From a virus, in IMG/VR virus record IMGVR_UViG_3300031509_000052, positions 1 to 58,326 of that record: a stretch of 58,326 bases of DNA. The stretch is one strand, 5' to 3'. The position numbers and the translations under genes were made by a program. This document shows positions 1-58,326 of this stretch, piece after piece (the first letter of the stretch is position 1; every line of letters begins with the position of its first letter). Below the pieces are notes generated by a model. It worked only from the letters and a program-made list of their open reading frames with translations, was not told the DNA's origin and searched no databases.

Positions 1-66
1 GTATACGGAGTCTGCATTTGTAAACATCGAACCTAAACCCGAATGCCATTCGTATACATCCCGCCC

Positions 67-95
67 TTGACGGCCTTGCCCACCCCGCAAATAAT
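67..95 (+). promoter_or_regulatory. Candidate promoter of the packaging/head operon
   Basis: TTGACG (67-72), a 17-bp spacer and AATAAT (90-95) fit a housekeeping promoter. It points at the nuclease-terminase genes and would leave a leader of about 150 nt. Nothing else in the first 250 bases looks like a start signal. No experimental support. Confidence 0.5.
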
Positions 96-130
96 TCTCT
101 TACCCCCGGGAGGGGGGTGTGCGAGGGGGG

Positions 131-240
131 AGGGGCCAAAAAGAGCGGCCCCAGAGCCCCAAGCCCAGAGCCCATAGCCCAGAGCCCATAGCCCATAGCC
201 CCGCCCCATAGTCTTTCCCTTTCCCTTTCCCGCCCCTATG
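131..240. repeat. Low-complexity leader with GCCCATAGCC and CCCTTT repeats
   Basis: This stretch has a small GGGGCC...GGCCCC hairpin (near 131-152), several copies of AGAGCCCATAGCCC (about 154-210) and a TTTCCC triplicate (about 213-232). No gene is visible in 1-249. Related repeats lie at the far end of the window (58263-58301), so both ends share this composition, as at a terminal or packaging region. Confidence 0.6.
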
Positions 241-249
241 TAGTAGACT

Positions 250-1260
250 TTGTTTGTGGAGACGGCCGCCCCTCAACCCGCCCCCGCCACCGCGACTCCC
301 CCGTCGTCGCAGCCGCAGCCGCACCCGCACTGTGTCCTCTGTGGGGTCTCCCTCCGCTTTTCGCACAACGCGGCCGGATCATACGGCCTCATCCACGCCC
401 CCTGCGGGCCGTTGTGCGCGCATTGCCTTCGAGGCTTATCCTCCAGGTGCCCGTGCGGCAGGGCGGCCGTCTCCTCCCACTATGGCGTATGCCGCGAGCA
501 CTTCATCCCGTGGGACCTCTACACCGGCGAGCGCCGCCCGCGGCTCACCCGCCACGAGTGGGAGCTCCTCGCGCTCCTCTACGCCGCCTCCGGCCCCCTC
601 ACCCTCCACCCCTCCTCCCACGCCCTTGTCCGCAGGATCAACACCATCCTCCGCCTCAAGCCCGGCGTGGACCCCATCCTCACCCTCATCTCCTCCCGCT
701 TTGTCCTCAACCAGCGCTTTGTCGCCGAGGCCGCCTCGACCTCCGACTTCTTCCTCGACCGCTACCTCACCCACCCGCGGGCGTTCACCTTCGACGGCGA
801 TACCCGCACCATTACCGACCGCCGCGCGGGCTGCTTCACCGGCCCGCCTCCCGCCGCCGAGCCCATCATCCTCCCCCACCAGCTCACCGCGGCCGAGCTC
901 TCCTTCGCGGCCCTCCTCTCCTCCTCGCGCCTCAGCCTCGAGGCCTACCCGCAAGTCCGCGTAGGCGGCTATGTGGCTGATTTCCTCCTCACCGGCCTCT
1001 GCCTCAATAGCGGCCGCCTCTTCCCGCCGGTCATCATCGAGATCGACGGCTCCTCCCACAACTCCTCCTCCTCCCGCGCTTACGACAAACGCCGCACAGC
1101 CAACCTACGGGCCTTGGGCTACGAGGTCATCCGCTTCACCAACGACGAAGTCCTCAACTCCCCCGGCTCTGTCCTCACCGCGCTCCTCATCGTCCGCGGC
1201 TGGGACCCCTCCCGCCGCCCATCCCCGGCACCCGCCGCCGCGCCCTCTCCTTTACACTAA
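250..1260 (+). CDS. Zinc-ribbon plus DUF559 (PD-(D/E)XK) endonuclease-like protein
   Basis: A 336-residue protein of two parts. The N-terminal ~90 residues carry CxxC-type pairs (CVLC, CAHC, CPCG and a later C-x2-HF), which read as treble-clef or zinc-ribbon fingers. The C-terminal ~100 residues match DUF559/Vsr-like nucleases: a VGGYVADFLL strand with the catalytic Asp, then IIEIDGSSH, then DKRRTANLRALGYEVIRF. The family belongs to the PD-(D/E)XK fold. The start is TTG (250) or GTG (256); neither has a clear ribosome binding site. It ends 4 nt before the terminase ATPase gene, where other phages often carry an HNH nuclease, so a packaging or DNA-processing role is plausible. Its substrate is unknown. 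Confidence 0.7.
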   Translation: MFVETAAPQPAPATATPPSSQPQPHPHCVLCGVSLRFSHNAAGSYGLIHAPCGPLCAHCLRGLSSRCPCGRAAVSSHYGVCREHFIPWDLYTGERRPRLTRHEWELLALLYAASGPLTLHPSSHALVRRINTILRLKPGVDPILTLISSRFVLNQRFVAEAASTSDFFLDRYLTHPRAFTFDGDTRTITDRRAGCFTGPPPAAEPIILPHQLTAAELSFAALLSSSRLSLEAYPQVRVGGYVADFLLTGLCLNSGRLFPPVIIEIDGSSHNSSSSRAYDKRRTANLRALGYEVIRFTNDEVLNSPGSVLTALLIVRGWDPSRRPSPAPAAAPSPLH

Positions 1261-1264
1261 TGCT

Positions 1265-2158
1265 ATGCCTCCGTCGTCCTCATCCTCATCCTTCTCCTCA
1301 TCCTTTCCCCCCAACTCTCCCTTGTCCTCATCCTCATCCTCCTCCTCTCCCTCCTCTTCCCCTACCCTTGATCTCCTCCTCTCCCAGTTCGCAGAAAACC
1401 TCACCGGCCTCAAGGGGGACGACCGCCGCGCCTACGAGGACCTCGAATTCTACTCCCGGTACGTCATCGGCTGGGGCAACCCCGAGTACCGCGAAAACTC
1501 CCGCTTCCTCAAGCGCATCTACGAGGCCCTCCAGTACAGCCCGGACAACCAGTTCCTCATCCTCGGCCCGCGCGGCTCGGCCAAGTCCTCCGCGGTCACC
1601 ATCACCTACACCACGTGGATGATCGGCCGCAACCCGTCCATCCGCATTCTCCTCGCCTTCGCCTCGATGGAGGCGCAGGGCCGCGCGTTCGCCCGCCAGA
1701 TCGACCAGATCCTCACCGCCAACGAGCGCTATATCCGCATCTTCGGCCGCCTCAAGCCCGACCGCCCCGAGAAATGGGACGCCACGGAGAAGATCGTCGT
1801 CCGCCCAGAGCCGCCGGGCGGCCTGAAGGACCCCACGATCAGCATTGTCGGCGCGGGCTCCCACGTGCCAAGCCGCCGCGCGGATATCGTCATAGGCGAT
1901 GACCTCGTCACGCAGGAAAACGCCTACAGCCCCGCCCTCCGCGCCCAGCTCTCCGCGTTCGTCAAGCAATCCCTCCTCCCCATCCTCGTCCCCGGCGGCC
2001 GCGCCATTTTCGTGGGCTCCCGCTGGGACCCCCGTGACCTCTACGCCGAGCTCGCTGATGACTGGGGCCTCACGTTCCCTCCCCCGGTCCCTGTTGACAC
2101 CGCCAAACTCGCCGCTCTTCTCGATAAAGAAAAAGAAAACGAAGGAAGCACACCCTGA
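1265..2158 (+). CDS. terL: Terminase large subunit, ATPase part (split gene)
   Basis: A 297-residue protein holding only the motor half of a large terminase. The first ~40 residues are almost all serine and proline. Then come a Walker A-like GPRGSAKS, a Walker B-like ADIVIGDDLV and the coupling motif GSRWDPRDL. A normal TerL continues into an RNase H-like nuclease domain, but here the reading frame ends at TGA 2156-2158, and the nuclease half follows in the -1 frame from the overlapping ATG. The ATG at 1265 is chosen because the frame upstream is a shadow of the DUF559 gene. Packaging ATPase function is a family inference; the separate chain is what the sequence shows. Confidence 0.85.
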   Translation: MPPSSSSSSFSSSFPPNSPLSSSSSSSSPSSSPTLDLLLSQFAENLTGLKGDDRRAYEDLEFYSRYVIGWGNPEYRENSRFLKRIYEALQYSPDNQFLILGPRGSAKSSAVTITYTTWMIGRNPSIRILLAFASMEAQGRAFARQIDQILTANERYIRIFGRLKPDRPEKWDATEKIVVRPEPPGGLKDPTISIVGAGSHVPSRRADIVIGDDLVTQENAYSPALRAQLSAFVKQSLLPILVPGGRAIFVGSRWDPRDLYAELADDWGLTFPPPVPVDTAKLAALLDKEKENEGSTP

Positions 2159-3057
2159 TGGCAGTCCTCATCTACGAACGCGCCATCCACGTCGACGAGG
2201 AAACCGGCGAACTCCGCTCCTACTGGCCTGAGTACTGGCCGCTCGAGCGGCTCGCCGAGCGCTGGCGCATCCTCGGCTCCGGGGCTTTCGCCGCTTCTTA
2301 CCAGAACGACCCCACCGCACTTCAAGGCAACGCCCTCGAGCGCGACTGGCTGACCTTCTACCTCCCGGACGAACTCGAAGCCGCCCGCGAGGCCGCCGGT
2401 GTAGAACGCGGGCAGATCATCGCCGGCGTGGACCCGGCCCGCGGCGGCACAGGCCGCCATGCGGACTACTTCGCCGCAGTCCTCGGCGAACTCATCGACA
2501 ACACCCTCTTCCTCATCGACAACTTCAACCGCCGCCTCCCCATCGAGCACCAGGCCCAGTTCCTCGAAGACTGGCTCACCGCCCGCGGCGGCATCCTCTA
2601 CGGCGTGATCGAAGACACCTCGGCCCGCGGCTATGTCTGGAACGACCTCCAGAACGTCAACGGCGGCGCCGGCTCCCGCTACAACTGGATCATCGAAAAG
2701 GTCCAAGGCCGCGGCGCGGTGGGCTCGAAAGAGATGCGCTTTCTGGCCATGGCACCGCGCTTCAAGTCCGGGCAGGTCCGCATTCCCGGCCGCCGCCTCA
2801 ACTCCGGTCAGCTCGATCCTGCACCCGCATGGGAGACCTTCGTCCAGCAGTGGTGTGCGTTCCCCGGAGGCCACGACGACCTCCTCGATGCCGCCTACTG
2901 GTGCCAGTACGCCGCCTTCGCCAAGGCCCAGCCGCCCGCCGCCGCGCAGGGCGCTCCGCGGCCGGGCCTCTGCCCGCACAACCGGCCTGAGGCTTCCTGC
3001 TATGATTGCAACTCTGTAAGCGGCCGCCGCATGCGGTTCGGCATCTTCCGCCGCTAA
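2158..3057 (+). CDS. terL: Terminase large subunit, nuclease part (split gene)
   Basis: A 299-residue protein that begins where TerL proteins pass from ATPase to nuclease: it opens with the WPEYWPLERLAERW and AASYQNDP linker motifs. The RNase H-like nuclease acidic residues follow in order: AGVDPARGG, VIEDTSARGY and GGHDDLLDAAYW. Its ATG overlaps the ATPase stop (ATGA) and has its own GAAGGAAG ribosome binding site about 9 nt upstream, which argues for a true separate chain made by coupled translation. An A-rich stretch just before the junction could also allow slippage or hide a sequencing indel. The extreme C-terminus has clustered cysteines (CPHNRPEASCYDC). Confidence 0.85.
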   Translation: MAVLIYERAIHVDEETGELRSYWPEYWPLERLAERWRILGSGAFAASYQNDPTALQGNALERDWLTFYLPDELEAAREAAGVERGQIIAGVDPARGGTGRHADYFAAVLGELIDNTLFLIDNFNRRLPIEHQAQFLEDWLTARGGILYGVIEDTSARGYVWNDLQNVNGGAGSRYNWIIEKVQGRGAVGSKEMRFLAMAPRFKSGQVRIPGRRLNSGQLDPAPAWETFVQQWCAFPGGHDDLLDAAYWCQYAAFAKAQPPAAAQGAPRPGLCPHNRPEASCYDCNSVSGRRMRFGIFRR

Positions 3058-3079
3058 CTCCCAGCACGAAAGGATCACG

Positions 3080-3526
3080 ATGCTGCTCCGCCGCCTCTTC
3101 TCCCCCTCTTCCTCTTCCTCTCTCTCCCGCATCCGCCTCATTCCCCCCGTCCTCCCCTCGAACAAACCCTCCCCGCTTCCCATCCTCACCCTCGAGCCCT
3201 TCTCCACCACCGTCCTCTTCTTCGACTTCTCCCCGCTCGACTACAACCGCGCCTACCGCCTCCGCGCCGAAACCCCCGCGCTCTCCACCACCTCCATCTT
3301 CGACATCACCTTTTCCCGCCCCTCCCCCGATTACCCCCCAGTCACCATGGTCAACAAAGCCCCCGCCTCCCAGGCCCCTTCCCTCATTCTCTGCGCTTTT
3401 CCCCCGAATCCGTTCGAACGCCGCCTTTTTCTCCAGCAAACGCAGGGAGTCGAGCACGAAATAACCGTGTATAGTGTGGATGCGGGGAATCTCTCGTGGC
3501 CGCACCCGCAGGCCATCATCCTCTAA
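3080..3526 (+). CDS. Unknown protein between terminase and portal
   Basis: A 148-residue protein with no recognised domain. The N-terminal half is serine/proline rich on a pyrimidine-rich coding strand; the C-terminal half looks like an ordinary soluble beta-type sequence (HEITVYSVDAGNLSWPHP). An AAAGGATC ribosome binding site precedes the ATG. The position between terminase and portal suggests a head or packaging role, but there is no motif to support one. Confidence 0.6.
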   Translation: MLLRRLFSPSSSSSLSRIRLIPPVLPSNKPSPLPILTLEPFSTTVLFFDFSPLDYNRAYRLRAETPALSTTSIFDITFSRPSPDYPPVTMVNKAPASQAPSLILCAFPPNPFERRLFLQQTQGVEHEITVYSVDAGNLSWPHPQAIIL

Positions 3527-3538
3527 GGGAAAGAACCC

Positions 3539-4843
3539 GTGGCGATCCCGCTCTACCCCGAGCCCGCAACCGTCTTTACCGCCACCGAAGCCGCGCGGAA
3601 CGAGGACGACGGCTGGCGGGTGGTCTCCGGCATCCCGAAACGCAAAGCCCCCATCATCGACATGGACCCCACCCTGCATACCCGCATGCAGGAGTACTCC
3701 ATGCGGGCCTACCGCTTCAACGCCCTCGCGCACCGCCTCATCGAGCACCAGATCCACGTCGTCCTGGGAAACGGGATCTCCATCAACTCCTCCAAGCCGC
3801 GCATTCTCGAAGCGATCCAGGAGTGGTGGGAGCTCAACGACTGGGACCGCCGCATTTACGAGCGCCTCCGCAGCCTGTACATCTACGGCGAGTGGCTGCA
3901 CCTCCCCACGGAGAACGGCCGCCTCGCCGACGTCGTCCCCATCAAGATCGCCAACGTCCAGCGTGATGAGGCCGACCACGGCCAGGCGGACATTGTGGTC
4001 ATCGATACCGTCCTCTCCGCGAACGGCAAAGAGCTCAAAGATGTCCCCTTCCGCGTGATCCGCGACCGCTCTGTCTCCGACCGCCGCCGCCTCGACGGCG
4101 ATATCTTCTTCTTCGCGATCAACCGCGTCGCCGGCAACATGCGCGGCGTGGGCGACCTCTTCCCCGTCCTCGACTACCTGCAGGTCTTCGATGACATGCT
4201 CTTCAGCCGCGCCGAGCGGGTCAAACTCATGTCCCAGATCTTCTGGGACGTCACCATTGACGGCATGTCTGAGGCCCAGCTCGACCAGTGGATCCAGACC
4301 CGCTCCGATCTCCCGCCCGCTCCCGGCTCCGTCTTCGCGCACAACTCGTCGGTCAAGATCTCCCCCGTCGCTGCCGATCTCAGAGCCGATGACCACAGCG
4401 TGGATGCCGGCCTCCTCAAAACCCACATCATCGCCTCCAGCGGCTGGCCCAGCATCTGGTTCGACGAGTCCGGCGCAAGCCGCGCCTCCGCACAGGAAGT
4501 CGCCGAGCCCGCATACCGCCACATCCAGAACCGCCAGCGCGAGCTCGCCTCCTTCCTCACCCTCGAAATCGACTGGTACCTCCAGCAGCGCGGCATCCGC
4601 CGCTCCTCGCGGCCGTGGGAGGACTACACTATCACCTTCAGCCGCCCCTCCACCCGCGAGCTCCAGCGCATCGGCCCGGCGATCGGCCGCATTGCCGACT
4701 TCATCAACGCCGCGCTCGAAGCAGGGATCATCACCAAGGAAGAAGCCCGCGGCGTGCTCCTCACGCAGATCAACCAGCTTGGCCTCACCGACATGCCTAT
4801 AGACCTCAAGCTCCCGGCAGAGCTCTCCACCCCCACGCAATAA
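3539..4843 (+). CDS. Portal protein
   Basis: A 434-residue protein starting at GTG with AAGGGAAAG upstream. Features typical of portals are visible: an N-terminal segment before a helical crown-like region, a central 'GVGDLFPVLDYLQVFDDML' type helix with the family's conserved VxDYLxxxDD pattern, a wing-like beta region, and a long C-terminal helical part (AYRHIQNRQRELASFLTLEI). Portals form the dodecameric ring at one capsid vertex, bind terminase during packaging and later join the tail. The order terminase-portal-protease/capsid supports the call. Confidence 0.8.
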   Translation: MAIPLYPEPATVFTATEAARNEDDGWRVVSGIPKRKAPIIDMDPTLHTRMQEYSMRAYRFNALAHRLIEHQIHVVLGNGISINSSKPRILEAIQEWWELNDWDRRIYERLRSLYIYGEWLHLPTENGRLADVVPIKIANVQRDEADHGQADIVVIDTVLSANGKELKDVPFRVIRDRSVSDRRRLDGDIFFFAINRVAGNMRGVGDLFPVLDYLQVFDDMLFSRAERVKLMSQIFWDVTIDGMSEAQLDQWIQTRSDLPPAPGSVFAHNSSVKISPVAADLRADDHSVDAGLLKTHIIASSGWPSIWFDESGASRASAQEVAEPAYRHIQNRQRELASFLTLEIDWYLQQRGIRRSSRPWEDYTITFSRPSTRELQRIGPAIGRIADFINAALEAGIITKEEARGVLLTQINQLGLTDMPIDLKLPAELSTPTQ

Positions 4844-4855
4844 AGGACACTCCCC

Positions 4856-5284
4856 GTGCTCCAGCGCTTTACCATCGCCATCGTCCTCAAGGGCATACCC
4901 CGCGACGACGCCGGCCGCGTTCTCCCTGCCGAAGTCCTGCGCGTCTCTGAAGCCCTCGCCAACTCCATCACCTACGGCACTTTCTACCTCCCCACCTCCC
5001 GCCTCCTTGTCCGCCCGGTAGTCCGCATCCGCTCTGACCCGCGCCGCCTGATGGTGGAGCTCCTCGCCGAAGAAGCCGCCAACGAGGCCGAAGCCCTCGC
5101 GTGGCGCAATACCGCCTACCAGCACAAGGTCTTCTCCGAGGCGATCAAGAAAGCCACCGCCCTTGCCGTTGCCGACTGGGCCTCCTCCTCCCACGATATT
5201 GCGCGGATTGCCTCCTGGGACGGATCTGTGCGATCATCCGCAGCAGACAGGGACGCTGCGGGGGAATATGTACGAGCCAGTTGA
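4856..5284 (+). CDS. Unknown head-module protein
   Basis: A 142-residue protein with a GTG start and an AAAGGACA ribosome binding site, 12 nt after the portal stop. The N-terminal ~65 residues look like an alpha/beta fold (FTIAIVLKGIPRDDAG, LLVRPVVRIRSDPRR); the rest is helical. No family was recognised. It overlaps the next small membrane protein gene by 17 nt. Confidence 0.6.
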   Translation: MLQRFTIAIVLKGIPRDDAGRVLPAEVLRVSEALANSITYGTFYLPTSRLLVRPVVRIRSDPRRLMVELLAEEAANEAEALAWRNTAYQHKVFSEAIKKATALAVADWASSSHDIARIASWDGSVRSSAADRDAAGEYVRAS

Positions 5285-5477
5285 TTACGGCATAGCGGGT
5301 GCGGCAGCGCTGATCATTACCGCCCTCTGGCGGCGTCTTCTCGTGCTCGAAGACCGCAATGATGCGAACATCAAGCACATGACGATGACCATCGAACAGC
5401 TCACGGCGGTGATCAACCGCCTCTGCGAACGCCTCGACAGGGAGAAGCGCCGTGTCAGCTCTGATTCAGCGCCTTAG
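5268..5477 (+). CDS. Small membrane-anchored coiled-coil protein
   Basis: A 69-residue protein with one N-terminal membrane segment (AGAAALIITALW) followed by a charged coiled coil (LEDRNDANIK through LCERLDREKRR). This architecture occurs in many phage genomes near holins, as a holin-like or spanin-like partner. The ATG at 5268 gives a short membrane-first protein; a longer in-frame start upstream would only add proline-rich shadow sequence. Confidence 0.6.
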   Translation: MYEPVDYGIAGAAALIITALWRRLLVLEDRNDANIKHMTMTIEQLTAVINRLCERLDREKRRVSSDSAP

Positions 5478-5661
5478 CCACAACCCGCTCCTTCGCGCCT
5501 TCACCCGCACCCACGCACCAGACGACTGCGTTATCCAGACAGTCGCCAAAGCCCAGCAGACCATTGCCGAAGCGCTGAAACGCCTTGACGTGGAGGGTTC
5601 CGATGATGCCGCTGCCGCCCGCAACACGCGACGTTCTCGTCGACGCCCTCGCGCTGTTTAA
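5452..5661 (+). CDS. Small basic unknown protein
   Basis: A 69-residue protein starting at GTG and overlapping the preceding gene by 26 nt; GGGAGAAG lies just upstream. It is helical in the middle (VIQTVAKAQQTIAEALKRLD) and ends in an arginine-rich tail (RSRRRPRAV). No family was recognised. Tight overlap on both sides supports it being real, but this is only context. Confidence 0.45.
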   Translation: MSALIQRLSHNPLLRAFTRTHAPDDCVIQTVAKAQQTIAEALKRLDVEGSDDAAAARNTRRSRRRPRAV

Positions 5662-5896
5662 CGTCCTCGTCTGGGGGATCGTCCTCCTCACCTCCTTCCG
5701 GGTCTTCTTCGCCCTCGGCCGCTACAACCCGCTCCTCCAGTTCTACGCCTTTCTCATTACCCTCTTCTTTGCCTTCTCCTTCTTCAACGCCATCGCGGCC
5801 TACACCAACTCCACGGTCGACTACCAGCTAATCGACCTTGTACTATCGACAACGGTCGCGATTCTTGTTATTCATCTCCTGTGGAGGGTCAAATGA
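5603..5896 (+). CDS. Multi-span membrane protein, holin-like
   Basis: A 97-residue protein with GGAGG before the ATG. Three to four hydrophobic segments are clear: LFNVLVWGIVLLTSFRVFF, FYAFLITLFFAFSFFNAI and LVLSTTVAILVIHLLW. Size and topology suit a holin or a holin-accessory membrane protein, but the endolysin lies 27 kb away (33145), so lysis function is only an inference. It overlaps the next gene by 4 nt (ATGA). Confidence 0.55.
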   Translation: MMPLPPATRDVLVDALALFNVLVWGIVLLTSFRVFFALGRYNPLLQFYAFLITLFFAFSFFNAIAAYTNSTVDYQLIDLVLSTTVAILVIHLLWRVK

Positions 5897-6168
5897 CTGA
5901 TGCACTCACCTTCGCCGCATCCGCGCCGTTCGTGGCCCTGATCATCCAGCTCCTGATCAAGCCGCTCTTCCCTGCGGTTCACGGCAGGCTCACGCCCATT
6001 GTGGCGTTCGTCATCGCCTGCGCATGGGGCGGCGTCCTCTCTTATACCGGCGACTTCGACGGCAATGCCGCGGAGTTCATCTTCCTCGCGGTGACCGTGG
6101 CTGCCGCGGCTGCCGGGGTGAAGTCCTGGGTTGATGAAGTAAGAGTGAGGAACGGCAGCGATGGCTGA
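5893..6168 (+). CDS. Small membrane protein, holin-like
   Basis: A 91-residue protein with GGAGG 5 nt before the ATG. Three hydrophobic segments are visible (FVALIIQLLIKPLF, IVAFVIACAWGGVL, FIFLAVTVAAAAAGV) and the tail is charged. It resembles the small two- or three-span proteins found beside head genes. It is translationally coupled to the preceding membrane protein and overlaps the capsid fusion gene by 8 nt. No catalytic motif. Confidence 0.55.
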   Translation: MTDALTFAASAPFVALIIQLLIKPLFPAVHGRLTPIVAFVIACAWGGVLSYTGDFDGNAAEFIFLAVTVAAAAAGVKSWVDEVRVRNGSDG

Positions 6169-8566
6169 GAACGAAGAGCTGCTCGAACGCGACTACTCCG
6201 CGGACCAGCGGAAAGACATGGCCGCCAAGGGGCTTGCGCTCCCTGACGGCTCTTTCCCGATCGCGGACATCACTGACCTGAAGAACGCGATCAAAGCGTT
6301 CGGGCGGGCCAAGGACAAAGACGCCGCCAAGCGGCACATCATCAAGCGCGCCAGGCAGCTTGGTGCCACGGACCTCCTCCCCGATGGCTGGCTCGACGAG
6401 TCCGCGCCCGAGGATGATTCCCAGTCTGAGTCCGAGTCCCAGCCCGAGCCCGAACCCTCGACCTCCCGGGCCGAAGAGTCCGCCATCACCACCTCTCTCC
6501 CTGTGGAGGCGGTCTCCGAAGAAGCCCCCACTCCCACCACCTACCGCTTCCGGATGCTTGTCATCCGCCCCGGCCTCAGCGAGAACCGCAACCTCTGGAA
6601 GCCTGAGGTCCTCGCTGAAGCCGCTCCGCTCCTTGATGGCCGGCCGATTTACCTCGACCACGGGCTTGAGCGGAGCATGGCGGATAAGGTCGGCTGGTGG
6701 TCCGATGCCTCCTACATCGATCCCGGGGGCATCTACGCCACCGCCAACATCTTCCGGAACTCCGCGCACCCGTGGCTCGGCCCCATGATCTCCGAGGCGA
6801 TCAAAAACGGCCAGCCGGGGCTGATCGGAGTCAGCATCGATGCCTACGTTACAGGCACCATTGAACCAGGCCCTGACGGCTCGCTCCAGCGGGTTGTTCA
6901 CCGGATCGAGCGCTTCAACTCCGCGGACATTGTCGCGGAGCCTGGCGCTGGGGGGAAACCGGTCGCGGTCGTAGCCGAGGGAATCTGCACCGACGAGGAG
7001 TTGGAAATGCTCGAAAAACTCACTCTCGAAGAGCTTCGCAAGGCGCGACCCGATCTTGTGGAAGCGCTCGCGAAGACGGCTGAGGAGTCTTCTGTGAAAG
7101 AGGAGGCCCCGAAGCCGGAAGCCACCCATGCCGCTGAAGATAGCGGCGTCATCAAGGAAGTCTCCTCCAAACTGGAGGAGCTCACCCGCCAGCTCGCTCT
7201 CCGCGAGCAGCAGGCCGCTCTTGAGGCAAAGCTGAACGCCTCCCGCCTCCCGGACACCTTCAAGAAGCTCGTCCGGGAAGAGGTCGGCGACCGGCTCCTC
7301 GAGGACGGCGCAATGGACGTGATCATTGCGAAGTACGTGGACGCCTTCAACGCCGTCACCTCCTCGGCCGCTGCCGCCCCCGCCGGCCGGGTGGTGTTCC
7401 CGCTGGGGCCCTCCGATTCGCAGATCACGCCCATTGAGCAGGTGGTGGCCGCCCTCGAAGACTGGTTCGGCGCGCCGGACCCGGAGATGAAGGGCAAGTA
7501 CCACCCGATCGACTCGATCCGCCAGTTCTACACGGCGCTGACGGGCGACCGGGACGTCAGCGGCTACTACAACCCGAAGGAGTCGATTATCGGCGACTAC
7601 CTCGGGATGCGGCTCGCTGAAGCCCTGCCGAACCAGCCGAACATCATTGGCGGCTCGACGGTCACCCTGCCGAACATCTTCGGCCTTTCGATGAACCGCG
7701 CCCTCCAGCGGATGTACAAGGGACAGACCCGCTGGTGGGAGCCCGTCGTCACCCGCACGCGGCTCTCGAACTTCAAGGAGCAGCAGCGGATCATCATGCA
7801 CCAGTTCGGCTCCCTCACCAACCGCCCTGTCGGTACTGAGGAGTACACCGAACTGACCTACAGCGAAACCCAAGAAGTCTTCACCCCGACCGGGTACGGT
7901 AACGTGGTCTCGGTGAGCCGCCGGGCCATCATCAACGATGACCTCGACACGATCCGCCGGATCCCGCTGCTCCTCGCCCAGTCGGCCACCTACACGATCA
8001 ACGAGCGCGTCGCCAACCTGTTCCTCGCGAACTCCGGCGCTGGCGTCACGCTCTCTGACGGCTTCACGTGGTTCAACGCGGCCAACCACCAGGGCAACGC
8101 CGGCACGGCGGCGCTCTCCAAGGGCTCGCTGACGGACGCGATCAAGACCGTGGCCGCGATGACCAACCAGGCCGGCAAGCGGATCGGCTGGCAGCTCCGC
8201 TACCTGCTGATCCCCGTCGACCTGCTTGACACGGCCTACGAGATCACCGCCTCGGAGAAGGTGCCCGGTTCGAACAACAACGAGCCGAACTTCATCCGCT
8301 CGCGGTGGGGCATCCCGACGGAGAACGTGATCGTCGTCCCGCAGTTCACCGACGCGAACAACTGGTACGCGCTCGCTGACCCGTCGGAGATCGCCATTAT
8401 CGAGGTCGGCTTCGTCCTCGGCCGCGAAGAGCCGGAGATCTTCGTCCAGGACTCGGAGAACACCGGCACGGTCTTCACGCACGACACCATGATGTTCAAG
8501 GTCCGCCACGAATACGGCATGGGCGTGCTGGACTACCGTGGCTCGTACGGGGCGATCGTTCCCTAA
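6161..8566 (+). CDS. Prohead protease - scaffold - major capsid fusion protein
   Basis: An 801-residue protein that combines three usually separate head functions. Residues ~1-80 resemble the small DUF6582-like domain seen in front of some phage proteases. Residues ~125-250 form the protease: PGLSENRN, an active-site-like Asp-His (H167 in IYLDHGLE), GWWSDASYIDPGG, and a serine in GVSIDA (S225). Residues ~275-400 are a charged coiled coil that fits an internal scaffold. Residues ~420-801 are the capsid, close in pattern to Mu gpT-type coat proteins (NVVSVSRRAIINDDL). Self-cleavage after assembly would release the coat; this is inferred from other phages. A stem-loop follows the stop. Confidence 0.8.
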   Translation: MAENEELLERDYSADQRKDMAAKGLALPDGSFPIADITDLKNAIKAFGRAKDKDAAKRHIIKRARQLGATDLLPDGWLDESAPEDDSQSESESQPEPEPSTSRAEESAITTSLPVEAVSEEAPTPTTYRFRMLVIRPGLSENRNLWKPEVLAEAAPLLDGRPIYLDHGLERSMADKVGWWSDASYIDPGGIYATANIFRNSAHPWLGPMISEAIKNGQPGLIGVSIDAYVTGTIEPGPDGSLQRVVHRIERFNSADIVAEPGAGGKPVAVVAEGICTDEELEMLEKLTLEELRKARPDLVEALAKTAEESSVKEEAPKPEATHAAEDSGVIKEVSSKLEELTRQLALREQQAALEAKLNASRLPDTFKKLVREEVGDRLLEDGAMDVIIAKYVDAFNAVTSSAAAAPAGRVVFPLGPSDSQITPIEQVVAALEDWFGAPDPEMKGKYHPIDSIRQFYTALTGDRDVSGYYNPKESIIGDYLGMRLAEALPNQPNIIGGSTVTLPNIFGLSMNRALQRMYKGQTRWWEPVVTRTRLSNFKEQQRIIMHQFGSLTNRPVGTEEYTELTYSETQEVFTPTGYGNVVSVSRRAIINDDLDTIRRIPLLLAQSATYTINERVANLFLANSGAGVTLSDGFTWFNAANHQGNAGTAALSKGSLTDAIKTVAAMTNQAGKRIGWQLRYLLIPVDLLDTAYEITASEKVPGSNNNEPNFIRSRWGIPTENVIVVPQFTDANNWYALADPSEIAIIEVGFVLGREEPEIFVQDSENTGTVFTHDTMMFKVRHEYGMGVLDYRGSYGAIVP

Positions 8567-8583
8567 GGTCTAGCCCCTAACTG

Positions 8584-8619
8584 GGAAGGGGAGGGGCGCT
8601 GAACGCTCCTCCCCTTTCC
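8584..8619 (+). terminator. Stem-loop after the capsid gene
   Basis: GGAAGGGGAGGGGCG (8584-8598) pairs with the 3' arm at 8604-8619 across a 5-nt loop, with one bulge and one mismatch. The stem lies 17 nt after the capsid stop. Only a short TTT lies in the 3' arm, so it may attenuate transcription or protect the capsid mRNA end rather than stop transcription fully. Confidence 0.5.
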
Positions 8620-8639
8620 TGCATAAGGAGTAAGAACAT

Positions 8640-8915
8640 ATGGCGCGCCGACTCTCTTCTCTCAGTAACACCACCACTGCCTCTGGCGTGCGGGCGGTGG
8701 GGGATTCCAGCGCCGGGGAGGATGCCGCTCTCCTGAGTGAGCTGCTCACGTGGGAGCACATCCCCTCGGCCGAATCCCTTGCCGGCGTCGACCTCGCCAG
8801 CTACCTCAAGGCCCTCAAGGAAGCCGCGGCTTCGAAACCCCGCGCTGAGTGGCCATCTCCCGCGGCCTTCGCCGCCAGCCGCAAGCCGCCGGAGGACAGC
8901 GACGATGCTGCGTGA
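8640..8915 (+). CDS. Small unknown head protein
   Basis: A 91-residue protein with AAGGAG 9 nt before the ATG. It is low in complexity at its N-terminus and helical toward the end (SYLKALKEAAASKPRAEW). It sits directly behind the capsid gene and overlaps the next gene by 11 nt. A head-tail joining or decoration role would fit the position, but no motif supports it. Confidence 0.5.
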   Translation: MARRLSSLSNTTTASGVRAVGDSSAGEDAALLSELLTWEHIPSAESLAGVDLASYLKALKEAAASKPRAEWPSPAAFAASRKPPEDSDDAA

Positions 8916-9252
8916 CGTCATCCTCAAGATCGTCGGCAACGGTACGGCTTCCGCGCCGGCTTTCGGCGCGCTGAAAGCCATCACCATCGCCTCAGAGTCC
9001 GGGGCCGCGGCTACCCGCTCGGTCTCTGTCTCTGCTGGTCTCGGCAGCCCGTACGCGCAGACCTTCGGGCCGGTCACCATCGGCTCGGGCAGCGCCCAGT
9101 ACGCGCCGCGCCTGCAGGCTGTCGGCACGAACCTCACGACCACCGTCTCCGCCTACTCCGAGTTCGTCGTCAACGGCACCGTCTCCGCCACCGTCACCGG
9201 GGCGAACCCCACGGATGTGACCCTCGTCTACCTTTACTTCGACGGAGGCTGA
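8905..9252 (+). CDS. Beta-rich unknown protein, possible capsid decoration
   Basis: A 115-residue protein starting at ATG 8905 with GGAGGA upstream. It is made of short valine/threonine-rich strands (TTTVSAYSEFVVNGTVSATV) typical of immunoglobulin-like or other beta-sandwich structural proteins. The location, capsid on one side and connector on the other, suggests a decoration or cement protein. No family was recognised with certainty. Confidence 0.5.
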   Translation: MLRDVILKIVGNGTASAPAFGALKAITIASESGAAATRSVSVSAGLGSPYAQTFGPVTIGSGSAQYAPRLQAVGTNLTTTVSAYSEFVVNGTVSATVTGANPTDVTLVYLYFDGG

Positions 9253-9254
9253 TG

Positions 9255-9950
9255 ATGGCGTACACGATCGTCGAAGCGCGTGCGAACATCCGGGCCGTTT
9301 TCCAGAATCTCGGCGAGCGGGCGGTGCTTGACGAGACGCTCGATGTGGCGATCTCCAGCGGCCTCCGGCGGCTTTCGTACGACCGCCCGGCAGTAACCGA
9401 GGTCACTCTTGCCGCGCCGGTCCAGCCTGACTACCCGCTCTCCACGCTCACCGGCTGGACCGATGGCTTCAGCTCCATCCGCGAGATCCGCGTCGCGCCT
9501 GTAACCGGCCGCATTTACGACCCGGCCGTCCTCGACCCGCGCGACTACCGGGTTGTCGGCAACCGCCTGTACATCGGCGACCCGTCCAGCCCCTCCGGCC
9601 TCGTGGTCGAGTTCACCGTCCCGTGGACTGTTGCCGGGGTCGACGGCGCTTCCTCCACCACGCTTGCGCCGCACCTCGAATCCGCCCACCTGTGGATCTC
9701 CTGCCACTTCCTCGCGCTCGCCATGGCCGCGAAGATGGCCGGGACTACGGACCGCCAGCTGCAGGCCGACTTCATCAACTTCCGCACCCGCTCCGACGAC
9801 TACCGCGCGATCGCCAAGGAGTACGAGGAGAACTACCGCTCTGAGCTCGGCTTCTACGGCAAAGCGGCCGCGCCGGTCATCTCCTCGTCGCCGGCCTACC
9901 GCTACTCCTCCTCCTCCCAGTACCCGGTCCGCCGGCAGGTGCGCATCTGA
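9255..9950 (+). CDS. Head-tail connector/adaptor protein
   Basis: About 231 residues. Two ATGs are adjacent (9252 and 9255); the second has the better spacing to GGAGG. The sequence shows a helical start (ARANIRAVFQNLGER), a central beta region and a long helix near the end (FRTRSDDYRAIAKEYEENYR), the general pattern of phage adaptor proteins that bind the portal ring. The order capsid - adaptor - terminator-like protein - tail tube supports the role. The last 25 residues are serine/tyrosine rich. Confidence 0.55.
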   Translation: MAYTIVEARANIRAVFQNLGERAVLDETLDVAISSGLRRLSYDRPAVTEVTLAAPVQPDYPLSTLTGWTDGFSSIREIRVAPVTGRIYDPAVLDPRDYRVVGNRLYIGDPSSPSGLVVEFTVPWTVAGVDGASSTTLAPHLESAHLWISCHFLALAMAAKMAGTTDRQLQADFINFRTRSDDYRAIAKEYEENYRSELGFYGKAAAPVISSSPAYRYSSSSQYPVRRQVRI

Positions 9951-10429
9951 TGAACACGCGACCCATTGCCGAGGCTATCGCCGCCGAACTTGAAGCTGCT
10001 GTCCCGGACATCCCGGTCTTCATCGGCTACCCGCGCGCCGAGACCATCGGCGAAGTCGCCGTCTCCCACACCGACCCCGAGGGCCGCGTGGCCTGCATCT
10101 ACGTCGCGCGGGAGCGCAGCCTCCCGATGACCTCGGAAACCGACCGCGGCCGCGTCCCCATCGGCTGCCAGGTCCACTGGAACCACACCTTCGAAATCGG
10201 GTTCTTCGTCTCCGAGTTCGGCGACCAGCAGGACTACCTCCAGTCCAGGGTCGACCAGATCCTCGACCACTTCCAGTCTGTCCGCACGCTCAACGATCTC
10301 GTCTTCGGCATTGCCCGCCCGCTGACCCTGAACCGCATCGGCGCGGCTGAGATGTGGGGAATCGGCGGCTGGCTGGCCCATTTCGAGCTGACGGTCTACG
10401 CGATCGAGACGGGGGTGACACCGACCTGA
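9950..10429 (+). CDS. Tail terminator/minor tail-like protein
   Basis: A 159-residue protein whose ATG overlaps the preceding stop (TGATG). The N-terminus is a helix (RPIAEAIAAELEAAVP) followed by alternating strands, and the C-terminal half contains WGIGGWLAHFELTVYAIET, a pattern seen in tail-completion proteins that cap the tail tube. The place between connector and tail tube agrees. The assignment is positional plus fold impression. Confidence 0.5.
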   Translation: MNTRPIAEAIAAELEAAVPDIPVFIGYPRAETIGEVAVSHTDPEGRVACIYVARERSLPMTSETDRGRVPIGCQVHWNHTFEIGFFVSEFGDQQDYLQSRVDQILDHFQSVRTLNDLVFGIARPLTLNRIGAAEMWGIGGWLAHFELTVYAIETGVTPT

Positions 10430-10491
10430 TGTGTCTCTGCGGTGTGGACATCAGCTCGATAAAAGCGGCATACTACGCGATGGGAGGTACC

Positions 10492-10713
10492 ATGCAAGAA
10501 GAAGTGCGCCTCTATATCAAACCTGGTATCAGGAGCGTCAGCGCGGGCGAGGCTGGTGTCTTCGACGCCTCGCTCTCCTCGGACAACTCCGTCCTCGTCC
10601 GGCCTGATGTTGCTGAGTACCTCCTTGCGAACATGCCCGGCGTCTTCAGCCGCGTGCCGTTCGCAAAGCCGCCGAAAAACACGCCGGTTTCTGGCTCCAA
10701 GGAGAATGACTGA
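10492..10713 (+). CDS. Small unknown tail-module protein
   Basis: A 73-residue protein. ATG 10492 is preferred because GGGAGG lies just upstream; an earlier in-frame ATG (10429) would add 21 residues but has no comparable site. The sequence has a strand-rich core (VRLYIKPGIRSVSAGE) and a proline/lysine tail. It ends in an ATGA overlap with the tail tube gene. Function unknown. Confidence 0.5.
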   Translation: MQEEVRLYIKPGIRSVSAGEAGVFDASLSSDNSVLVRPDVAEYLLANMPGVFSRVPFAKPPKNTPVSGSKEND

Positions 10714-11660
10714 TGTCGCAGGCACGTTCCTTCCAGTACAAGATCGCACTTGCCAAGGAGACCACGTGGGGGACCGGCGTTACTCCGACGGTCACGTTCC
10801 CCATCATGAACGGCTCCGGCACGCCGCAGCTCCCGGCCACGTACGATGATGGGAAGCGCGGCCTCCCGACCGCGGACTTCAACGCGCTGCTTGACGCCGG
10901 GCAGGGCGAACTCAGCTTCGAAGGCTGGGTCTACCCGACGACCATCGGCCATGCGCTGGTCGGGCTTTTCGGCTCCGATGCCGTTACCGGCTCGGCCGAC
11001 CCCTACACCCACACCTTCTCGCAGGTCGCGGACGTGCCCTCCTTCACCTTCGAGGAGACCTACCTCTCCGGGACGAACGGCGGCGTCCGCTATACCGGCT
11101 GCCGCTTCTCGTCCCTCCGCCTCTCGTGGGACGCGGCCAGCGGCGCGCTCCAGTACTCGGCGCAGGTGACCGGCAGGATCCCCACGGTCGTCACCCCGGC
11201 CAACCCCGCCATCACTGAAGAAGATCCCTTCGAAGGCTGGCGGGCCTCCATCACCAGCACCGGCCTCACCTCGCCCTGCGTCGTCACCCAGGGCGAAATC
11301 AACATCACCCGCGAGCTGCAGGTCGTCCACACCGGCTGTGACGACCGCAACCCGTCCTTCATTCTCGTCGGCCCGATGCGCATTGAAGGCTCGCTGCAGG
11401 TTGCCTTCACGAACATGGCGCTGTTCAACCTGTTCCTGAACGGCACCCGCCAGTCCTTCACGCTCACCTTCTCGAAGGGTTCGCCGGTCCGCGAGCTGAA
11501 GATCACCTGCTCGGACGCCTTCTTCGGCGCGAACCCGCCGGAGTGGGACCGCGGCGGTGTCGGCACATTCATGCGCCTTTCCTTCCGCGGGTTGTACAAT
11601 ACTACAGACGCTGGCAGCTGCGTCGTCACCCTCAGGAACGGCCAGGCCACCGCGTACTAG
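10713..11660 (+). CDS. Major tail (tube) protein
   Basis: A 315-residue protein with the traits of siphovirus tube proteins: it opens with a short strand pattern (FQYKIALAKETTWGTG), contains repeated beta-strands with GELSFEGWVYPTTIGHAL, and ends in a beta domain (LSFRGLYNTTDAGSCVVTL). KETTWGTGVTP is common at the start of tube proteins. Tube monomers stack as hexamers on the tape measure. It directly precedes the chaperone and tape measure genes, as expected. Confidence 0.75.
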   Translation: MSQARSFQYKIALAKETTWGTGVTPTVTFPIMNGSGTPQLPATYDDGKRGLPTADFNALLDAGQGELSFEGWVYPTTIGHALVGLFGSDAVTGSADPYTHTFSQVADVPSFTFEETYLSGTNGGVRYTGCRFSSLRLSWDAASGALQYSAQVTGRIPTVVTPANPAITEEDPFEGWRASITSTGLTSPCVVTQGEINITRELQVVHTGCDDRNPSFILVGPMRIEGSLQVAFTNMALFNLFLNGTRQSFTLTFSKGSPVRELKITCSDAFFGANPPEWDRGGVGTFMRLSFRGLYNTTDAGSCVVTLRNGQATAY

Positions 11661-11686
11661 CAGTAAGACAAGGAGCACGCCATTTC

Positions 11687-12145
11687 ATGTGGAAGACCGT
11701 CGTCTTCAACGTCGGGCGCGATCTGCAACTCGACCCGCCGAACAGTGAAGCCACCGTGCGGATTGTCCCGCTCGAGTGGCTTCCCAACCGCGTGCAGGTG
11801 GAACTCCTCGCACAGATCTCCGAGGCCGACGCGGCCGCCCGCGCGGCTGCGGAGCGCGAGGCCTACGCCGAGTCCGCGGCGATCAACCTCAAGATGATGT
11901 CGCGGGTTCTGCCGCAGCTCATCAAGTCGTGGACGCTCGTCGACCCGGACACCGGCCAGCCGCTGCCCGTCGACGGCGATTCGCTGGGCTCCCTTCCCAC
12001 GTCCATCCTCACCGCCATCTTCTCCAAGGCCATCGGCGCGGATGAGCAGAGGGATGAGTCCGGCATCCCTTTAGTGAACGCGACGCCGTCAGAGCCCTCA
12101 TCTTCGGCCCCGACACCTCTGCCGTCCAGCGTGTCTGGGCTCTAG
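11687..12145 (+). CDS. Tail assembly chaperone, short form (G)
   Basis: A 152-residue protein starting at ATG with AAGGAG 11 nt upstream. It lies between the tube and tape measure genes and contains the slippery heptamer CCCTTTA near its 3' end, the standard arrangement for a G/GT chaperone pair. The main body (VRIVPLEWLPNRVQVELLAQ and the following long helix) would coat the tape measure during tail assembly. After the heptamer the zero frame is low-complexity (TPSEPSSSAPTPLPSS), which suggests a non-conserved tail. Confidence 0.75.
   Translation: MWKTVVFNVGRDLQLDPPNSEATVRIVPLEWLPNRVQVELLAQISEADAAARAAAEREAYAESAAINLKMMSRVLPQLIKSWTLVDPDTGQPLPVDGDSLGSLPTSILTAIFSKAIGADEQRDESGIPLVNATPSEPSSSAPTPLPSSVSGL
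12067..12073 (+). other. Programmed -1 ribosomal frameshift site CCCTTTA
   Basis: In the chaperone reading frame the codons are ATC CCT TTA, giving the heptamer C CCT TTA, which fits the classic X XXY YYZ -1 slippery pattern. Slipping back one base opens a 113-codon extension to TGA 12412-12414. This is the textbook location for a tail chaperone frameshift. Confidence 0.8.
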
Positions 12146-12414
12146 CCCAGCTCGCTGCGGCCGAGGGCAAGGAGATTGACCCGGCGGCTCTGGAGGAGGC
12201 TCTCCAGCAGGCGCGCCCCGCAAACCTCCCAGCGCCCGATTGGCTGATAGCGGCGGAGTGCATCCGCCGCTATCATTGGACTGAGAAGCAATACTGGGAT
12301 GAGATGAGCGCGGGCATGGTCGCGCGCGTTCTTTTTCTCGAATCCCTGTATGCTGAACGCGAGGCCAAGGCGGCAAAGGAGGCGCAAAGTGCCTACCCCG
12401 GGGTTCGACGTTGA
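12073..12414 (+). CDS. Tail assembly chaperone, T extension of GT (frameshift product)
   Basis: This frame has no start codon of its own but clearly codes: SERDAVRALIFGPDTSA, then APDWLIAAECIRRYHWTEKQ, then a helical end rich in Glu/Ala/Lys. It is reached by -1 slippage at CCCTTTA, giving a GT fusion of about 242 residues (11687-12414 with the shift). In other phages the T domain binds tail tube subunits while G binds the tape measure. The next gene starts inside its end. Confidence 0.75.
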   Translation, partial: SERDAVRALIFGPDTSAVQRVWALAQLAAAEGKEIDPAALEEALQQARPANLPAPDWLIAAECIRRYHWTEKQYWDEMSAGMVARVLFLESLYAEREAKAAKEAQSAYPGVRR

Positions 12415-12985
12415 TGCTGGCATCGCGTACACGCTGAGTCTTGATGTCTTCAAGCAGGGCTACGACAAGAAGCTCTTTGCGATTAGCAGCAAGATCACCT
12501 CTGAGAAGACATTTTTGGTTGAGCGCATCTACGCTGAGCTGCGCAACGCTGTCATGGCCTCCTACCAGGGCTTCCCGATGCCCGGGAGAAAACTCCCGCT
12601 CATCGACACCGGCCAGTGGGGCTCGGGGCTGTACTTCTGGGTCCAGCCGCAGCTCGGCGTGATCAAAGTCTGGAACAACACCTACTACGCGCCGATTATC
12701 GAGAAGCGCGCGCGGCCGCACCTCCCGCCGATCACGGTCATCGCGGAGTGGGCTCAGCGGAAGCTCGGCCTCCCGCGGCGGAAGGCCGGCGGGTTCGCCG
12801 CCTACCTCCGCAAGAAGTACAGCAGGTACGGCCGCGCGGCCTCGCCCATCCTCGGCCTCACCGTCCTCGCGATTGTCAACCCAGAGAGCGGACGCATGCT
12901 GCCGCCTGCCCGCGCCACCCGCAGGCTCCTCCGCGAATACTTCGTGGAGTTCGCTGAGCACGTCCTGCGCATCAGCAAGAGGTAA
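12389..12985 (+). CDS. HK97 gp10-like minor tail component, tentative
   Basis: A 198-residue protein starting at GTG with AAAGGAGG 6 nt upstream and overlapping the GT frame by 26 nt. The central part (LIDTGQWGSGLYFWVQPQLG ... YYAPIIEKRARPHLPP) recalls the 'Y-A-x-x-x-E...ARPFL' pattern of gp10-like tail-completion proteins, followed by a basic helical region (WAQRKLGLPRRKAGGFAAYL). Those usually lie upstream of the tube, not before the tape measure, so the position is atypical. Confidence 0.4.
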   Translation: MPTPGFDVDAGIAYTLSLDVFKQGYDKKLFAISSKITSEKTFLVERIYAELRNAVMASYQGFPMPGRKLPLIDTGQWGSGLYFWVQPQLGVIKVWNNTYYAPIIEKRARPHLPPITVIAEWAQRKLGLPRRKAGGFAAYLRKKYSRYGRAASPILGLTVLAIVNPESGRMLPPARATRRLLREYFVEFAEHVLRISKR

Positions 12986-12996
12986 GGGACTGAGAG

Positions 12997-15900
12997 ATGC
13001 CTGTAGGAGGCGGCGGCGTTGACGACCGATACACAGCCGAGTTCGTAATCGACACGACTGCGGCTGAGGCGGCTATCAAACGCCTTCGCGGCGAGCTGAA
13101 CCGCCTTGACGGCGTCATGCGCAACGTCAGCCCGGCTGTGCGCAACGCCACGCGGCAGGCCCGCGTCCTTACCGAGCGCGCGCTTCGCGACCTCAGCACC
13201 GAGGCCCTGCCCCGCCCTTCGCGCAAGAAGGGCGAAGACGAAGACCCGTACCGTCACCTCCGCGCCTCCCTTTACCAGCTCAATAAGGACTTCAACACGG
13301 TCGCGAGGGCTGGCGGTCTCGGCGCTGCGGAGATCGAGAACTTCGGCAAGCGCATTGACCGCATTTACTACAAGAACCAGCAGCTTATCCAGTCCAACAG
13401 CGCCCTGTTCAGCAGCTTCCGCAAACAGCGCGCGGCTATTGCTGAACTTGCCCAGTGGCTGCATCGGATTGAGCAGGTCGGGCTGGAACTCAACATGGCC
13501 GAGCAGGTCATGGCAGAGGCCCGCGAGATCGAGCGTACCCAGCAGCGGGCTCTCGCCGCACAGCGCCGTTATGAGGCGGAGAACGAGCGTATTGCGCGGC
13601 AGATGCGCCGCACGCTCGAAGCGGAGCAGAAGGCCCGCATCGAGGCGGAAAAGCGCGCCCTCGCGGAACAGGAGCGCATCCGCGCAAAGCAGATGCAGCT
13701 TGCGCGGGAGCGGCAGAAGCAGGCTGAGCGCGAACTGGCGGCCGCGCTCCGCATCTACGAGCAGATGAAGCGCATCCAGCCGGATCTCGTAATGCCGGCT
13801 GCGCTGCAGGGCTATGTCCGCAGGCAGCAAAAGAAGACTCCCACGTATACGCGGCTGGTCGACGAGATCCAGCGGGCTATGAGCAGCGCCGAGGCTGCGG
13901 CAGCTTCCGGCGGCGGCAGAGGAGGCGGCGGCGTCACGGGGCCCTATAGACCGGTCGCTTCTTCCGCAGAGCCGCCGCGCAGGCGCGGCATCGTTCCGCT
14001 CCACGGCAAGGACCGCATACGTGGCCAGGCGATGCCTGAGCGCACGCAGGAGCAGGCCAGGGCTCTCCTGAAGCTCTCCAGCGCGGCCCAGGGCGTCATG
14101 GTCGGCATGGGCCTCGCGCATGGCTCGGTGATGAACCTCGCCTTCAGCTTCATCTTCCTCTCCTACGGGATTGTGAAGCTTGTGGCGCTTTTTGCTGCCC
14201 TGACTGCTGCGGTTGTCACGCTGAAAAAGCTTCTCTATGACCTCCCCAAGGCCGCGCAGGCGGTTGGGCAGGCCTTTGAAGCGACCGGCCAGCAGATGGC
14301 GTCGTTCCTCCGCAGCGCCCAGATGGCTTGGGATGTTATGGAGCAGGGGCGGATCATCGCCGAGAACTACGGCGTTGCGATCGATGATGCCCGACAGGCC
14401 GTTTTCGAGCTCACGAAAGTCAACCAAGCCCAAGCTCCTGTTATCGAGGCCCTGCTCAACGCCTCCGCCGCGACCGGCCGGGCGTTCTCCGATGTGGCCC
14501 GCCAGTACGCTGATATCCTCCGCGCCTCGAACGAGCAGCGTTCTAACCTCGTGCAGCAGTTCGCGAAGGACATGGACATCGCCGTCCGTGACTACGCGAA
14601 CACTGTTGAACTCATCACTGCGATAAACGAACGGTTCGCGGGTGCCGCCGAGGCCCAGGCCCAGACAACCGCCGGCATGATCGGCCGCATGCGGGCATAC
14701 ATCAGCTCGCTGATGACCGATATAGGAATCATTGTCAATGAAGCCATCAAGCCGGTCATCGCTATTTTCGCCGGCTTCTTCCAGGGGATGTCCAAGGGCT
14801 TCCGCTCTGCTATGGAAGCGGCGAAGGCAAGCGGCAAGCTGAGCAAAGAGCTTCAGGAAGTCCGGGCGGCCGCTTCGGCGCTTCTGCCGAAGATGGCTGA
14901 GCTCGGCTACGTGATCGGCCGTGCGCTCTTCGGCGCGATCATGCTCGTCGTCCGCGCGATCAAAGTCTTTCTCGATGTGTTGCGGGCCGCGGTGAACGCG
15001 CTCAAGTGGATCATTGACCAGATCCGCTCTGTTGCGCAGATCCTGAAGAAAGAAGGCATCGAGCCGTTCCTCGACGCCCCGCCCGTTGTCACTGGCGTTG
15101 TCACGGCGATCATCAAGGCGCTTACGCACCTGATCAAATACATCGCTGATGACTTCCTGAAGCTCCTCCGCTCAGCTATCGATGACATCGCGAAGGGGCT
15201 CGGGAAGCTCAGCTCCGTCTTCGACGATGTTGTCAAGGGGCTCGGCAAGGCCACTAAAGGCGCGGCCGACGATGCCGGCAAGGGCCTGAAGCCGCTCGCT
15301 ACGCTGTTCGATGACATCGTCAAGGGGCTCGGAAAAGGCGTCTCGAAGGCCGTTACCGTCATAGACGACTTTTTCCGCGCGCTGATGAAAAACCCCAAGG
15401 GCGCACTCGATGACGTCGGCAAGGGGTTCCGCGGCCTGGCGGACAACCTCATCTCCAGCGCTGATGACATGGTCCGCGGTGTTATCCCGGCGCTGAAGAG
15501 CGTCAGCAGCAGCATCGGCTCGTTCGCTGACGACCTCGGCCGCGGCATCGTCCGCACAATGAGCAGCGGCAGCTTTGACGACGTTATCCGCGGCTTTTTC
15601 AGCGGCCTCGGCAACGCCTTCCGCACCGCTTCCTCCACCGCCACCAGCCTCTTCGACGATATCGGCCGCGGCATTTCCAGCGCGTTCAAGAGTGCGCTCA
15701 CCATCACGAGCGGTCTTGATGATATCGCCCGGGGCCTCTGGGGCTCGCTGAAAGCTGTCTTCGCCGTACCGAAGGAGATTTTCAAGGGGCTCGTCTCCGG
15801 TCTCAAGAGCGGCCTCATCATCGCGCTCATTGAGGCGGTGACGCTCAAGGGGGTCGACCAGCTCCCAATCTCTGAACAGTTGAAAACGTCCATCAGCGGC

Positions 15901-17298
15901 GTGGCCCAGATGGCATTCCTCGGAGCTGGACTCGGCACGATCTTCGGCCCTGCCGGGATAGCTATTGGTGCTGGACTCGGCGCGGCGATCGGCCTCGGAC
16001 TCGAAGCCGTAAAGCCGGGCCTCGCCAAAGAGATGATGGACAAGCTCAATGGGGCCATCGGCGGCGCGCTGGAGGGCGTCATCACCTTCACCCGCGAGAA
16101 GATCATCCCGTGGAGCAAGGAGTTCATCCAGGGATTCGTTGGGATCGGCGGCGAAGCTGATACGGCCGCGCAGAAGCTCGGCCAGAACTTCCGCGAGGGC
16201 GCAGACAAGGCCGCTGAGGCCTTGGGGCGGGCGACGCTTGCGGTCGGCGACTTTACTGTGAAAGCCGGCAAGCTGGCGGTTGATATCGGCTCGCACGCTG
16301 ACGACGCGTGGCGCAAGCTCAAGGAGATCCTCGGCGTTATCGGCGACTACATCAAGACCCGCTTCGGCCCGACGTGGGAGCGCCTCTCCACGTTCTTTGT
16401 GCAGGAACTTGTCCCCGCGATGAAGGAGACCTACGGCTGGTTCAAGGAAAACATCTGGCCGATTCTCAAGGGCCTTGCTGAGTTCATCGTCAAGGACGTC
16501 ATGCCGGTTCTTGGGAAACTCGCCCTCTGGTTCGGCGAGAAAATCCTCAAAGCCCTCGGTATACTCATCGACTTCGGCATTAAGGTCGCGCTGAAGTGGT
16601 TCAACGACTTCTTCGACTTCTTCAAAGAATACGGCTGGCCGGTGCTGAAGTTCACCATCGAGCAGATCGGCAACCTTGTTGAAATCATCATCGATGTCGG
16701 CAAAGCCATCTACGAAAAGGCTGAGCCGTACATCAAAGCCATTTGGGACTTCCTGAAGAACAAGCTCGGGCCGGTCATCAATGACGTGGTCGAGTTCGGC
16801 CTCAAGGCGATGAAGAGAGTTCTTGACGAGATCGCAGACATGCCTACGCCGTTTGGTATGCTCAAGGCAGCGCTTGATGGCATCAAATCGGTGGTAGAGA
16901 CCATTTGGAATACTCTGCAGAAGATCAAGGACTTCGACATTGGGAGCATCGCGAAGAAGATTCCCGGGGCCGGCATGCTGGGCAGGATCGACATCTACCC
17001 GTTCAGCAAGGGCGGCATTGTCCGCGGCCCATACCCGGGCGACACCGTCCCGGCCATGCTCAGCCCCGGCGAGGTTATCCTCAACGCCGCCCAGCAGCGC
17101 AACCTTGTCGGCCTCATGGCGGCCCTTGCCGCCTCGCCTCGTGATACCGGCGGAGGCGGCACGCTGATCATCAACGTCAGCCTCCCGAACAGCGTTGTGG
17201 CCGATGAGTCCTCTATGAACGCCCTGGCCGGCCGCGTGGCTGATGCCATCACAGCGCGTCTCGGGAGCGGCCGAAAGTTCACCTACCACAGGGTTTGA
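12997..17298 (+). CDS. Tape measure protein
   Basis: A 1433-residue protein, the longest gene in the window. The first ~280 residues are charged coiled coil (EQERIRAKQMQLARERQKQA). A hydrophobic segment follows near residue 365-410 (LAFSFIFLSYGIVKLVALFA), then long helices. Residues ~728-915 hold about 11 copies of DD-hydrophobic-x-(K/R)-G. The C-terminus has the family's typical GGIVRGPYPGDTVPAMLSPG ending. Length sets tail length: at about 0.15 nm per residue (general knowledge) it would give a tail a little over 200 nm, an estimate only. Confidence 0.9.
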   Translation: MPVGGGGVDDRYTAEFVIDTTAAEAAIKRLRGELNRLDGVMRNVSPAVRNATRQARVLTERALRDLSTEALPRPSRKKGEDEDPYRHLRASLYQLNKDFNTVARAGGLGAAEIENFGKRIDRIYYKNQQLIQSNSALFSSFRKQRAAIAELAQWLHRIEQVGLELNMAEQVMAEAREIERTQQRALAAQRRYEAENERIARQMRRTLEAEQKARIEAEKRALAEQERIRAKQMQLARERQKQAERELAAALRIYEQMKRIQPDLVMPAALQGYVRRQQKKTPTYTRLVDEIQRAMSSAEAAAASGGGRGGGGVTGPYRPVASSAEPPRRRGIVPLHGKDRIRGQAMPERTQEQARALLKLSSAAQGVMVGMGLAHGSVMNLAFSFIFLSYGIVKLVALFAALTAAVVTLKKLLYDLPKAAQAVGQAFEATGQQMASFLRSAQMAWDVMEQGRIIAENYGVAIDDARQAVFELTKVNQAQAPVIEALLNASAATGRAFSDVARQYADILRASNEQRSNLVQQFAKDMDIAVRDYANTVELITAINERFAGAAEAQAQTTAGMIGRMRAYISSLMTDIGIIVNEAIKPVIAIFAGFFQGMSKGFRSAMEAAKASGKLSKELQEVRAAASALLPKMAELGYVIGRALFGAIMLVVRAIKVFLDVLRAAVNALKWIIDQIRSVAQILKKEGIEPFLDAPPVVTGVVTAIIKALTHLIKYIADDFLKLLRSAIDDIAKGLGKLSSVFDDVVKGLGKATKGAADDAGKGLKPLATLFDDIVKGLGKGVSKAVTVIDDFFRALMKNPKGALDDVGKGFRGLADNLISSADDMVRGVIPALKSVSSSIGSFADDLGRGIVRTMSSGSFDDVIRGFFSGLGNAFRTASSTATSLFDDIGRGISSAFKSALTITSGLDDIARGLWGSLKAVFAVPKEIFKGLVSGLKSGLIIALIEAVTLKGVDQLPISEQLKTSISGVAQMAFLGAGLGTIFGPAGIAIGAGLGAAIGLGLEAVKPGLAKEMMDKLNGAIGGALEGVITFTREKIIPWSKEFIQGFVGIGGEADTAAQKLGQNFREGADKAAEALGRATLAVGDFTVKAGKLAVDIGSHADDAWRKLKEILGVIGDYIKTRFGPTWERLSTFFVQELVPAMKETYGWFKENIWPILKGLAEFIVKDVMPVLGKLALWFGEKILKALGILIDFGIKVALKWFNDFFDFFKEYGWPVLKFTIEQIGNLVEIIIDVGKAIYEKAEPYIKAIWDFLKNKLGPVINDVVEFGLKAMKRVLDEIADMPTPFGMLKAALDGIKSVVETIWNTLQKIKDFDIGSIAKKIPGAGMLGRIDIYPFSKGGIVRGPYPGDTVPAMLSPGEVILNAAQQRNLVGLMAALAASPRDTGGGGTLIINVSLPNSVVADESSMNALAGRVADAITARLGSGRKFTYHRV
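15176..15741 (+). repeat. DDxxKG/RG internal repeats in the tape measure
   Basis: Within the tape measure, motifs such as DDIAKG, DDVVKG, DDIVKG, DDVGKG, DDMVRG, DDLGRG, DDVIRG, DDIGRG and DDIARG recur about 11 times at roughly 15-25 residue spacing. They differ at the DNA level, so selection on protein rather than recent duplication is likely. A regular amphipathic helix or partner-binding ladder are possible meanings. Confidence 0.7.
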
Positions 17299-17301
17299 TG
17301 C

Positions 17302-18615
17302 ATGGCGTTCGAACTCTTCATCAACGGCGCTGACTTTACCGACTACTTCGTGCGGCAGTCCCTCGTGGTCACTGAGGCCCTGCAGGCGAACGGCCAGACC
17401 ATGCAGTTGCAGATTGTCCTCCCGACCAGCTCCTCGCTCACGCCGCCGCAGGGTGGGAACGAGATCGTCTTCCTCAAGGACGGCGGCAAGGAGTTCGCCG
17501 GCCGCATCAACCGCGTCGAGCAGCTCGCGCCTATCAACTCGCAGGTCAACACCTACGCGCTGGACTGCGTGGACTACACGGCGGACCTCGACCGCGTTCT
17601 CATCCAGACGGACATTGCGCCGGGCACGGCCGGCGACGCGGTCCGCACTGTCCTCGCGCTCGTCGGCAACGGCTTCACCTCGAACAACGTCGTCAACGGC
17701 CCGCAGCTTCAGAAGATCGAGGTCCGGTACGAGTCCCCGTCGTCGGTCATCTCGCGGATCGCGGAGTCCATCGAGCACCAGTGGTACGTGGACTACGACC
17801 GTGATGTCAATTTCTTCTTCATCCTCGACAGGCCGGCCCCGCTCGATACCGTCAACCTCGACACCGATACGGACACCTACTTCAACTGCGTGGTCTCCGA
17901 GGACTGGTCGCAGGTCAAGAACGTCATCTACCTGACAGGCGCGAAGGCGAAATCCTCCAACACCTACACCCAGTCGTTCACCGGCAACGGCTCGATTCGA
18001 TTTTTCCCGCTCGCGTATGAGCCATGGTCGCTCTCCACCACGACGGTCAAAATCAACAACGTCACCCAGAACCTCCTCCTTGACAGTGTCGACGGGTTCG
18101 CCGGCTCCTCCGACACAGCCCCGCCGAACAGCGCGTATCTTTGTCTGGATAACTGGGGCGTGCGCACCCCAGACAACCAATCACCCCCCGGCAACGGCGT
18201 CCCGGTGAACATCACCTACGCCTATGCCTACGAGCCGGTCATCGTCGTCGAAGACCCGGACAGCATCGCCCTCATGCAGCAGCGGGAGAACACCCCTACC
18301 GCACCGTCAGACGGCCGCCACATGTTCAAGTTCAACGTCCCCGACATGCGGGTGGAGTCCGAGGAGACCATCTACGAGTACGGCCTGCTCCTGCTTCGCC
18401 GTTACGCAAAACCGATCCTCACCGTGCGCTTCAGCTCGTGGTTCCAGGGCTGGCGGGCCGGCCAGAACTTCCACGTCTACTCCTCGCCCACCATGCGCAA
18501 CGTCGATACTCAAGTCTTCATCAAAAGCGTCTCGAAGCGTATCCTGAAGTCAAGCGACGGCCAGGCGCGGCTCTTCTACGACGTGACCGCGACGAACTCG
18601 CCGTTCCCAGGATAA
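17302..18615 (+). CDS. Distal tail / baseplate hub-like protein
   Basis: A 437-residue protein 3 nt after the tape measure. The first ~120 residues look like a small beta-barrel domain (FELFINGADFTDYF, FAGRINRVEQL, YALDCVDYTADLDRVL), a pattern common to hub proteins that bind the tape measure end. The rest alternates beta domains and ends in an FSSWFQGWRAGQNFHVYS segment typical of late hub domains. It probably forms the tail-tip ring. Assignment by order and fold pattern. Confidence 0.6.
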   Translation: MAFELFINGADFTDYFVRQSLVVTEALQANGQTMQLQIVLPTSSSLTPPQGGNEIVFLKDGGKEFAGRINRVEQLAPINSQVNTYALDCVDYTADLDRVLIQTDIAPGTAGDAVRTVLALVGNGFTSNNVVNGPQLQKIEVRYESPSSVISRIAESIEHQWYVDYDRDVNFFFILDRPAPLDTVNLDTDTDTYFNCVVSEDWSQVKNVIYLTGAKAKSSNTYTQSFTGNGSIRFFPLAYEPWSLSTTTVKINNVTQNLLLDSVDGFAGSSDTAPPNSAYLCLDNWGVRTPDNQSPPGNGVPVNITYAYAYEPVIVVEDPDSIALMQQRENTPTAPSDGRHMFKFNVPDMRVESEETIYEYGLLLLRRYAKPILTVRFSSWFQGWRAGQNFHVYSSPTMRNVDTQVFIKSVSKRILKSSDGQARLFYDVTATNSPFPG

Positions 18616-18619
18616 GCAC

Positions 18620-19558
18620 GTGGCTGGAATCGAAGACCTCGACCGCCTGAACCGCATGGTGTCGAACCTGTACACCGCGGCGTTCGAGAAGCAGCCGGTA
18701 GGCCAGAACGCCGTCTTCAAGCTCTCTGTGACATCCCGCGAAACGGTCGCTGTCAACGAGGGCGACCAGCCCTATATGCTGGGCTCTGCGTCTACCGGCC
18801 GCGCGTATACCCCGCTCACCACGACGAACTACTCCTACAGCACCGGTTACTCCGGGACGGGCCGAAGCTCGATTACCGCTGAGTTCTTCAAGGCGCCCTC
18901 TGCTCCGAACGGTTTCTGGGTCGCGGCCCGTGTCGTGCCGTACTGGACCGACTCCTCGCCTCCGCCCGGCCAAACCCACGCAACCCTCATCTCGTACGCA
19001 AACGTCTACTGCGGCTATAACTTCTCCACTAAGGCGTGGGAGGTCAACATCTACGGCCAGTCCACCGGGCCGTCTGTCCCCACCTCCTACACCACAAGCG
19101 GCACAGTCACCGACGTCCGGGCGGCGGCTTACCACAGCGCCAGCAACACGGTACTCAGCCTCTGGGTCAACAACAACCCGCTGGTCCAGGTCACGCTCTC
19201 GGGCAACCTGATCAGCACAGGCACAACGGTGACGATCGGCAACGAGCCGAACAGCAGCTATAACCGGCCGCTCCAGGCTGGGATCCGGGTTATAGCCGGC
19301 GGCCCGCCCCCGCCGCCCGCTACTGAAGCCGCGGACTTTCCCAGCTCGAACCTGAAGCAGCTCGGTGTGTACGAGGTCAAGGAGCGCTACGTCTTTGCTT
19401 TTATGACCCAGCCAAACGTCTCAACCAGCACGCTCTACGGTCCCTGCACCTTCCTCTGGCAGGGCGGCTGGTCTGGTACAATCAGCCCTGGCTTCTACGC
19501 GCCTATCAGCAATACGGCGTGGCAGGGCGACCGCTACGGGGAGTGCTATGCTGGATGA
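18620..19558 (+). CDS. Tail-tip structural protein, possible carbohydrate-binding domain
   Basis: A 312-residue GTG-start protein. After a short helix (LDRLNRMVSNLYTAAFEKQP) it becomes a large beta-sandwich (SSITAEFFKAPSAPNGFWVA, VLSLWVNNNPLVQVTLSGN), as in lectin-like jelly rolls, followed by a proline run and a C-terminal aromatic domain. Receptor recognition is possible. It overlaps the next gene by 11 nt in the same tail-tip block. Confidence 0.5.
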   Translation: MAGIEDLDRLNRMVSNLYTAAFEKQPVGQNAVFKLSVTSRETVAVNEGDQPYMLGSASTGRAYTPLTTTNYSYSTGYSGTGRSSITAEFFKAPSAPNGFWVAARVVPYWTDSSPPPGQTHATLISYANVYCGYNFSTKAWEVNIYGQSTGPSVPTSYTTSGTVTDVRAAAYHSASNTVLSLWVNNNPLVQVTLSGNLISTGTTVTIGNEPNSSYNRPLQAGIRVIAGGPPPPPATEAADFPSSNLKQLGVYEVKERYVFAFMTQPNVSTSTLYGPCTFLWQGGWSGTISPGFYAPISNTAWQGDRYGECYAG

Positions 19559-20480
19559 TGTGATCAGCCCCTATGGGCGTGTGGTGCTTGAGTTCACCGA
19601 CCCGCTGACCGGCGAGGTCGTCGAGCGGCGCGAGTTCAAGAACACCACGACGAACCAGTTTAAGGCGGCTATTGCGGGGGCTATTGCCGGCACGCCGGGG
19701 ACGGCGCCTTCGCACATCGGGTTTTATGGCGGTGGGATATGGCGCGTTGGTACTAACCACTACAACGCGGCAAACTACTCAACCCTGAATGGGTCTTCAA
19801 CTCGTGTAGGCACATTTTTCATAACCGACCCCCCAACTGGTCAGGCTTTGGCGTCGTTCGCTTTCTATATGCAGCGTGTCGGGGTTGTGGCTGGGCCGCT
19901 ACGGGCCGAGATATGGACAAACTCGAGCGGGCAGCCCGGCGCGTTTTATGCGAGCGTTGTCGACCTCGATCCTTACCGGGTCAGCGCTCTTAATCCAAAC
20001 TGGGTGTTCTTCACTCCTTCCTCTCCGATACCCCTTGCCTCCTCCGCGACCTACTGGTTTGTCCTTTACGCACCGAACCACACTCATCAGGCAAATGTCA
20101 GCGAAATTCGCGTGTTCAGGAGCTCCTATGTGGTCAATGGCTCCACTGACCGTTTGTATAACGGCACATCGTGGACTGCTATCAACAGCAACTATCTAAA
20201 GACACCAGCCTTGAAGCACACCGCCGCCAGCACCGGTTTCAACCAAACTGCTGGCATCGACATCGGGCGGTACGCGCTCACATTCCAGAAAGCCTCAGGG
20301 ACTCAAGCGCGGCTTGGCTTGGCTGTGCCCACGAGCTTCGCCCCGACTTTCCCCATCATGGCCGTCGGTCTTTTCAACCACCCGACCTCGAATACATCGA
20401 TGCTCGCCTTCACCGAGCAGCCGTTCGTCAAACTCTCCAACTACGGCCTCAACGTCTACTGGCTGATTGATGTAACGTAA
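19548..20480 (+). CDS. Tail fibre/receptor-binding protein, putative
   Basis: A 310-residue protein. The N-terminus (MLDDVISPYGRVVLEFTDPL) and a following FKNTTTNQFKAAIAGAIAG helix are a common start for phage tail-tip proteins. Residues ~80-190 form a jelly-roll like part (ASFAFYMQRVGVVAGPLRAE, SSATYWFVLYAPN), similar in pattern to carbohydrate-binding domains. The base composition is slightly lower in G+C than the upstream genes. Function inferred from location. Confidence 0.5.
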   Translation: MLDDVISPYGRVVLEFTDPLTGEVVERREFKNTTTNQFKAAIAGAIAGTPGTAPSHIGFYGGGIWRVGTNHYNAANYSTLNGSSTRVGTFFITDPPTGQALASFAFYMQRVGVVAGPLRAEIWTNSSGQPGAFYASVVDLDPYRVSALNPNWVFFTPSSPIPLASSATYWFVLYAPNHTHQANVSEIRVFRSSYVVNGSTDRLYNGTSWTAINSNYLKTPALKHTAASTGFNQTAGIDIGRYALTFQKASGTQARLGLAVPTSFAPTFPIMAVGLFNHPTSNTSMLAFTEQPFVKLSNYGLNVYWLIDVT

Positions 20481-20491
20481 CGTGATGCAGT

Positions 20492-21172
20492 ATGACGAAC
20501 TCAGCAGTCCAACCCGGGCAGATCATCACAGCGGCGAAGCTGAACAACATCACGACTGGCACCAGTGCGCCAGCAGCATCGGGAAGCTACCCAGTTGGGG
20601 ACATTTGGGTAGATCCAACTGCAGACCCGCGTGTTTTCACCAGCCCCAGTGCTTGGTCCCCCTTGAGCCAGCTGCTCAACCCACCGCCGAGAGCGTTCCG
20701 CATTAGCAACACCAGCCTTACCTACAACAGCGCGTCGGATTACCTCACAACCGCTGTTAGCTGGACACAGGGCATCACGTCCAGCAGCGTCTTCGGCGGC
20801 TTTATCACATACAGGGTTGACCCCACCTCAACAAGCTACCGCTCGCGGTTCGAACTGCGCGCCGACAGCCAAACAGGCACACTCCTCGCGTCGACTTCGT
20901 ACTCCACCACCTACCAGAGCGTACCGGCGCGGCACTACGTCATCGAGTGGATCGTTGGCCCGGTGTTCACCACTTCAGGCGGGAACAGAAGAGTAGGCTG
21001 GTGCAGGATGTTCCAGGCCGATGACAACATGACGGCCGGATCATCCAGCACCGTGTCTGCTTTTGTAACACTCTCCACACAAACCGCGACCTTCACCAGC
21101 GCTTGGCTTATCCTGCCGCCGGCAACACTGACGAGCGGCACTTCGGCAAAAGTTGTCTACTGGGTGATCTAG
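20492..21172 (+). CDS. Tail fibre-like protein, paralogue A
   Basis: A 226-residue protein. Its N-terminal ~50 residues share a pattern with the next gene: (T/S)NS-V-PG-IT-K-N-IT-GT-AP...G-WVD. The rest is beta-rich and serine/threonine rich. The two genes lie head to tail with 3 nt between them and probably arose by duplication, keeping the attachment domain while the body diverged. A receptor-binding or tail-tip adhesin role is likely. Confidence 0.5.
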   Translation: MTNSAVQPGQIITAAKLNNITTGTSAPAASGSYPVGDIWVDPTADPRVFTSPSAWSPLSQLLNPPPRAFRISNTSLTYNSASDYLTTAVSWTQGITSSSVFGGFITYRVDPTSTSYRSRFELRADSQTGTLLASTSYSTTYQSVPARHYVIEWIVGPVFTTSGGNRRVGWCRMFQADDNMTAGSSSTVSAFVTLSTQTATFTSAWLILPPATLTSGTSAKVVYWVI

Positions 21173-21175
21173 GAA

Positions 21176-21874
21176 ATGTCGAACTCGAAAGTCTCTCCCG
21201 GTGACGTCATCACCTCCCGGAAGGTGAACGAGATCACAGTCGGTACCACGGCACCTTCGACAACCGACTTGTCCGCCGGCTCGCTCTGGGTGGATACCTC
21301 TGTCTCGGGCCAGCCGAGGATCAGGTACTGGACTGGCAGTGCGTGGAATACGGTCACCTCACCTGCGAACCTTGTTACGTCCTACATAGGACAGCTTGGA
21401 CCGGTTACGGCCTACCAAGTAACCCAAGGGGGCACGACGGTAGCAAGCTTGTCCTTTACCGGGTACAACCCGGCCCAGTACAGGACGTACATCGTCGGAC
21501 AGATCCGCCAGACAGTCACTATGACCACCCAGACGTACTGGCGGATGGCAGTGCGGTTGAACTTCTCCACCACCGTTCTTGACTTCCAAGTGAACAACAT
21601 GAACCCCGGCACCTACTTCTTCGCCGTCGAGTACGGGCCGTCTTACAGCGGCGGCTCTTCCACACACCGCCTCGCCGCGCCATTCACAGGGCACTTCATC
21701 CCGGACTCGGCTACTCCCGGCACGGTGTACACCGCGTCAGCGGGCTTTACTGCGGTACAGTGGTTCTCCGGAAACGTCAACGCTCTCAGCGTCTTCCTCT
21801 ACGACACAGCGCCGAACCTTCAAGGCGTGTATGAGGTCGGCCCGATCCACATCTACCGCCTCGACTACCTCTAA
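21176..21874 (+). CDS. Tail fibre-like protein, paralogue B
   Basis: A 232-residue protein with the same N-terminal attachment pattern as its upstream neighbour (SNSKVSPGDVITSRKVNEIT) and a different beta-rich body (LNFSTTVLDFQVNNMNPGTY). It ends the rightward structural block. Its TAA stop overlaps the stop of the oppositely oriented deaminase gene by 3 nt (CTAA), leaving no room for a terminator. Confidence 0.5.
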   Translation: MSNSKVSPGDVITSRKVNEITVGTTAPSTTDLSAGSLWVDTSVSGQPRIRYWTGSAWNTVTSPANLVTSYIGQLGPVTAYQVTQGGTTVASLSFTGYNPAQYRTYIVGQIRQTVTMTTQTYWRMAVRLNFSTTVLDFQVNNMNPGTYFFAVEYGPSYSGGSSTHRLAAPFTGHFIPDSATPGTVYTASAGFTAVQWFSGNVNALSVFLYDTAPNLQGVYEVGPIHIYRLDYL

Positions 21875-22290
21875 GAAGCATAAAGCGCGTCGATGCTGTA
21901 CTCCGGCTCATAGGGGTTATCCTCTGCGGCATACACCGCCGCCACCCCCACACTTATCAGAGCCTTCAGGCACTCCGCACAGGGCGCGGTTGTCACATAG
22001 CACTCCGCGCCCTGCGCGCTGATCCCGAACTTCGCGCACTGCAGGATGGCGTTCAGCTCCGCATGGATGGTCCGTTTACAGTGCCCATTCACCACGAGAC
22101 AGCCCTGTTCCGTGCAGTGCGGGGCCTTGGGCAGGGAGCCGTTGTAGCCGGTCGCGATGATCCTCCCGTCCTTCACCAGCACAGCGCCCACCTTCCTGCG
22201 CGTGCAGGTCGAGCGCTGCGCGATGGTATACGCAACCTGCATGAAAACCTCAGCGGCTTCGGGCCGCCGCGTATCGCTGGAAGTACTCAA
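21871..22290 (-). CDS. dCMP deaminase (ComEB type)
   Basis: A 139-residue zinc-dependent cytidine/deoxycytidylate deaminase. The HAE motif (TIHAELNAIL) supplies the zinc-binding His and catalytic Glu, and PCAEC supplies the other zinc ligands; an extra Cys/His cluster (HCTEQGCL) before HAE is typical of dCMP deaminases. It makes dUMP, the ThyX substrate encoded at 34775. The TTG start is supported by AAAGGAG 7 nt upstream. It overlaps the HD hydrolase gene by 41 nt. Confidence 0.9.
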   Translation of the reverse strand: MSTSSDTRRPEAAEVFMQVAYTIAQRSTCTRRKVGAVLVKDGRIIATGYNGSLPKAPHCTEQGCLVVNGHCKRTIHAELNAILQCAKFGISAQGAECYVTTAPCAECLKALISVGVAAVYAAEDNPYEPEYSIDALYAS

Positions 22291-22771
22291 GGAACAGCTC
22301 CTTTGCGTCTTTGGGTCTCAGACAGGCGATCTGGACGTTTGCCTTAGCCGCCACCGGGATCTCCCACGGGGCGGGTTCCGGTGCCATGAGGGCTTCCTTC
22401 TCAGCGAGGAGAACCTGCTGGTCGGCCACTACCACAATCCGCGGGATGGGGTAGGCCAGACCGAAGCGCTCCGCCACCGCCTCCATCAGCCGCTCCTCGA
22501 GGACCCTGTAGTCCTTGCAGAACTGCTTGACCGGGGCGGGGATATCCCCGAGGTACGCCTCGGCGGCGTCGTGGAGCAGCCCCTCCAGCGCGAACTGGCC
22601 GGAGACTGACCCGACCCGCACTGAGTGCTCCGCGACCGAGTAGAACAGCCGCGAGTTCCCCGCGAACCGGCAGACATGCGAGAGCGCATGGGCGATGTCC
22701 TCGATGTCAATCATCCCCGCCTTCGGGTTCAACAGGTCGATTTTCTTACCGCTGTAGCTCTGAACCCACAT
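22250..22771 (-). CDS. HD-domain nucleotidase (YfbR-like)
   Basis: A 173-residue protein with the HD-phosphohydrolase signature: AEHS (first His), LLHDAAEAYLGD (His-Asp) and a later Asp in VVVADQQVLLAE. YfbR-like enzymes dephosphorylate deoxynucleoside monophosphates; phages use them in nucleotide pools. ATG 22771 starts the recognisable domain; the frame upstream is shadow of the kinase gene. Overlaps that gene by 26 nt. Confidence 0.75.
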   Translation of the reverse strand: MWVQSYSGKKIDLLNPKAGMIDIEDIAHALSHVCRFAGNSRLFYSVAEHSVRVGSVSGQFALEGLLHDAAEAYLGDIPAPVKQFCKDYRVLEERLMEAVAERFGLAYPIPRIVVVADQQVLLAEKEALMAPEPAPWEIPVAAKANVQIACLRPKDAKELFLEYFQRYAAARSR

Positions 22772-23291
22772 AGCGCAGTACCTGCTCCACACGTTCTTTC
22801 CTTGTTCCCGGCGTGATCTCTGCGTCCACGGCAAAGCTGAGCTGCTCGCGCTCAGATGGGTGCGCCCTCCACGGCTCGTCACCAAGATCCGACAGGGGAA
22901 GCACCCTGAAGAGCCAGCCGCCGCGGGCACGAACGGCATCAGCTTCGTCTTGGTAGCGGACGTCGTCAATAATCACGGCCTTGAGCCCGGGGCATTCGGC
23001 CGCCAGCCGGTCGATATTCTTCATCGCAATCCGCACATAGCGGCCAGGGTCGTGGAGCCTGTGCACCGCGCCCCACGCCTGCAGCAGCTCGCGAATCTCG
23101 CGGGTCTTGTGGGTGCGGTCCAAGATCATCTCCGCGATGGGCGGGAAGCCGAACGCCTCCACCGCGGCGGCAAGCTCGGCTCTCAGGCCGCCAGCAAACG
23201 ACACCCACAGGATGCCAAGCTCCGCGGCAAGGTCTTCCGCGAGCGTCGTTTTTCCGCTGCCGGCCGGGCCGCACAGCCCAATAATCCTCAT
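22746..23291 (-). CDS. Deoxynucleoside monophosphate kinase-like P-loop protein
   Basis: A 181-residue protein beginning MRIIGLCGPAGSGKTTLAEDL, a classic Walker A at the N-terminus. The pattern AVIIDDVRYQDEADAVRARGG in the C-terminal half is typical of phage dNMP kinases of the T4 gp1 type, where the R-x-x-x-E face binds substrate. It would convert dNMPs to dNDPs. It lies between the HD nucleotidase and Cas4-like nuclease genes in the replication operon. Confidence 0.75.
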   Translation of the reverse strand: MRIIGLCGPAGSGKTTLAEDLAAELGILWVSFAGGLRAELAAAVEAFGFPPIAEMILDRTHKTREIRELLQAWGAVHRLHDPGRYVRIAMKNIDRLAAECPGLKAVIIDDVRYQDEADAVRARGGWLFRVLPLSDLGDEPWRAHPSEREQLSFAVDAEITPGTRKERVEQVLRYVGSELQR

Positions 23292-24406
23292 GCCTCTTTC
23301 TCCATGCTTATGGTGATCTGCGAGTACTCGGCGGTCTGCTTGTAGGGGACCTCGAAGCCGAACCGCGCGGCTATGGCCTCGAGAACCGCTGTATCAATAA
23401 CCCGCCGCCCGCGGACCTTCGTCCTCTTCATCCTGATACCGTTCCCCAGCGAGACCTCCTCCCCGTCCTGCAGCGCTTCGAGCAGCTCCGCCCGCAGCCG
23501 CTCCTTCTCGGCCTCAAGCTGCTTGATCTGCTCGTACACCTGCCAGTAGGCCAGCCCCGCTTCCACCGCGCGGCTCTGCGCTCGCGGCAGCGCCGTCCCC
23601 GTGCCGACCTCAACGGGGATGTCGTCCAGCCCCCTGAGCTCCTCATCCACGCCCTGGACGAGCGGGCAGAGCCGCCGGTACGGGCAGAACCAGCACTCCT
23701 CGCTGTTCCCGCCGCGGTCCGGCTCGGGAATCCGCCCCTCGTACATCGGCACAACGACCTTCTCGTACAGCCGCTTATTCATGGCCTCGAAGTATTCGCG
23801 GTCCCGCTCCACGACCTTCATGCCGATTTCCTGCGACTCCTTGTTGAGCGCCACGACCAGCGCCCACGAGGGCCGCCCCCACGTCTCGACGAACTCGCGG
23901 TAGCGATCGCTCTCCCAGAGCTCGTCCGCCGCCGGCGAGGCCATGGTGTTGATGTACTCTTGGATCTGCCCGTAGTACATGGCGAAGAGGCTGTTCGATC
24001 GGTCATAGCCGGCCGCCATGAACCGCCGGAAGTTGGCCGCGTTGAGCGTCTTCACCTCAAGAACAGCCGGCTCGCCGCGCAGCAGCCGCAGGGTGGCGTC
24101 CGGCGGCAGCCGCTGCACCAGCCACAGGCCGATCTCGCGGCTGTCGCTGATCGTCACCAGCCCGTCCGGGTGCCCGACCCTCCAGGGGTCGTCATGGGCG
24201 ATCTCAAGCTGCTCCTCCAGCGCAAACCACACATCCAGCCCGTTGTCCGCCAGCAACTGGATGATCATCGGCTCAAGGGCGCTCCCGATTCTAAAACTCA
24301 GGTTGTTCTTCCCGGCATCATCGCGCTCGGTCCCCACCATCGCGTGGTAGGCGACGAGCGCGCACGGGTCCCCCAGGCTCATCCGTATCGGCAGTAAGTT
24401 CCTCAC
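23288..24406 (-). CDS. Cas4/RecB-family PD-(D/E)XK nuclease with Fe-S cysteines
   Basis: A 372-residue protein. The nuclease core shows GHPDG (Asp), AVLEVKT (E-x-K) and YYGQIQEYI (Gln-x3-Tyr), the RecB/Cas4 motif set. A cysteine near the N-terminus (GDPCALVAYH) plus CWFCPYRRLC (C-x2-C-x5-C) give the four ligands of a 4Fe-4S cluster as in Cas4 and AddB. A charged coiled coil follows. It likely degrades or trims DNA ends in phage recombination. No cas genes or repeats lie nearby. GTG start with AAGGAG 8 nt upstream. Confidence 0.8.
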   Translation of the reverse strand: MRNLLPIRMSLGDPCALVAYHAMVGTERDDAGKNNLSFRIGSALEPMIIQLLADNGLDVWFALEEQLEIAHDDPWRVGHPDGLVTISDSREIGLWLVQRLPPDATLRLLRGEPAVLEVKTLNAANFRRFMAAGYDRSNSLFAMYYGQIQEYINTMASPAADELWESDRYREFVETWGRPSWALVVALNKESQEIGMKVVERDREYFEAMNKRLYEKVVVPMYEGRIPEPDRGGNSEECWFCPYRRLCPLVQGVDEELRGLDDIPVEVGTGTALPRAQSRAVEAGLAYWQVYEQIKQLEAEKERLRAELLEALQDGEEVSLGNGIRMKRTKVRGRRVIDTAVLEAIAARFGFEVPYKQTAEYSQITISMEKEA

Positions 24407-26892
24407 TTAGCCTTCTCCTTTGCCTTGACCCAGGGCGGGGCCTCAACCTCGCCCCACGAGGGGCCGCACTCAAAGTCTACGAATACCGGGACCTTGAGCG
24501 GGATGGCGCTGGCCATGAGGGGCGGGATGTTCTCATACAACCACTCCAGCTCCTCGTTGGGCGCTTCCAGCACCAGCTCGTCGTGGACGAGCGCGACGAT
24601 CTTCGCCCTTGAACCGTTCTCCTCGATCCACCGCTTTGTACGCAGGACGCCGAGTTTGAAAAAGTCCGCGGCTGAGCCCTGCACGGGGTGGTTGATGGCC
24701 CCTCGCTCAGCCTCGCCGCGCCGCTCGCGGTCGGTGCTGGTAATGTCCTCGAAGTAGCGCCGCCGGCCGAGAATTGTCTCAGAGTAACCGTTCTGGCGGG
24801 CGAAGGCGATCACCGACCGCTGCCACTCGCGGAGCTTCGGGTAGGCCCGGTAGAAGCCCTCGATGAACTCCTCGGCGTCTTTGAGCGTAAGGTTCAGCGT
24901 CGGGGCGCGCCTGATCAGCCCCGGGGCGGCGAGCCCGTACAGGGAGCCGAACCCGATGGTCTTGGCCAGGGCCCTCATCTCCTTCCAGCGCTTCGGCCCG
25001 ACCTCCTCCTCGGTCGTGCGGTAAATGGCGCGCGCGGTGTTGGAGTGGATGTCGCCGCCTTCGCTGAGCTCGCGGATCATCGCTTCGTCGCCGCAGAGGT
25101 GGGCGGCCACCCGCATTTCGATCTGCGACAGGTCGATGCCGCAGATCGACCACCCCGGCGGCGCGGTGAACGCGCGGCGGATGAGCGATCCGTCAATCTC
25201 CGCGGCGATGTCCTGCCGCTTGCGTGATGGGATGTTCGTGGCGTTCGGGTTGGCTGAGGAAAGCCGCCCCGTGGCCACAGCAGCCTGCCGGTATTCGGGG
25301 TGAATGCGCCCGGTTTGCGGGTCGACCCACTTCGGCAGGGTGTTGATGTACGTCCCCTCGAGCTTGAGGATGGCGCGGGCGGTCAGGATGTCGCGGATAA
25401 GCTGGTTATCAGGGTGCGCCGCGAGGTCGACTGCGCCGGTCGGACGGGCCTCTTTGCCGTCCTTCACCACCACGGGAATCCGGTACGGCGTATCCTCGTC
25501 GTAGAGCAGCCGCGCGACCTCCCGCCACGAATTCACGGGGAATTCCGGCTGGCCGGTTACTGCCTCCAGCCGCTTCATAACCTCGGCATAGGCGGCGCGG
25601 ATATCCGCGGCGGCCTTTTCCAGCGCGGCGGCCTCGAAGTGCATGCCGGTCCGCTCCATGTCCACGATCACGTCGTTGAACGGCACCTCAAGCCCGCGGT
25701 AGAGCTCCCAGAGGCCGCGGTTCTTCAGGACCCGCTCCAAATACCTGTAGAGGCGCAGCGACGCGTCAGGGTCCTGGGCGGCGTAGGCAGCCACGGCCTC
25801 GGGATCAGCCTCCTGCGCAGCGAGCATGTCCACCACGTACTTCCCCGTGACCGGGTGCTTGGCCTTGAATTTCCGCTGGTAGAAGACATCGATGCGCTCC
25901 ATCTCCAGCCCGAAGGCCCGCTGAAAGCCGTCCTTGAGGCCGGTCGGGAAGTCGCCCGCCACCCAAGCCATGAGCATGGTGTCGTCCCAGCCGCGCAGTT
26001 CAATCCCGTAGTTCCGGCAGATGTGCCGCTCGAACTTCACGTTCGAAACGATCTTGTGGACAGCGGGGTCTTCGAGGCGCGGCCTGAGCAGCTCCATAAC
26101 GCGCCGCGCCTCTTCCGGGTCGCTGCACTGATAGTAAATGCCGTTCCCCGGGACGGCGCAGATGCCCACGCCGATCACCCGCGCGCTCCTCAGGGAGATG
26201 CCGCTCTCGAAGCCGGTGGTCGTTTCAAGGTCAAAGCCCCACTCAGGCGCGGCGGCGGCTTCGAGAAGCTCCTCGAGGGTGCCGGCTGTTTTGCGGAACG
26301 GGATGCTCTCCGGCGGCGTGTAGCAGCCGCGGGCGACCTCCACGGCTGTGCGGATATCGGAGAGAAAGTTGCGGGCGTGAGCCGTCCTGTTGCGGAGAAC
26401 CGCCGCCGGGTGAAGCGCAGGCACCACGTACCGCTCCCTGCCGAGGATCTCCCGGCGGTAGACGTTCCCGCGGGCGGCGCTAATACTCACCTTCTCGCCG
26501 GGGAGAATCGCCTTGAGCGCAGTTGCGCCGAGGACGATGATCACGTCCGGGTCGACGGTCTGGATCTCAGCCTCGAGGAGCGGCCGGCAGGCCTTGATCT
26601 CCTGCGGCGTGGCCTCGCGGTTTCCCGGCGGGTGGCAGTGGTTGACGTTGGTGCGGAACACCTCCGTGTCCATGTCCACGCCGAGGACGCGGAAGTGTGA
26701 AGCGAGGAACTTCCCGGATGGCCCCACGAGCGGCTTTCCCTGTGCGTCCTCTTCGGCCCCCGGGGACTGGCCGATGACCATGATCCTCGCCTTCTCCGGC
26801 CCAATCCCCCAGCATATCCGAGACCTCGTCTCAGAAAGCGGGCAGCGCCTGCAGCCGAGGAACTCGCGGATGATCAGCGGCTTCGGCTTCAC
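24403..26892 (-). CDS. Uracil-DNA glycosylase / family A DNA polymerase fusion
   Basis: An 829-residue protein. Residues 1-190 are a family 4-type Fe-S uracil-DNA glycosylase: C14-x2-C17, GQSPGAEED motif, GKPLVGPSG, C86 and C102 (C-x15-C), and HPAAVLRN (His161). Residues ~205-400 are a 3'-5' exonuclease with DLE (D221/E223), NVKFERH and YAAQD. Residues ~400-829 are a PolA polymerase with motif A (D587 in GIDLSQIE), motif B (R640, K644, LYG) and motif C (HDE, 770-772). All catalytic residues are present. Replication with built-in uracil removal is inferred. GTG start with GAGGAAG upstream. Confidence 0.9.
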   Translation of the reverse strand: MKPKPLIIREFLGCRRCPLSETRSRICWGIGPEKARIMVIGQSPGAEEDAQGKPLVGPSGKFLASHFRVLGVDMDTEVFRTNVNHCHPPGNREATPQEIKACRPLLEAEIQTVDPDVIIVLGATALKAILPGEKVSISAARGNVYRREILGRERYVVPALHPAAVLRNRTAHARNFLSDIRTAVEVARGCYTPPESIPFRKTAGTLEELLEAAAAPEWGFDLETTTGFESGISLRSARVIGVGICAVPGNGIYYQCSDPEEARRVMELLRPRLEDPAVHKIVSNVKFERHICRNYGIELRGWDDTMLMAWVAGDFPTGLKDGFQRAFGLEMERIDVFYQRKFKAKHPVTGKYVVDMLAAQEADPEAVAAYAAQDPDASLRLYRYLERVLKNRGLWELYRGLEVPFNDVIVDMERTGMHFEAAALEKAAADIRAAYAEVMKRLEAVTGQPEFPVNSWREVARLLYDEDTPYRIPVVVKDGKEARPTGAVDLAAHPDNQLIRDILTARAILKLEGTYINTLPKWVDPQTGRIHPEYRQAAVATGRLSSANPNATNIPSRKRQDIAAEIDGSLIRRAFTAPPGWSICGIDLSQIEMRVAAHLCGDEAMIRELSEGGDIHSNTARAIYRTTEEEVGPKRWKEMRALAKTIGFGSLYGLAAPGLIRRAPTLNLTLKDAEEFIEGFYRAYPKLREWQRSVIAFARQNGYSETILGRRRYFEDITSTDRERRGEAERGAINHPVQGSAADFFKLGVLRTKRWIEENGSRAKIVALVHDELVLEAPNEELEWLYENIPPLMASAIPLKVPVFVDFECGPSWGEVEAPPWVKAKEKAK

Positions 26893-27536
26893 TGGGGCTT
26901 CCTCAGGATGGTGAAGTATTCGTGGACGAGCCGGATGGGGTAGTTGATATCCCCGCCGCTCTTCGTGTTGTGCTGGATCTTGATGACCCGGATCTCCTTG
27001 ACCAGCTTCGCGGCGCGGACGTTCTCAGCGCTGAGGAGATCGTCGGTAATGAAGGCGGTATAGGAGCGGGACTTGATCCGCGCGTCGCCGGCGAGCACCC
27101 CGAGAACGCCGCCCGGCCGGACAATGCTCCCCAGCCACACAAGGATGTCCCGCGCCATGGCAAGGAACTGCGGATAGGTGGAGGCGCGCGACAGGTCCGA
27201 GCTGTGGGCGGAGTACTTCACAATGTCCCAGTAGGGCGGGTGCCAGAAGACCCCGTCCGGGTACTCCTGAGCGAAGAACTCGCGGACTATACGCGCGCGG
27301 ACGGCCTTCGAGGTGAGGTCATAGCCGCTGTGGATGTCCGTGCCTGCGTACCTGATCCTGAGGTCCGCGGCCACCTCGCGCGACGTCCCTGAGCCTTCCA
27401 TCGGGTCATAGAGGAATGTGATGCCGTAGGACTCGATGAAGTCTTTCACTAACCATCCGCTGGTGTTGCCGGCCCACTGGCTATCGCCCCACTTCCCGCG
27501 GTCGGGGTATGACACCACCGTTGTCTCAAACGCCAT
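26889..27536 (-). CDS. DNA N-methyltransferase (adenine-N6 or cytosine-N4)
   Basis: A 215-residue methyltransferase. The SAM-binding motif I reads FLYDPMEGSGTSREVAADL, and motif IV is HPPYW, a variant of the (D/N/S)PP(Y/F) catalytic motif of N6-adenine and N4-cytosine enzymes. IRPGGVLGVLAGDARI is the later core strand region. GGAGG lies upstream of the ATG. No cognate restriction enzyme is adjacent; protection of phage DNA or marking of new strands is likely. The His replacing the usual acidic residue is noted. Confidence 0.75.
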   Translation of the reverse strand: MAFETTVVSYPDRGKWGDSQWAGNTSGWLVKDFIESYGITFLYDPMEGSGTSREVAADLRIRYAGTDIHSGYDLTSKAVRARIVREFFAQEYPDGVFWHPPYWDIVKYSAHSSDLSRASTYPQFLAMARDILVWLGSIVRPGGVLGVLAGDARIKSRSYTAFITDDLLSAENVRAAKLVKEIRVIKIQHNTKSGGDINYPIRLVHEYFTILRKPQ

Positions 27537-28245
27537 CCGGGACCACCTCCCCGGAGAAGAATTCCCTGATCCGCATGGCGAGCGTCGGACCGATGCCCGC
27601 GGCTTCGGTGAGCTGCCGGATCTCTGCGTTGGCTATTGCCTGCAGCGAGCCGAACTGGATGAGCAAGGACTTTGCCTTTTCCTCGCCCAGCCCCTGGATG
27701 GACATGAGCGCCTCCACGCGGCTGTCAAGCGGCTCGCCGAGCGGGACGGTAATGACCGGCCGCGGCGTCGCGTCACGAAGAAGGTTGTGCTGGCCGCGTT
27801 CGAAGTAGTGCGCGAGGCTGAGAATGCGGCGCTCCACTGCGCCGTCATCCGGCACGTCTGTGCAGATGAGCCGCACGCCGTGCATTTGCGCCGCGGCAAG
27901 AGCACCCTCAAACCGCGCATAGGGGAACGTGGCCGGGCCGAGGCGGATCATCCCCCTGTAGACCCGCGGCAGCCCGGCGAGGAGCAGTACCGCTATGTCG
28001 TAGGTGATGAGCAGGCCGCGCATCTGGAAGTTGAAGCGGCCGCTGGTGATCTTCCCACAGAGGTCGGGCACGGTGGAGATCTCTATGCCGACGGAGATCT
28101 TCTTCCCGTCGAGTTCTACGTCCTCGAGCACGACATCCCCGAACTGGAGCCGCTCGACCTCGACATCAAGCTGTCCGGTAATCCGCAGCCATGTGGAGAA
28201 CCCCCTGCGGGAGGCCTCCTCTCTGTCATCAATCTTCACTCTCAT
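27526..28245 (-). CDS. ERCC4/XPF-type nuclease-like protein with HhH domain
   Basis: A 239-residue protein. The N-terminal half has the ERCC4 layout: VKIDDREE at the start, FGDVVLED, then GIEISTVPDL, then GRFNFQMRGL. The C-terminal ~65 residues hold two helix-hairpin-helix units (MSIQGLGEEKAKSLLIQFG and LTEAAGIGPTLAMRI). In XPF/Hef nucleases the second motif is ERKx3D; here the spacing is kept but Arg-Lys are replaced by Ile-Ser, so cleavage activity is doubtful. Likely role is branched-DNA binding or cutting. Confidence 0.7.
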   Translation of the reverse strand: MRVKIDDREEASRRGFSTWLRITGQLDVEVERLQFGDVVLEDVELDGKKISVGIEISTVPDLCGKITSGRFNFQMRGLLITYDIAVLLLAGLPRVYRGMIRLGPATFPYARFEGALAAAQMHGVRLICTDVPDDGAVERRILSLAHYFERGQHNLLRDATPRPVITVPLGEPLDSRVEALMSIQGLGEEKAKSLLIQFGSLQAIANAEIRQLTEAAGIGPTLAMRIREFFSGEVVPDGV

Positions 28246-29254
28246 CCGCGGGCTCCTCCACTGCCTCCTGTACGAACGAGCGGAACTGCTCGCGGGCCTG
28301 TTCGAGCATCCGCACGGCCTCTTCTTTGTCCGTCACGTTCACCGTCTTCGCCACTTCCTTCCTGTACCGCTTGAGGTCCTCGTAGAACTCGGTGAACGGC
28401 TCCGTGTAGTAGCAGGCCTCCCCGCGGTCTTTCACGACCGTCATTAGGCGGCTGATCCGCGGGGAGCTCTCCTTGTTCGCGTCCAGGGGCCGCACGCTCC
28501 ACAGCACCACACAGGTGTTGACCATGCGCACGAGCTTCCCCACGCCGGTCGGCTTGAGCCCAAGCTGGTCGAAGAGGAGGATCGGCTCGCGGGACTCGCG
28601 GCCGGCCTTCGTCATCATTTCCGTGACGTGGGCCAGCCCGATGAAGTTCAGCTTGGGGCTGTTCACCAGCGGCCGCATGGTGGCCTCGTAGGTGCGCGTC
28701 ACCAGCGCCCACGTGTCGGCGTCGAAGGCGCCGAAGCCCAGCTTCTTCTGCCCGGGGAGGACGCCGAGCCGGTTGGCGACCTCGTCGTTCAGGTTCAGCC
28801 CCTTCAGCTCGGCGATGTACTGCTGGGCGAGGGCGTAGGCGGTCGAGGCGAGGTCGACCACGACCCAGTCGCCGGTTTCGGCGTGCTTGATGATGTAGTT
28901 GGCGGCTCTGACGATGGTCGGCCAGTCGCCGGCATAGAAGGGGTAGACGTTGCCGCCGTTCTCGTAGTAGAGGTCCTCAAACTCGTAGCCGGGGGCGAGG
29001 AACATCGGCGCGGTGTCGTCCGTGTCGATGACCCACATGCGCTTGCCCTGCGGCTGGAGGCGGCGGGCGATCTGCATGTAGGCGTAGGACTTGCCGGAGT
29101 TGGTGTCCCCGGCAAGGAGAATCCGCTCCTTCGGCGCGTTGAGCCCAGGGGAGATTGCCCCGCGGCCCAGTGTTTCGATATCGATGGCGGCCCTGCCGCC
29201 TGCTGCTGGCCCCGTTGTCGGACGGAGCGGCCGTAGTCCCTTCTGCTGTTCCAC
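28229..29254 (-). CDS. Sak4-like RecA-fold ATPase (recombination)
   Basis: A 341-residue P-loop protein: Walker A GDTNSGKSY near residue 49, Walker B-like WVVVDLAS and a sensor region NFIGLAHVTEMM. Size and order of motifs resemble the short RecA-like ATPases (Sak4 / AAA_24 type) that phages use in single-strand annealing, close to DNA polymerase and helicase genes. The C-terminus is acidic and helical. GTG start with AGGAG 7 nt upstream. Preceded by a perfect 11-bp stem-loop. Confidence 0.65.
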   Translation of the reverse strand: MEQQKGLRPLRPTTGPAAGGRAAIDIETLGRGAISPGLNAPKERILLAGDTNSGKSYAYMQIARRLQPQGKRMWVIDTDDTAPMFLAPGYEFEDLYYENGGNVYPFYAGDWPTIVRAANYIIKHAETGDWVVVDLASTAYALAQQYIAELKGLNLNDEVANRLGVLPGQKKLGFGAFDADTWALVTRTYEATMRPLVNSPKLNFIGLAHVTEMMTKAGRESREPILLFDQLGLKPTGVGKLVRMVNTCVVLWSVRPLDANKESSPRISRLMTVVKDRGEACYYTEPFTEFYEDLKRYRKEVAKTVNVTDKEEAVRMLEQAREQFRSFVQEAVEEPADESED

Positions 29255-29276
29255 GCTGTTTCTCCTGAGAGATCAC

Positions 29277-29310
29277 ACAGGGCCGGGACCTGCGCCGGGC
29301 CCGGCCCTGT
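29277..29310 (-). other. Perfect 11-bp stem-loop in the replication operon
   Basis: ACAGGGCCGGG (29277-29287) pairs with the arm at 29300-29310 over a 12-nt loop. It lies 15 nt after the upstream gene's stop and before the Sak4-like gene. No T-tract follows on the minus strand, so an RNA-processing or attenuating role is more likely than simple termination. Confidence 0.6.
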
Positions 29311-29325
29311 GCTGGCGGTTGTCGG

Positions 29326-29922
29326 CTAGCTGCCGGTGTCCAGCTTGATCGGCTTGAGCCCGGCTTCTTTGCGGATGTCGTTGTCGATGCCGTAGATCTC
29401 GGTGATCTCGTACTGGCGGCGCTGCGAGCCGTCGCGGTTTGCGACCGTCTTCTGCTGGCGGCGGAAGTGGAGGCCGATGAGGTCGGAGATGGACTTGATG
29501 TGGAGGACGGCGGCGTTCTGCGGGTTGCCGCTGATGCCGAAGTTCTCCAGCGACTGGAGGAAGGTGCCGTAGTCGCTCTGCTTGGAGGGGGCCATGCGGC
29601 GCTTCTGGCCGTTGCTGACGATGACCTTCGGGAGGTTCATGTACCACGTGACGGTGTCGGTCTCCAACCCAAGGTCAGCGGCGTTGTCGACCTGCATGTC
29701 GACGGCGAGGCGGTCCGGCGTGACGTACTCGCGGCCGGATTCGTCCGTGCGGAGCTCGCCGCCCGGCAGGACTTCCATGCCAATGATCTTGGCGGTGATG
29801 TCCGAGAGCATCCCCTCGGAGAGCTCGTCGACGCTGAGAGCAAGCGTCGAGAGGTCGTCGAGGTCCTCGGTCTTGAGCCCGATGACGGGCTTGCGGCGGG
29901 TGATGTCGGTAGCTTCAGGCAT
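29326..29922 (-). CDS. Unknown replication-operon protein, possible ssDNA-binding role
   Basis: A 198-residue protein with AAAGGAG 6 nt before the ATG. It is beta-strand rich in its second half (VTWYMNLPKVIVSNGQKRR, AAVLHIKSISDLIGLHFRRQ) and acidic in the first. Proteins beside Sak4-like ATPases are often single-strand binding partners, but no OB-fold signature was certain. A strong promoter lies directly upstream. Confidence 0.5.
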   Translation of the reverse strand: MPEATDITRRKPVIGLKTEDLDDLSTLALSVDELSEGMLSDITAKIIGMEVLPGGELRTDESGREYVTPDRLAVDMQVDNAADLGLETDTVTWYMNLPKVIVSNGQKRRMAPSKQSDYGTFLQSLENFGISGNPQNAAVLHIKSISDLIGLHFRRQQKTVANRDGSQRRQYEITEIYGIDNDIRKEAGLKPIKLDTGS

Positions 29923-29954
29923 GCAGTACTCCTTTCGTTGTTGAAGCTGTCTGT

Positions 29955-29983
29955 ACGGTACGCGTCGTTGGCTTTGTTGTCAA
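29955..29983 (-). promoter_or_regulatory. Promoter within the replication operon
   Basis: On the minus strand, TTGACA (29978-29983), 17 bp, then TACCGT (29955-29960). The -35 box is consensus. It would transcribe the 198-residue protein, the Sak4-like ATPase and downstream replication genes separately from the helicase. Confidence 0.6.
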
Positions 29984-29990
29984 TACCCTT

Positions 29991-31706
29991 CTATAGCTCT
30001 ACCCCCGTTCTGAACGCAACTTTCTGCATCGCTGCCCGGGCTTTCGGCAGGCGCGCCCACCCGTCGTAGACCAGTGAGCGGCGGAACCACTCCGGGAAGT
30101 CCGCGCGGTACGCGGCGTAGAACCACTTGAACTGGGCGTCTACGATAACCGTGGTCGCGTCGTACTTCGCAGAGCGCTTGGCGCGGCCCGCCGCCTGTAC
30201 CAGCTCGCAGATCGTATGGTAGGAGTAGAAGGTCTTGTCAACCTCCATCCGCTTTTTGATCACGGGGCTGGTCGTCGGCGGGAAGGGCAGCTTGGCGATG
30301 ATCTGCCAGCCGAAAACCCCGGGAAGGTCCACGCCTGTGGAGATCGACTGGCCGATGAGGATTTTCGGCTCCCGCGTGGAGATGAACTCCTCCAGGGCGG
30401 CCTCCTTGGAGGTGTACTTCTGGACCCGGCTGCCGGCCCCGTCGTAGGCGATGAACCGATCGCGGTGGCGGCTGCACATGATGAACAGGTCCCTGAGCGC
30501 GACCGAGGGGACGTGGATCATCCCCTTCTGCGGGCCGAACTCATCGATAATCTCGTCGACCATGGCGAAGTAGAAGTTCTGGAGCTGCGGCAGCATCTTG
30601 TGCTTGAGTGGCACGATGGGGGCGTAGAGGACCGGAGAGCGGCGGCGGTCGAAGACGGGCGGCGCAACGATCACGTCCACGTCTTCCGGGTCCAGCCCGA
30701 GGTTCTTTATGAGCAGCCGCGGCGCGAGGTAGGCGGACATGATGATGACCTTCTCCTTCGCGTCCTCCACGATGTCCCGGAAGGCGTACTTGCCGAAGAT
30801 CGGCGAGAGCGCCCAGTGATCCGAGGAGAACTCCGGCTGCTCCACGACCCACTCGGAAGGCGCGGACTGGTAGTTCGCAAGGCGGCGGCGGACTTCGGTG
30901 ATCCGCCGTGCGCGGGCCATGTCGGTCAGGAACGGGCGGATCTCCTCCGGCTCCACGATGTCGACGCCCTCGCCGGTGATAATTCCGTCCCGGTACTGGA
31001 GCCCCGCGGCCGCAAGCCGGTCCCTGAGGTCGGCCTCCCATTCCGCCGCGCGGCTGGTGAACAGGTTGATAAACGAATCCACCGAAGTCTTGAGGAGCGC
31101 CGGGTTGACCCGCAGAGCGCGGAGGTCGGAGTTATCAAACTCGATCCGGCCTGCGTCCATGAGGATGCTGTCCAGCTCGTGGCCTTCGTCGCAGATGATC
31201 CAGTCCCGGTTGCGGAAGGAGCTCTGCGCGCCGCTCCTCTCACGCAACCAGAAGGCATAGTTCTGGACGGAAACTTGGGCGCGGGCTGCGGCGGCCTTTT
31301 TCTTGAAGTAGCCGCAGCCGGGCTCGGTGATCGGCACGCCGTTTACCCACTTCCCCCGGAGGTGGCAGCGGTACCCAGCCACGCACGGCGCGCGGTCGGC
31401 GGTCAGCTCGGGCATGATGTCGCAGCGGTCGTGGCTGCGGCCTTTCATGAGCACGAGGCCCCGGAGGTCCCTGAGGTACTGCTCCTGAAGCTGGATGGTC
31501 TGGATCAGCACGAGCGCGGTTTTACCAAGGGCGCGGGCCGCCCCGGTGGGGATGAGCGATTTACCCGTCCCGCACTCGGCCTCAAGCATCACGATCTTCT
31601 TCTCAGAGGCGGCTATCCGCTCTGCAAGTTCGCGCTGGCCCTCGCGCCACTCCCAGCCCTCGGGTGCGAGGTCAAGCTTCGAGAGTTCCGGGATCTTCGC
31701 TGACAA
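29991..31706 (-). CDS. DinG/XPD-like Fe-S helicase
   Basis: A 571-residue superfamily 2 helicase. It shows GQRELAERI (Q-motif region), Walker A AECGTGKS, four cysteines in the Fe-S domain (CDIMPEL, APCVAGYRC, GCGYF), a DEGH box (ICDEGHELDS), and C-terminal motifs GQSISTGVDLPGVFG and LVQAAGRAKR. These enzymes unwind DNA 5' to 3'. The TTG start is supported by GGAGG 6 nt upstream. It overlaps the RHH-like gene by 35 nt. Confidence 0.85.
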   Translation of the reverse strand: MSAKIPELSKLDLAPEGWEWREGQRELAERIAASEKKIVMLEAECGTGKSLIPTGAARALGKTALVLIQTIQLQEQYLRDLRGLVLMKGRSHDRCDIMPELTADRAPCVAGYRCHLRGKWVNGVPITEPGCGYFKKKAAAARAQVSVQNYAFWLRERSGAQSSFRNRDWIICDEGHELDSILMDAGRIEFDNSDLRALRVNPALLKTSVDSFINLFTSRAAEWEADLRDRLAAAGLQYRDGIITGEGVDIVEPEEIRPFLTDMARARRITEVRRRLANYQSAPSEWVVEQPEFSSDHWALSPIFGKYAFRDIVEDAKEKVIIMSAYLAPRLLIKNLGLDPEDVDVIVAPPVFDRRRSPVLYAPIVPLKHKMLPQLQNFYFAMVDEIIDEFGPQKGMIHVPSVALRDLFIMCSRHRDRFIAYDGAGSRVQKYTSKEAALEEFISTREPKILIGQSISTGVDLPGVFGWQIIAKLPFPPTTSPVIKKRMEVDKTFYSYHTICELVQAAGRAKRSAKYDATTVIVDAQFKWFYAAYRADFPEWFRRSLVYDGWARLPKARAAMQKVAFRTGVEL

Positions 31707-32355
31707 CAGGGTCCTCCGGGATGCTCAGCACAAGGCTCTGCAGTTCTTCGTCCACAATGTAGCCCTTGCTGCAAAGTACGCTAATGGTAGCGGCCGCGCC
31801 CGGCGCGCGCAAGAGGGCTGTCGTCAAAACGTTCTCCCAGTACGGCGATTTGGAGCGCAAAGAGCGCGCCGCATCCATCCACTGGATGACCATGGCCGCG
31901 GCTTCCGGCTCTTCGCCGTTCTGGACCATGTGGGTGATCGCCTCCGCGACCTTCGCCGCTTTGGTAAATGCGTCCTGCCTGACCGCGGCCTGGGCGGTGA
32001 GGCGGCCGCCGACCTGCTCAAGGATGTACTGGACCTCAAGGAGCGGGGTGGCGTCGATCTCACCGGAGTCGAGCTGCTCCTGCAGCTTGCGGAGGTGCTT
32101 GAACCCGAACCCTATGCACCACCGCACAAGATCGGAGTTCCGCGCCCAGATCTTCTTCGGCATGCGGCTGCCGATCTTGTCGCGGAACTCCTCGAACTGG
32201 CCCGCCCACGAAATGGGGATCCGCGTGGAGACGATGATGGTCTCCTCTCCCGGGTAGGTGGTCGGCGGGTAGTCGATCAGCTCGTCCAGCATGCTGGCCG
32301 AGGTTGGTAAATCGTCCAGCCATGACGTATCCGTTGTAGTAACGTCGGTTTCCAT
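31672..32355 (-). CDS. Ribbon-helix-helix-like DNA-binding protein, putative
   Basis: A 227-residue protein. Residues ~40-85 resemble a ribbon-helix-helix: a strand (TIIVSTRIPI) followed by two helices (WAGQFEEFRDKI and NSDLVRWCIGFGFKHL). The rest is helical with no clear family. As first gene of the replication operon it may regulate it. ATG 32355 is chosen because the promoter overlaps the frame upstream. Confidence 0.5.
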   Translation of the reverse strand: METDVTTTDTSWLDDLPTSASMLDELIDYPPTTYPGEETIIVSTRIPISWAGQFEEFRDKIGSRMPKKIWARNSDLVRWCIGFGFKHLRKLQEQLDSGEIDATPLLEVQYILEQVGGRLTAQAAVRQDAFTKAAKVAEAITHMVQNGEEPEAAAMVIQWMDAARSLRSKSPYWENVLTTALLRAPGAAATISVLCSKGYIVDEELQSLVLSIPEDPVVSEDPGTLEA

Positions 32356-32392
32356 ACGCACACCGCCGTGAATTCGGGACTCCGGGCCTCCG

Positions 32393-32421
32393 AGGCTAAA
32401 CGCCCGTGCTACCATTGTCAA
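32393..32421 (-). promoter_or_regulatory. Leftward promoter of the replication operon
   Basis: TTGACA (32416-32421), 17 bp, TAGCCT (32393-32398) on the minus strand. It sits in the divergent region with the rightward gene at 32421 and would start transcription about 30 nt before ATG 32355. Confidence 0.6.
32410..32415 (+). promoter_or_regulatory. -10 box for a leaderless rightward transcript
   Basis: TACCAT ends 5 nt before ATG 32421 and 8 nt before ATG 32424, and no Shine-Dalgarno lies upstream of either. Transcription would begin at or near the start codon. There is no good -35 at 17 bp, so this is tentative. Confidence 0.4.
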
Positions 32422-32423
32422 TG

Positions 32424-33155
32424 ATGCCGCTCCCTTCGTCCGAGACCCTGAAAATCCCCGAAGAGTTCGACCCCGACCAGCACTGCGGTGCCGCTGTGGG
32501 GGACACGGTCTGCATGCGCCCCGCCGGCTGGGGCGTGCGCGGCCTTGCGGCGAATGAGCGCCCCCAGTACCGCTGCGTCATCCACGCCGGCATCCCGGCC
32601 ACGCTGTCCATCCCGAAGAACGCGGACGTCGCGCCGCGCATTACAAGGCTGGAGGAACGCATTGAGCAGATCCGCAACTCTGCCGAGCTCCTTACCCTTG
32701 AGGACCAGATCGCCGCGCTCCGCGCCATCTGGGAACAGGAGCTCAGCGCAGTGGCGATCCAGTCCGACCTTTTCAATGAATACCTCGTGCAGCTACGTGC
32801 GGCCGCGGAACAGGGCATTGAGATGCCGCCGCCGCCGGAGGCCCCCCAGGTCAACACGCGGATCCTTGAGACGCTCGCCAAGCTCGTCAAGACCGAGTAC
32901 GAGATGCGGTACTCGAAGCGCTTCTCTGTGCCGATCGAGGAGGTCGGGCAGCTCCTCCTGAAGCTGGTGAAGGAGTTCAACAAGATCGCGGACAAATACC
33001 AGCTCCCGCCGGAAGTCAAAGAGGAGTACGCTAGGGCTGTGCTGGAGCTAAGGACACGACCCGCGGAGGACCCGGCGCTCATGCGTGTCATGCGCGGTCC
33101 GTACAGCGCGCGGCAGATCATCGAAGGTGAGGTTGTGGGTAGCGATGACTATTAG
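32424..33155 (+). CDS. Coiled-coil protein with N-terminal Cys motif, candidate terminase small subunit
   Basis: About 243 residues (ATG 32424, or 32421 with one more Met). The N-terminus has CGAAVGDTVCMRPAG and RCVIHAG, a spaced Cys/His set, followed by a coiled coil (RLEERIEQIRNSAELLTLED) and more helices. Proteins with a Cys/His head then LxxRIxxL helices are sometimes annotated as small terminase or recombination-associated proteins. No small terminase was found near TerL, so this is one candidate only. It overlaps the endolysin gene by 11 nt. Confidence 0.35.
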   Translation: MPLPSSETLKIPEEFDPDQHCGAAVGDTVCMRPAGWGVRGLAANERPQYRCVIHAGIPATLSIPKNADVAPRITRLEERIEQIRNSAELLTLEDQIAALRAIWEQELSAVAIQSDLFNEYLVQLRAAAEQGIEMPPPPEAPQVNTRILETLAKLVKTEYEMRYSKRFSVPIEEVGQLLLKLVKEFNKIADKYQLPPEVKEEYARAVLELRTRPAEDPALMRVMRGPYSARQIIEGEVVGSDDY

Positions 33156-33999
33156 CTACGAGCGATCGATTTGGGACGCGGTGAAAGAGCATACGTGGAA
33201 GTGGCGTCGGAGGAACTACGTCATCACCGGGATCATCTGGCACGCTACCCGCGGGAACCGGAACTATTCTGAGGGGACGGAGATGTCGGCCGCCCTGAAC
33301 TGGTTCCGGTCTCCGAACAATCGCATTCGGTACGCCGGCGGCGACTACGCGGGCATCTCGAACTATGTGATCGGAAACGGCGAGTGCGTGGAGGTCGTGC
33401 CGGGAGACCAGTACCTCGCGGCGTGGAGTTCGTGGCCGAGCGATGAGCACGCGCTGAGCGTGGAGGTCACGCAGTCCAACTACGGTCAGGAGATCTCCAC
33501 GCGCACCATCCTCCGCTGCGTGCGGTTCGCCGTCGAGGCCGCGCAGACGTACAAGTTCCCCCTCACGCGGGTGTTCCCGTCGAATGACTGGACATGGACC
33601 GGCATGACGGGGCATGCTGACACCGTTCAGGGGAAGCTCCAGGGTAAGTCCGACCCCGATGACAAATTCTGGGTGCCGTTTCTGAAGGCGCTGGAAGACG
33701 AAGTGAGGGATGAGGAGATGCTGGAAGAGATCAGAGCGAAACTGAACTGGCTCGAGGCGCGGCTGGGGCGCATCGAGCGGATCCTGCTGACGAACGGCGG
33801 GATCACGGTCAAGGCCACCCCGGACAACGTCATGATCCTGCAGCGGGCTGGTGTTCCGGGCCCGCAGGTCGGCCGCGATTACACCCTGACCGGCGAGACG
33901 CTGCTGGCGTTCCTCGACATGATGGAGATGAACCTGTACCTCGGCCACCAGCATCTCCAGAAGGACGTCGTTGATATCAAGAAGAAGCTTGGGCTATGA
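33145..33999 (+). CDS. N-acetylmuramoyl-L-alanine amidase endolysin
   Basis: A 284-residue protein. Residues ~25-185 fit the Amidase_2 zinc amidase: IIWHATRG (zinc His), SNYVIGNGECVEVVPG, a middle SVEVTQSNYG strand and GHADTVQGKLQGKSDP (second His and the Lys-x-Asp-Pro end, where many family members have Cys). It cuts the amide bond between muramic acid and the stem peptide. The C-terminal ~90 residues are helical (EEIRAKLNWLEARLGRIERI) and may help binding. No signal peptide, so a holin is expected. Confidence 0.85.
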   Translation: MTISYERSIWDAVKEHTWKWRRRNYVITGIIWHATRGNRNYSEGTEMSAALNWFRSPNNRIRYAGGDYAGISNYVIGNGECVEVVPGDQYLAAWSSWPSDEHALSVEVTQSNYGQEISTRTILRCVRFAVEAAQTYKFPLTRVFPSNDWTWTGMTGHADTVQGKLQGKSDPDDKFWVPFLKALEDEVRDEEMLEEIRAKLNWLEARLGRIERILLTNGGITVKATPDNVMILQRAGVPGPQVGRDYTLTGETLLAFLDMMEMNLYLGHQHLQKDVVDIKKKLGL

Positions 34000-34003
34000 G
34001 GAG

Positions 34004-34240
34004 ATGGCGGGCAAAGGCGGCGACCCGGTCATGCGCATCCCCGGCGTCTCGTCGATCAGCGAGATCTTCTCGCCTGTGCCCGCCGGCGCGGCTGAGGTTG
34101 TTGCGGTCGACCCGCCCTATGTGCTAGTCTTCGTGCCTGCGTCGGAACGGTGGTTCCTGTTCATCACCGACCGCGACTACCAGCCGGGGGACACGCTCAC
34201 CAGTGCGCATCTGGAAGACAACCAATCAACGGGCAGCTGA
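34004..34240 (+). CDS. Small unknown protein
   Basis: About 78 residues from ATG 34004; a TTG at 33971 would overlap the endolysin and add 11 residues. It shows a beta-hairpin like core (VVAVDPPYVLVFVPASERWF). No family recognised. Located between endolysin and ThyX, overlapping the next gene. Confidence 0.4.
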   Translation: MAGKGGDPVMRIPGVSSISEIFSPVPAGAAEVVAVDPPYVLVFVPASERWFLFITDRDYQPGDTLTSAHLEDNQSTGS

Positions 34241-34778
34241 GGAGCGGCTCGGGTTCAAAGCGGGCGGGCTGTGGTATGTGGTGTCCAATGAGGACCCGGG
34301 GAGAGGCTTCGAGTACTTCTGCGATGGCGTCCTCTACGGCCTTGGGATCCTGTACTACGACACCGGCAGCCCGGTGATCCTTACTGCGCCTGCAGTGCAC
34401 AGTCTTCTGAAGCCTGTGCTTTCCCAGACGATGGACTACTGGCGGATGATCTGTGTCCAGCCGTCGAGCCTGTCGCCGAGCGGCTCTCCGCTACTGGTGT
34501 ACATCATGGCCTCGTGGCCGAACGAGATCGCCGCCGACCTGCAGGACGAGCTGACGAACGGGGTGATCGACGCGGTCCATAAATACCTCTACGACACAGT
34601 CACGAGCGACCAGATCGTGCAGGCCCGCCTTATTGCAGGGAACTACACCATCGACAATACCGAGAACATCGATCTCCTCGAGACGGCGTTCGGGCTGTGC
34701 GGCCTTACCAACCCGCTGGAGTTCAGGCTCTCGTTCCGCTTTGAGGAAATCGCAGTCCCGGTGTATGCGCTCGAATGA
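34203..34778 (+). CDS. Unknown protein upstream of thyX
   Basis: A 191-residue protein with a GTG start and a GGGGGA site about 10 nt upstream, overlapping the preceding gene by 38 nt. It has alpha/beta character (EYFCDGVLYGLGILYYDTGS, DAVHKYLYDTVTSDQIVQA) without a recognised motif. Its TGA overlaps the thyX ATG (ATGA), so translation is coupled. Confidence 0.5.
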   Translation: MRIWKTTNQRAAEERLGFKAGGLWYVVSNEDPGRGFEYFCDGVLYGLGILYYDTGSPVILTAPAVHSLLKPVLSQTMDYWRMICVQPSSLSPSGSPLLVYIMASWPNEIAADLQDELTNGVIDAVHKYLYDTVTSDQIVQARLIAGNYTIDNTENIDLLETAFGLCGLTNPLEFRLSFRFEEIAVPVYALE

Positions 34779-35530
34779 ACGTCACGCTCCTCTCGTGGTC
34801 CCCTGACCCGATCAAATCCCTCTACCTTGCCTATCGGACCTGCTACAGCCGCAAGCCGCCGGAGGAGATCCCGACGGAGAACCGGGAGAAGATGCTGGAG
34901 TTCGTACAGGAGCGGCTGAAGACCGGGCACACCTCGCCGCTCGAACAGGTGTGGTTCGAGTTCGCCATCTCGGGCGTGAGCCGGGCGTTCTCGCACCAGT
35001 TCGTCCGCCACCGCGTCGGGATGAGCGTCGAGCAGCAATCGCAGCGGTATGTGGTGTACAGGGGCGGTGTTTTCGACTACGTGATGCCGGGGAGCATCAA
35101 GGCGAACCCCAAGCTGCAGGCCGCAGTTGAGGACCACTTTGCGCAGACCGCGGCGTTGTACGATGAGCTCGTGCGGGCCGGCGTCCCCGCCGAGGACGCC
35201 CGGTTTGTCCTGCCGAATGCTACCGCCACCAACCTCAAGGTGACTATCAACCTGCAGGCCCTGCTCCACATGGCTGACCTGCGGCTCTGCACGCGGGCGC
35301 AGTGGGAGTTCCGCAAAGTCGTGGCGCTTATGCGCGCGGAGATCATGAAGAAGGTGGACCCGCTCTTCGGTAAGATGCTCCAGCCCAAGTGCGGGGCCGG
35401 GCGGCTCGGCTACTGCGATGAGGACTACGAGGCGTGGGAGGCGTGCCCGATCGGAAAGGTAAGGCCGCACAAGACCCACGTGCTCGGCGGTCTTGGAGGC
35501 GGCCTTATTCCCGAGGAAGACCTTAGTTAA
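34775..35530 (+). CDS. thyX: Flavin-dependent thymidylate synthase
   Basis: A 251-residue ThyX. The family motif RHRxxxSxxxxSxRY reads RHRVGMSVEQQSQRY. HTSPLEQVWFEFAI and the LPNATATNLKVTIN segment, followed by LRLCTRAQWEFR, are the other conserved blocks. ThyX makes dTMP from dUMP with FAD and methylene-tetrahydrofolate; the dUMP can come from the phage dCMP deaminase. A cysteine-containing C-terminal tail (CGAGRLGYCDEDYEAWEAC) is extra. Its TAA stop overlaps that of the opposite gene in a TTAA palindrome. Confidence 0.95.
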   Translation: MNVTLLSWSPDPIKSLYLAYRTCYSRKPPEEIPTENREKMLEFVQERLKTGHTSPLEQVWFEFAISGVSRAFSHQFVRHRVGMSVEQQSQRYVVYRGGVFDYVMPGSIKANPKLQAAVEDHFAQTAALYDELVRAGVPAEDARFVLPNATATNLKVTINLQALLHMADLRLCTRAQWEFRKVVALMRAEIMKKVDPLFGKMLQPKCGAGRLGYCDEDYEAWEACPIGKVRPHKTHVLGGLGGGLIPEEDLS

Positions 35531-36135
35531 GCGGAAGCTGGAGCGGCAGTGAGGACTTCCGGGTCGTCCTTGATCCGCGAGAGCGCATAGCGGATCGCGT
35601 CAGCCTCGCGGTCATAGAGCCCGATAAGCCGGACCGGCTTGTCGATATCTGTTGCGCGCATCACGAGGTGCTTGCGGCCCGCAGTGTCCTCGGCGATGAA
35701 GAGCTCCGTATAGCCGGCGTAGACGGGGACGATTTCCTTCGCGCTGTCCACCGCGTCCGGCAGCTTCTGCAGCTCTTCGATAACCCGCTCAAGGGTCTTG
35801 ATGCCCACGAGCGGCATGCCGGTGGTGCGGTCGTACTTCTGGACGATGCTGACGTTGAGGAGTTTGGAGGCGGCCCGCGGCGTGAGGCCTTTCTGCTGGA
35901 GCAGGGCGTTCAGCTGGGCGAACAGATACCGCAGGTAGCGGACGCGGGCGTTTTCTCCGCCGTACGTGGTAATAATTCGGCGGACTTTCTCGATGTCGTC
36001 TCCGATGAGCACCCGCATACGGCGGATCTCGTGGAGCTGCACACCTGCCAGCGCCGCGGCCGCGCGGACAGCCTCCTGCGTTACGCCGAAGTGCCGCGCG
36101 GCTTCTCTAAGGGTCATTGTTTCCTGTGCGGTCAT
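35527..36135 (-). CDS. HTH DNA-binding regulator
   Basis: A 202-residue protein. The N-terminus is a helix-turn-helix of the MerR/excisionase kind (TLREAARHFGVTQEAVRAAA, then a wing-like RRMRVLIGDDI); a second possible HTH follows (LTPRAASKLLNVSIVQKY). AGGAG lies 8 nt before the ATG. It is divergent from a small acidic gene, with two back-to-back promoters between them, a typical regulator layout. Confidence 0.6.
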   Translation of the reverse strand: MTAQETMTLREAARHFGVTQEAVRAAAALAGVQLHEIRRMRVLIGDDIEKVRRIITTYGGENARVRYLRYLFAQLNALLQQKGLTPRAASKLLNVSIVQKYDRTTGMPLVGIKTLERVIEELQKLPDAVDSAKEIVPVYAGYTELFIAEDTAGRKHLVMRATDIDKPVRLIGLYDREADAIRYALSRIKDDPEVLTAAPASA

Positions 36136-36185
36136 GGGATCGTCTCCTGCGGGTGGTGTGGGTAGGAGGAATGACTACTGGGGAC

Positions 36186-36214
36186 AGAATAGCGGCTTAG
36201 GGCAGGGTTGTCCA
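36186..36214 (-). promoter_or_regulatory. Leftward promoter of the HTH regulator
   Basis: TGGACA (36209-36214), 17 bp, TATTCT (36186-36191) on the minus strand, about 50 nt before ATG 36135. Its -35 lies 6 bp from the -35 of the opposite promoter. Confidence 0.6.
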
Positions 36215-36219
36215 CCTTG

Positions 36220-36248
36220 TTGACATGCGTGCGGGTGTCTGGTATGTT
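36220..36248 (+). promoter_or_regulatory. Rightward promoter with consensus -35
   Basis: TTGACA (36220-36225), 17 bp, TATGTT (36243-36248), with a TG one base before the -10. It serves the small acidic genes at 36280 and 36540. Confidence 0.65.
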
Positions 36249-36279
36249 GGCGGCCAACCGGGCAAGGGAGTACTACGAC

Positions 36280-36540
36280 ATGGTTGACGTCAACAAGCTG
36301 AGCCTGATGATCAAGGACTACGCCACGCACGCGCTCCTCGCGGGAGGCGCACTCGACTATGAAGCCGAGGAAGCCGCCATGGACATCGTGAACGACGCGC
36401 TCTACGAGATCGGACTGGAGACGGTGGTCCACGGCCTCGACGGGCAGACCGAGGAGGAGATCATGGAGAAGCTGAGCGCGTGGCTGGACGTACGGATCGA
36501 GGATGAGCTCGATGAAATCTTCGGGGAGTACGAGGAGTGA
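36280..36540 (+). CDS. Small acidic helical protein
   Basis: An 86-residue protein, strongly acidic and helical (EAEEAAMDIVNDALYEIGLE, DVRIEDELDEIFGEYEE). AAGGGAG lies 10 nt before ATG 36280. Small acidic proteins opposite a regulator can be anti-repressors or DNA mimics, but no specific match was found. Overlaps the next gene by 1 nt. Confidence 0.55.
   Translation: MVDVNKLSLMIKDYATHALLAGGALDYEAEEAAMDIVNDALYEIGLETVVHGLDGQTEEEIMEKLSAWLDVRIEDELDEIFGEYEE
36283..36294. promoter_or_regulatory. 12-bp palindrome GTTGACGTCAAC, possible operator
   Basis: A perfect palindrome covering codons 2-5 of the 36280 gene, about 35 bp after the rightward -10. The half-site GTTGAC recurs at 36219-36224 over the -35. 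It may be the target of the divergent HTH protein, although palindromes also arise by chance. Confidence 0.35.
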
Positions 36541-36896
36541 TGCTCACGGAGAGAGAAACGGCGGTGCTTTCGGCGCTCAAAGACCTTGCGGAATTGGCCG
36601 CACAGCTTACCAGTGAAACCGAGGCGCCGGATAAACGGGAGACCACGCTGGTTCTTGATCGAGCCGCCAGGAAGCTGGCTGAGGCAGCGGGCGGAGGCCG
36701 CCTGCACTTTGTCGCCGGCCAGTACCAGTTCCGTACGAGGCCGATCATTGCCGCCGCCGCAGGGGCCGTGTCGCGCGGCCTCCGCGAGCTGGTCGCGGGG
36801 AACCCGCCTGATCAGGCAGCACACACGGCACTTTACATGCTTAGTGGGGTTGACCCGGACTGCGGGGTTATCACCATCAGGTGTAGCGACGACTGA
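36540..36896 (+). CDS. Unknown helical protein
   Basis: A 118-residue protein, ATG overlapping the preceding stop (TGATG), with GAGGAG upstream. N-terminal helices (TERETAVLSALKDLAELAAQ) are followed by an alanine-rich middle and a short C-terminal domain with two cysteines. No family recognised. It is convergent with, and overlaps by 20 nt, the metallophosphoesterase gene. Confidence 0.5.
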   Translation: MLTERETAVLSALKDLAELAAQLTSETEAPDKRETTLVLDRAARKLAEAAGGGRLHFVAGQYQFRTRPIIAAAAGAVSRGLRELVAGNPPDQAAHTALYMLSGVDPDCGVITIRCSDD

Positions 36897-38187
36897 CCTT
36901 CTTCCAGACCTCACCCAGCGAGCCGCCGGGGAACCACGAAAAGTCCCCGCGCGGCTCGTATGCGTTCTGGAGGTTCAGCCGCCAGCGGTGGGTCACGCCG
37001 TGCTCCTCGTGGATACCGAAGATCGTTTGGCCGGCGGGGACGGGTTTGAAGCCGGCGGAGAGGGTGTACTCGTCCGCGCCCTTGAGGCAGGGCGAGGCGA
37101 TGACCTCACCGCTTACCCTGTCTATGATCATCTCGTTGTGGAAGTGACCGAGGACGACGTGGTCTATGCCGAGGTCGCGGTCCTGCAGGACCTCGGTGAG
37201 CGAGCTTACAAAGCGGTTGATCCCGTACCACGGGATGGAGGCGAACCCGCGGATCTGGTGGCCGTGGAAGCCGAGAATGCGCTGGCCGCGGACTTCGGTG
37301 ATGAAGAAAAACGACCGCGGTATGGCGAAATCTACGCCATCGGATGAGTCGAAGAACGTGGAGACGATCTGCGGGACGACGATGTCCCAGTTGATGTGGG
37401 AGTCTTTGGCGGTCGGCTTGCGGGTCATGCGGCCGTGATTGCCCGGGGCCCAGGCGGTGCGGACTACGGCGAACCGCTGCCGCATGCGGGCGATGAACTG
37501 GACAAGCACATACGCCAGCCCGTAGACCGTCTCCATGAGATCGGTGGCCTGGGTGACGATCAGCTCGTCGTGGATCGCGCCGAGCATGCCGTTCACGAGA
37601 TCGCCGAGGCCCAAGATGACGAGTTCATCGAACTCGTAGCCGGTGAGGTGGTCGAACGCGATCTCCTCAATCTTGTCCGCGAGTAACTCCATACGGGCGA
37701 GGAAGACATCGATGTCGTACCGGTTGACCCCGTGCATCTGCTCGGCGTCGACGGTCTCGCCGACGTGGAGGTCGGAAAGGAGGAGCACGAGGCTTTCGCG
37801 GGTTCTTACCCGCTTCGGGACGCGCGAGGACTGCTTGATCTTCGGGACCGGCATCGACTGCCGATAGTCGCGCATGAGCTGTGCGATCGTCTGGTCCAGC
37901 GACTGCCGCTTTGTGAGTTCCTCGTATTTCCGCTTCCAGATCCGCACTTCACGCTTGAGGGCTTCAACTTCGAGGTCGCGGCTGACCTCAGCACTGATGT
38001 CTTGCGGCTCCTGAGGGGGTTTCTGGGCCCGCCGCCTGATGCCGCGCGTCCAGTACGCCGACTTCACCGTGGATGGGTTGAGGGTAAAGCCTTCTTCAGC
38101 GGCCTTGCGGACAACCGCTTCGATGCCTTCGTTGACGTACAGCTCACGCCATGCGTCCCAGCGATCCGGCGGTACGGCTTTTCCCAT
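36877..38187 (-). CDS. Calcineurin-like metallophosphoesterase
   Basis: A 436-residue protein. The C-terminal two thirds contain the metallophosphatase motifs in order: LLLSDLHVGE (D-x-H), LGLGDLVNG (G-D-x-x), WAPGNHGR (G-N-H), FHGHQ and VLGHFHNEM (G-H-x-H). The first ~120 residues hold an HTH-like start and a coiled coil. Phage members may act on nucleic acids or nucleotides. The ATG has no Shine-Dalgarno and lies 9 nt after a TACCCT -10, so a near-leaderless mRNA is likely. Confidence 0.8.
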   Translation of the reverse strand: MGKAVPPDRWDAWRELYVNEGIEAVVRKAAEEGFTLNPSTVKSAYWTRGIRRRAQKPPQEPQDISAEVSRDLEVEALKREVRIWKRKYEELTKRQSLDQTIAQLMRDYRQSMPVPKIKQSSRVPKRVRTRESLVLLLSDLHVGETVDAEQMHGVNRYDIDVFLARMELLADKIEEIAFDHLTGYEFDELVILGLGDLVNGMLGAIHDELIVTQATDLMETVYGLAYVLVQFIARMRQRFAVVRTAWAPGNHGRMTRKPTAKDSHINWDIVVPQIVSTFFDSSDGVDFAIPRSFFFITEVRGQRILGFHGHQIRGFASIPWYGINRFVSSLTEVLQDRDLGIDHVVLGHFHNEMIIDRVSGEVIASPCLKGADEYTLSAGFKPVPAGQTIFGIHEEHGVTHRWRLNLQNAYEPRGDFSWFPGGSLGEVWKKVSRRYT

Positions 38188-38196
38188 ACTGCTTAC

Positions 38197-38226
38197 AGGG
38201 TAAGCATAACTGCGAAAAATTCACAA
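38197..38226 (-). promoter_or_regulatory. Leftward promoter of the metallophosphoesterase
   Basis: TTGTGA (38221-38226), 18 bp, TACCCT (38197-38202) on the minus strand. The -10 is one of several TACCNT boxes in this genome. Start codon 9 nt downstream, no Shine-Dalgarno. Confidence 0.5.
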
Positions 38227-38228
38227 TC

Positions 38229-38257
38229 TTGCCCGGGCCGGCGTTGTATTGTATGTT
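38229..38257 (+). promoter_or_regulatory. Rightward leaderless promoter
   Basis: TTGCCC (38229-38234), 17 bp, TATGTT (38252-38257). ATG 38264 begins 6 nt after the -10, where transcription normally starts, and no Shine-Dalgarno precedes it. Confidence 0.55.
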
Positions 38258-38263
38258 GGCAAC

Positions 38264-38680
38264 ATGAGCACGGGAAGCTGGAAGATCTCGTACGTGTTCT
38301 GGGCGTTCGGCGGCCCGGCGGACAACGTGGCTATCGGGTTCGTCATCTATGAACGGCGCGGTGGGCGGTATGCGTGGCGGCTCATAGACCCGCGGGAGAA
38401 GCTGCCCCACACCCACCCACAGCTTGCCGAGTGGGTACAGTGCATCGCGGAGAACAGGATCATGGCGGCCCTGCAGGAAGGCTGGGGTGATGAGGAGTTC
38501 CGCGAGCACAGCGGCCGGCGTCAGGGGGATGGGGACGTGTGGCTGTCGTGGAGCGAGACGTCCGTGGTGTTCGTCCCCGAGGGCCAGCCGCTGGAGGAGG
38601 TTGCCGACAGCATGGCCGCGGCGATGCTTTCAGCCAGGGATATCACGCGACTAACCAAAGGAGGTGAAGGGCAGGAGTGA
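38264..38680 (+). CDS. Unknown protein from a leaderless transcript
   Basis: A 138-residue protein. Beta-rich N-terminus (WKISYVFWAFGGPADNVAIG) and a helical C-terminus (LEEVADSMAAAMLSARDITR). ATG 38264 is favoured by the -10 box 6 nt upstream. The stop overlaps the GTG of the next gene. No family recognised. Confidence 0.5.
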   Translation: MSTGSWKISYVFWAFGGPADNVAIGFVIYERRGGRYAWRLIDPREKLPHTHPQLAEWVQCIAENRIMAALQEGWGDEEFREHSGRRQGDGDVWLSWSETSVVFVPEGQPLEEVADSMAAAMLSARDITRLTKGGEGQE

Positions 38681-39123
38681 AGACGTACGCGCCGAAGGGT
38701 ATCAGGCTCAGCTCGCAGCCGCCGCTCTTGAAGTACTGGGCGGGGCTGGCAGTCAACGGCGAGGAGATCCGCGGGGACGGCTACCAGCGGGCAGTGATCC
38801 TCTTCTACTCAGACAAGCAGCAAGACGCGCTGGTGAACTGGTTCCCGTGCACGTTCGGCATACCGGTCGACACCCGCGGGTGGGAAGGTATCAACTGCCT
38901 GAACATCTACGCGACGAAGGAGGCTGCCGAGCCCACCGGGTATCTCAGGATCCGCGGGCCGCGGCCGCGGAGTTTCCGCCCGTACACCATCCCCATGTTC
39001 GCGGTGAAGACGGGGCTGCCGATCCCGAGCGAGCGGTGGTGGGAGAAGAGAAAGAAACAAAAGGGAGGGGAGGAGCATGCTGCTGGAGAAAGCGGCGGGG
39101 CGGCTGAAACCGCAGAGATCTAG
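38677..39123 (+). CDS. Unknown protein, ssDNA-binding-like length
   Basis: A 148-residue protein, GTG start with AAAGGAGG upstream. A beta-rich core (LKYWAGLAVNGEEI, QRAVILFYSDKQQDALVNWF) precedes a basic, glycine-rich tail (EKRKKQKGGEE). A 'KYW' start and 'FYS' strand recur in the protein at 42228, hinting at a shared fold. Function unknown. Overlaps the zinc-ribbon gene by 47 nt. Confidence 0.5.
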   Translation: MKTYAPKGIRLSSQPPLLKYWAGLAVNGEEIRGDGYQRAVILFYSDKQQDALVNWFPCTFGIPVDTRGWEGINCLNIYATKEAAEPTGYLRIRGPRPRSFRPYTIPMFAVKTGLPIPSERWWEKRKKQKGGEEHAAGESGGAAETAEI

Positions 39124-39280
39124 GAAGTCCACGGGGGTGAAAGGATCCGCGCCTAACCTTTCACCTTGGGGCTTTGGGTGGAAACAACCTTGCATCCGCT
39201 GCGGCGCGGAGATGCCGGGCGTCAGCGGCCTGAAGACGGCTATCTGCGAAGTCTGCGGCTGGAAGGACGACTGCTGCTAG
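39077..39280 (+). CDS. Small zinc-ribbon protein
   Basis: A 67-residue protein with GGAGGAG before the ATG. The C-terminal half has two CxxC pairs, PCIRCGAEMPG and ICEVCGWKDD, plus a final CC, forming a zinc ribbon. The N-terminus is basic. A transcription or DNA-binding accessory role is possible. A perfect 14-bp hairpin follows the stop. Confidence 0.6.
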   Translation: MLLEKAAGRLKPQRSRKSTGVKGSAPNLSPWGFGWKQPCIRCGAEMPGVSGLKTAICEVCGWKDDCC

Positions 39281-39282
39281 AA

Positions 39283-39319
39283 CCAAGAAGGCCGCCCTTT
39301 CAACAGGCGGCCTTCTTGG
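39283..39319. terminator. 14-bp perfect hairpin between convergent units
   Basis: CCAAGAAGGCCGCC (39283-39296) pairs with the arm at 39306-39319 over a 9-nt loop. It starts 3 nt after the zinc-ribbon stop. No T-tract on either side. It probably ends the rightward transcripts and may also end a short leftward RNA from the promoter at 39365-39393. Confidence 0.6.
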
Positions 39320-39364
39320 GTCCGGAGGTGAGGAGGCTCACGCCAAACCAGCAAGCCCAGAATA

Positions 39365-39393
39365 AGTGTATAGCACGTCTGCAGCGCTGTCAA
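39365..39393 (-). promoter_or_regulatory. Leftward promoter without a downstream gene
   Basis: TTGACA (39388-39393), 17 bp, TACACT (39365-39370) on the minus strand. The next sequence to the left is the 14-bp hairpin and then genes on the opposite strand, so the product would be a short RNA of about 75 nt or an antisense transcript. Confidence 0.5.
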
Positions 39394-39399
39394 TTCAGG

Positions 39400-39741
39400 T
39401 CAGGCGTCAGACCAGTGGTTTTCTTCCCAGAGGCGGAACGTCCCGGGGATGTCGGCCAATTCCACGTCGAGGGGCTCGATGGAATCAGTCTGCTCAATGA
39501 ACAGCGGCTCGCCGGTACTGTCAACGAAGATCAGGCCGGTGATCGCGACCGGTTTGCCGAAGTGCTTCAGGACATCGTCGGGCGATGCCGCCAGCCCGGT
39601 AACGTCTTCGCCGGTGGAGAAGAGCACCGCAGTGTACTTGGCGATGCCGGGCGGCTGGAGGCGGACTGCGGTGATGATCCCGTTTACAGTCATCTCCTCG
39701 AAGCCGCCGCGGCCGTAGTCATGTGTGGTGATCGTCGTCAT
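39400..39741 (-). CDS. Unknown protein beside the C5 methyltransferase
   Basis: A 113-residue protein from ATG 39741 with GGAGGAGG upstream. It looks like a small beta-barrel (VNGIITAVRLQPPGIAKYTA, VAITGLIFVDSTGEPLFIEQ), the general look of an OB-fold or SH3-like nucleic acid binder. It overlaps the methyltransferase end by 23 nt, so both are in one operon. No family recognised. Confidence 0.5.
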   Translation of the reverse strand: MTTITTHDYGRGGFEEMTVNGIITAVRLQPPGIAKYTAVLFSTGEDVTGLAASPDDVLKHFGKPVAITGLIFVDSTGEPLFIEQTDSIEPLDVELADIPGTFRLWEENHWSDA

Positions 39742-40666
39742 CGTAGAGCCTCCTCCGGAGGTGGGTGAAGGCGTACGCCGCCTGCGCAGGGACAACGGCG
39801 TTGCCGAGGAGCATGAGGCGAATTGGCGGGCTCAGCGCACTATGGTTGACCCAATCGGGAAGCCCATAAGCCACTCCACGAAGAGCGGATTGAGCCGGAG
39901 AGAGCCAGGGCCACTCGCGGATGATATCAGCCCACTCTCCAAAAGCCAGCGGCCCAGGGGGCCATACACGACCTGATTCGGCAGTTGGTCCATGTGCGGC
40001 CGGCTGCGGGTGGTCATGTGGCGCAGCGTGTTCGGCGGTCTCCAGTCCCTCGCCGCGGGTGTAGCCCAGAGCTCCTCCCTTTTCGGCAAGGATGAAAAGC
40101 CGCCGCCTGACATGAGGAGCGCCGACTTCAAGCGCTGAGAATATTCCCTCTGCAACGCGGAAGCCGCGGCTTTCGAGGAACGGTTTAACGACGTCGTAGT
40201 AGCCGAGGTTGAGGTGGTTCGCGACGTTTTCGAAGAAGCACCACCGGGGTTCTGACTCATCGATGATGCGGGCAATGTGGGGCCAGAGGTGGCGCGGGTC
40301 TGACGTCCCGCCGCGGCGGCCGGCGATGCTGAACGGCTGGCAGGGGTAGCCGGCAACGACGCAAGCCACTTTTCCGCGCCACTGGCGAGCGTCGAAGGTG
40401 ACAAGGTCCGTCCATATCGGCGCATCATCCAGTTCACCTTCGGCAATATCCTCGACCAGGACCTCGCAGGCAGCGGCTTCCCTTTCCACGTAGCAGACGA
40501 CGCGAAAAGCTCCGCCCAGTGCCTGGCGGAGCCCGCGTTCGAGTCCTCCGATTCCAGAGCACAGGCTGAGGGCGGTATGTAGTACCACGTCATGGCGCGC
40601 AGCTCCAGCCGCCTCCGCCTCCCCAGCGGCCGCGGCGTTCGCAGACGTATCGTGCAACTCGTGCAT
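39719..40666 (-). CDS. C5-cytosine DNA methyltransferase
   Basis: A 315-residue Dcm-type enzyme. Motif I LSLCSGIGGLERGL, motif IV GYPCQPFS with the catalytic Cys, motif VI FFENV, motif VIII RRRLFILA and motif X GNAVVPAQAAYAF are all present. The target-recognition region lies near residues 220-285. With no restriction partner nearby, it likely protects phage DNA. ATG 40666 lies 10 nt after an extended -10 (TGGTATGAT) and lacks a Shine-Dalgarno; ATG 40681 is inside that box. Confidence 0.9.
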   Translation of the reverse strand: MHELHDTSANAAAAGEAEAAGAARHDVVLHTALSLCSGIGGLERGLRQALGGAFRVVCYVEREAAACEVLVEDIAEGELDDAPIWTDLVTFDARQWRGKVACVVAGYPCQPFSIAGRRGGTSDPRHLWPHIARIIDESEPRWCFFENVANHLNLGYYDVVKPFLESRGFRVAEGIFSALEVGAPHVRRRLFILAEKGGALGYTRGEGLETAEHAAPHDHPQPAAHGPTAESGRVWPPGPLAFGEWADIIREWPWLSPAQSALRGVAYGLPDWVNHSALSPPIRLMLLGNAVVPAQAAYAFTHLRRRLYDDDDHHT

Positions 40667-40676
40667 TGACCAACGG

Positions 40677-40685
40677 ATCATACCA
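40677..40685 (-). promoter_or_regulatory. Extended -10 promoter of the C5 methyltransferase
   Basis: TGGTATGAT on the minus strand gives a TG-N extension and a 5/6 -10 box. No good -35 is present. Start codon 10 nt downstream, so the leader would be very short. Confidence 0.45.
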
Positions 40686-40712
40686 CGCGGACAGGTCCTC
40701 GTGGATCCCCTC

Positions 40713-40741
40713 TTGCACCGCCCCACCCCATATGCTAGAAC
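40713..40741 (+). promoter_or_regulatory. Rightward promoter of the regulator/fibre block
   Basis: TTGCAC (40713-40718), 17 bp, TAGAAC (40736-40741), about 65 nt before ATG 40809. Divergent from the methyltransferase promoter. Confidence 0.45.
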
Positions 40742-40808
40742 TACGCAGACAACACTAACCCGTGCAACAAAAAGAGCTGCTCTCATACCACTGTCCTATG
40801 GAGTAAAG

Positions 40809-41429
40809 ATGTCTGAGGCAAAAACCTGCCGCCGCTGCGGGAGCAAACTCTACAACGCCCATACGAAAGAGGCCACCGGCTACTGCCTGTACCATGGGGA
40901 GCAGTACGACCCTTTCCCGGATGCTTTGGAGGAGACGAAACCCAAGCCGCAGAAATGCACCCTGACGCAGCTTGCAGCGTACATGGGGACGACAACGGAG
41001 CGGCTGGCGGTAGTGGTTGATGAATTGGGCCTCCCAAGACGCCGCGGGTACGTGTACAACAGCAGGCAGGTGGCGCAGATCGTCGAAGCGATGAAGCGGC
41101 CGAAGACGGTCTCGGTCCACACGTGGGCCACGCGGCACGGGATATCGGTTGTGGTGGCGAAGACCATTGCGCGGGAGCTGGGCGTCCCGTGGTGGCGGAT
41201 GACCGAGGCGGACACGTTGAAGATGCACGAGGCGCTCGTGGACCCCGGCGAAATGCGGCGGTACACGTTTGATGAGGCCGCCGCTTTGTGTAGAATGACG
41301 GTGCGGCAGATCAAACCGATCGTCGCCAAGATCCGCGGGAGGAACAGCGAGGCATGGCTGACGAAGGAGGAAATGGCGGCCCTTACCCGGTACGTTCAGC
41401 AATCGTCGACGGTGTACCGGCAGACCTGA
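40809..41429 (+). CDS. Zinc-ribbon and HTH regulatory protein
   Basis: A 206-residue protein with GGAGTAAAG before the ATG. The N-terminus has a zinc motif (CRRCGSKL ... GYCLYHG). Three HTH-like stretches follow (LTQLAAYMGTTTERLAVVVD, SVHTWATRHGISVVVAKTIA, TFDEAAALCRMTVRQIKPIV), similar to tandem MerR-like units. It heads the rightward block that includes fibre genes and is likely a transcription regulator. Confidence 0.6.
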   Translation: MSEAKTCRRCGSKLYNAHTKEATGYCLYHGEQYDPFPDALEETKPKPQKCTLTQLAAYMGTTTERLAVVVDELGLPRRRGYVYNSRQVAQIVEAMKRPKTVSVHTWATRHGISVVVAKTIARELGVPWWRMTEADTLKMHEALVDPGEMRRYTFDEAAALCRMTVRQIKPIVAKIRGRNSEAWLTKEEMAALTRYVQQSSTVYRQT

Positions 41430-41683
41430 TCCTGGATATCATGTCAGGGACAAACACCCCGGTCGAGATCAAGGACCTCAGCGCCGACCAGAAGAAGATC
41501 CCCACCGACCCCGACGCGCTGCACCACTGCCCGCTGTGCGATGAGTTCTTCACGTGGGTGATCTTCAAGGCGCACGTGCGGCAGTGCGTACTGGCCCGCA
41601 CAGATATCGCCAAGCGGCATTTCCCTGTTGCAAAACGGGATGCTATCATCGAGGCAAAGCCCGCGGATGCCAGCGGGCGCTAG
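41354..41683 (+). CDS. Small zinc-finger protein
   Basis: A 109-residue protein from ATG 41354, or 80 residues from ATG 41441 (just after the regulator gene ends; both have weak ribosome binding sites). The core CPLCDEFFTWVIFKAHVRQC is a C-x2-C...H-x3-C finger. The rest is polar. It may bind DNA or RNA. The longer form overlaps the regulator by 76 nt. Confidence 0.5.
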   Translation: MADEGGNGGPYPVRSAIVDGVPADLILDIMSGTNTPVEIKDLSADQKKIPTDPDALHHCPLCDEFFTWVIFKAHVRQCVLARTDIAKRHFPVAKRDAIIEAKPADASGR

Positions 41684-41698
41684 CGAGGAGATCACAAC

Positions 41699-42142
41699 AT
41701 GGCTGTTACTGCCTACTGGTACACGCGGGCGCTCATCGCGCTGTTCAACGGTGCTGTCAACGTGACGAACGACGACATCCGTATGACGCTCCACACGGCT
41801 TCGTACACCCCGAACCAGAACACCCACGACTTCGTGGATGACCTGACCAACGAGGTGGCGAACGGCAACGGCTATACGACCGGCGGGATTACCGTCACCG
41901 GCAAGGCGGTCAGCCAGTCGTCCAACATCGTGTCGTTCACCCACAACAACGTCCAGTGGACCACGAGCGGCGCGGGGTTCACGGCACGGTACGCGGTGAC
42001 GTCGGACCGGACTCCTTCGGGGGCCTCGTCGCAGCCGCTCCTCTGGTATGTGGACTTCGGGCAGAACGAATCGGCCTCCGGCGGCGGCACGTTCACGGTC
42101 CAGACGAACTCGAACGGCGCGGCCCGGATCACGGCTTCCTAG
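41699..42142 (+). CDS. Phage structural protein, decoration-like
   Basis: A 147-residue protein. Its pattern is familiar from many phages: a short helix (YTRALIALFNGAV), DDIRMTLHTASYTPNQNTHDF, DDLTNEVANGNGYTTGGITV, and a closing beta domain with LLWYVDFGQNESASGGGTFT. Those proteins are structural and often sit on the capsid or tail; the exact role here is unknown. GAGGAG lies before the ATG. A TTCG-loop terminator follows. Confidence 0.6.
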   Translation: MAVTAYWYTRALIALFNGAVNVTNDDIRMTLHTASYTPNQNTHDFVDDLTNEVANGNGYTTGGITVTGKAVSQSSNIVSFTHNNVQWTTSGAGFTARYAVTSDRTPSGASSQPLLWYVDFGQNESASGGGTFTVQTNSNGAARITAS

Positions 42143-42170
42143 TAGGAAGAGGCTTGAGCAAGGAATACGG

Positions 42171-42194
42171 CAGGCCCGCTTCGGCGGGCCTGTT
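42171..42194 (+). terminator. UUCG-tetraloop terminator
   Basis: CAGGCCCGC (42171-42179), loop TTCG, GCGGGCCTG (42184-42192), then TT. A stable 9-bp stem with a UUCG loop, 28 nt after the structural gene. Only a two-T tract follows. Confidence 0.7.
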
Positions 42195-42227
42195 GTACTA
42201 TGTGGAGAGGAGAAGAAGTCTCTCAGG

Positions 42228-42614
42228 ATGGGGAGAAAAGCACGTACCATGGCAGCAGCAGGAAACGGGAAGCTTACGCTGAAGCAACTCAAGCTCGGTG
42301 CAGGTGGCGCAGGCGGCGCGGGCGGCGGGCTTGCGCCTGCGGCTCCGCAGTTCAAGTACTGGCCGTACGTCGGGCCGGAGAACCGGGTGCCGACGAAGGG
42401 GACGGGACATCTCCACTGGGGGATTACGGCGTTCTACTCGATGGACGAGGACGGCGGGATGCGGGATGCGGTCACCATCGAGGTCGAGGCGGATAACGAG
42501 GAGCAGGCGGTGAGCCGCGCTATGGAGATCATAACCCGCGAGAACTACCGGGTGAGCTGGGTGCGGGAAGGCTGCACTGCGGACCCGGTGCTGAAGGGGA
42601 AGGGTGATGAATAA
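42228..42614 (+). CDS. Unknown protein with glycine-rich N-terminus
   Basis: A 128-residue protein from ATG 42228 (alternative ATG 42249). A glycine/alanine linker near the start (GAGGAGGAGGGLAP) precedes an alpha/beta domain (FKYWPYVGPENRVP, HLHWGITAFYSMDEDG, NEEQAVSRAMEIITRENYRV). The KYW...FYS pattern resembles the 38677 protein. Function unknown. Confidence 0.45.
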   Translation: MGRKARTMAAAGNGKLTLKQLKLGAGGAGGAGGGLAPAAPQFKYWPYVGPENRVPTKGTGHLHWGITAFYSMDEDGGMRDAVTIEVEADNEEQAVSRAMEIITRENYRVSWVREGCTADPVLKGKGDE

Positions 42615-42840
42615 GGAAGCGATCGAGCAGCTTATCATGGACCTCGACCAGAAGATCTCGGAGATGGTCAGGCAGCGTGATCATCTCCGCGCGGTTGTGA
42701 CGCTTGCGGATCAATTGGACGCGGCGACTGCGGATCGGCTTGTGGCGGGGATCATTGGGGTAATGAGGGAAAAGGCGGCAGAGGTTGATGCTACGGCCGG
42801 AGCTGCGCTCCTGACCGGCGGCAGGGTGGAAAACAAGTAA
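42607..42840 (+). CDS. Small helical protein
   Basis: A 77-residue protein with GGGAAGGG upstream of ATG 42607. It is a predicted coiled coil (EQLIMDLDQKISEMVRQRDH) followed by more helix. It sits just before the giant fibre gene and may be an assembly helper, but this is only positional. Confidence 0.5.
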   Translation: MNKEAIEQLIMDLDQKISEMVRQRDHLRAVVTLADQLDAATADRLVAGIIGVMREKAAEVDATAGAALLTGGRVENK

Positions 42841-42859
42841 GAAGGCGGGAGCGTAAGGC

Positions 42860-45800
42860 GTGCCTACTCCGATTGGCGTCATCACGATGTTCGTGGGCAC
42901 ACATAGCGGTGTGCCTTCCGGGTGGGTGCGCGAGACGTCGCTGGACGGTCGCTTTCCTTATGGGGCGTCGTCCGGTATTGGGGCACCGGAAGGCTCCTCG
43001 ACTCACTCGCACGACTTTGGTTCACACACGCACACTAATGTTTCGCACTATCACACAGTTGGTGTCACCGGCCAGGACGGAACGATTTACGCTACAGCGA
43101 GCGGTAACCCAGTTCAGGCAGTCCCGGGCTCTTTAGTGGCATCTGTTGCGAGCGTTGCAACGACACTGAATAACGTTTCTGGTAGTACGTCCTCGGAGAC
43201 GCATACTCCACCGTATAGAACAGTTATTTTCATTCGTAACACATCGCAGAATGACTTAACCACAAGCGAGGCTCGTTGGTTCGCCGTTAGCGGCGGGACT
43301 CACGATACCAATTTCAACGATGTTTTCCCAATGGGCGCGCCCGCGGGCAGCAACGCTGGCGCAACTGGAGGCAGCGCGACACACACGCATACGGCGACGA
43401 CAACACACACTACTACCAGCCATACGCACAGTGGAACGGCTTCTGTGTTCATACCCGGGGTATCTACTAACACGGCCAGCGGCTCGTCCTACTTCCTGCA
43501 ACCGTTTGACCATAACCACACAGGAACTATTTCAACAAGTGCCTCAACTCACGGAGTTGTTTGCTCCGGTTCGTCGGAATCGGTTAACCACGAACCGCCG
43601 TTTTACACGCTACGTGTAGTTTCACTTACAGGTGAGCCGCCGATAGGAACTATTGGAATTTGGCTTAGTAGTCTTTCTTCGATCCCAATTGGGTGGAAAC
43701 TTTGTGACGGTACATCAGGTACACCGAACCTCGTTGGCCGGTTCGTAAAAGGTTCTCCGACAGCCGGTTCTACAGGGGGAAGCGCTTCGCACACACATTC
43801 AAACATAAGTCTTTCACTAACATCTAGTAGCGAAAATAACACACATGGTATTGGTTTTAGTTTGACACACAACGCTGACGGTCAAACTGTATTAGGGGCT
43901 ACGGGTTCGGGCGTTCTGGCGGAAACGTTCAGCACCTCATTTAGCTTTGGCGGGTCGGCTACAACGGTTTATGCCAGCGGTGACGCCGCTTCTGTGAGCG
44001 TCCTCAGCGCTTGGAATATCCCGTTGTCTATCCAATCTGCTTTCATTCAAAAAACCGCCAACAACACACCGCCGACGGTTAGCGGCGTCACTGTCACCTA
44101 CGCCTCCGGCCGCACCCGCACCGGCCCAAACACCACATGGGGCGTTACGTTCACCCCGTCCGACTCCGAACAAACCGGCGCGAATGCCCTCCGGTACCGT
44201 ATCACAACCAGCGGCACCATAGGCGGCGGCGGGACAGTCATCGCCTCGGGCAACTGCACGAGCGGCTCGCAGGTCAGCCTCACCGGCCTCTCCCACACAA
44301 GCCTGAGCGAAGGCAACAACACGCTCTACGTCCACATCTTCGACGGCGGGCTCTGGAGCAACCCGGTCTCGTTTACTGTCAGCCGCGACTCTGTCATCAG
44401 CGCGCCGACGGGGCTGAGCGTCTCCCCCGACCCGACATACACCCAGGACTACTCGGTGACGTTCAACGCGCCTGACACCACCTCCACGAACGCTAACGAA
44501 ATGCGCTGGGAGATCAGGACCGCGGCGAACGGCGGCGGGACGCTGATTGCGTTCGGCAACTTCACCCAAGGGAACGGCCGCTCGACGGGAACTGTCACCG
44601 ACTCCCTGCTTGCCCACGGGGAGAATACCCGGTACCTGAGGATCTATGACGGCGCGTGGAATGCGGCGGAGACGTCGTTTACCGTCAACGCGGTCTTCAA
44701 CACAACGATAAACAGCGAGACCGCAAACGCCACAGCCGACGCGCCTGCGCCCTCGCTGGCCATCTCCGCCGTCCCGCAGGGCGTGCAGGCGGATGCTGCC
44801 GCAACCGCGCCCGCCCCGAACCTTGCGATCGCCGCGGTTGTAAGCTCCGCCGCAGCACTCAGCAACACCGCTGCGCTCGAGGCGAACGTCGCGATTGCAA
44901 AGCTCATCGCCTCCATAAACGCGGCCGCCGCCGCAGAGGCGCCTTCGCCGAACCTCTCCATCTCCGCGGTCGTGGCCGGGCTTTACTCGCAGGCCTCAGC
45001 CGAGGGTATCCCCGGAGCGGTTGGGCGCGGCGTTTACAGTGCGGCGGCTGAGGCGGCGGCGGAGGCTCTGCCGGCTTCTGTTGAAGCGAGTGTCATTGTC
45101 GCGGGGGAGGCGGCGGAGGCTTCGGCGGAGGCCCTGCCGGCAGCGGTCTCGGGCTCGGCGAGCGTAAGCGGCGAGGCGGCGGCGGCCACGGCGGATGGGC
45201 TGAGCCCGGTCATTGCGGCATCGAGTATCATCAGCGGCCAGCCTGCGGAAGCCGCCGCAGAGGCGCTGCCCGCGGCTGTTGCCGGCCAGCACGCAGTAAG
45301 CGTTGCCGCCGAGAGCGCCGCTGCTTCCGCAGAGGCTCTCCCCGCCGGGACCCAAGTAACGTACACGGCGCAGCCGCCCGCCGCGGAGGCTTCGGCGGAG
45401 GCGCTGCCTGCGAGCGTCGGCAGCTCGAAGATCGTCACTGCGGCGGCTGCGGATTCCGCTGCAGAAGCCCTGAGCCCGGTGATCGAAGCGCAGGTCATCA
45501 GGGCGATTGCGGCTTCGGCGGCGGAGGCGGCGGCGGAAGCGGGAGCGGCCGCGGTCGGCCGGGGCGTTTACACGCAGCCCGCGGATGCGGCTGCGGAGGC
45601 TATCGGCGGGGAGATCGGCCGCGGGGTATACGGCGCTTCGGCGGAGGCGGCTGCGGATGCGCTGGCCGCGGCTGTGGGGCGGGGCATTGCGGCAGACAGT
45701 GCGGCCGCGCAGGCCGCAGCCGAAGTCCCGGGGATCGGCAGGAGCGTCGTTGCGGATACTGCCGAAGCGGCGGCTGATGCGCCGGCTCCGCAGCTCGGCA

Positions 45801-47005
45801 TCAACGCCGAGCCTGCGGAGGCGACGGCCGCGGCGCTTGTACCGGGTATTGGGAAGGCGCTTATCAGCGCCGTTGCGGAGGCGGCCGCTGAGGCGTACGG
45901 CGTCGGGGTCGGCCGCGGGGTTTACGCAGAGAGCGCCGAGGCATCGGCTGACGCAGGCGAGAGCGGCATCGGGAAGAGCCTGATCAGCGCGGCGGCCGAG
46001 GCTGCGGCTGATGCGCTCGGCGGCGCTGTGGGGATCGGCGTTTACAGTGCGGCAGCCGAGGCTGCGGCGGAAGCCGGGGCTGCGGCGGTCATCACCGAAG
46101 CCGTCGTGCACGGCGAGAGTGCGGAGGCTGCTGCTGAAGCCTCTGCGCCCGGCGTCGGCGGAAGCGTGGTGGTGGAAGGCGCGGCGGCGGCCGCGAACGC
46201 GGAAGCAGGCATTCCCGGCATCGCGCGGGTGCAGGCCGCCCCGACTGCCGAAGCCGCGGCCGATGCCCAGCCCGCAGCGGCGGTCGTCGTCACCTACGCC
46301 GCCCAGCCGCCGGCGGCAGAAGCGTCGGCCGAGGCGCTGCCCGCTGCAGTCTCGTATGCGGCGCTGCTCAGCGGTGGGACCGCAGAGGCGGCAGCGGCTG
46401 CAGGAGAGGCGGCTGCTATTGTTGCGCGGGATGTCCCCGGCGAGACGGCGGAAGCGGCGGCCGATGCGTACAGCAATGGGGCGGCTATCGGCCGGGACAT
46501 CAGCGCTGAAACCGCGGAAGCCGCCGCGGAGGCGCTCCCGGCCGCGGTGCTGGTCTACCGCACGATCAGCTCCGTCCCGGCCGAGGCGTTCGCGGATGCA
46601 CTCGCTGAACTCGTGGCAATCGGCGCTGTGGTGCCCGGCGACGACGCCGAGGCTTCGGCGGATGCGCTCCCGGCCACCACCGCGCAGAACGCCCAGATCA
46701 GCGGAACCGCTGCGGACGCAACCGCAGAAGCCCTGGCCGCGGCGGTGCTGGTTGCGAGGGTCATCGCCGCCGCAACCGCAGAGGCCGCAGCGGACGCGAG
46801 CGGCGAGCAGGCGCTCACAGAGGCGATTATCGCCAGCGCCGCGGCTGCGGCTGTTGCAGCCGCTCTCGTGCCGGGAATAACCGCAACAAACCCGCTGATG
46901 ATTGCCGCGGTGGCGTCGCTCATCACCAAGGTCTACGGGAACGCGTCGCTTGTACAGGAGCTCCGCGCCACGGCATCACTGGTGCAGCGGATCGATCAGA
47001 CGTAG
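42860..47005 (+). CDS. Giant tail fibre with collar domains and alanine-rich repeats
   Basis: A 1381-residue GTG-start protein. Residues ~1-400 have phage tail-collar like units: PIGVITMFVG...PSGWVRE, His-rich HTH/HSH clusters, and a second PIGTIGIWLSSLSSIPIGWK with GRFVKG and SHTHSN. Residues ~400-610 form two immunoglobulin/fibronectin-like domains (TPPTVSGVTV..., APTGLSVSPDP...). Residues ~615-1350 are about 30 repeats of roughly 22 residues around AEAxAEALPAAV. A short unique tail ends it. Collar domains attach fibres to tails; the repeat part probably forms a long stalk. The first 1.2 kb is poorer in G+C than the rest. Confidence 0.8.
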   Translation: MPTPIGVITMFVGTHSGVPSGWVRETSLDGRFPYGASSGIGAPEGSSTHSHDFGSHTHTNVSHYHTVGVTGQDGTIYATASGNPVQAVPGSLVASVASVATTLNNVSGSTSSETHTPPYRTVIFIRNTSQNDLTTSEARWFAVSGGTHDTNFNDVFPMGAPAGSNAGATGGSATHTHTATTTHTTTSHTHSGTASVFIPGVSTNTASGSSYFLQPFDHNHTGTISTSASTHGVVCSGSSESVNHEPPFYTLRVVSLTGEPPIGTIGIWLSSLSSIPIGWKLCDGTSGTPNLVGRFVKGSPTAGSTGGSASHTHSNISLSLTSSSENNTHGIGFSLTHNADGQTVLGATGSGVLAETFSTSFSFGGSATTVYASGDAASVSVLSAWNIPLSIQSAFIQKTANNTPPTVSGVTVTYASGRTRTGPNTTWGVTFTPSDSEQTGANALRYRITTSGTIGGGGTVIASGNCTSGSQVSLTGLSHTSLSEGNNTLYVHIFDGGLWSNPVSFTVSRDSVISAPTGLSVSPDPTYTQDYSVTFNAPDTTSTNANEMRWEIRTAANGGGTLIAFGNFTQGNGRSTGTVTDSLLAHGENTRYLRIYDGAWNAAETSFTVNAVFNTTINSETANATADAPAPSLAISAVPQGVQADAAATAPAPNLAIAAVVSSAAALSNTAALEANVAIAKLIASINAAAAAEAPSPNLSISAVVAGLYSQASAEGIPGAVGRGVYSAAAEAAAEALPASVEASVIVAGEAAEASAEALPAAVSGSASVSGEAAAATADGLSPVIAASSIISGQPAEAAAEALPAAVAGQHAVSVAAESAAASAEALPAGTQVTYTAQPPAAEASAEALPASVGSSKIVTAAAADSAAEALSPVIEAQVIRAIAASAAEAAAEAGAAAVGRGVYTQPADAAAEAIGGEIGRGVYGASAEAAADALAAAVGRGIAADSAAAQAAAEVPGIGRSVVADTAEAAADAPAPQLGINAEPAEATAAALVPGIGKALISAVAEAAAEAYGVGVGRGVYAESAEASADAGESGIGKSLISAAAEAAADALGGAVGIGVYSAAAEAAAEAGAAAVITEAVVHGESAEAAAEASAPGVGGSVVVEGAAAAANAEAGIPGIARVQAAPTAEAAADAQPAAAVVVTYAAQPPAAEASAEALPAAVSYAALLSGGTAEAAAAAGEAAAIVARDVPGETAEAAADAYSNGAAIGRDISAETAEAAAEALPAAVLVYRTISSVPAEAFADALAELVAIGAVVPGDDAEASADALPATTAQNAQISGTAADATAEALAAAVLVARVIAAATAEAAADASGEQALTEAIIASAAAAAVAAALVPGITATNPLMIAAVASLITKVYGNASLVQELRATASLVQRIDQT
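44698..46900 (+). repeat. About 30 alanine-rich 21-22 residue repeats
   Basis: Units follow AEA(A/S)AEALPAAV followed by 8-10 residues rich in V, I, S, G. Examples lie near 45040, 45110, 45240, 45380, 46310 and 46515. DNA copies differ in third positions, so the array is old or diversifying. The period and composition suit a helical or beta-solenoid rod. Confidence 0.75.
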
Positions 47006-47017
47006 GATAGAGGAGAC

Positions 47018-47407
47018 ATGCCGCCGGTAACGAAAGATGTCCGCAGGTACGACTTCCCCGAGACCGACCCCATCGTCCCGGGCGAAGGGAAGATCCTCAG
47101 GTTCACTGTCCGGGAGAGGACGGGACCCAATACGTGGGTGAACGCGTCCAGCTTCGCCCAGTACGCGAACACGACGTTTTTCCTGATGGACAAAGCCGCA
47201 GATGCCGGGACCACGGACGCTGAGCGGAAGGCGAAGTCCGTTTTCTGGGCGAGCGCGACACCGGGGACGCCGCCGTACATGGATGTGATCCTCTCCCCGG
47301 CACAGACCGCGCTTGTGCGCACTGGAGCACGCTGGTATGAGCTCTGGACTGATTACGACGGTGTGCCGACGCGTCTTGCATACGGCCACATCAGTTTTGT
47401 TGATTAG
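47018..47407 (+). CDS. Fibre-associated beta-barrel protein
   Basis: A 129-residue protein, GAGGAG before the ATG. Its N-terminal part (DVRRYDFPETDPIVPGEGKI LRFTVRER) and later YMDVILSPAQTALVRTGARW look like small phage proteins that follow fibre genes and carry a beta-sandwich similar to BppU-type N-domains. Function inferred from position only. Overlaps the protease gene by 71 nt. Confidence 0.45.
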   Translation: MPPVTKDVRRYDFPETDPIVPGEGKILRFTVRERTGPNTWVNASSFAQYANTTFFLMDKAADAGTTDAERKAKSVFWASATPGTPPYMDVILSPAQTALVRTGARWYELWTDYDGVPTRLAYGHISFVD

Positions 47408-47930
47408 CACCGCGGCCGTTTACAGCGGAGCAGACGGGACAAAGGAAGGGCCGCAAACCGCCAGGGCGTATACAATAGCCGGCTGGAAGTACGACCACCT
47501 CGATATCACGTACAACGACCCGCGGCTCAGGGATGCGCTGCTCATCTGGGTGGAGATGTCCGCGCTGCGGGACGGCGGGCTGAGGGAAGAGGGCGCGGAC
47601 ATCAGGCTTGTCACGATCACCCCGTGGCCATATCCGTGGTTGTGGGGGATGGCCGCGCCGATCCACGGCGAGGACGGGATTGTCGAGTACTGCTGGGTGG
47701 CGATCAACCCCATCTTCGGGGATCAGCTCCCGCTCGGTATTCTGGCCCACGAGATTGGCCACTGCCTTGGGCTGGAGCACACAACGGTGCCTGATCAGTT
47801 GATGAGCGAGTTCTGCTGCGGTTTACCAGGGGACGATGACCGCGCGGGAATCCAGGCTATCTACGGGCCGCCCGCCCCGCTCAGCGGTTACAAACACAAA
47901 AAGATAGTCCCGCTGGTGGCGCGGGACTAG
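47337..47930 (+). CDS. Secreted metzincin (matrixin-like) zinc metalloprotease
   Basis: A 197-residue protein. HEIGHCLGLEH is a perfect HExxHxxGxxH metzincin zinc site; LM in TTVPDQLMSEF supplies a Met-turn. The N-terminus (MSSGLITTVCRRVLHTATSVLLIST) is basic then hydrophobic, like a signal peptide. Start ATG 47337 has GGAG about 10 nt upstream. A secreted protease next to fibre genes may work on host surface proteins or process virion parts. Its stop shares a CTAG palindrome with the opposite gene. Confidence 0.75.
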   Translation: MSSGLITTVCRRVLHTATSVLLISTAAVYSGADGTKEGPQTARAYTIAGWKYDHLDITYNDPRLRDALLIWVEMSALRDGGLREEGADIRLVTITPWPYPWLWGMAAPIHGEDGIVEYCWVAINPIFGDQLPLGILAHEIGHCLGLEHTTVPDQLMSEFCCGLPGDDDRAGIQAIYGPPAPLSGYKHKKIVPLVARD

Positions 47931-48160
47931 TCGAGTTTCGTTGCTTTGAGCACGCGTTTCCCCGCAGGGAGACGCTGGACGGTTAGCTGGTAGCCAAGGC
48001 GGCGGGCATAGGTGTACGCCGTCCGGTCAACCGGCGCATCGATCACTACACCTTGTTCGGCTTCGGCAACCTGCGCGAAGAACTCCTCCCAGTAGGCTTT
48101 GCGTTCTCCGCGGCGGGCTGCGATCGGCTTGCCATCCCTGGCGGGGTCGTATGGTCGCAT
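47927..48160 (-). CDS. Small unknown protein, last gene of the accessory operon
   Basis: A 77-residue protein from ATG 48160 with AGGAG 8 nt upstream. It is basic with a short helix (RRGERKAYWEEFFAQVAEAE) and a pattern VDRTAYTYARRLGYQLTVQR that recurs in small phage proteins of unknown function. It has its own promoter (48207-48235) flanked by inverted repeats. Confidence 0.55.
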   Translation of the reverse strand: MRPYDPARDGKPIAARRGERKAYWEEFFAQVAEAEQGVVIDAPVDRTAYTYARRLGYQLTVQRLPAGKRVLKATKLD

Positions 48161-48175
48161 TATGATTCTCCTGAA

Positions 48176-48222
48176 GTGCACGCTGCAGGACCCGGTATTG
48201 ACACGAATCCTACAGCGTGCAC
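48176..48222. repeat. Inverted repeat GTGCACGCTG / CAGCGTGCAC around a -10 box
   Basis: Arms at 48176-48185 and 48213-48222, 27 bp apart, flank the -10 box (48207-48212) and the start region of the leftward promoter. This is a typical operator layout, or an RNA hairpin in the leader. Confidence 0.5.
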
Positions 48223-48235
48223 AACAGGCCGTCAA
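48207..48235 (-). promoter_or_regulatory. Promoter of the 77-residue protein gene
   Basis: TTGACG (48230-48235), 17 bp, TAGGAT (48207-48212) on the minus strand. The -35 touches the stop of the upstream gene (48236). Confidence 0.55.
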
Positions 48236-48898
48236 CTATGCGGGAAGGTCGCCGCCGACCTGCCCGCGCACCCCGTAGTACTCGCAGAGCACATCGAGGA
48301 GCGCTTCCGGGTCGATGTGGACCACCTCGCGAATATCGCATGGCAGGTTCATCGAGCGCGCACAGTAGGTCGGCATCGCCGGCAGCGACGTCGACACGTG
48401 AGCGACGCGCGGCGGAACCCAGATGTACTCGAGCCGCGCCGCCGAGGCCCTCCAGCCGTACTCGCCTTCGAGGACGACGCCCCACGCGCGCACGGCAGCG
48501 AGGACCTCGAGGCTGCAGTACATGTACCCGCTGAGGCTCTCTGAGAGGCGGTCGAACGGTGCGGCATCCGCCACCAAGTAGCGGTCTGCCTTGAGCTTGG
48601 CGACCGTCTTGTACCCCCACACACCGCAGGTGTGCTCGCCGTACTTCAAATGGTCGATGCACATCTGCCGCGTGTCGGAGGATTGGTTCTTGCGCTTGAC
48701 GACGTAGCCGTTGCGCAGTGCGGTGAGGGCATCGTCGTAGCGCGCCTTTTCACCGCCGCAGCGGCCGATCAGGTCCCGGCCCTCCCACTCGTTGCCGTAC
48801 GCGCCGGTCAGGACGACCTTATCTGCGTAGACGGTGGGATGAAAGACGCGGTACATGATGATCTGCTCGCTGCTCTGGACAACCGGGAGGAGCGGCAT
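48236..48898 (-). CDS. Unknown accessory protein
   Basis: A 220-residue protein with AGGAGGAGG before the ATG. It has an alpha/beta look with scattered cysteines (MCIDHLKYGEHTCGVWGYKT, YCARSMNLPCDIREVV) and an acidic C-terminal helix (PEALLDVLCEYYGV). No family recognised. First of the leftward accessory genes that has no RNA element in front. Confidence 0.5.
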   Translation of the reverse strand: MPLLPVVQSSEQIIMYRVFHPTVYADKVVLTGAYGNEWEGRDLIGRCGGEKARYDDALTALRNGYVVKRKNQSSDTRQMCIDHLKYGEHTCGVWGYKTVAKLKADRYLVADAAPFDRLSESLSGYMYCSLEVLAAVRAWGVVLEGEYGWRASAARLEYIWVPPRVAHVSTSLPAMPTYCARSMNLPCDIREVVHIDPEALLDVLCEYYGVRGQVGGDLPA

Positions 48899-48918
48899 GG
48901 TACTGATCCTCCTCCTCC

Positions 48919-49077
48919 CTAGTTCCGGCCGCGCCGGACAGGAACGGGAACAAGCTCCCGTTCCTCATCCGGCACAACCGCGGGCTCCGGTGCTGGAGCA
49001 GGCGCGGGAGTGATCACCGGAGCCTCGACGGGCTTCGGGACCACGACGACGCGCAGCGGCCTGCCGATATCGCCCAT
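48919..49077 (-). CDS. Small proline-rich protein
   Basis: A 52-residue protein. It starts MGDIGRPLRVVVVPKP and continues with alternating Pro-Ala/Glu (TPAPAPAPEPAVVPDEERE), ending in arginines. Short 'MGxIGxPxRxxxVxPxxxP' proteins with proline-rich tails occur in many phages; their function is unknown. A weak GGAGG lies about 15 nt upstream. Confidence 0.5.
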   Translation of the reverse strand: MGDIGRPLRVVVVPKPVEAPVITPAPAPAPEPAVVPDEERELVPVPVRRGRN

Positions 49078-49086
49078 GGCTTTTCT

Positions 49087-49491
49087 CTACACCTCCAGTA
49101 TGAACTCGTGTGCGGGTGCGGTACGGACAGTAGCAAACTGTCCGTAGTGGACAAGGTCCAGAGGGGAGCGTTCCGGCACGACGATGTGCCGGATCTCCAC
49201 CTCTGCAGCGCGGAAGCCGCGCTCACTGAGCACGACGTGTGTGCCGGGCACAGCGGCGACCCGCACAAGGGCGAGCCGCCGCTGCACGAATGCCGCGCGG
49301 CGGAATGCGTCCATCTTCGTGAAGTAGACGTAGATCCCGCACGTGCAGGACTCGACCGGCGCATCGTGCGACGGGTTTACGAGGCACCGCGCTTTCTGGC
49401 GCGGTGTGTCCCAGACCTCGTCTGTCGTGAAGGCGCGGAGCCTGCCGTCATCGCCGACAAGCATCCCGCGCCAGCCGAACGTGATGAGCAC
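49087..49491 (-). CDS. Unknown protein with Cys/His motif
   Basis: A 134-residue protein from GTG 49491, just after the RuvB stop, with ATG 49464 as alternative. The motif CLVNPSHDAPVESCTCGIYV (a Cys/His set ending in CxCGIY) looks like a small metal site known from scattered phage and actinobacterial proteins of unknown role. The C-terminal half is beta-rich. Confidence 0.5.
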   Translation of the reverse strand: MLITFGWRGMLVGDDGRLRAFTTDEVWDTPRQKARCLVNPSHDAPVESCTCGIYVYFTKMDAFRRAAFVQRRLALVRVAAVPGTHVVLSERGFRAAEVEIRHIVVPERSPLDLVHYGQFATVRTAPAHEFILEV

Positions 49492-49492
49492 G

Positions 49493-50704
49493 TCAGCAGT
49501 AGTCAACCTTGCCCTCCGCAGCGAGGAGCGCGACGTGCATGCCTTTCGGCGTGAGTTCGCGCCCGCGATCCGTGCGAGCAATGAAGCCGAGCCGAACAAG
49601 GTTCGGCTCATAGACGCGCTCGATCGTTTCCACCGACTCACCAAGGCTTGCAGCAATGGCACGGACACCGACCGCCTTCCTGCTTGAGAACATGACGCGC
49701 TTGTAGATCGCAAGGAGGATCTCACGTTCGAACCGCGTGAGCCCGTACTTGTCGATCTGCATGGCGCGCATCGCCATGTCCACGATATCAGGCCGGAGCG
49801 GCGCGCTGGAGACGTCGAACGGCACGGTGTCGTCCTCCGGGTCAGGCATCTCAGCCACCGCGAAGTCGAAGACTCGCTTGAGCAGCTGGTTCGCCTGCCG
49901 CGGAACGCCTTTCGCACGCGCAGCGATCATCTCCAGCGCCTGCTGGGCGGGCGACTTTACCTCGATCGGCTCACCATCCGGGCCGCTGACGATGCCTGGA
50001 GCGAAGAGCCCGTCAACGTAGTTGTCGTACTCTTCCGACTCCAGCTCCCAGAGGATCCGGAAGGATCGCCGCAGCATCTTCGTGATGTCTTCGTCGCTGT
50101 AGTACTCGAGGTGATACTTCAGCGGGAAGCGGTCGAGGAAGGCCCGCGGCAGGATGGCCGGGTCCGTTGTCGCGCCGACAACGGTGAACCGCGGGACGAC
50201 ATGATCGACGAAGCGGAAATCCTCGAGGAGCGGGAGGAGCACCGTGATGGCGTCCTTCGGCAGCCCGTGGATTTCGTCGATCATGATGATCACCTGCGTC
50301 GGCGGGGTTTCAGCGGCTGCGTTGATGACCGCGGCAACGTGTGAGATGACACGTTCCTTGGACATCGACGGGCCGGTGTCGACAATGAGCGCATGGCCCA
50401 TCTCCGCCGCAAGCACCGACGCGATCGTGGTCTTGCCGAGACCGGGAGGCCCGGTCAGGAGGATGTGATCGAGCGGCACGCCGCGGCGCTGGGCCGCGCG
50501 CATGTAGGTGCGGAGCGTGCGCTTGATCTCATCCTGACCGACCACGTCATCGAGACGGCGCGGCCGCAGGGAATCATCGTGGACGTCGTCCAGTTCGCCG
50601 TGGTAGAGCGTCGAGACAGTCAGCAGGGCCCCATCAACAGGGGACCCAATGCTGCTGCTGCTATCAGAGTCGTCGGCCGAAAGCCGGGACAGGATATTCG
50701 TCAT
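49493..50704 (-). CDS. RuvB-like Holliday junction helicase
   Basis: A 403-residue AAA+ protein. After a disordered start come LRPRRLDDVVGQDEIKRTLR, Walker A GPPGLGKTT, Walker B IIMIDEIH and the sensor GATTDPAILPRAFLDRF, all as in RuvB. The C-terminal winged helix (LTRFEREILLAIYKR ... LVRLGFIARTDRGRELTPKG) matches the RuvB DNA-binding domain. Cellular RuvB is loaded by RuvA; none is seen here. GGAGGAAGAGG precedes the ATG, which overlaps the upstream stop (ATGA). Confidence 0.85.
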   Translation of the reverse strand: MTNILSRLSADDSDSSSSIGSPVDGALLTVSTLYHGELDDVHDDSLRPRRLDDVVGQDEIKRTLRTYMRAAQRRGVPLDHILLTGPPGLGKTTIASVLAAEMGHALIVDTGPSMSKERVISHVAAVINAAAETPPTQVIIMIDEIHGLPKDAITVLLPLLEDFRFVDHVVPRFTVVGATTDPAILPRAFLDRFPLKYHLEYYSDEDITKMLRRSFRILWELESEEYDNYVDGLFAPGIVSGPDGEPIEVKSPAQQALEMIAARAKGVPRQANQLLKRVFDFAVAEMPDPEDDTVPFDVSSAPLRPDIVDMAMRAMQIDKYGLTRFEREILLAIYKRVMFSSRKAVGVRAIAASLGESVETIERVYEPNLVRLGFIARTDRGRELTPKGMHVALLAAEGKVDYC

Positions 50705-51507
50705 GCCTCTTCCTCCGTGTAGGTGATGCCGAAGATGCGCTGCGCAACAACAGCGCCGCTCCAGTTCGAACCCGCGAGCCGCCGCCGTTCGAGCACTTCG
50801 AACTCGTCCGGGGCGTTCTCCTGAATCAGCGCGCGCCACGACGGATACGTGGAGCCGTGCCGCACACCGACTGTTGCACCGATGAGGTGCGCGTACTCAG
50901 CGGCGGCGCCGGTGATCACGTAGCGCGTCGGGCGGCGGCCGCGCGTTGCAGACGGGCTGCGGCGCTGCCGCCGCGTGTTGTGCGCGGCTGATGCCTTGAA
51001 GCGGATGCTGGACTCGGACTCGGCCACGACTTCGATCTGCGTCGAATAGCCGAGTGCTGTGATCTCAGCAACACGCTCCGCGGCGAGGTTCTCGATCGCA
51101 TCAGCGATCTGCGACTGGAGGCTGGCGTTCTTGCGCAGCCGCTCGGCATCTGCGCGCAGCCGCTCGACTGTTGCCGCCAGTTCAGGCGGCCGGAAGAGCA
51201 GCAGGCGCTGACCCGGTGAAAGCGGCGGCACGTCGGTCAGCTCGATTGCCTCGCGATCTGCGAGAAGCTGACCAACCAGCGATTCCTGTTCCGCGGCATC
51301 GAGACGATCGCGAAGCCGCTCGAGTTTGAGGATTTTCCCGCTGAGCGCCTTTACATGCTGGCGGAAGATCACCAGCGCTTGGCTTTGCGGGTCCTGTTCT
51401 TCGAGCGACTTCACCGACTCCGTCAACGACGCGAGCGCGGCCTTTGCTTCGGACAGTTGCTTCTCCACTTCTGCCCGGAGCAGGGGGGTCGATTCCCCCG
51501 GTTTCAT
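50701..51507 (-). CDS. Coiled-coil protein upstream of ruvB-like gene
   Basis: A 268-residue protein with a perfect AAGGAGGTGA before the ATG. Residues ~1-150 are coiled coil (EVEKQLSEAKAALASLTESV, ERLRADAERLRKNASLQSQI); a basic linker (RRQRRSPSATRGRRPTR) leads to a compact C-terminal domain (GATVGVRHGSTYPSWRALIQ). Coupled to the RuvB gene by an ATGA overlap, so it could be a functional partner. Function unknown. Confidence 0.55.
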   Translation of the reverse strand: MKPGESTPLLRAEVEKQLSEAKAALASLTESVKSLEEQDPQSQALVIFRQHVKALSGKILKLERLRDRLDAAEQESLVGQLLADREAIELTDVPPLSPGQRLLLFRPPELAATVERLRADAERLRKNASLQSQIADAIENLAAERVAEITALGYSTQIEVVAESESSIRFKASAAHNTRRQRRSPSATRGRRPTRYVITGAAAEYAHLIGATVGVRHGSTYPSWRALIQENAPDEFEVLERRRLAGSNWSGAVVAQRIFGITYTEEEA

Positions 51508-51531
51508 GGGTCTCACCTCCTTGCGCCAGTT

Positions 51532-51602
51532 GCGCACACCGTACGAGGAGTAGATTGTACTCCATGTACGGTGTGCGCAAGCATGCCAATGAGGCATGCT
51601 TG
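51532..51602 (-). other. Tandem large hairpins in front of the coiled-coil gene
   Basis: GCGCACACCGTAC (51532-51544) pairs with 51566-51578; inside, GGAGTA (51547-51552) pairs with TACTCC (51558-51563). A second hairpin, CAAGCATGCC (51578-51587) with GGCATGCTTG (51593-51602), abuts it. The minus strand also holds a good -10 (TACAAT) within the first hairpin. The position equals that of the hammerheads upstream, but no ribozyme core is present. Confidence 0.7.
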
Positions 51603-51624
51603 CAACAACGGAGGGTGGTGTACT

Positions 51625-52578
51625 TTACAGGAAGTGCACGACGAGGTTGCGGATGTTGCTGAGCAGCATAGGGGTTACCTCTGTGCCGCCGATCGAATCC
51701 ACAACCGTGCAGCGGAGCCCCAAGCGGGGCGCGGCGATGATCGTGCCGAGTTTGCGCGGGTCGCCGGTGTACCGCGGCCCCGGCCATCTGCTCGACCATT
51801 GCGAGTAGTACGTGATCCACTCGCCGGGGTGCAGAGGATCGGGAGTGAAGACGCGGATCACCGGGCTGTTGTCGACAGCGTACGCTGCGATCTGTACGAC
51901 GTACTCGAGCGGCGCGCCCACTCCGACGGCATGGTGGATCACGCCGGTCTCCGAATTGCGCACCGTGAGGATGTCGCCAGTGACCAGCGGGTACTCCATG
52001 CCGCCGCGGCGGATGGCGAGGAAGTCTGCGGTTCGTTCCGCTTCGCCGTAGGCGAGACCGCACATGAGCGGCCTATCGCCGTCGAGCACCACGTCGAAGA
52101 TGCGCTTGTAGCGCACATCGTCGAGGATCGACGGCGACTCCGGAAGCGACTCAGCGAACGGGATCGGGAGTTCGAGCCGCACGATTTCCAGCTTGTAGAC
52201 TGGACCATCGTCGGTCTCGAACTCGTCGGCCCACATGATCGCGCGGCCCCCCTTGTACGGCACGATGTGCTCGGTGTCCGCAGCGAGCGGCTCCGTCCGC
52301 CAGTAGGTGCCCGGCCGGGAAAGATCAACCTCTTCAGCAGAGATGACCCACGGCTGCGCCTCTACAACGTGCGGCCTCGGCCCCTGCACGTACAGGTAGG
52401 AGTCTCGGCTAGGGCTGCCGCCATTGTACACGTCGGCATTGCCGAACCACCCCGGCGCCACGTTTGCGGCGTAGTCATCGGCTTCGTCCCATGCGGACTC
52501 GTCGATGTCGACGCCCTGATCCTTCAGCACGACCAATGCGTACCGGCGTGCTGCTTCCCGGTTCTGAAAAACCGGCAT
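51625..52578 (-). CDS. Unknown 317-residue accessory protein
   Basis: ATG 52578 lies 8 nt after AAGGAGGTGA; a GTG at 52590 sits inside that ribosome binding site and is rejected. The protein is alpha/beta (REAARRYALVVLKDQGVDID, WVISAEEVDLSRPGTYWRTE, KLEIVRLELPIPFAESLPES) with no recognised motif. It is the downstream gene of ribozyme copy A. A hairpin with UGUAAA in its loop covers its stop codon. Confidence 0.55.
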   Translation of the reverse strand: MPVFQNREAARRYALVVLKDQGVDIDESAWDEADDYAANVAPGWFGNADVYNGGSPSRDSYLYVQGPRPHVVEAQPWVISAEEVDLSRPGTYWRTEPLAADTEHIVPYKGGRAIMWADEFETDDGPVYKLEIVRLELPIPFAESLPESPSILDDVRYKRIFDVVLDGDRPLMCGLAYGEAERTADFLAIRRGGMEYPLVTGDILTVRNSETGVIHHAVGVGAPLEYVVQIAAYAVDNSPVIRVFTPDPLHPGEWITYYSQWSSRWPGPRYTGDPRKLGTIIAAPRLGLRCTVVDSIGGTEVTPMLLSNIRNLVVHFL

Positions 52579-52596
52579 CTTGGTACTCACCTCCTT

Positions 52597-52664
52597 GGCC
52601 TGCCATCTTCAGTGCCGGTAGGCCAGCTCCGGCAGACGGGAGCAATCGCTGCTCCCGTTTCGGC
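52597..52664 (-). ncRNA. Hammerhead ribozyme, type II topology, copy A
   Basis: Minus strand, read 5' to 3': GCC, GAA-A, stem III (ACGGGAGCA with TGCTCCCGT, 9 bp), cleavage-site C after GU (base 52635), stem I (TGCCGG with CCGGCA), core CUGAAGA, then U-GGC pairing back to GCC as a short stem II, and GGCC. All invariant hammerhead core positions are present (position 7 may vary). Predicted cut between 52635 and 52634. It starts directly after the TAA of the 52889 gene and ends before AAGGAGGTGA of the next. Confidence 0.85.
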
Positions 52665-52889
52665 TTACTTATCGGCGAGTTTGTTATCGAAGAGTTCGCC
52701 TGCGGCGATCTCACAGGCTGCTTCAAAGAGGAAGTCTTCTTCTTCGCTGAGGTCACACTCAATCAGCTCCCAGAGCTTCTTGAGCAGACGTTCAGCTTCG
52801 GCCTTTTCCTCTTCGGTCAGCGCTTCCCAGGCGGCGTAGGCTTCGGCCCGCGCCGCCTGGTACTCCTGCCACTCGTCTTCGTTCATCAT
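52665..52889 (-). CDS. Small acidic helical protein
   Basis: About 74 residues (ATG 52889; GTG 52892 and ATG 52886 also possible). Very acidic and helical (DEWQEYQAARAEAYAAWEAL, EKAEAERLLKKLWELIECDL). Its start overlaps the upstream stop (TAGTGATG) with GGAGGAGGTGA upstream, so translation is coupled and no ribozyme lies between them. Function unknown. Confidence 0.55.
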   Translation of the reverse strand: MMNEDEWQEYQAARAEAYAAWEALTEEEKAEAERLLKKLWELIECDLSEEEDFLFEAACEIAAGELFDNKLADK

Positions 52890-52891
52890 CA

Positions 52892-53287
52892 CTACTCTTT
52901 CTCACCTCCTCCTGCGGTTACAGCAGAGAACGCCGGGAGCACCGCGGCTGCGGCTTTTACAAGCTGCGCGTCGCCGAAGAGCACCCACGGTGTGTGTTTG
53001 ACGACGATCAGGCCGCCATAGGCGAAGGCGGGCTCGATCGCGACCGGCGCGAACGGCTCATCGGCGAAGATCGCCGCGAACAGCCGCGTCCAGTCGGGGA
53101 GCGTGTCGGGGCCCTTTACAGTCAGGAACCGCTCGCCGATCGTGATGTGCACAGTGAGGCTGTAGCCAGTCTCATTGACTATCACAGCACCGCGGCGATG
53201 CGCGACTATAACGGGGCTCCCGACCTGCAGCACTTCCGCAGGAGCGGGTGCAGCCGCTTGGGCTGCGGCTGCTACGGGATAAAGCAC
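52892..53287 (-). CDS. Unknown accessory protein
   Basis: A 131-residue protein from GTG 53287, 5 nt after AAGGAGGTGA. An alanine-rich start (VAAAAQAAAPAPAEVLQVGS) precedes a beta-rich body (GYSLTVHITIGERFLTVKGP, AYGGLIVVKHTPWVLFG). No family recognised. Lies directly behind ribozyme copy C. Confidence 0.5.
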   Translation of the reverse strand: MLYPVAAAAQAAAPAPAEVLQVGSPVIVAHRRGAVIVNETGYSLTVHITIGERFLTVKGPDTLPDWTRLFAAIFADEPFAPVAIEPAFAYGGLIVVKHTPWVLFGDAQLVKAAAAVLPAFSAVTAGGGEKE

Positions 53288-53302
53288 GGTGATCACCTCC
53301 TT

Positions 53303-53372
53303 GGCCTGCCTATCATCAGTGCATGGCGGCCAACCCATGCAGACAGGGGTTTCCGCCAACCCCTGTTTCGGC
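53303..53372 (-). ncRNA. Hammerhead ribozyme, type II topology, copy C
   Basis: GCC-GAA-A, stem III (ACAGGGGTT with AACCCCTGT, 9 bp), cleavage-site C (53342) in GUC, stem I (TGCATGG with CCATGCA, 7 bp), core CUGAUGA, UA, GGC, A, GGCC. Perfect agreement with the hammerhead core apart from the two bases before stem II. Predicted cut between 53342 and 53341. Followed by AAGGAGGTGA and GTG 53287. A 12-bp hairpin overlaps the upstream gene's stop (53391-53428). Confidence 0.9.
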
Positions 53373-53390
53373 TGTTCGAGGTTTACTTGG

Positions 53391-53428
53391 GCTCAGCGCC
53401 TGTTTACCCGTGGTAGCAGGCGCTGAGC
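53391..53428 (-). other. 12-bp hairpin over a stop codon
   Basis: GCTCAGCGCCTG (53391-53402) pairs perfectly with 53417-53428; the loop holds TTTACC and the stop codon of the 53736 gene. It could form a stable 3' end for that mRNA just ahead of ribozyme C. Confidence 0.6.
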
Positions 53429-53736
53429 AGCGTCTGCGGCACATACGTGCCGGTGTCTGCGTTCCAGTGAAGGAACGTGACAGGCCGCGGCTCGATAGAA
53501 ACCGCAGCCTCGAGAATCGCGAGTGCGGCCGGCGTAAAGCCGGACACCACTACAGCGAACGGGCCCTCGCGAGGGATGATCCTCCTCGCCATGCGCGTCA
53601 GCTCCGCTGGATTCAGCGGTAGCTCATTCGGGAAAATTGGCGGCCCCACTACAACGGGGCCGATGCCATCGATCGTGATGGTCTGCCCCGGCCGCACGTG
53701 ACGCGCGGTCATCGTGAAAATGGGATGATTTTTCAC
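53404..53736 (-). CDS. Unknown accessory protein
   Basis: A 110-residue protein from GTG 53736, about 10 nt after AAGGAGGTGA. It has beta-strands with glycine turns (TITIDGIGPVVVGPPIFPNE) and an alpha/beta second half (EGPFAVVVSGFTPAALAILE). No family recognised. Flanked by ribozymes D (5') and C (3'). Confidence 0.5.
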   Translation of the reverse strand: MKNHPIFTMTARHVRPGQTITIDGIGPVVVGPPIFPNELPLNPAELTRMARRIIPREGPFAVVVSGFTPAALAILEAAVSIEPRPVTFLHWNADTGTYVPQTLLSACYHG

Positions 53737-53760
53737 TTCGTCTGTCTCACCTCCTTGTTC

Positions 53761-53829
53761 GGCCTGCCAATCATCAGTGCGCGGAGGCCATCCCGCGCAG
53801 ACAGGGGCTCCGCCCGCCCCTGTTTCGGC
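53761..53829 (-). ncRNA. Hammerhead ribozyme, type II topology, copy D
   Basis: GCC-GAA-A, stem III (ACAGGGGC with GCCCCTGT), cleavage-site C (53800), stem I (TGCGCGG with CCGCGCA), core CUGAUGA, UU, GGC, A, GGCC. Predicted cut between 53800 and 53799. It begins 2 nt after the TAA of the 54095 gene; AACAAGGAGGTGA follows. Confidence 0.9.
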
Positions 53830-53831
53830 AG

Positions 53832-54095
53832 TTAGCTTTCGAGAATCGGGAGGAAGAGATCCTCCTTTTCGCCGATGAATACGCGCGCGAGCCGCGCCTC
53901 AGGAGAAAGACCCAGAATGTGCCGAGCAAGCCGTTCGGCCTGCTGGCCCGGGTCTTCCTCGTAACGCCGCCCCTCTACAATGCGCGCGTGGCACACTCCG
54001 ATCGGAGAGTGCGCCGTAACGGCGAGCCGCGGACCTTTGCAGTCCGTGGCTGGAAGATATTTGACCCGTGCGTAGTCGGTATCGTAGTACGGCAC
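53832..54095 (-). CDS. Unknown small protein
   Basis: An 87-residue protein from GTG 54095 with AAAGGAG 6 nt upstream. It has two cysteines (ATDCKG, GVCHARIVEG) and a helix (DPGQQAERLARHILGL). No ribozyme precedes it; a 140-nt spacer with a possible 30-residue frame separates it from the next gene upstream. Confidence 0.5.
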   Translation of the reverse strand: MPYYDTDYARVKYLPATDCKGPRLAVTAHSPIGVCHARIVEGRRYEEDPGQQAERLARHILGLSPEARLARVFIGEKEDLFLPILES

Positions 54096-54145
54096 CCCTA
54101 AACTCCTTTGATTGTGTGTTGAGCGCTTTACAGTGTCGATCGTAG

Positions 54146-54239
54146 TTTATGGCGCGGACCCTGCGAGGCGAACCACAGGTTCAGATGTACGGCATGACAC
54201 GCCGCGATGTGCCGCAGGGACCCGCGCCTTTACAATCAC
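54146..54239 (-). CDS. Possible 30-residue peptide
   Basis: A short minus-strand frame starts at GTG (54239), overlapping the upstream stop as GTGA, with GGAAGG 10 nt before it, and ends at TAA near 54147. It would read MIVKARVPAAHRGVSCRTSE and ten more residues. Length is too short to judge; coupling and spacing are the only support. Confidence 0.25.
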
Positions 54240-54445
54240 GCGCCGGGTACCTTCCAGTGCCCCGCGCGTCGACCGACAACGCTGGCTTCGACGTACCGCC
54301 GCGCTCCGCAGCGGCACTCTTCGACGTGCACCACGTTGCCGTGGTACATGTCACCGTAGCCCCGTGCGGAGCAATCGATCGCGGCCACGCAGTAGTGCCA
54401 AAGCTGCGTCATCGTCGAAGCGGCACGGTGCCTCTTGTGCAGCAC
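54236..54445 (-). CDS. Small cysteine-containing protein
   Basis: A 69-residue protein from GTG 54445 with AAAGGAGGTGA upstream, directly behind ribozyme E. Cysteines and histidines are spaced as HYCVAAIDC and VVHVEECRCGARRY, suggesting a small metal-binding fold. No family recognised. Confidence 0.5.
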   Translation of the reverse strand: MLHKRHRAASTMTQLWHYCVAAIDCSARGYGDMYHGNVVHVEECRCGARRYVEASVVGRRAGHWKVPGA

Positions 54446-54464
54446 CTTTCACTCACCTCCTTTC

Positions 54465-54538
54465 GGCCTGCCATCATTCAGCACCGGTAGGCCACCTCCG
54501 GTGGACCGCGGGCTGCGTTTACAGCACGCGGTTTCGGC
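54465..54538 (-). ncRNA. Hammerhead-like ribozyme, copy E (core insertion)
   Basis: GCC-GAA-A, stem III (ACCGCG with CGCGGT, capped by a GCTG/CAGC extension whose loop holds UGUAAA), cleavage-site C (54504), stem I (CACCGG with CCGGTG), then CUGAAUGA, which has one base more than the CUGANGA core, then U-GGC-A-GGCC. The G of the upstream stop TAG is the first base of GCC. The insertion may reduce or abolish cleavage (predicted between 54504 and 54503). Confidence 0.7.
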
Positions 54539-55086
54539 TATGCGGGGAGCGTGACGCCGTAGGTTTTCGACACGCTGTTGTAGACGCGAGACTCGAGGAC
54601 TCGCGCCTTTACAACAGTCGCGTAGTCCATGATCGCGTCAAACTGCCGCGGGGAAAGCGGCAGTTTGTACTTGCGATCCTCCTCCGGTGTTTCCATCCAC
54701 TCCACGATCTGATCGCGGAGTGAGCGGCGGAACGGCGAGCGGAACTCCTTTGTCTTCAGGAGATTGACGATCGCCAGCACCGCGGGCATTCCCGCGCGCT
54801 CCTTTACAAGCATGAGCGCGCGCTGCCATGTCTCCGGCCATTCGGCCGGAACAATTGCCCACAGGTAGCGCCAGTCAATCTCGTTACGGCACCACTCTGC
54901 AGGATCCATCCAGTCCGGCAGCACCACGCGCTTTACAAGAAAGCGCGGCGCTTCGTACTGGGTGAAGTCGTCGGGCCCCTGAATGAACGCTTTCTGTTCT
55001 TCGAGGAGCTCAGCATCCTTCGCGGGATCAAACTCCCGCAGAGGCGCCAGCGTGTCGCTCACCTCGCCGTTCCGTTCGAACAGCAC
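54538..55086 (-). CDS. Unknown accessory protein
   Basis: A 182-residue protein from GTG 55086. The AGGAGGTGA lies about 20 nt upstream, farther than normal, so a non-standard start nearer to it cannot be excluded. Helical with tryptophans (WMDPAEWCRNEIDWRYLW, WQRALMLVKERAGMPAVLAI). No family recognised. The coding sequence contains three hairpins with TTTACA in the loop. Confidence 0.5.
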   Translation of the reverse strand: MLFERNGEVSDTLAPLREFDPAKDAELLEEQKAFIQGPDDFTQYEAPRFLVKRVVLPDWMDPAEWCRNEIDWRYLWAIVPAEWPETWQRALMLVKERAGMPAVLAIVNLLKTKEFRSPFRRSLRDQIVEWMETPEEDRKYKLPLSPRQFDAIMDYATVVKARVLESRVYNSVSKTYGVTLPA

Positions 55087-55125
55087 CTCAACTGTTTTCG
55101 TAGATCACCTCCTGATAGAAATTGC

Positions 55126-55193
55126 GGCTTACCATCATCAGAGCGCATGTTGCCATCATGCGCTGAGCCCGATTCCGTCATCGGGCTTTCGGC
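55126..55193 (-). ncRNA. Hammerhead ribozyme, type II topology, copy F
   Basis: GCC-GAA-A, stem III (AGCCCGAT with ATCGGGCT), cleavage-site C (55165), stem I (AGCGCATG with CATGCGCT, 8 bp), core CUGAUGA, U, GGU, AA, GCC. Stem II is GCC/GGU with a wobble. Loop I reads GGC rather than GGCC and the 3' partner reads GCC, a matched change. Predicted cut between 55165 and 55164. It begins 8 nt after the stop of the 55858 gene. Confidence 0.85.
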
Positions 55194-55201
55194 TGGTTCC
55201 T

Positions 55202-55858
55202 TTACTTGGAAGCTGCGGCCGCGGCTTCTGCAAGCCGCGCCGCAACTTCACGATCGACACGGAGCGCTGCCGCCCCGTACCGGATGACTGACTCGACGGC
55301 GGCGATCAGTTCGTACCCATAACCGCCGGCGATTTCATTGACGAAATCGCTGAACGGCATGAGCACGTACCGCGCCGTGTCTTCGTCGCTACGCGGGCAC
55401 GCGTACCGCATGGCCGCACTGAGCGCCACACCAACGCCGAGCAGCTGCGGCGACTTCTGCGCCCACGCGACATACACGGGTGTCTGCGGAGCAATCCACC
55501 CGTGGTGTCGCTTGAGCGCGTTTACATGCGGCCTCGCTGCGAAGACCGCGCGCGCGATTGCAACCGCCGGATCTTCCGACGCTACGGTGTGCCGGATTTG
55601 ATACGGTCCCTCCACGTCAGCGACATAGAGGGGACCCTTTTCCGTGCGGACAATGTCGATCCACACCGTCACCTCGCCTTCGTCGTTTTCAACGAAGGCC
55701 CGGTAGCCGGTTGCGACCGGCGCGATGTCGATCAGCGGCCTGTTGTGCTCGCCGTATGCATCGGCGAGCATCTTCATCGCGCTGCGGATGATCTCGTCCA
55801 TGACGAGATCATCACCGCTGCTGATCGTCGTGCTGGGGTTTTCCACCCCCGTGTCCAT
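55202..55858 (-). CDS. Unknown accessory protein
   Basis: A 218-residue protein with AAGGAGGTGTGAGTAA before ATG 55858. An acidic N-terminal helix (DEIIRSAMKMLADAYGEHNR) is followed by strands (EVTVWIDIVRTEKGPLYVAD) and a helical middle (AVAIARAVFAARPHVNALKR); the C-terminus is alanine-rich. No family recognised. Its 225-nt leader is full of inverted repeats (next entries). Confidence 0.5.
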   Translation of the reverse strand: MDTGVENPSTTISSGDDLVMDEIIRSAMKMLADAYGEHNRPLIDIAPVATGYRAFVENDEGEVTVWIDIVRTEKGPLYVADVEGPYQIRHTVASEDPAVAIARAVFAARPHVNALKRHHGWIAPQTPVYVAWAQKSPQLLGVGVALSAAMRYACPRSDEDTARYVLMPFSDFVNEIAGGYGYELIAAVESVIRYGAAALRVDREVAARLAEAAAAASK

Positions 55859-55898
55859 TTACTCACACCTCCTTGTGTTTCTTCAGTCAGCGATCGCC

Positions 55899-55966
55899 GC
55901 GCGTTTACAAACGCGCGCGTCGTGCGATCACTCGTACACACATACGCGGCCGCGTTTACAAACGCG
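55899..55966. repeat. Two 16-bp palindromes CGCGTTTACAAACGCG and a linking repeat
   Basis: Copies at 55900-55915 and 55951-55966, each with 7-bp arms around AC/GT. Between them lies ctcgtacacacatacgcg (55931-55948), repeated with one change at 56377-56394. The same set occurs ahead of the 56290 gene, so it looks like a duplicated operator or leader element. Confidence 0.65.
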
Positions 55967-55971
55967 TGGAA

Positions 55972-56062
55972 GCGTATCGCCGCTGATACCCGCACGCATG
56001 CGACAATCGCCGCGTGCGTGCGGGTATCAGCGGCGATACGCGCACCTGGTGCGCGTATCGCC
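55972..56062 (-). promoter_or_regulatory. Leader with mutually exclusive hairpins
   Basis: A 27-bp perfect inverted repeat (55972-55998 with 56015-56041) overlaps a 15-bp one (56032-56046 with 56048-56062). The segment 56032-56041 can pair with either 55972-55981 or 56053-56062, which are identical (GCGTATCGCC). On the leftward RNA the short hairpin forms first and the long one can replace it, as in attenuators. Confidence 0.6.
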
Positions 56063-56083
56063 TGTTTGTTGTGGGTCTACCTG

Positions 56084-56290
56084 CTAGAGCGCCGTAGTCC
56101 TGAAGCGGCACGTATCCTCTGGTTCGTCGATCCACCAGTAGGTGAGCGTGCCGCTCTCATCATCAACGGCGTCGAAGTAGTAACATACTGCGTCGGTGTA
56201 CGGGATTTCTCCCAAACACCTCTCGATTGTGTGCCGTCCGAGCCACTTGGTGCGAATTTCGTGGACGTGAATCCACTTGTGGTTGTTCAC
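56084..56290 (-). CDS. Unknown small protein
   Basis: A 68-residue protein from GTG 56290 with GGAGGTTCAA upstream. It contains HKWIHVHEIRTKWLGRHTIE, then an acidic strand-rich part (FDAVDDESGTLTYWWIDEPE). Two cysteines. No family recognised. Preceded by two of the 16-bp palindromes. Confidence 0.55.
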   Translation of the reverse strand: MNNHKWIHVHEIRTKWLGRHTIERCLGEIPYTDAVCYYFDAVDDESGTLTYWWIDEPEDTCRFRTTAL

Positions 56291-56314
56291 TTGAACCTCC
56301 ACGAAAAATTTCCG

Positions 56315-56354
56315 CGCATTTACAAACGCGCGCAGTGCCGCGTTTACAAACGCG
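56315..56354. repeat. Two further 16-bp palindromes
   Basis: CGCATTTACAAACGCG (56315-56330, one mismatch) and CGCGTTTACAAACGCG (56339-56354), 8 bp apart, just upstream of the ribosome binding site of the 56290 gene. The ctcgcacacacatacgcg repeat follows at 56377-56394. Confidence 0.65.
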
Positions 56355-56396
56355 CGTATGCGTATGCGAACTTTCGCTCGCACACACATACGCGCG

Positions 56397-56537
56397 CCGA
56401 TCGCCGATGGCGATCGGACGCGGCCGCGCGCCCAGGGCGCTGAGACCTGGTCTCAGTAGAACATTTGTTCTGAATGCGATTCGGTCTCGAATTGGACTCA
56501 GTCTAAATCTGGAATGAATCCAGATTTAGACTGAGTC
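56397..56537. repeat. Cluster of consecutive perfect palindromes
   Basis: In order: CCGATCGCC/GGCGATCGG (56397-56417), GCGCCC/GGGCGC (56428-56440), CTGAGACC/GGTCTCAG (56440-56456), AGAACA/TGTTCT (56458-56471), and a 19-bp A+T-richer pair (56495-56513 with 56519-56537, loop ATGAA). No gene is seen in 56291-56573. Short loops and perfect arms suggest cruciform or RNA hairpin function. Confidence 0.7.
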
Positions 56538-56573
56538 TAGGTCTAGGCTTCGCGTCCTGGTGGCGCGCGGGTG

Positions 56574-57014
<441 letters not shown>

Positions 57015-57099
57015 AGGCGAACCTCCAAGTTGGGATCGTCGGGAGTGTCGCATGCGGCCGCCCGCGGCCGCCACGGCATGGCGTCATATGGTAAATGAC

Positions 57100-57470
57100 T
57101 CCGGCCCCTCCTGGCGCTTCGGCGGCCGCGCCTGCGCCTTCGGCGGCCGCGCCTTCGGCCGCCTATGGCCATTCCCTGCGCCTACGGGCCGCTTGCGGCC
57201 GCTACGGGCCGCCTACGGGCCCGTACGCCTGCGCTACGCCATACGGGCCGCATACGCCCGCCTGCGGGCGCTTGCGGCCGCTATGGGCCGCTACGGGCCG
57301 CTACGGCCGCCTATGCGCCATACGGCCGCGCTTGCGGGCGCTTGCGGCCGCTTGCGCCCGCCTAGGGCTTCCTAGGGCTTCCTAGGGCTTCCTACGGCCG
57401 CTTGCGCGTCCTACGGCCGCTGGCGTACTGTGGGCACTGCGGCGGCCGCTACGGCCGTTAGCTCTACTGC
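57100..57470. repeat. GGCCGC-rich degenerate repeat region
   Basis: Dense repeats of words such as ctacgggccgc, gcttgcggccg and ctatgggccg, then three tandem copies of ctagggcttc (about 57361-57390). Open frames through it are low-complexity and lack ribosome binding sites, so no gene is called in 57015-57482. It may hold an origin, packaging or regulatory function. Confidence 0.6.
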
Positions 57471-57482
57471 TGGAGGGTCACG

Positions 57483-58100
57483 ATGACCATCGACTACGAG
57501 CGCGCCCGTGCCGAAGCGGAAGCGCGCATCAATGCATGGTTGAAAATTCTAGCCATGCAAGAACGGGCGCTTTCGAACGCCCGCATCGCTGCGGCCGTTC
57601 GGGCGCGGGCGCGGGCGGCCGCGCCTGCCGTCGCGTTCGCGAAAGCGGCCGCGAAGGAAGTTACGGCCGCCTACGATGCGCTGGCGCTGGCGCGCTTCGA
57701 AGCGCTGCGCCTGACGCAGTCGGCCGCGGGCGCCCGCCGGGCCGCGTGGCGCAAGCTTCGCGTGGCGCTGCGCTTGCGCTGCGCTTGCCATGCGGCCGCG
57801 GCCGTCGCGGCCGTCGATGCGGCCGTCGCAGCGGGCGCGGCCGCGCGCGAAGCGCGGGCCCGGGCGCAATCGGCAGCGGCCGCCTACGCCCGCGCTTGTG
57901 CCGAAAGCGAACGTTACCGGTACGAAGCTTCGGTGATCCTGTACGGGGGATGGTCAGTCGCGCCCGATGACCCGGGCGCGCCCGCGGCCGATGCGGCCGT
58001 CAGCACTGACGCCTTGATCGCGGCCGTGTACTCCGCGGCCGCGCCCGCCATCCGCGCCATGCGGCCGCGCCCGCGGGCGCAGTCGGGCGCGCAGGCGTAG
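57483..58100 (+). CDS. Alanine/arginine-rich helical protein
   Basis: A 205-residue protein with GGAGGGTCACG before the ATG. It is almost entirely helix (YERARAEAEARINAWLKILA, AAAKEVTAAYDALALARFEA), about 40% alanine and very basic, with Ala-Ala mostly coded as GCGGCC. It may bind DNA or act as a rod. No family recognised. It is the only rightward gene at this end and faces the repeat region. Confidence 0.55.
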   Translation: MTIDYERARAEAEARINAWLKILAMQERALSNARIAAAVRARARAAAPAVAFAKAAAKEVTAAYDALALARFEALRLTQSAAGARRAAWRKLRVALRLRCACHAAAAVAAVDAAVAAGAAAREARARAQSAAAAYARACAESERYRYEASVILYGGWSVAPDDPGAPAADAAVSTDALIAAVYSAAAPAIRAMRPRPRAQSGAQA

Positions 58101-58139
58101 GCGGCCGCGCCCGCCCGCATAGCACCAGGACACATTACG

Positions 58140-58169
58140 CCACCGGATGGGACCCATCCCGTCCGGTGG
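58140..58169 (+). terminator. 13-bp hairpin after the last gene
   Basis: CCACCGGATGGGA (58140-58152), loop CCCA, TCCCGTCCGGTGG (58157-58169); one G-T wobble. It lies 40 nt after the stop at 58100. No T-tract, so partial rather than sure termination. Confidence 0.55.
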
Positions 58170-58262
58170 TCCGCCTGTTATGGTTGCCACCCCCACAACC
58201 CGCGATATACTCCCAAAACCCCACCAACAAACCAACGCTACGACGCCAGGCCAAAGCCCTAA

Positions 58263-58301
58263 GGCTATAGGCTATGGGCTATGGGCTATAGCCCCAAGCC
58301 C
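58263..58301. repeat. Terminal GGCTATGGGCTAT repeats
   Basis: Three GGCTAT(A/G)GGC units then AGCCCCAAGCCC. The first part is the reverse complement of the GCCCATAGCC repeats at 154-210, and AGCCCCAAGCCC (58290-58301) recurs directly at 155-166. Nothing else is recognised in 58170-58326. Confidence 0.6.
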
Positions 58302-58326
58302 CGCCCCCAAGTCCCACTCCACCACT

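Follow-up and report, generated by a model that had tools for sequence, protein, structure and literature searches.

Hammerhead ribozymes clustered around prophage genes were described in 2011 by Perreault et al. (PMC3088659), who had already proposed that such clusters cut a long phage RNA into single-gene mRNAs. In vitro, cleavage was demonstrated for three native clusters, and in E. coli for one; four of the 18 consensus hammerheads tested in that year failed to cut (PMC3088659). In the Clostridium scindens, Azorhizobium caulinodans and Agrobacterium tumefaciens clusters, the hammerheads separate single genes or short gene blocks and are oriented with the coding strand (PMC3088659, Fig. 3). 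A further precedent is the hammerhead of haloviruses HF1/HF2, which immediately precedes a helicase gene within a multi-gene transcript and has a 5' end mapped near the cut (PMC3088659).

The stretch that we analysed (the window; 58,326 nt, IMGVR_UViG_3300031509_000052) is a tailed-phage record with five type II hammerhead ribozymes in gene gaps on the minus strand. They fall within 2.6 kb and, in every case, on the strand of the genes. The array is thus a well-built new example of the clustered hammerheads already described. It shares with the 2011 clusters its coding-strand placement and the hypothesis that a long phage RNA is cut. It differs in having five copies in 2.6 kb, all of type II and among different genes, and in that its cleavage is predicted only. 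The HF1/HF2 element, by comparison, occurs once, and its core is altered in a way that requires high salt. The features are given below in the direction of the genes, which come from the open reading frame list; R2 is a covariance model built from equal-length sequences of other viral contigs only, with the window left out.

55202..55858, minus strand: gene of 218 aa, upstream of hammerhead F; no family
55126..55193, minus strand: hammerhead F; predicted cut 55165/55164; R2 E=3.6e-8, and descriptor match
54538..55086, minus strand: gene of 182 aa, between F and D; weak phrog_30881 match
54465..54538, minus strand: hammerhead D; predicted cut 54504/54503; RF02276 41.0 bits; R2 E=1.7e-13
54236..54445, minus strand: gene of 69 aa, after D; strong ribosome site
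53832..54095, minus strand: gene of 87 aa, before C
53761..53829, minus strand: hammerhead C; predicted cut 53800/53799; RF02276 48.0 bits; R2 E=4e-14
53404..53736, minus strand: gene of 110 aa, between C and B
53303..53372, minus strand: hammerhead B; predicted cut 53342/53341; RF02276 49.4 bits; R2 E=1.3e-13
52892..53287, minus strand: gene of 131 aa, after B
52665..52892, minus strand: gene of 75 aa, before A, overlapping the 131-aa gene
52597..52664, minus strand: hammerhead A; predicted cut 52635/52634; RF02276 42.6 bits; R2 E=2.7e-15
51625..52578, minus strand: gene of 317 aa, after A

A preliminary description had placed five minus-strand motifs at these coordinates and assigned them to the known type II topology. 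All five are present, covariance models and descriptor agree on the topology, and the cut positions it gave are right (C17 at 52635, 53342, 53800, 54504 and 55165). The covariance-model scan that it proposed as a check puts four of the five above the gathering score of RF02276 (Hammerhead_II; 37 bits), with matches at 52594-52665, 53300-53373, 53758-53830 and 54462-54539 (41.0-49.4 bits). No other window sequence reaches the gathering score of any Rfam family. Hammerhead F is not recovered by Rfam, even at E<=10. R2 recovers all five (E 3e-15 to 4e-8; A-D all 2e-13 or better) and nothing besides at E<0.05 in 58 kb, the next window match having E=0.06. A type II descriptor finds four copies, or five if one extra core A is permitted, all on the minus strand; it matches nothing in 100 first-order Markov simulations of the window. 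Taken together with the comparison to related arrays below, these searches support the identification of the window elements as type II hammerheads co-directional with their genes.

The stems carry this discrimination. GAAA...CTGA(A)NGA anchor pairs occur 23 times in the window, and only the five hammerheads form all three stems. The anchor CTGANGA...GGC alone is found six times against 3.25 expected, which is not significant, so the stems are needed for detection. Similarly, 96 of 118 bacterial-genome loci that matched the pattern have no descriptor match; as most of these matches are stemless, we excluded them from ribozyme counts. MicroRNA family matches at 55971-56042 reflect a long inverted repeat and lie far under the cut-offs of those families.

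The window copies share with RF02276 (PMC3088659) the core bases, three stems, an open stem II, a possible loop I/tail pseudoknot, which is a trait of most but not all known members, and occurrence in phages. As the preliminary description had it, the core is kept in four of the five: A, B, C and F retain all of C3-U4-G5-A6-N7-G8-A9, G12-A13-A14, A15.1-U16.1 and H17, and the deviant copy is D, with an A inserted after A6 (CUGA-A-UGA). Because an insertion after A6 gave low activity in vitro (PMC3088659), D probably cuts slowly. Stems III (6-10 bp) and I (6-8 bp) are closed by loops in all copies and stem II (3-5 bp) is open. Stem II reaches 5 bp in C; F keeps the core intact and forms 8 bp in both stem I and stem III, whereas its stem II has 3 bp (GCC/GGU). 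All five also carry one or two extra bases (U, UU or UA) after A9, on which the preliminary description was silent: U in A and F, UA in B and UU in C. In RF02276 stem II usually, though not by definition, follows A9 directly, and in the window copies it does not; these bases account for the low Rfam scores. Other arrays have this insertion too, in many copies that stand alongside uninserted ones; we therefore regard it as within-family variation, and by sequence it is a common subtype.

A possible pseudoknot between loop I and the tail can be drawn in all five copies, with 6 bp in four and 4 bp in F when G-U pairs are allowed (for example UUGGCC/GGCCAA, 6 bp, in B, and UGGCC/GGCCA in A). The minimum-energy fold of C is the hammerhead; in A and B a nested fold beats it by 1.6-2.3 kcal/mol in a calculation that ignores the pseudoknot. 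In an alignment of nine ribozymes of other viruses, from a search that demanded the outer stem pairs and did not demand the pseudoknot, stems and pseudoknot covary, with 97% of cells paired and a covariation score of 0.685 against 0.216 after shuffling. Among 263 distinct ribozymes, 37% have a 5-bp Watson-Crick match between loop I and tail, compared with 6% when tails are shuffled and 9% when they are taken from other ribozymes.

Every window hammerhead has the same sense as its genes, with a stop codon before it and the ribosome-binding site of the next gene after it. The gaps from stop to ribozyme are -1, 0, 0, 8 and 31 nt; at D, the G of the upstream TAG doubles as a stem II base, and at A, the upstream TAA abuts stem II. 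The next start codon follows 20-44 nt past stem II, and no terminator-like site was found at the five ribozyme junctions. Placement between consecutive genes, as first described, applies to five of the seven junctions among the eight genes, the exceptions being 54236/54095 and the overlap at 52892. The new 5' end was likewise said to lie just before a ribosome site. It is indeed upstream, but the predicted cut falls ~54-64 nt before the start codon, and the ribosome site is some 40 nt beyond the predicted 5' end, which opens with the stem I hairpin. The 182-aa gene may start at an ACG at 55101. The 218-aa gene matches nothing in Pfam or PHROGs. Compared as DNA with 50,697 phage records, the array gave no match, and searches of viral contigs with the 182-aa, 317-aa, RuvB-like and DNA polymerase proteins gave no confirmed relatives; no close relative of the window phage was found in the phage records or viral contigs searched.

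The preliminary description called such a run unusual. This view has to be tempered, as both arrangement and hypothesis were in print in 2011 and longer phage arrays exist. One other viral contig carries 23 hammerheads in a row within 13 kb, nearly one per gene. The Streptomyces phages R4, Hank144, Pablito, Amethyst, Marav and Salutena (Arquatrovirinae) have 6-13 type II hammerheads each; over all six, 57 are on the coding strand and none on the opposite one. Like those of the window, they lie between genes ahead of ribosome sites; unlike the window, with which they share no DNA similarity, these R4-like phages often have longer gaps between stop and ribozyme, and in four of them the extra U is absent from most copies. 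Computation shows that ribozymes are conserved at equivalent gene junctions in these phages, with compensatory changes in an orthologous set. At g2/g3, R4, Hank144, Pablito and Amethyst have a single ribozyme junction; Marav and Salutena have gene g27 plus one ribozyme inserted there, and in Marav a second gene, g28, is likewise present with a ribozyme. Comparison of these genomes indicates that in two R4-like cases the ribozyme was gained together with the gene as a unit. We found no paper on the 23-copy array or the R4-like arrays; one on aminoglycosides and phages refers to hammerhead binding only briefly. These longer arrays are what is new here; clustering and the cutting hypothesis date from 2011.

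We consider it very probable that punctuation of a leftward multi-gene phage transcript by hammerheads best explains the window array. The genes would be transcribed as one RNA carrying five sense-strand ribozymes, each folding stem II from its two ends around closed stems III and I, with the loop of stem I pairing to the bases directly after stem II. In the phage, each would cut itself 3' of C17. The upstream mRNA would be left with the GC-rich hairpin of stem III and a 2',3'-cyclic phosphate at its 3' end, and the downstream mRNA would start at a 5'-OH followed by the hairpin of stem I. One long RNA would thus be divided into mRNAs that each cover one or two genes and have structured, chemically blocked ends. 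The presumed benefit to the phage is that RNA stability and translation could be set gene by gene, with no need for terminators or additional promoters.

Active ribozymes might instead serve as regulated switches, cutting only when the RNA is free of ribosomes or at a rate set by a ligand or ion. On this view the ribozyme would be kept open by any ribosome that terminates on one gene or initiates on the next, since stem II is in contact with the stop codon and the pseudoknot is a few bases short of the ribosome site. In its favour, three of the five window copies have stop-to-stem II gaps of -1 to 0 nt, two other arrays have many copies with gaps of 0-5 nt, and the window copies vary in core and fold; regulated cleavage was suggested earlier (PMC3088659). 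We nevertheless think it unlikely, given the 15-45 nt gaps at many R4-like junctions, the lack of any large ligand-binding loop seen, and conserved cores that suggest selection for plain activity. The gene-plus-ribozyme insertions in Marav and Salutena could also mean that the ribozymes are mainly short repeated homology between genes, used for cassette swaps among phages. This reading is quite improbable, since homology alone needs neither fixed strand and placement between stop and ribosome site nor paired stems of changing sequence and a covarying pseudoknot, and only a few, dispersed letters are conserved.

RNAs freed by adjacent co-directional ribozymes carry a 5'-OH and a 2',3'-cyclic phosphate, which are the termini that RtcB-type ligation joins. 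Pairs of hammerheads might therefore release gene-length RNAs for ligation into circles, and circular RNAs are known from eukaryotic ribozyme-bearing elements. Such a role seems highly improbable here: a search for spliced or circular products saw none (PMC3088659), and a coding unit has no clear gain from a circle. That the elements are plain hairpins or decayed, inactive ribozymes is scarcely credible. The core insertion in D and the failure of Rfam to detect F fit decay, but every core base is kept in four copies, stems and a possible pseudoknot in all five, and related arrays retain ribozymes with compensatory changes.

We tentatively envision, as a possibility we would bet against, that many unrelated tailed phages express whole gene blocks from mobile units, each made of a gene and its own hammerhead, with nearly one ribozyme per gene set flush with the preceding stop and near the following ribosome site. 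Cutting would be coupled to translation, and each gene would yield a separate, end-protected mRNA.

Annotation pipelines overlook most copies in some arrays, and would need correction if the cutting is confirmed. The role of bacterial and phage hammerheads, a question since 2011, becomes testable in ordinary laboratory hosts through the window array, the 23-copy array and, above all, the cultured R4-like Streptomyces phages. If the cutting is true, these phages would turn one transcript into many mRNAs without protein.

The preliminary description placed five minus-strand hammerhead ribozymes at 52597-55193 of the window, and these elements are real. In transcript order they are:

55193-55126, minus strand, hammerhead F (first)
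54538-54465, minus strand, hammerhead D (second)
53829-53761, minus strand, hammerhead C (third)
53372-53303, minus strand, hammerhead B (fourth)
52664-52597, minus strand, hammerhead A (fifth)

When the window was scanned with covariance models, as that description had proposed, four of the five copies reached the Rfam gathering score for Hammerhead_II; Rfam does not detect copy F, in which the core is nonetheless complete and the stems are long. R2, a model that we made from nine ribozymes, all from other viral contigs, finds all five (E = 2.7e-15 to 3.6e-8), and its next match has E = 0.06. We also simulated the window 100 times with a first-order Markov model, and a type II fold descriptor matched nowhere in these sequences. 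Because this descriptor itself demands part of the stem pairing, the simulations matter, as do the pseudoknot and ortholog tests described below.

Each hammerhead begins, 5' to 3', with stem II strand 1 (GCC), GAA, A15.1, the stem III hairpin, U16.1 and C17, and continues with the stem I hairpin, CUGANGA, one or two extra bases, stem II strand 2 and a tail. The predicted cut lies between C17 and the stem I hairpin. Both ends of the motif fall within stem II, so the topology is type II, as claimed; the GCC...GGC ends ascribed to the array hold for A, B, C and D, while strand 2 of F is GGU. The core of copy D has an additional A (CUGA-A-UGA). All five window copies carry an extra U, UU or UA after A9, and an insertion at this position is found in 22 of 23 copies in L273 (a viral contig described below), 6 of 9 in phage R4 and 1 of 9 in phage Hank144. 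The pattern used to search viral contigs itself demanded this U, and totals from those contigs are therefore biased toward the insertion; the R4-like phages were reached via one locus whose copies mostly lack it.

The tail after stem II pairs with loop I in the window copies (UGGCC or UUGGCC with GGCCA, GGCCG or GGCCAA), forming four pairs in F. None of the searches demanded this pseudoknot. Runs of at least five Watson-Crick pairs between loop I and tail occur in 37% of 263 distinct ribozymes, compared with 6% for shuffled tails and 9% for tails of other ribozymes. In an alignment of ribozymes from other viruses, five sequences have G-C and four have A-U at one position of the pseudoknot.

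The window, a virus record of 58 kb, encodes a terminase, head protease, tape measure and DNA polymerase. It is a tailed phage, distant from members of the phage collection (its DNA polymerase is at best about 26-33% identical to theirs), and we found no close relative. Genes were called as ORFs with ribosome sites, and the array is set among leftward genes without assigned function. The stop codon of the upstream gene and stem II are separated by 8 nt in F, -1 in D, 0 in C, 31 in B and 0 in A, and 20-44 nt lie between stem II and the following start codon. The strong downstream ribosome site previously attributed to the junctions is present, at normal spacing, at four of five; F is the exception, unless its gene starts at ACG 55101. 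This alternative start is in frame, about 7 nt after AGGAGG, and the listed start is GTG 55086. Judged from sequence, ACG 55101 may be the true start; its use would match the gene's distance from the F cut to the other four junctions. We found no terminator-like sites at the five ribozyme junctions, and a ribozyme is missing at two of the seven junctions among eight window genes.

Other features accompany the leftward genes. There are 24 copies of the hexamer TGTAAA on the minus strand, against one on the plus strand, and most are among these genes (43600-56350); those at 55909-56348 lie in palindromes that read CGCGTTTGTAAACGCG or nearly so. In being repeated in one direction, the TGTAAA sites may be likened to the stoperators of phage L5. 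A gene-poor stretch of the minus strand (55860-56560) holds a 31-bp inverted repeat (55972-56002 / 56011-56041, 97%), an adjoining 15-bp perfect inverted repeat and two more long hairpins; it may be a control region or an origin. Positions 49493-50839 (minus strand) encode a RuvB-like AAA protein in which the P-loop and C-terminal winged-helix domains are both present.

Hammerhead arrays are also present in other viruses. The pattern search of viral contigs matched at least 120 stretches, and among the matches listed the descriptor finds 11 copies each in L006 and L096, 9 each in L031 (Streptomyces phage Hank144) and L081, and 5 in L085. L273 (bases 1-18000 of IMGVR_UViG_3300033112_000310, the record of L006) has 23 type II copies at 0.9-14 kb, all on one strand and nearly one per gene. 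The Rfam model has 20 matches at E<=0.001 on this record; only five are above its cut-off, so such arrays are probably under-annotated. Two loci contain back-to-back hammerheads with no intervening gene (L283, 1245-1311 and 1314-1378; L274, 17620-17684 and 17687-17754), which would free a very small RNA.

Six R4-like Streptomyces phages carry 57 descriptor copies (R4 9, Hank144 9, Pablito 9, Amethyst 6, Marav 13, Salutena 11), all on the coding strand. Annotated genes are not overlapped by 44 of the 57, or by 43 of 48 when R4 is left out; the R4 annotation includes numerous genes that are small or start early. Several annotated R4 gene starts extend across a ribozyme, and in gp72, gp76, gp77, gp79 and gp81 the overlap with a ribozyme lies at the gene start or close to it. 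R4 gp75.1, gp67.1 and gp60.1 coincide with hammerheads (3898-3999, 6855-6947, 9227-9310) and are perhaps not genes. When BLASTP is used to group genes across the phages, a ribozyme is kept at junctions g13/g2, g2/g3, g4/g5 and g7/g8 in nearly all six phages, the g7/g8 copy of Amethyst being detected by R2. Marav and Salutena have an additional gene and an additional ribozyme between g2 and g3, and Marav has another such insertion between g4 and g5; in these insertions gene and ribozyme arrive together as a unit. An orthologous set from five phages has four pairs in which both partners have changed, and pairing holds in 97.6% of cells, compared with at most 60% for slid structures.

In the leftward RNA, each hammerhead would fold as it emerges. 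Hammerhead stems are in the predicted minimum-energy fold of C and D, and the hammerhead of F is within 0.3 kcal/mol of the minimum for that copy. A and B each have a nested fold that takes up the pseudoknot bases and is favoured over the hammerhead by 1.6-2.3 kcal/mol in a calculation that does not count pseudoknot energy, which would be expected to offset the deficit. In RNA ending at the end of stem I, stems III and I of B, C, D and F are already predicted to be folded as needed. After the cut, the upstream mRNA would end with a hairpin and cyclic phosphate, and the downstream mRNA would start with a 5'-OH and then the stem I hairpin. Ends of both types hinder exonucleases and 5'-monophosphate-dependent enzymes; the array should thus convert one RNA into separate, end-protected mRNAs of one or two genes each. 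This chain from cutting to benefit in the window phage is one that we infer.

Perreault et al., 2011 (PMC3088659) reported groups of hammerheads beside prophage genes, suggested that they divide a transcript into mRNAs for single genes, and observed cleavage of three such groups in vitro and of one in E. coli. A later paper (PMC10085705) noted an unexplained enrichment of bacterial hammerheads near Mu-like phage genes and near one another. Our search of open-access papers yielded none that deals with Streptomyces phage hammerheads or with long arrays. The long arrays, conserved junctions and gene-plus-ribozyme units reach beyond the accessible part of the 2011 paper. Cultured R4-like phages make a long-standing hammerhead question testable now.
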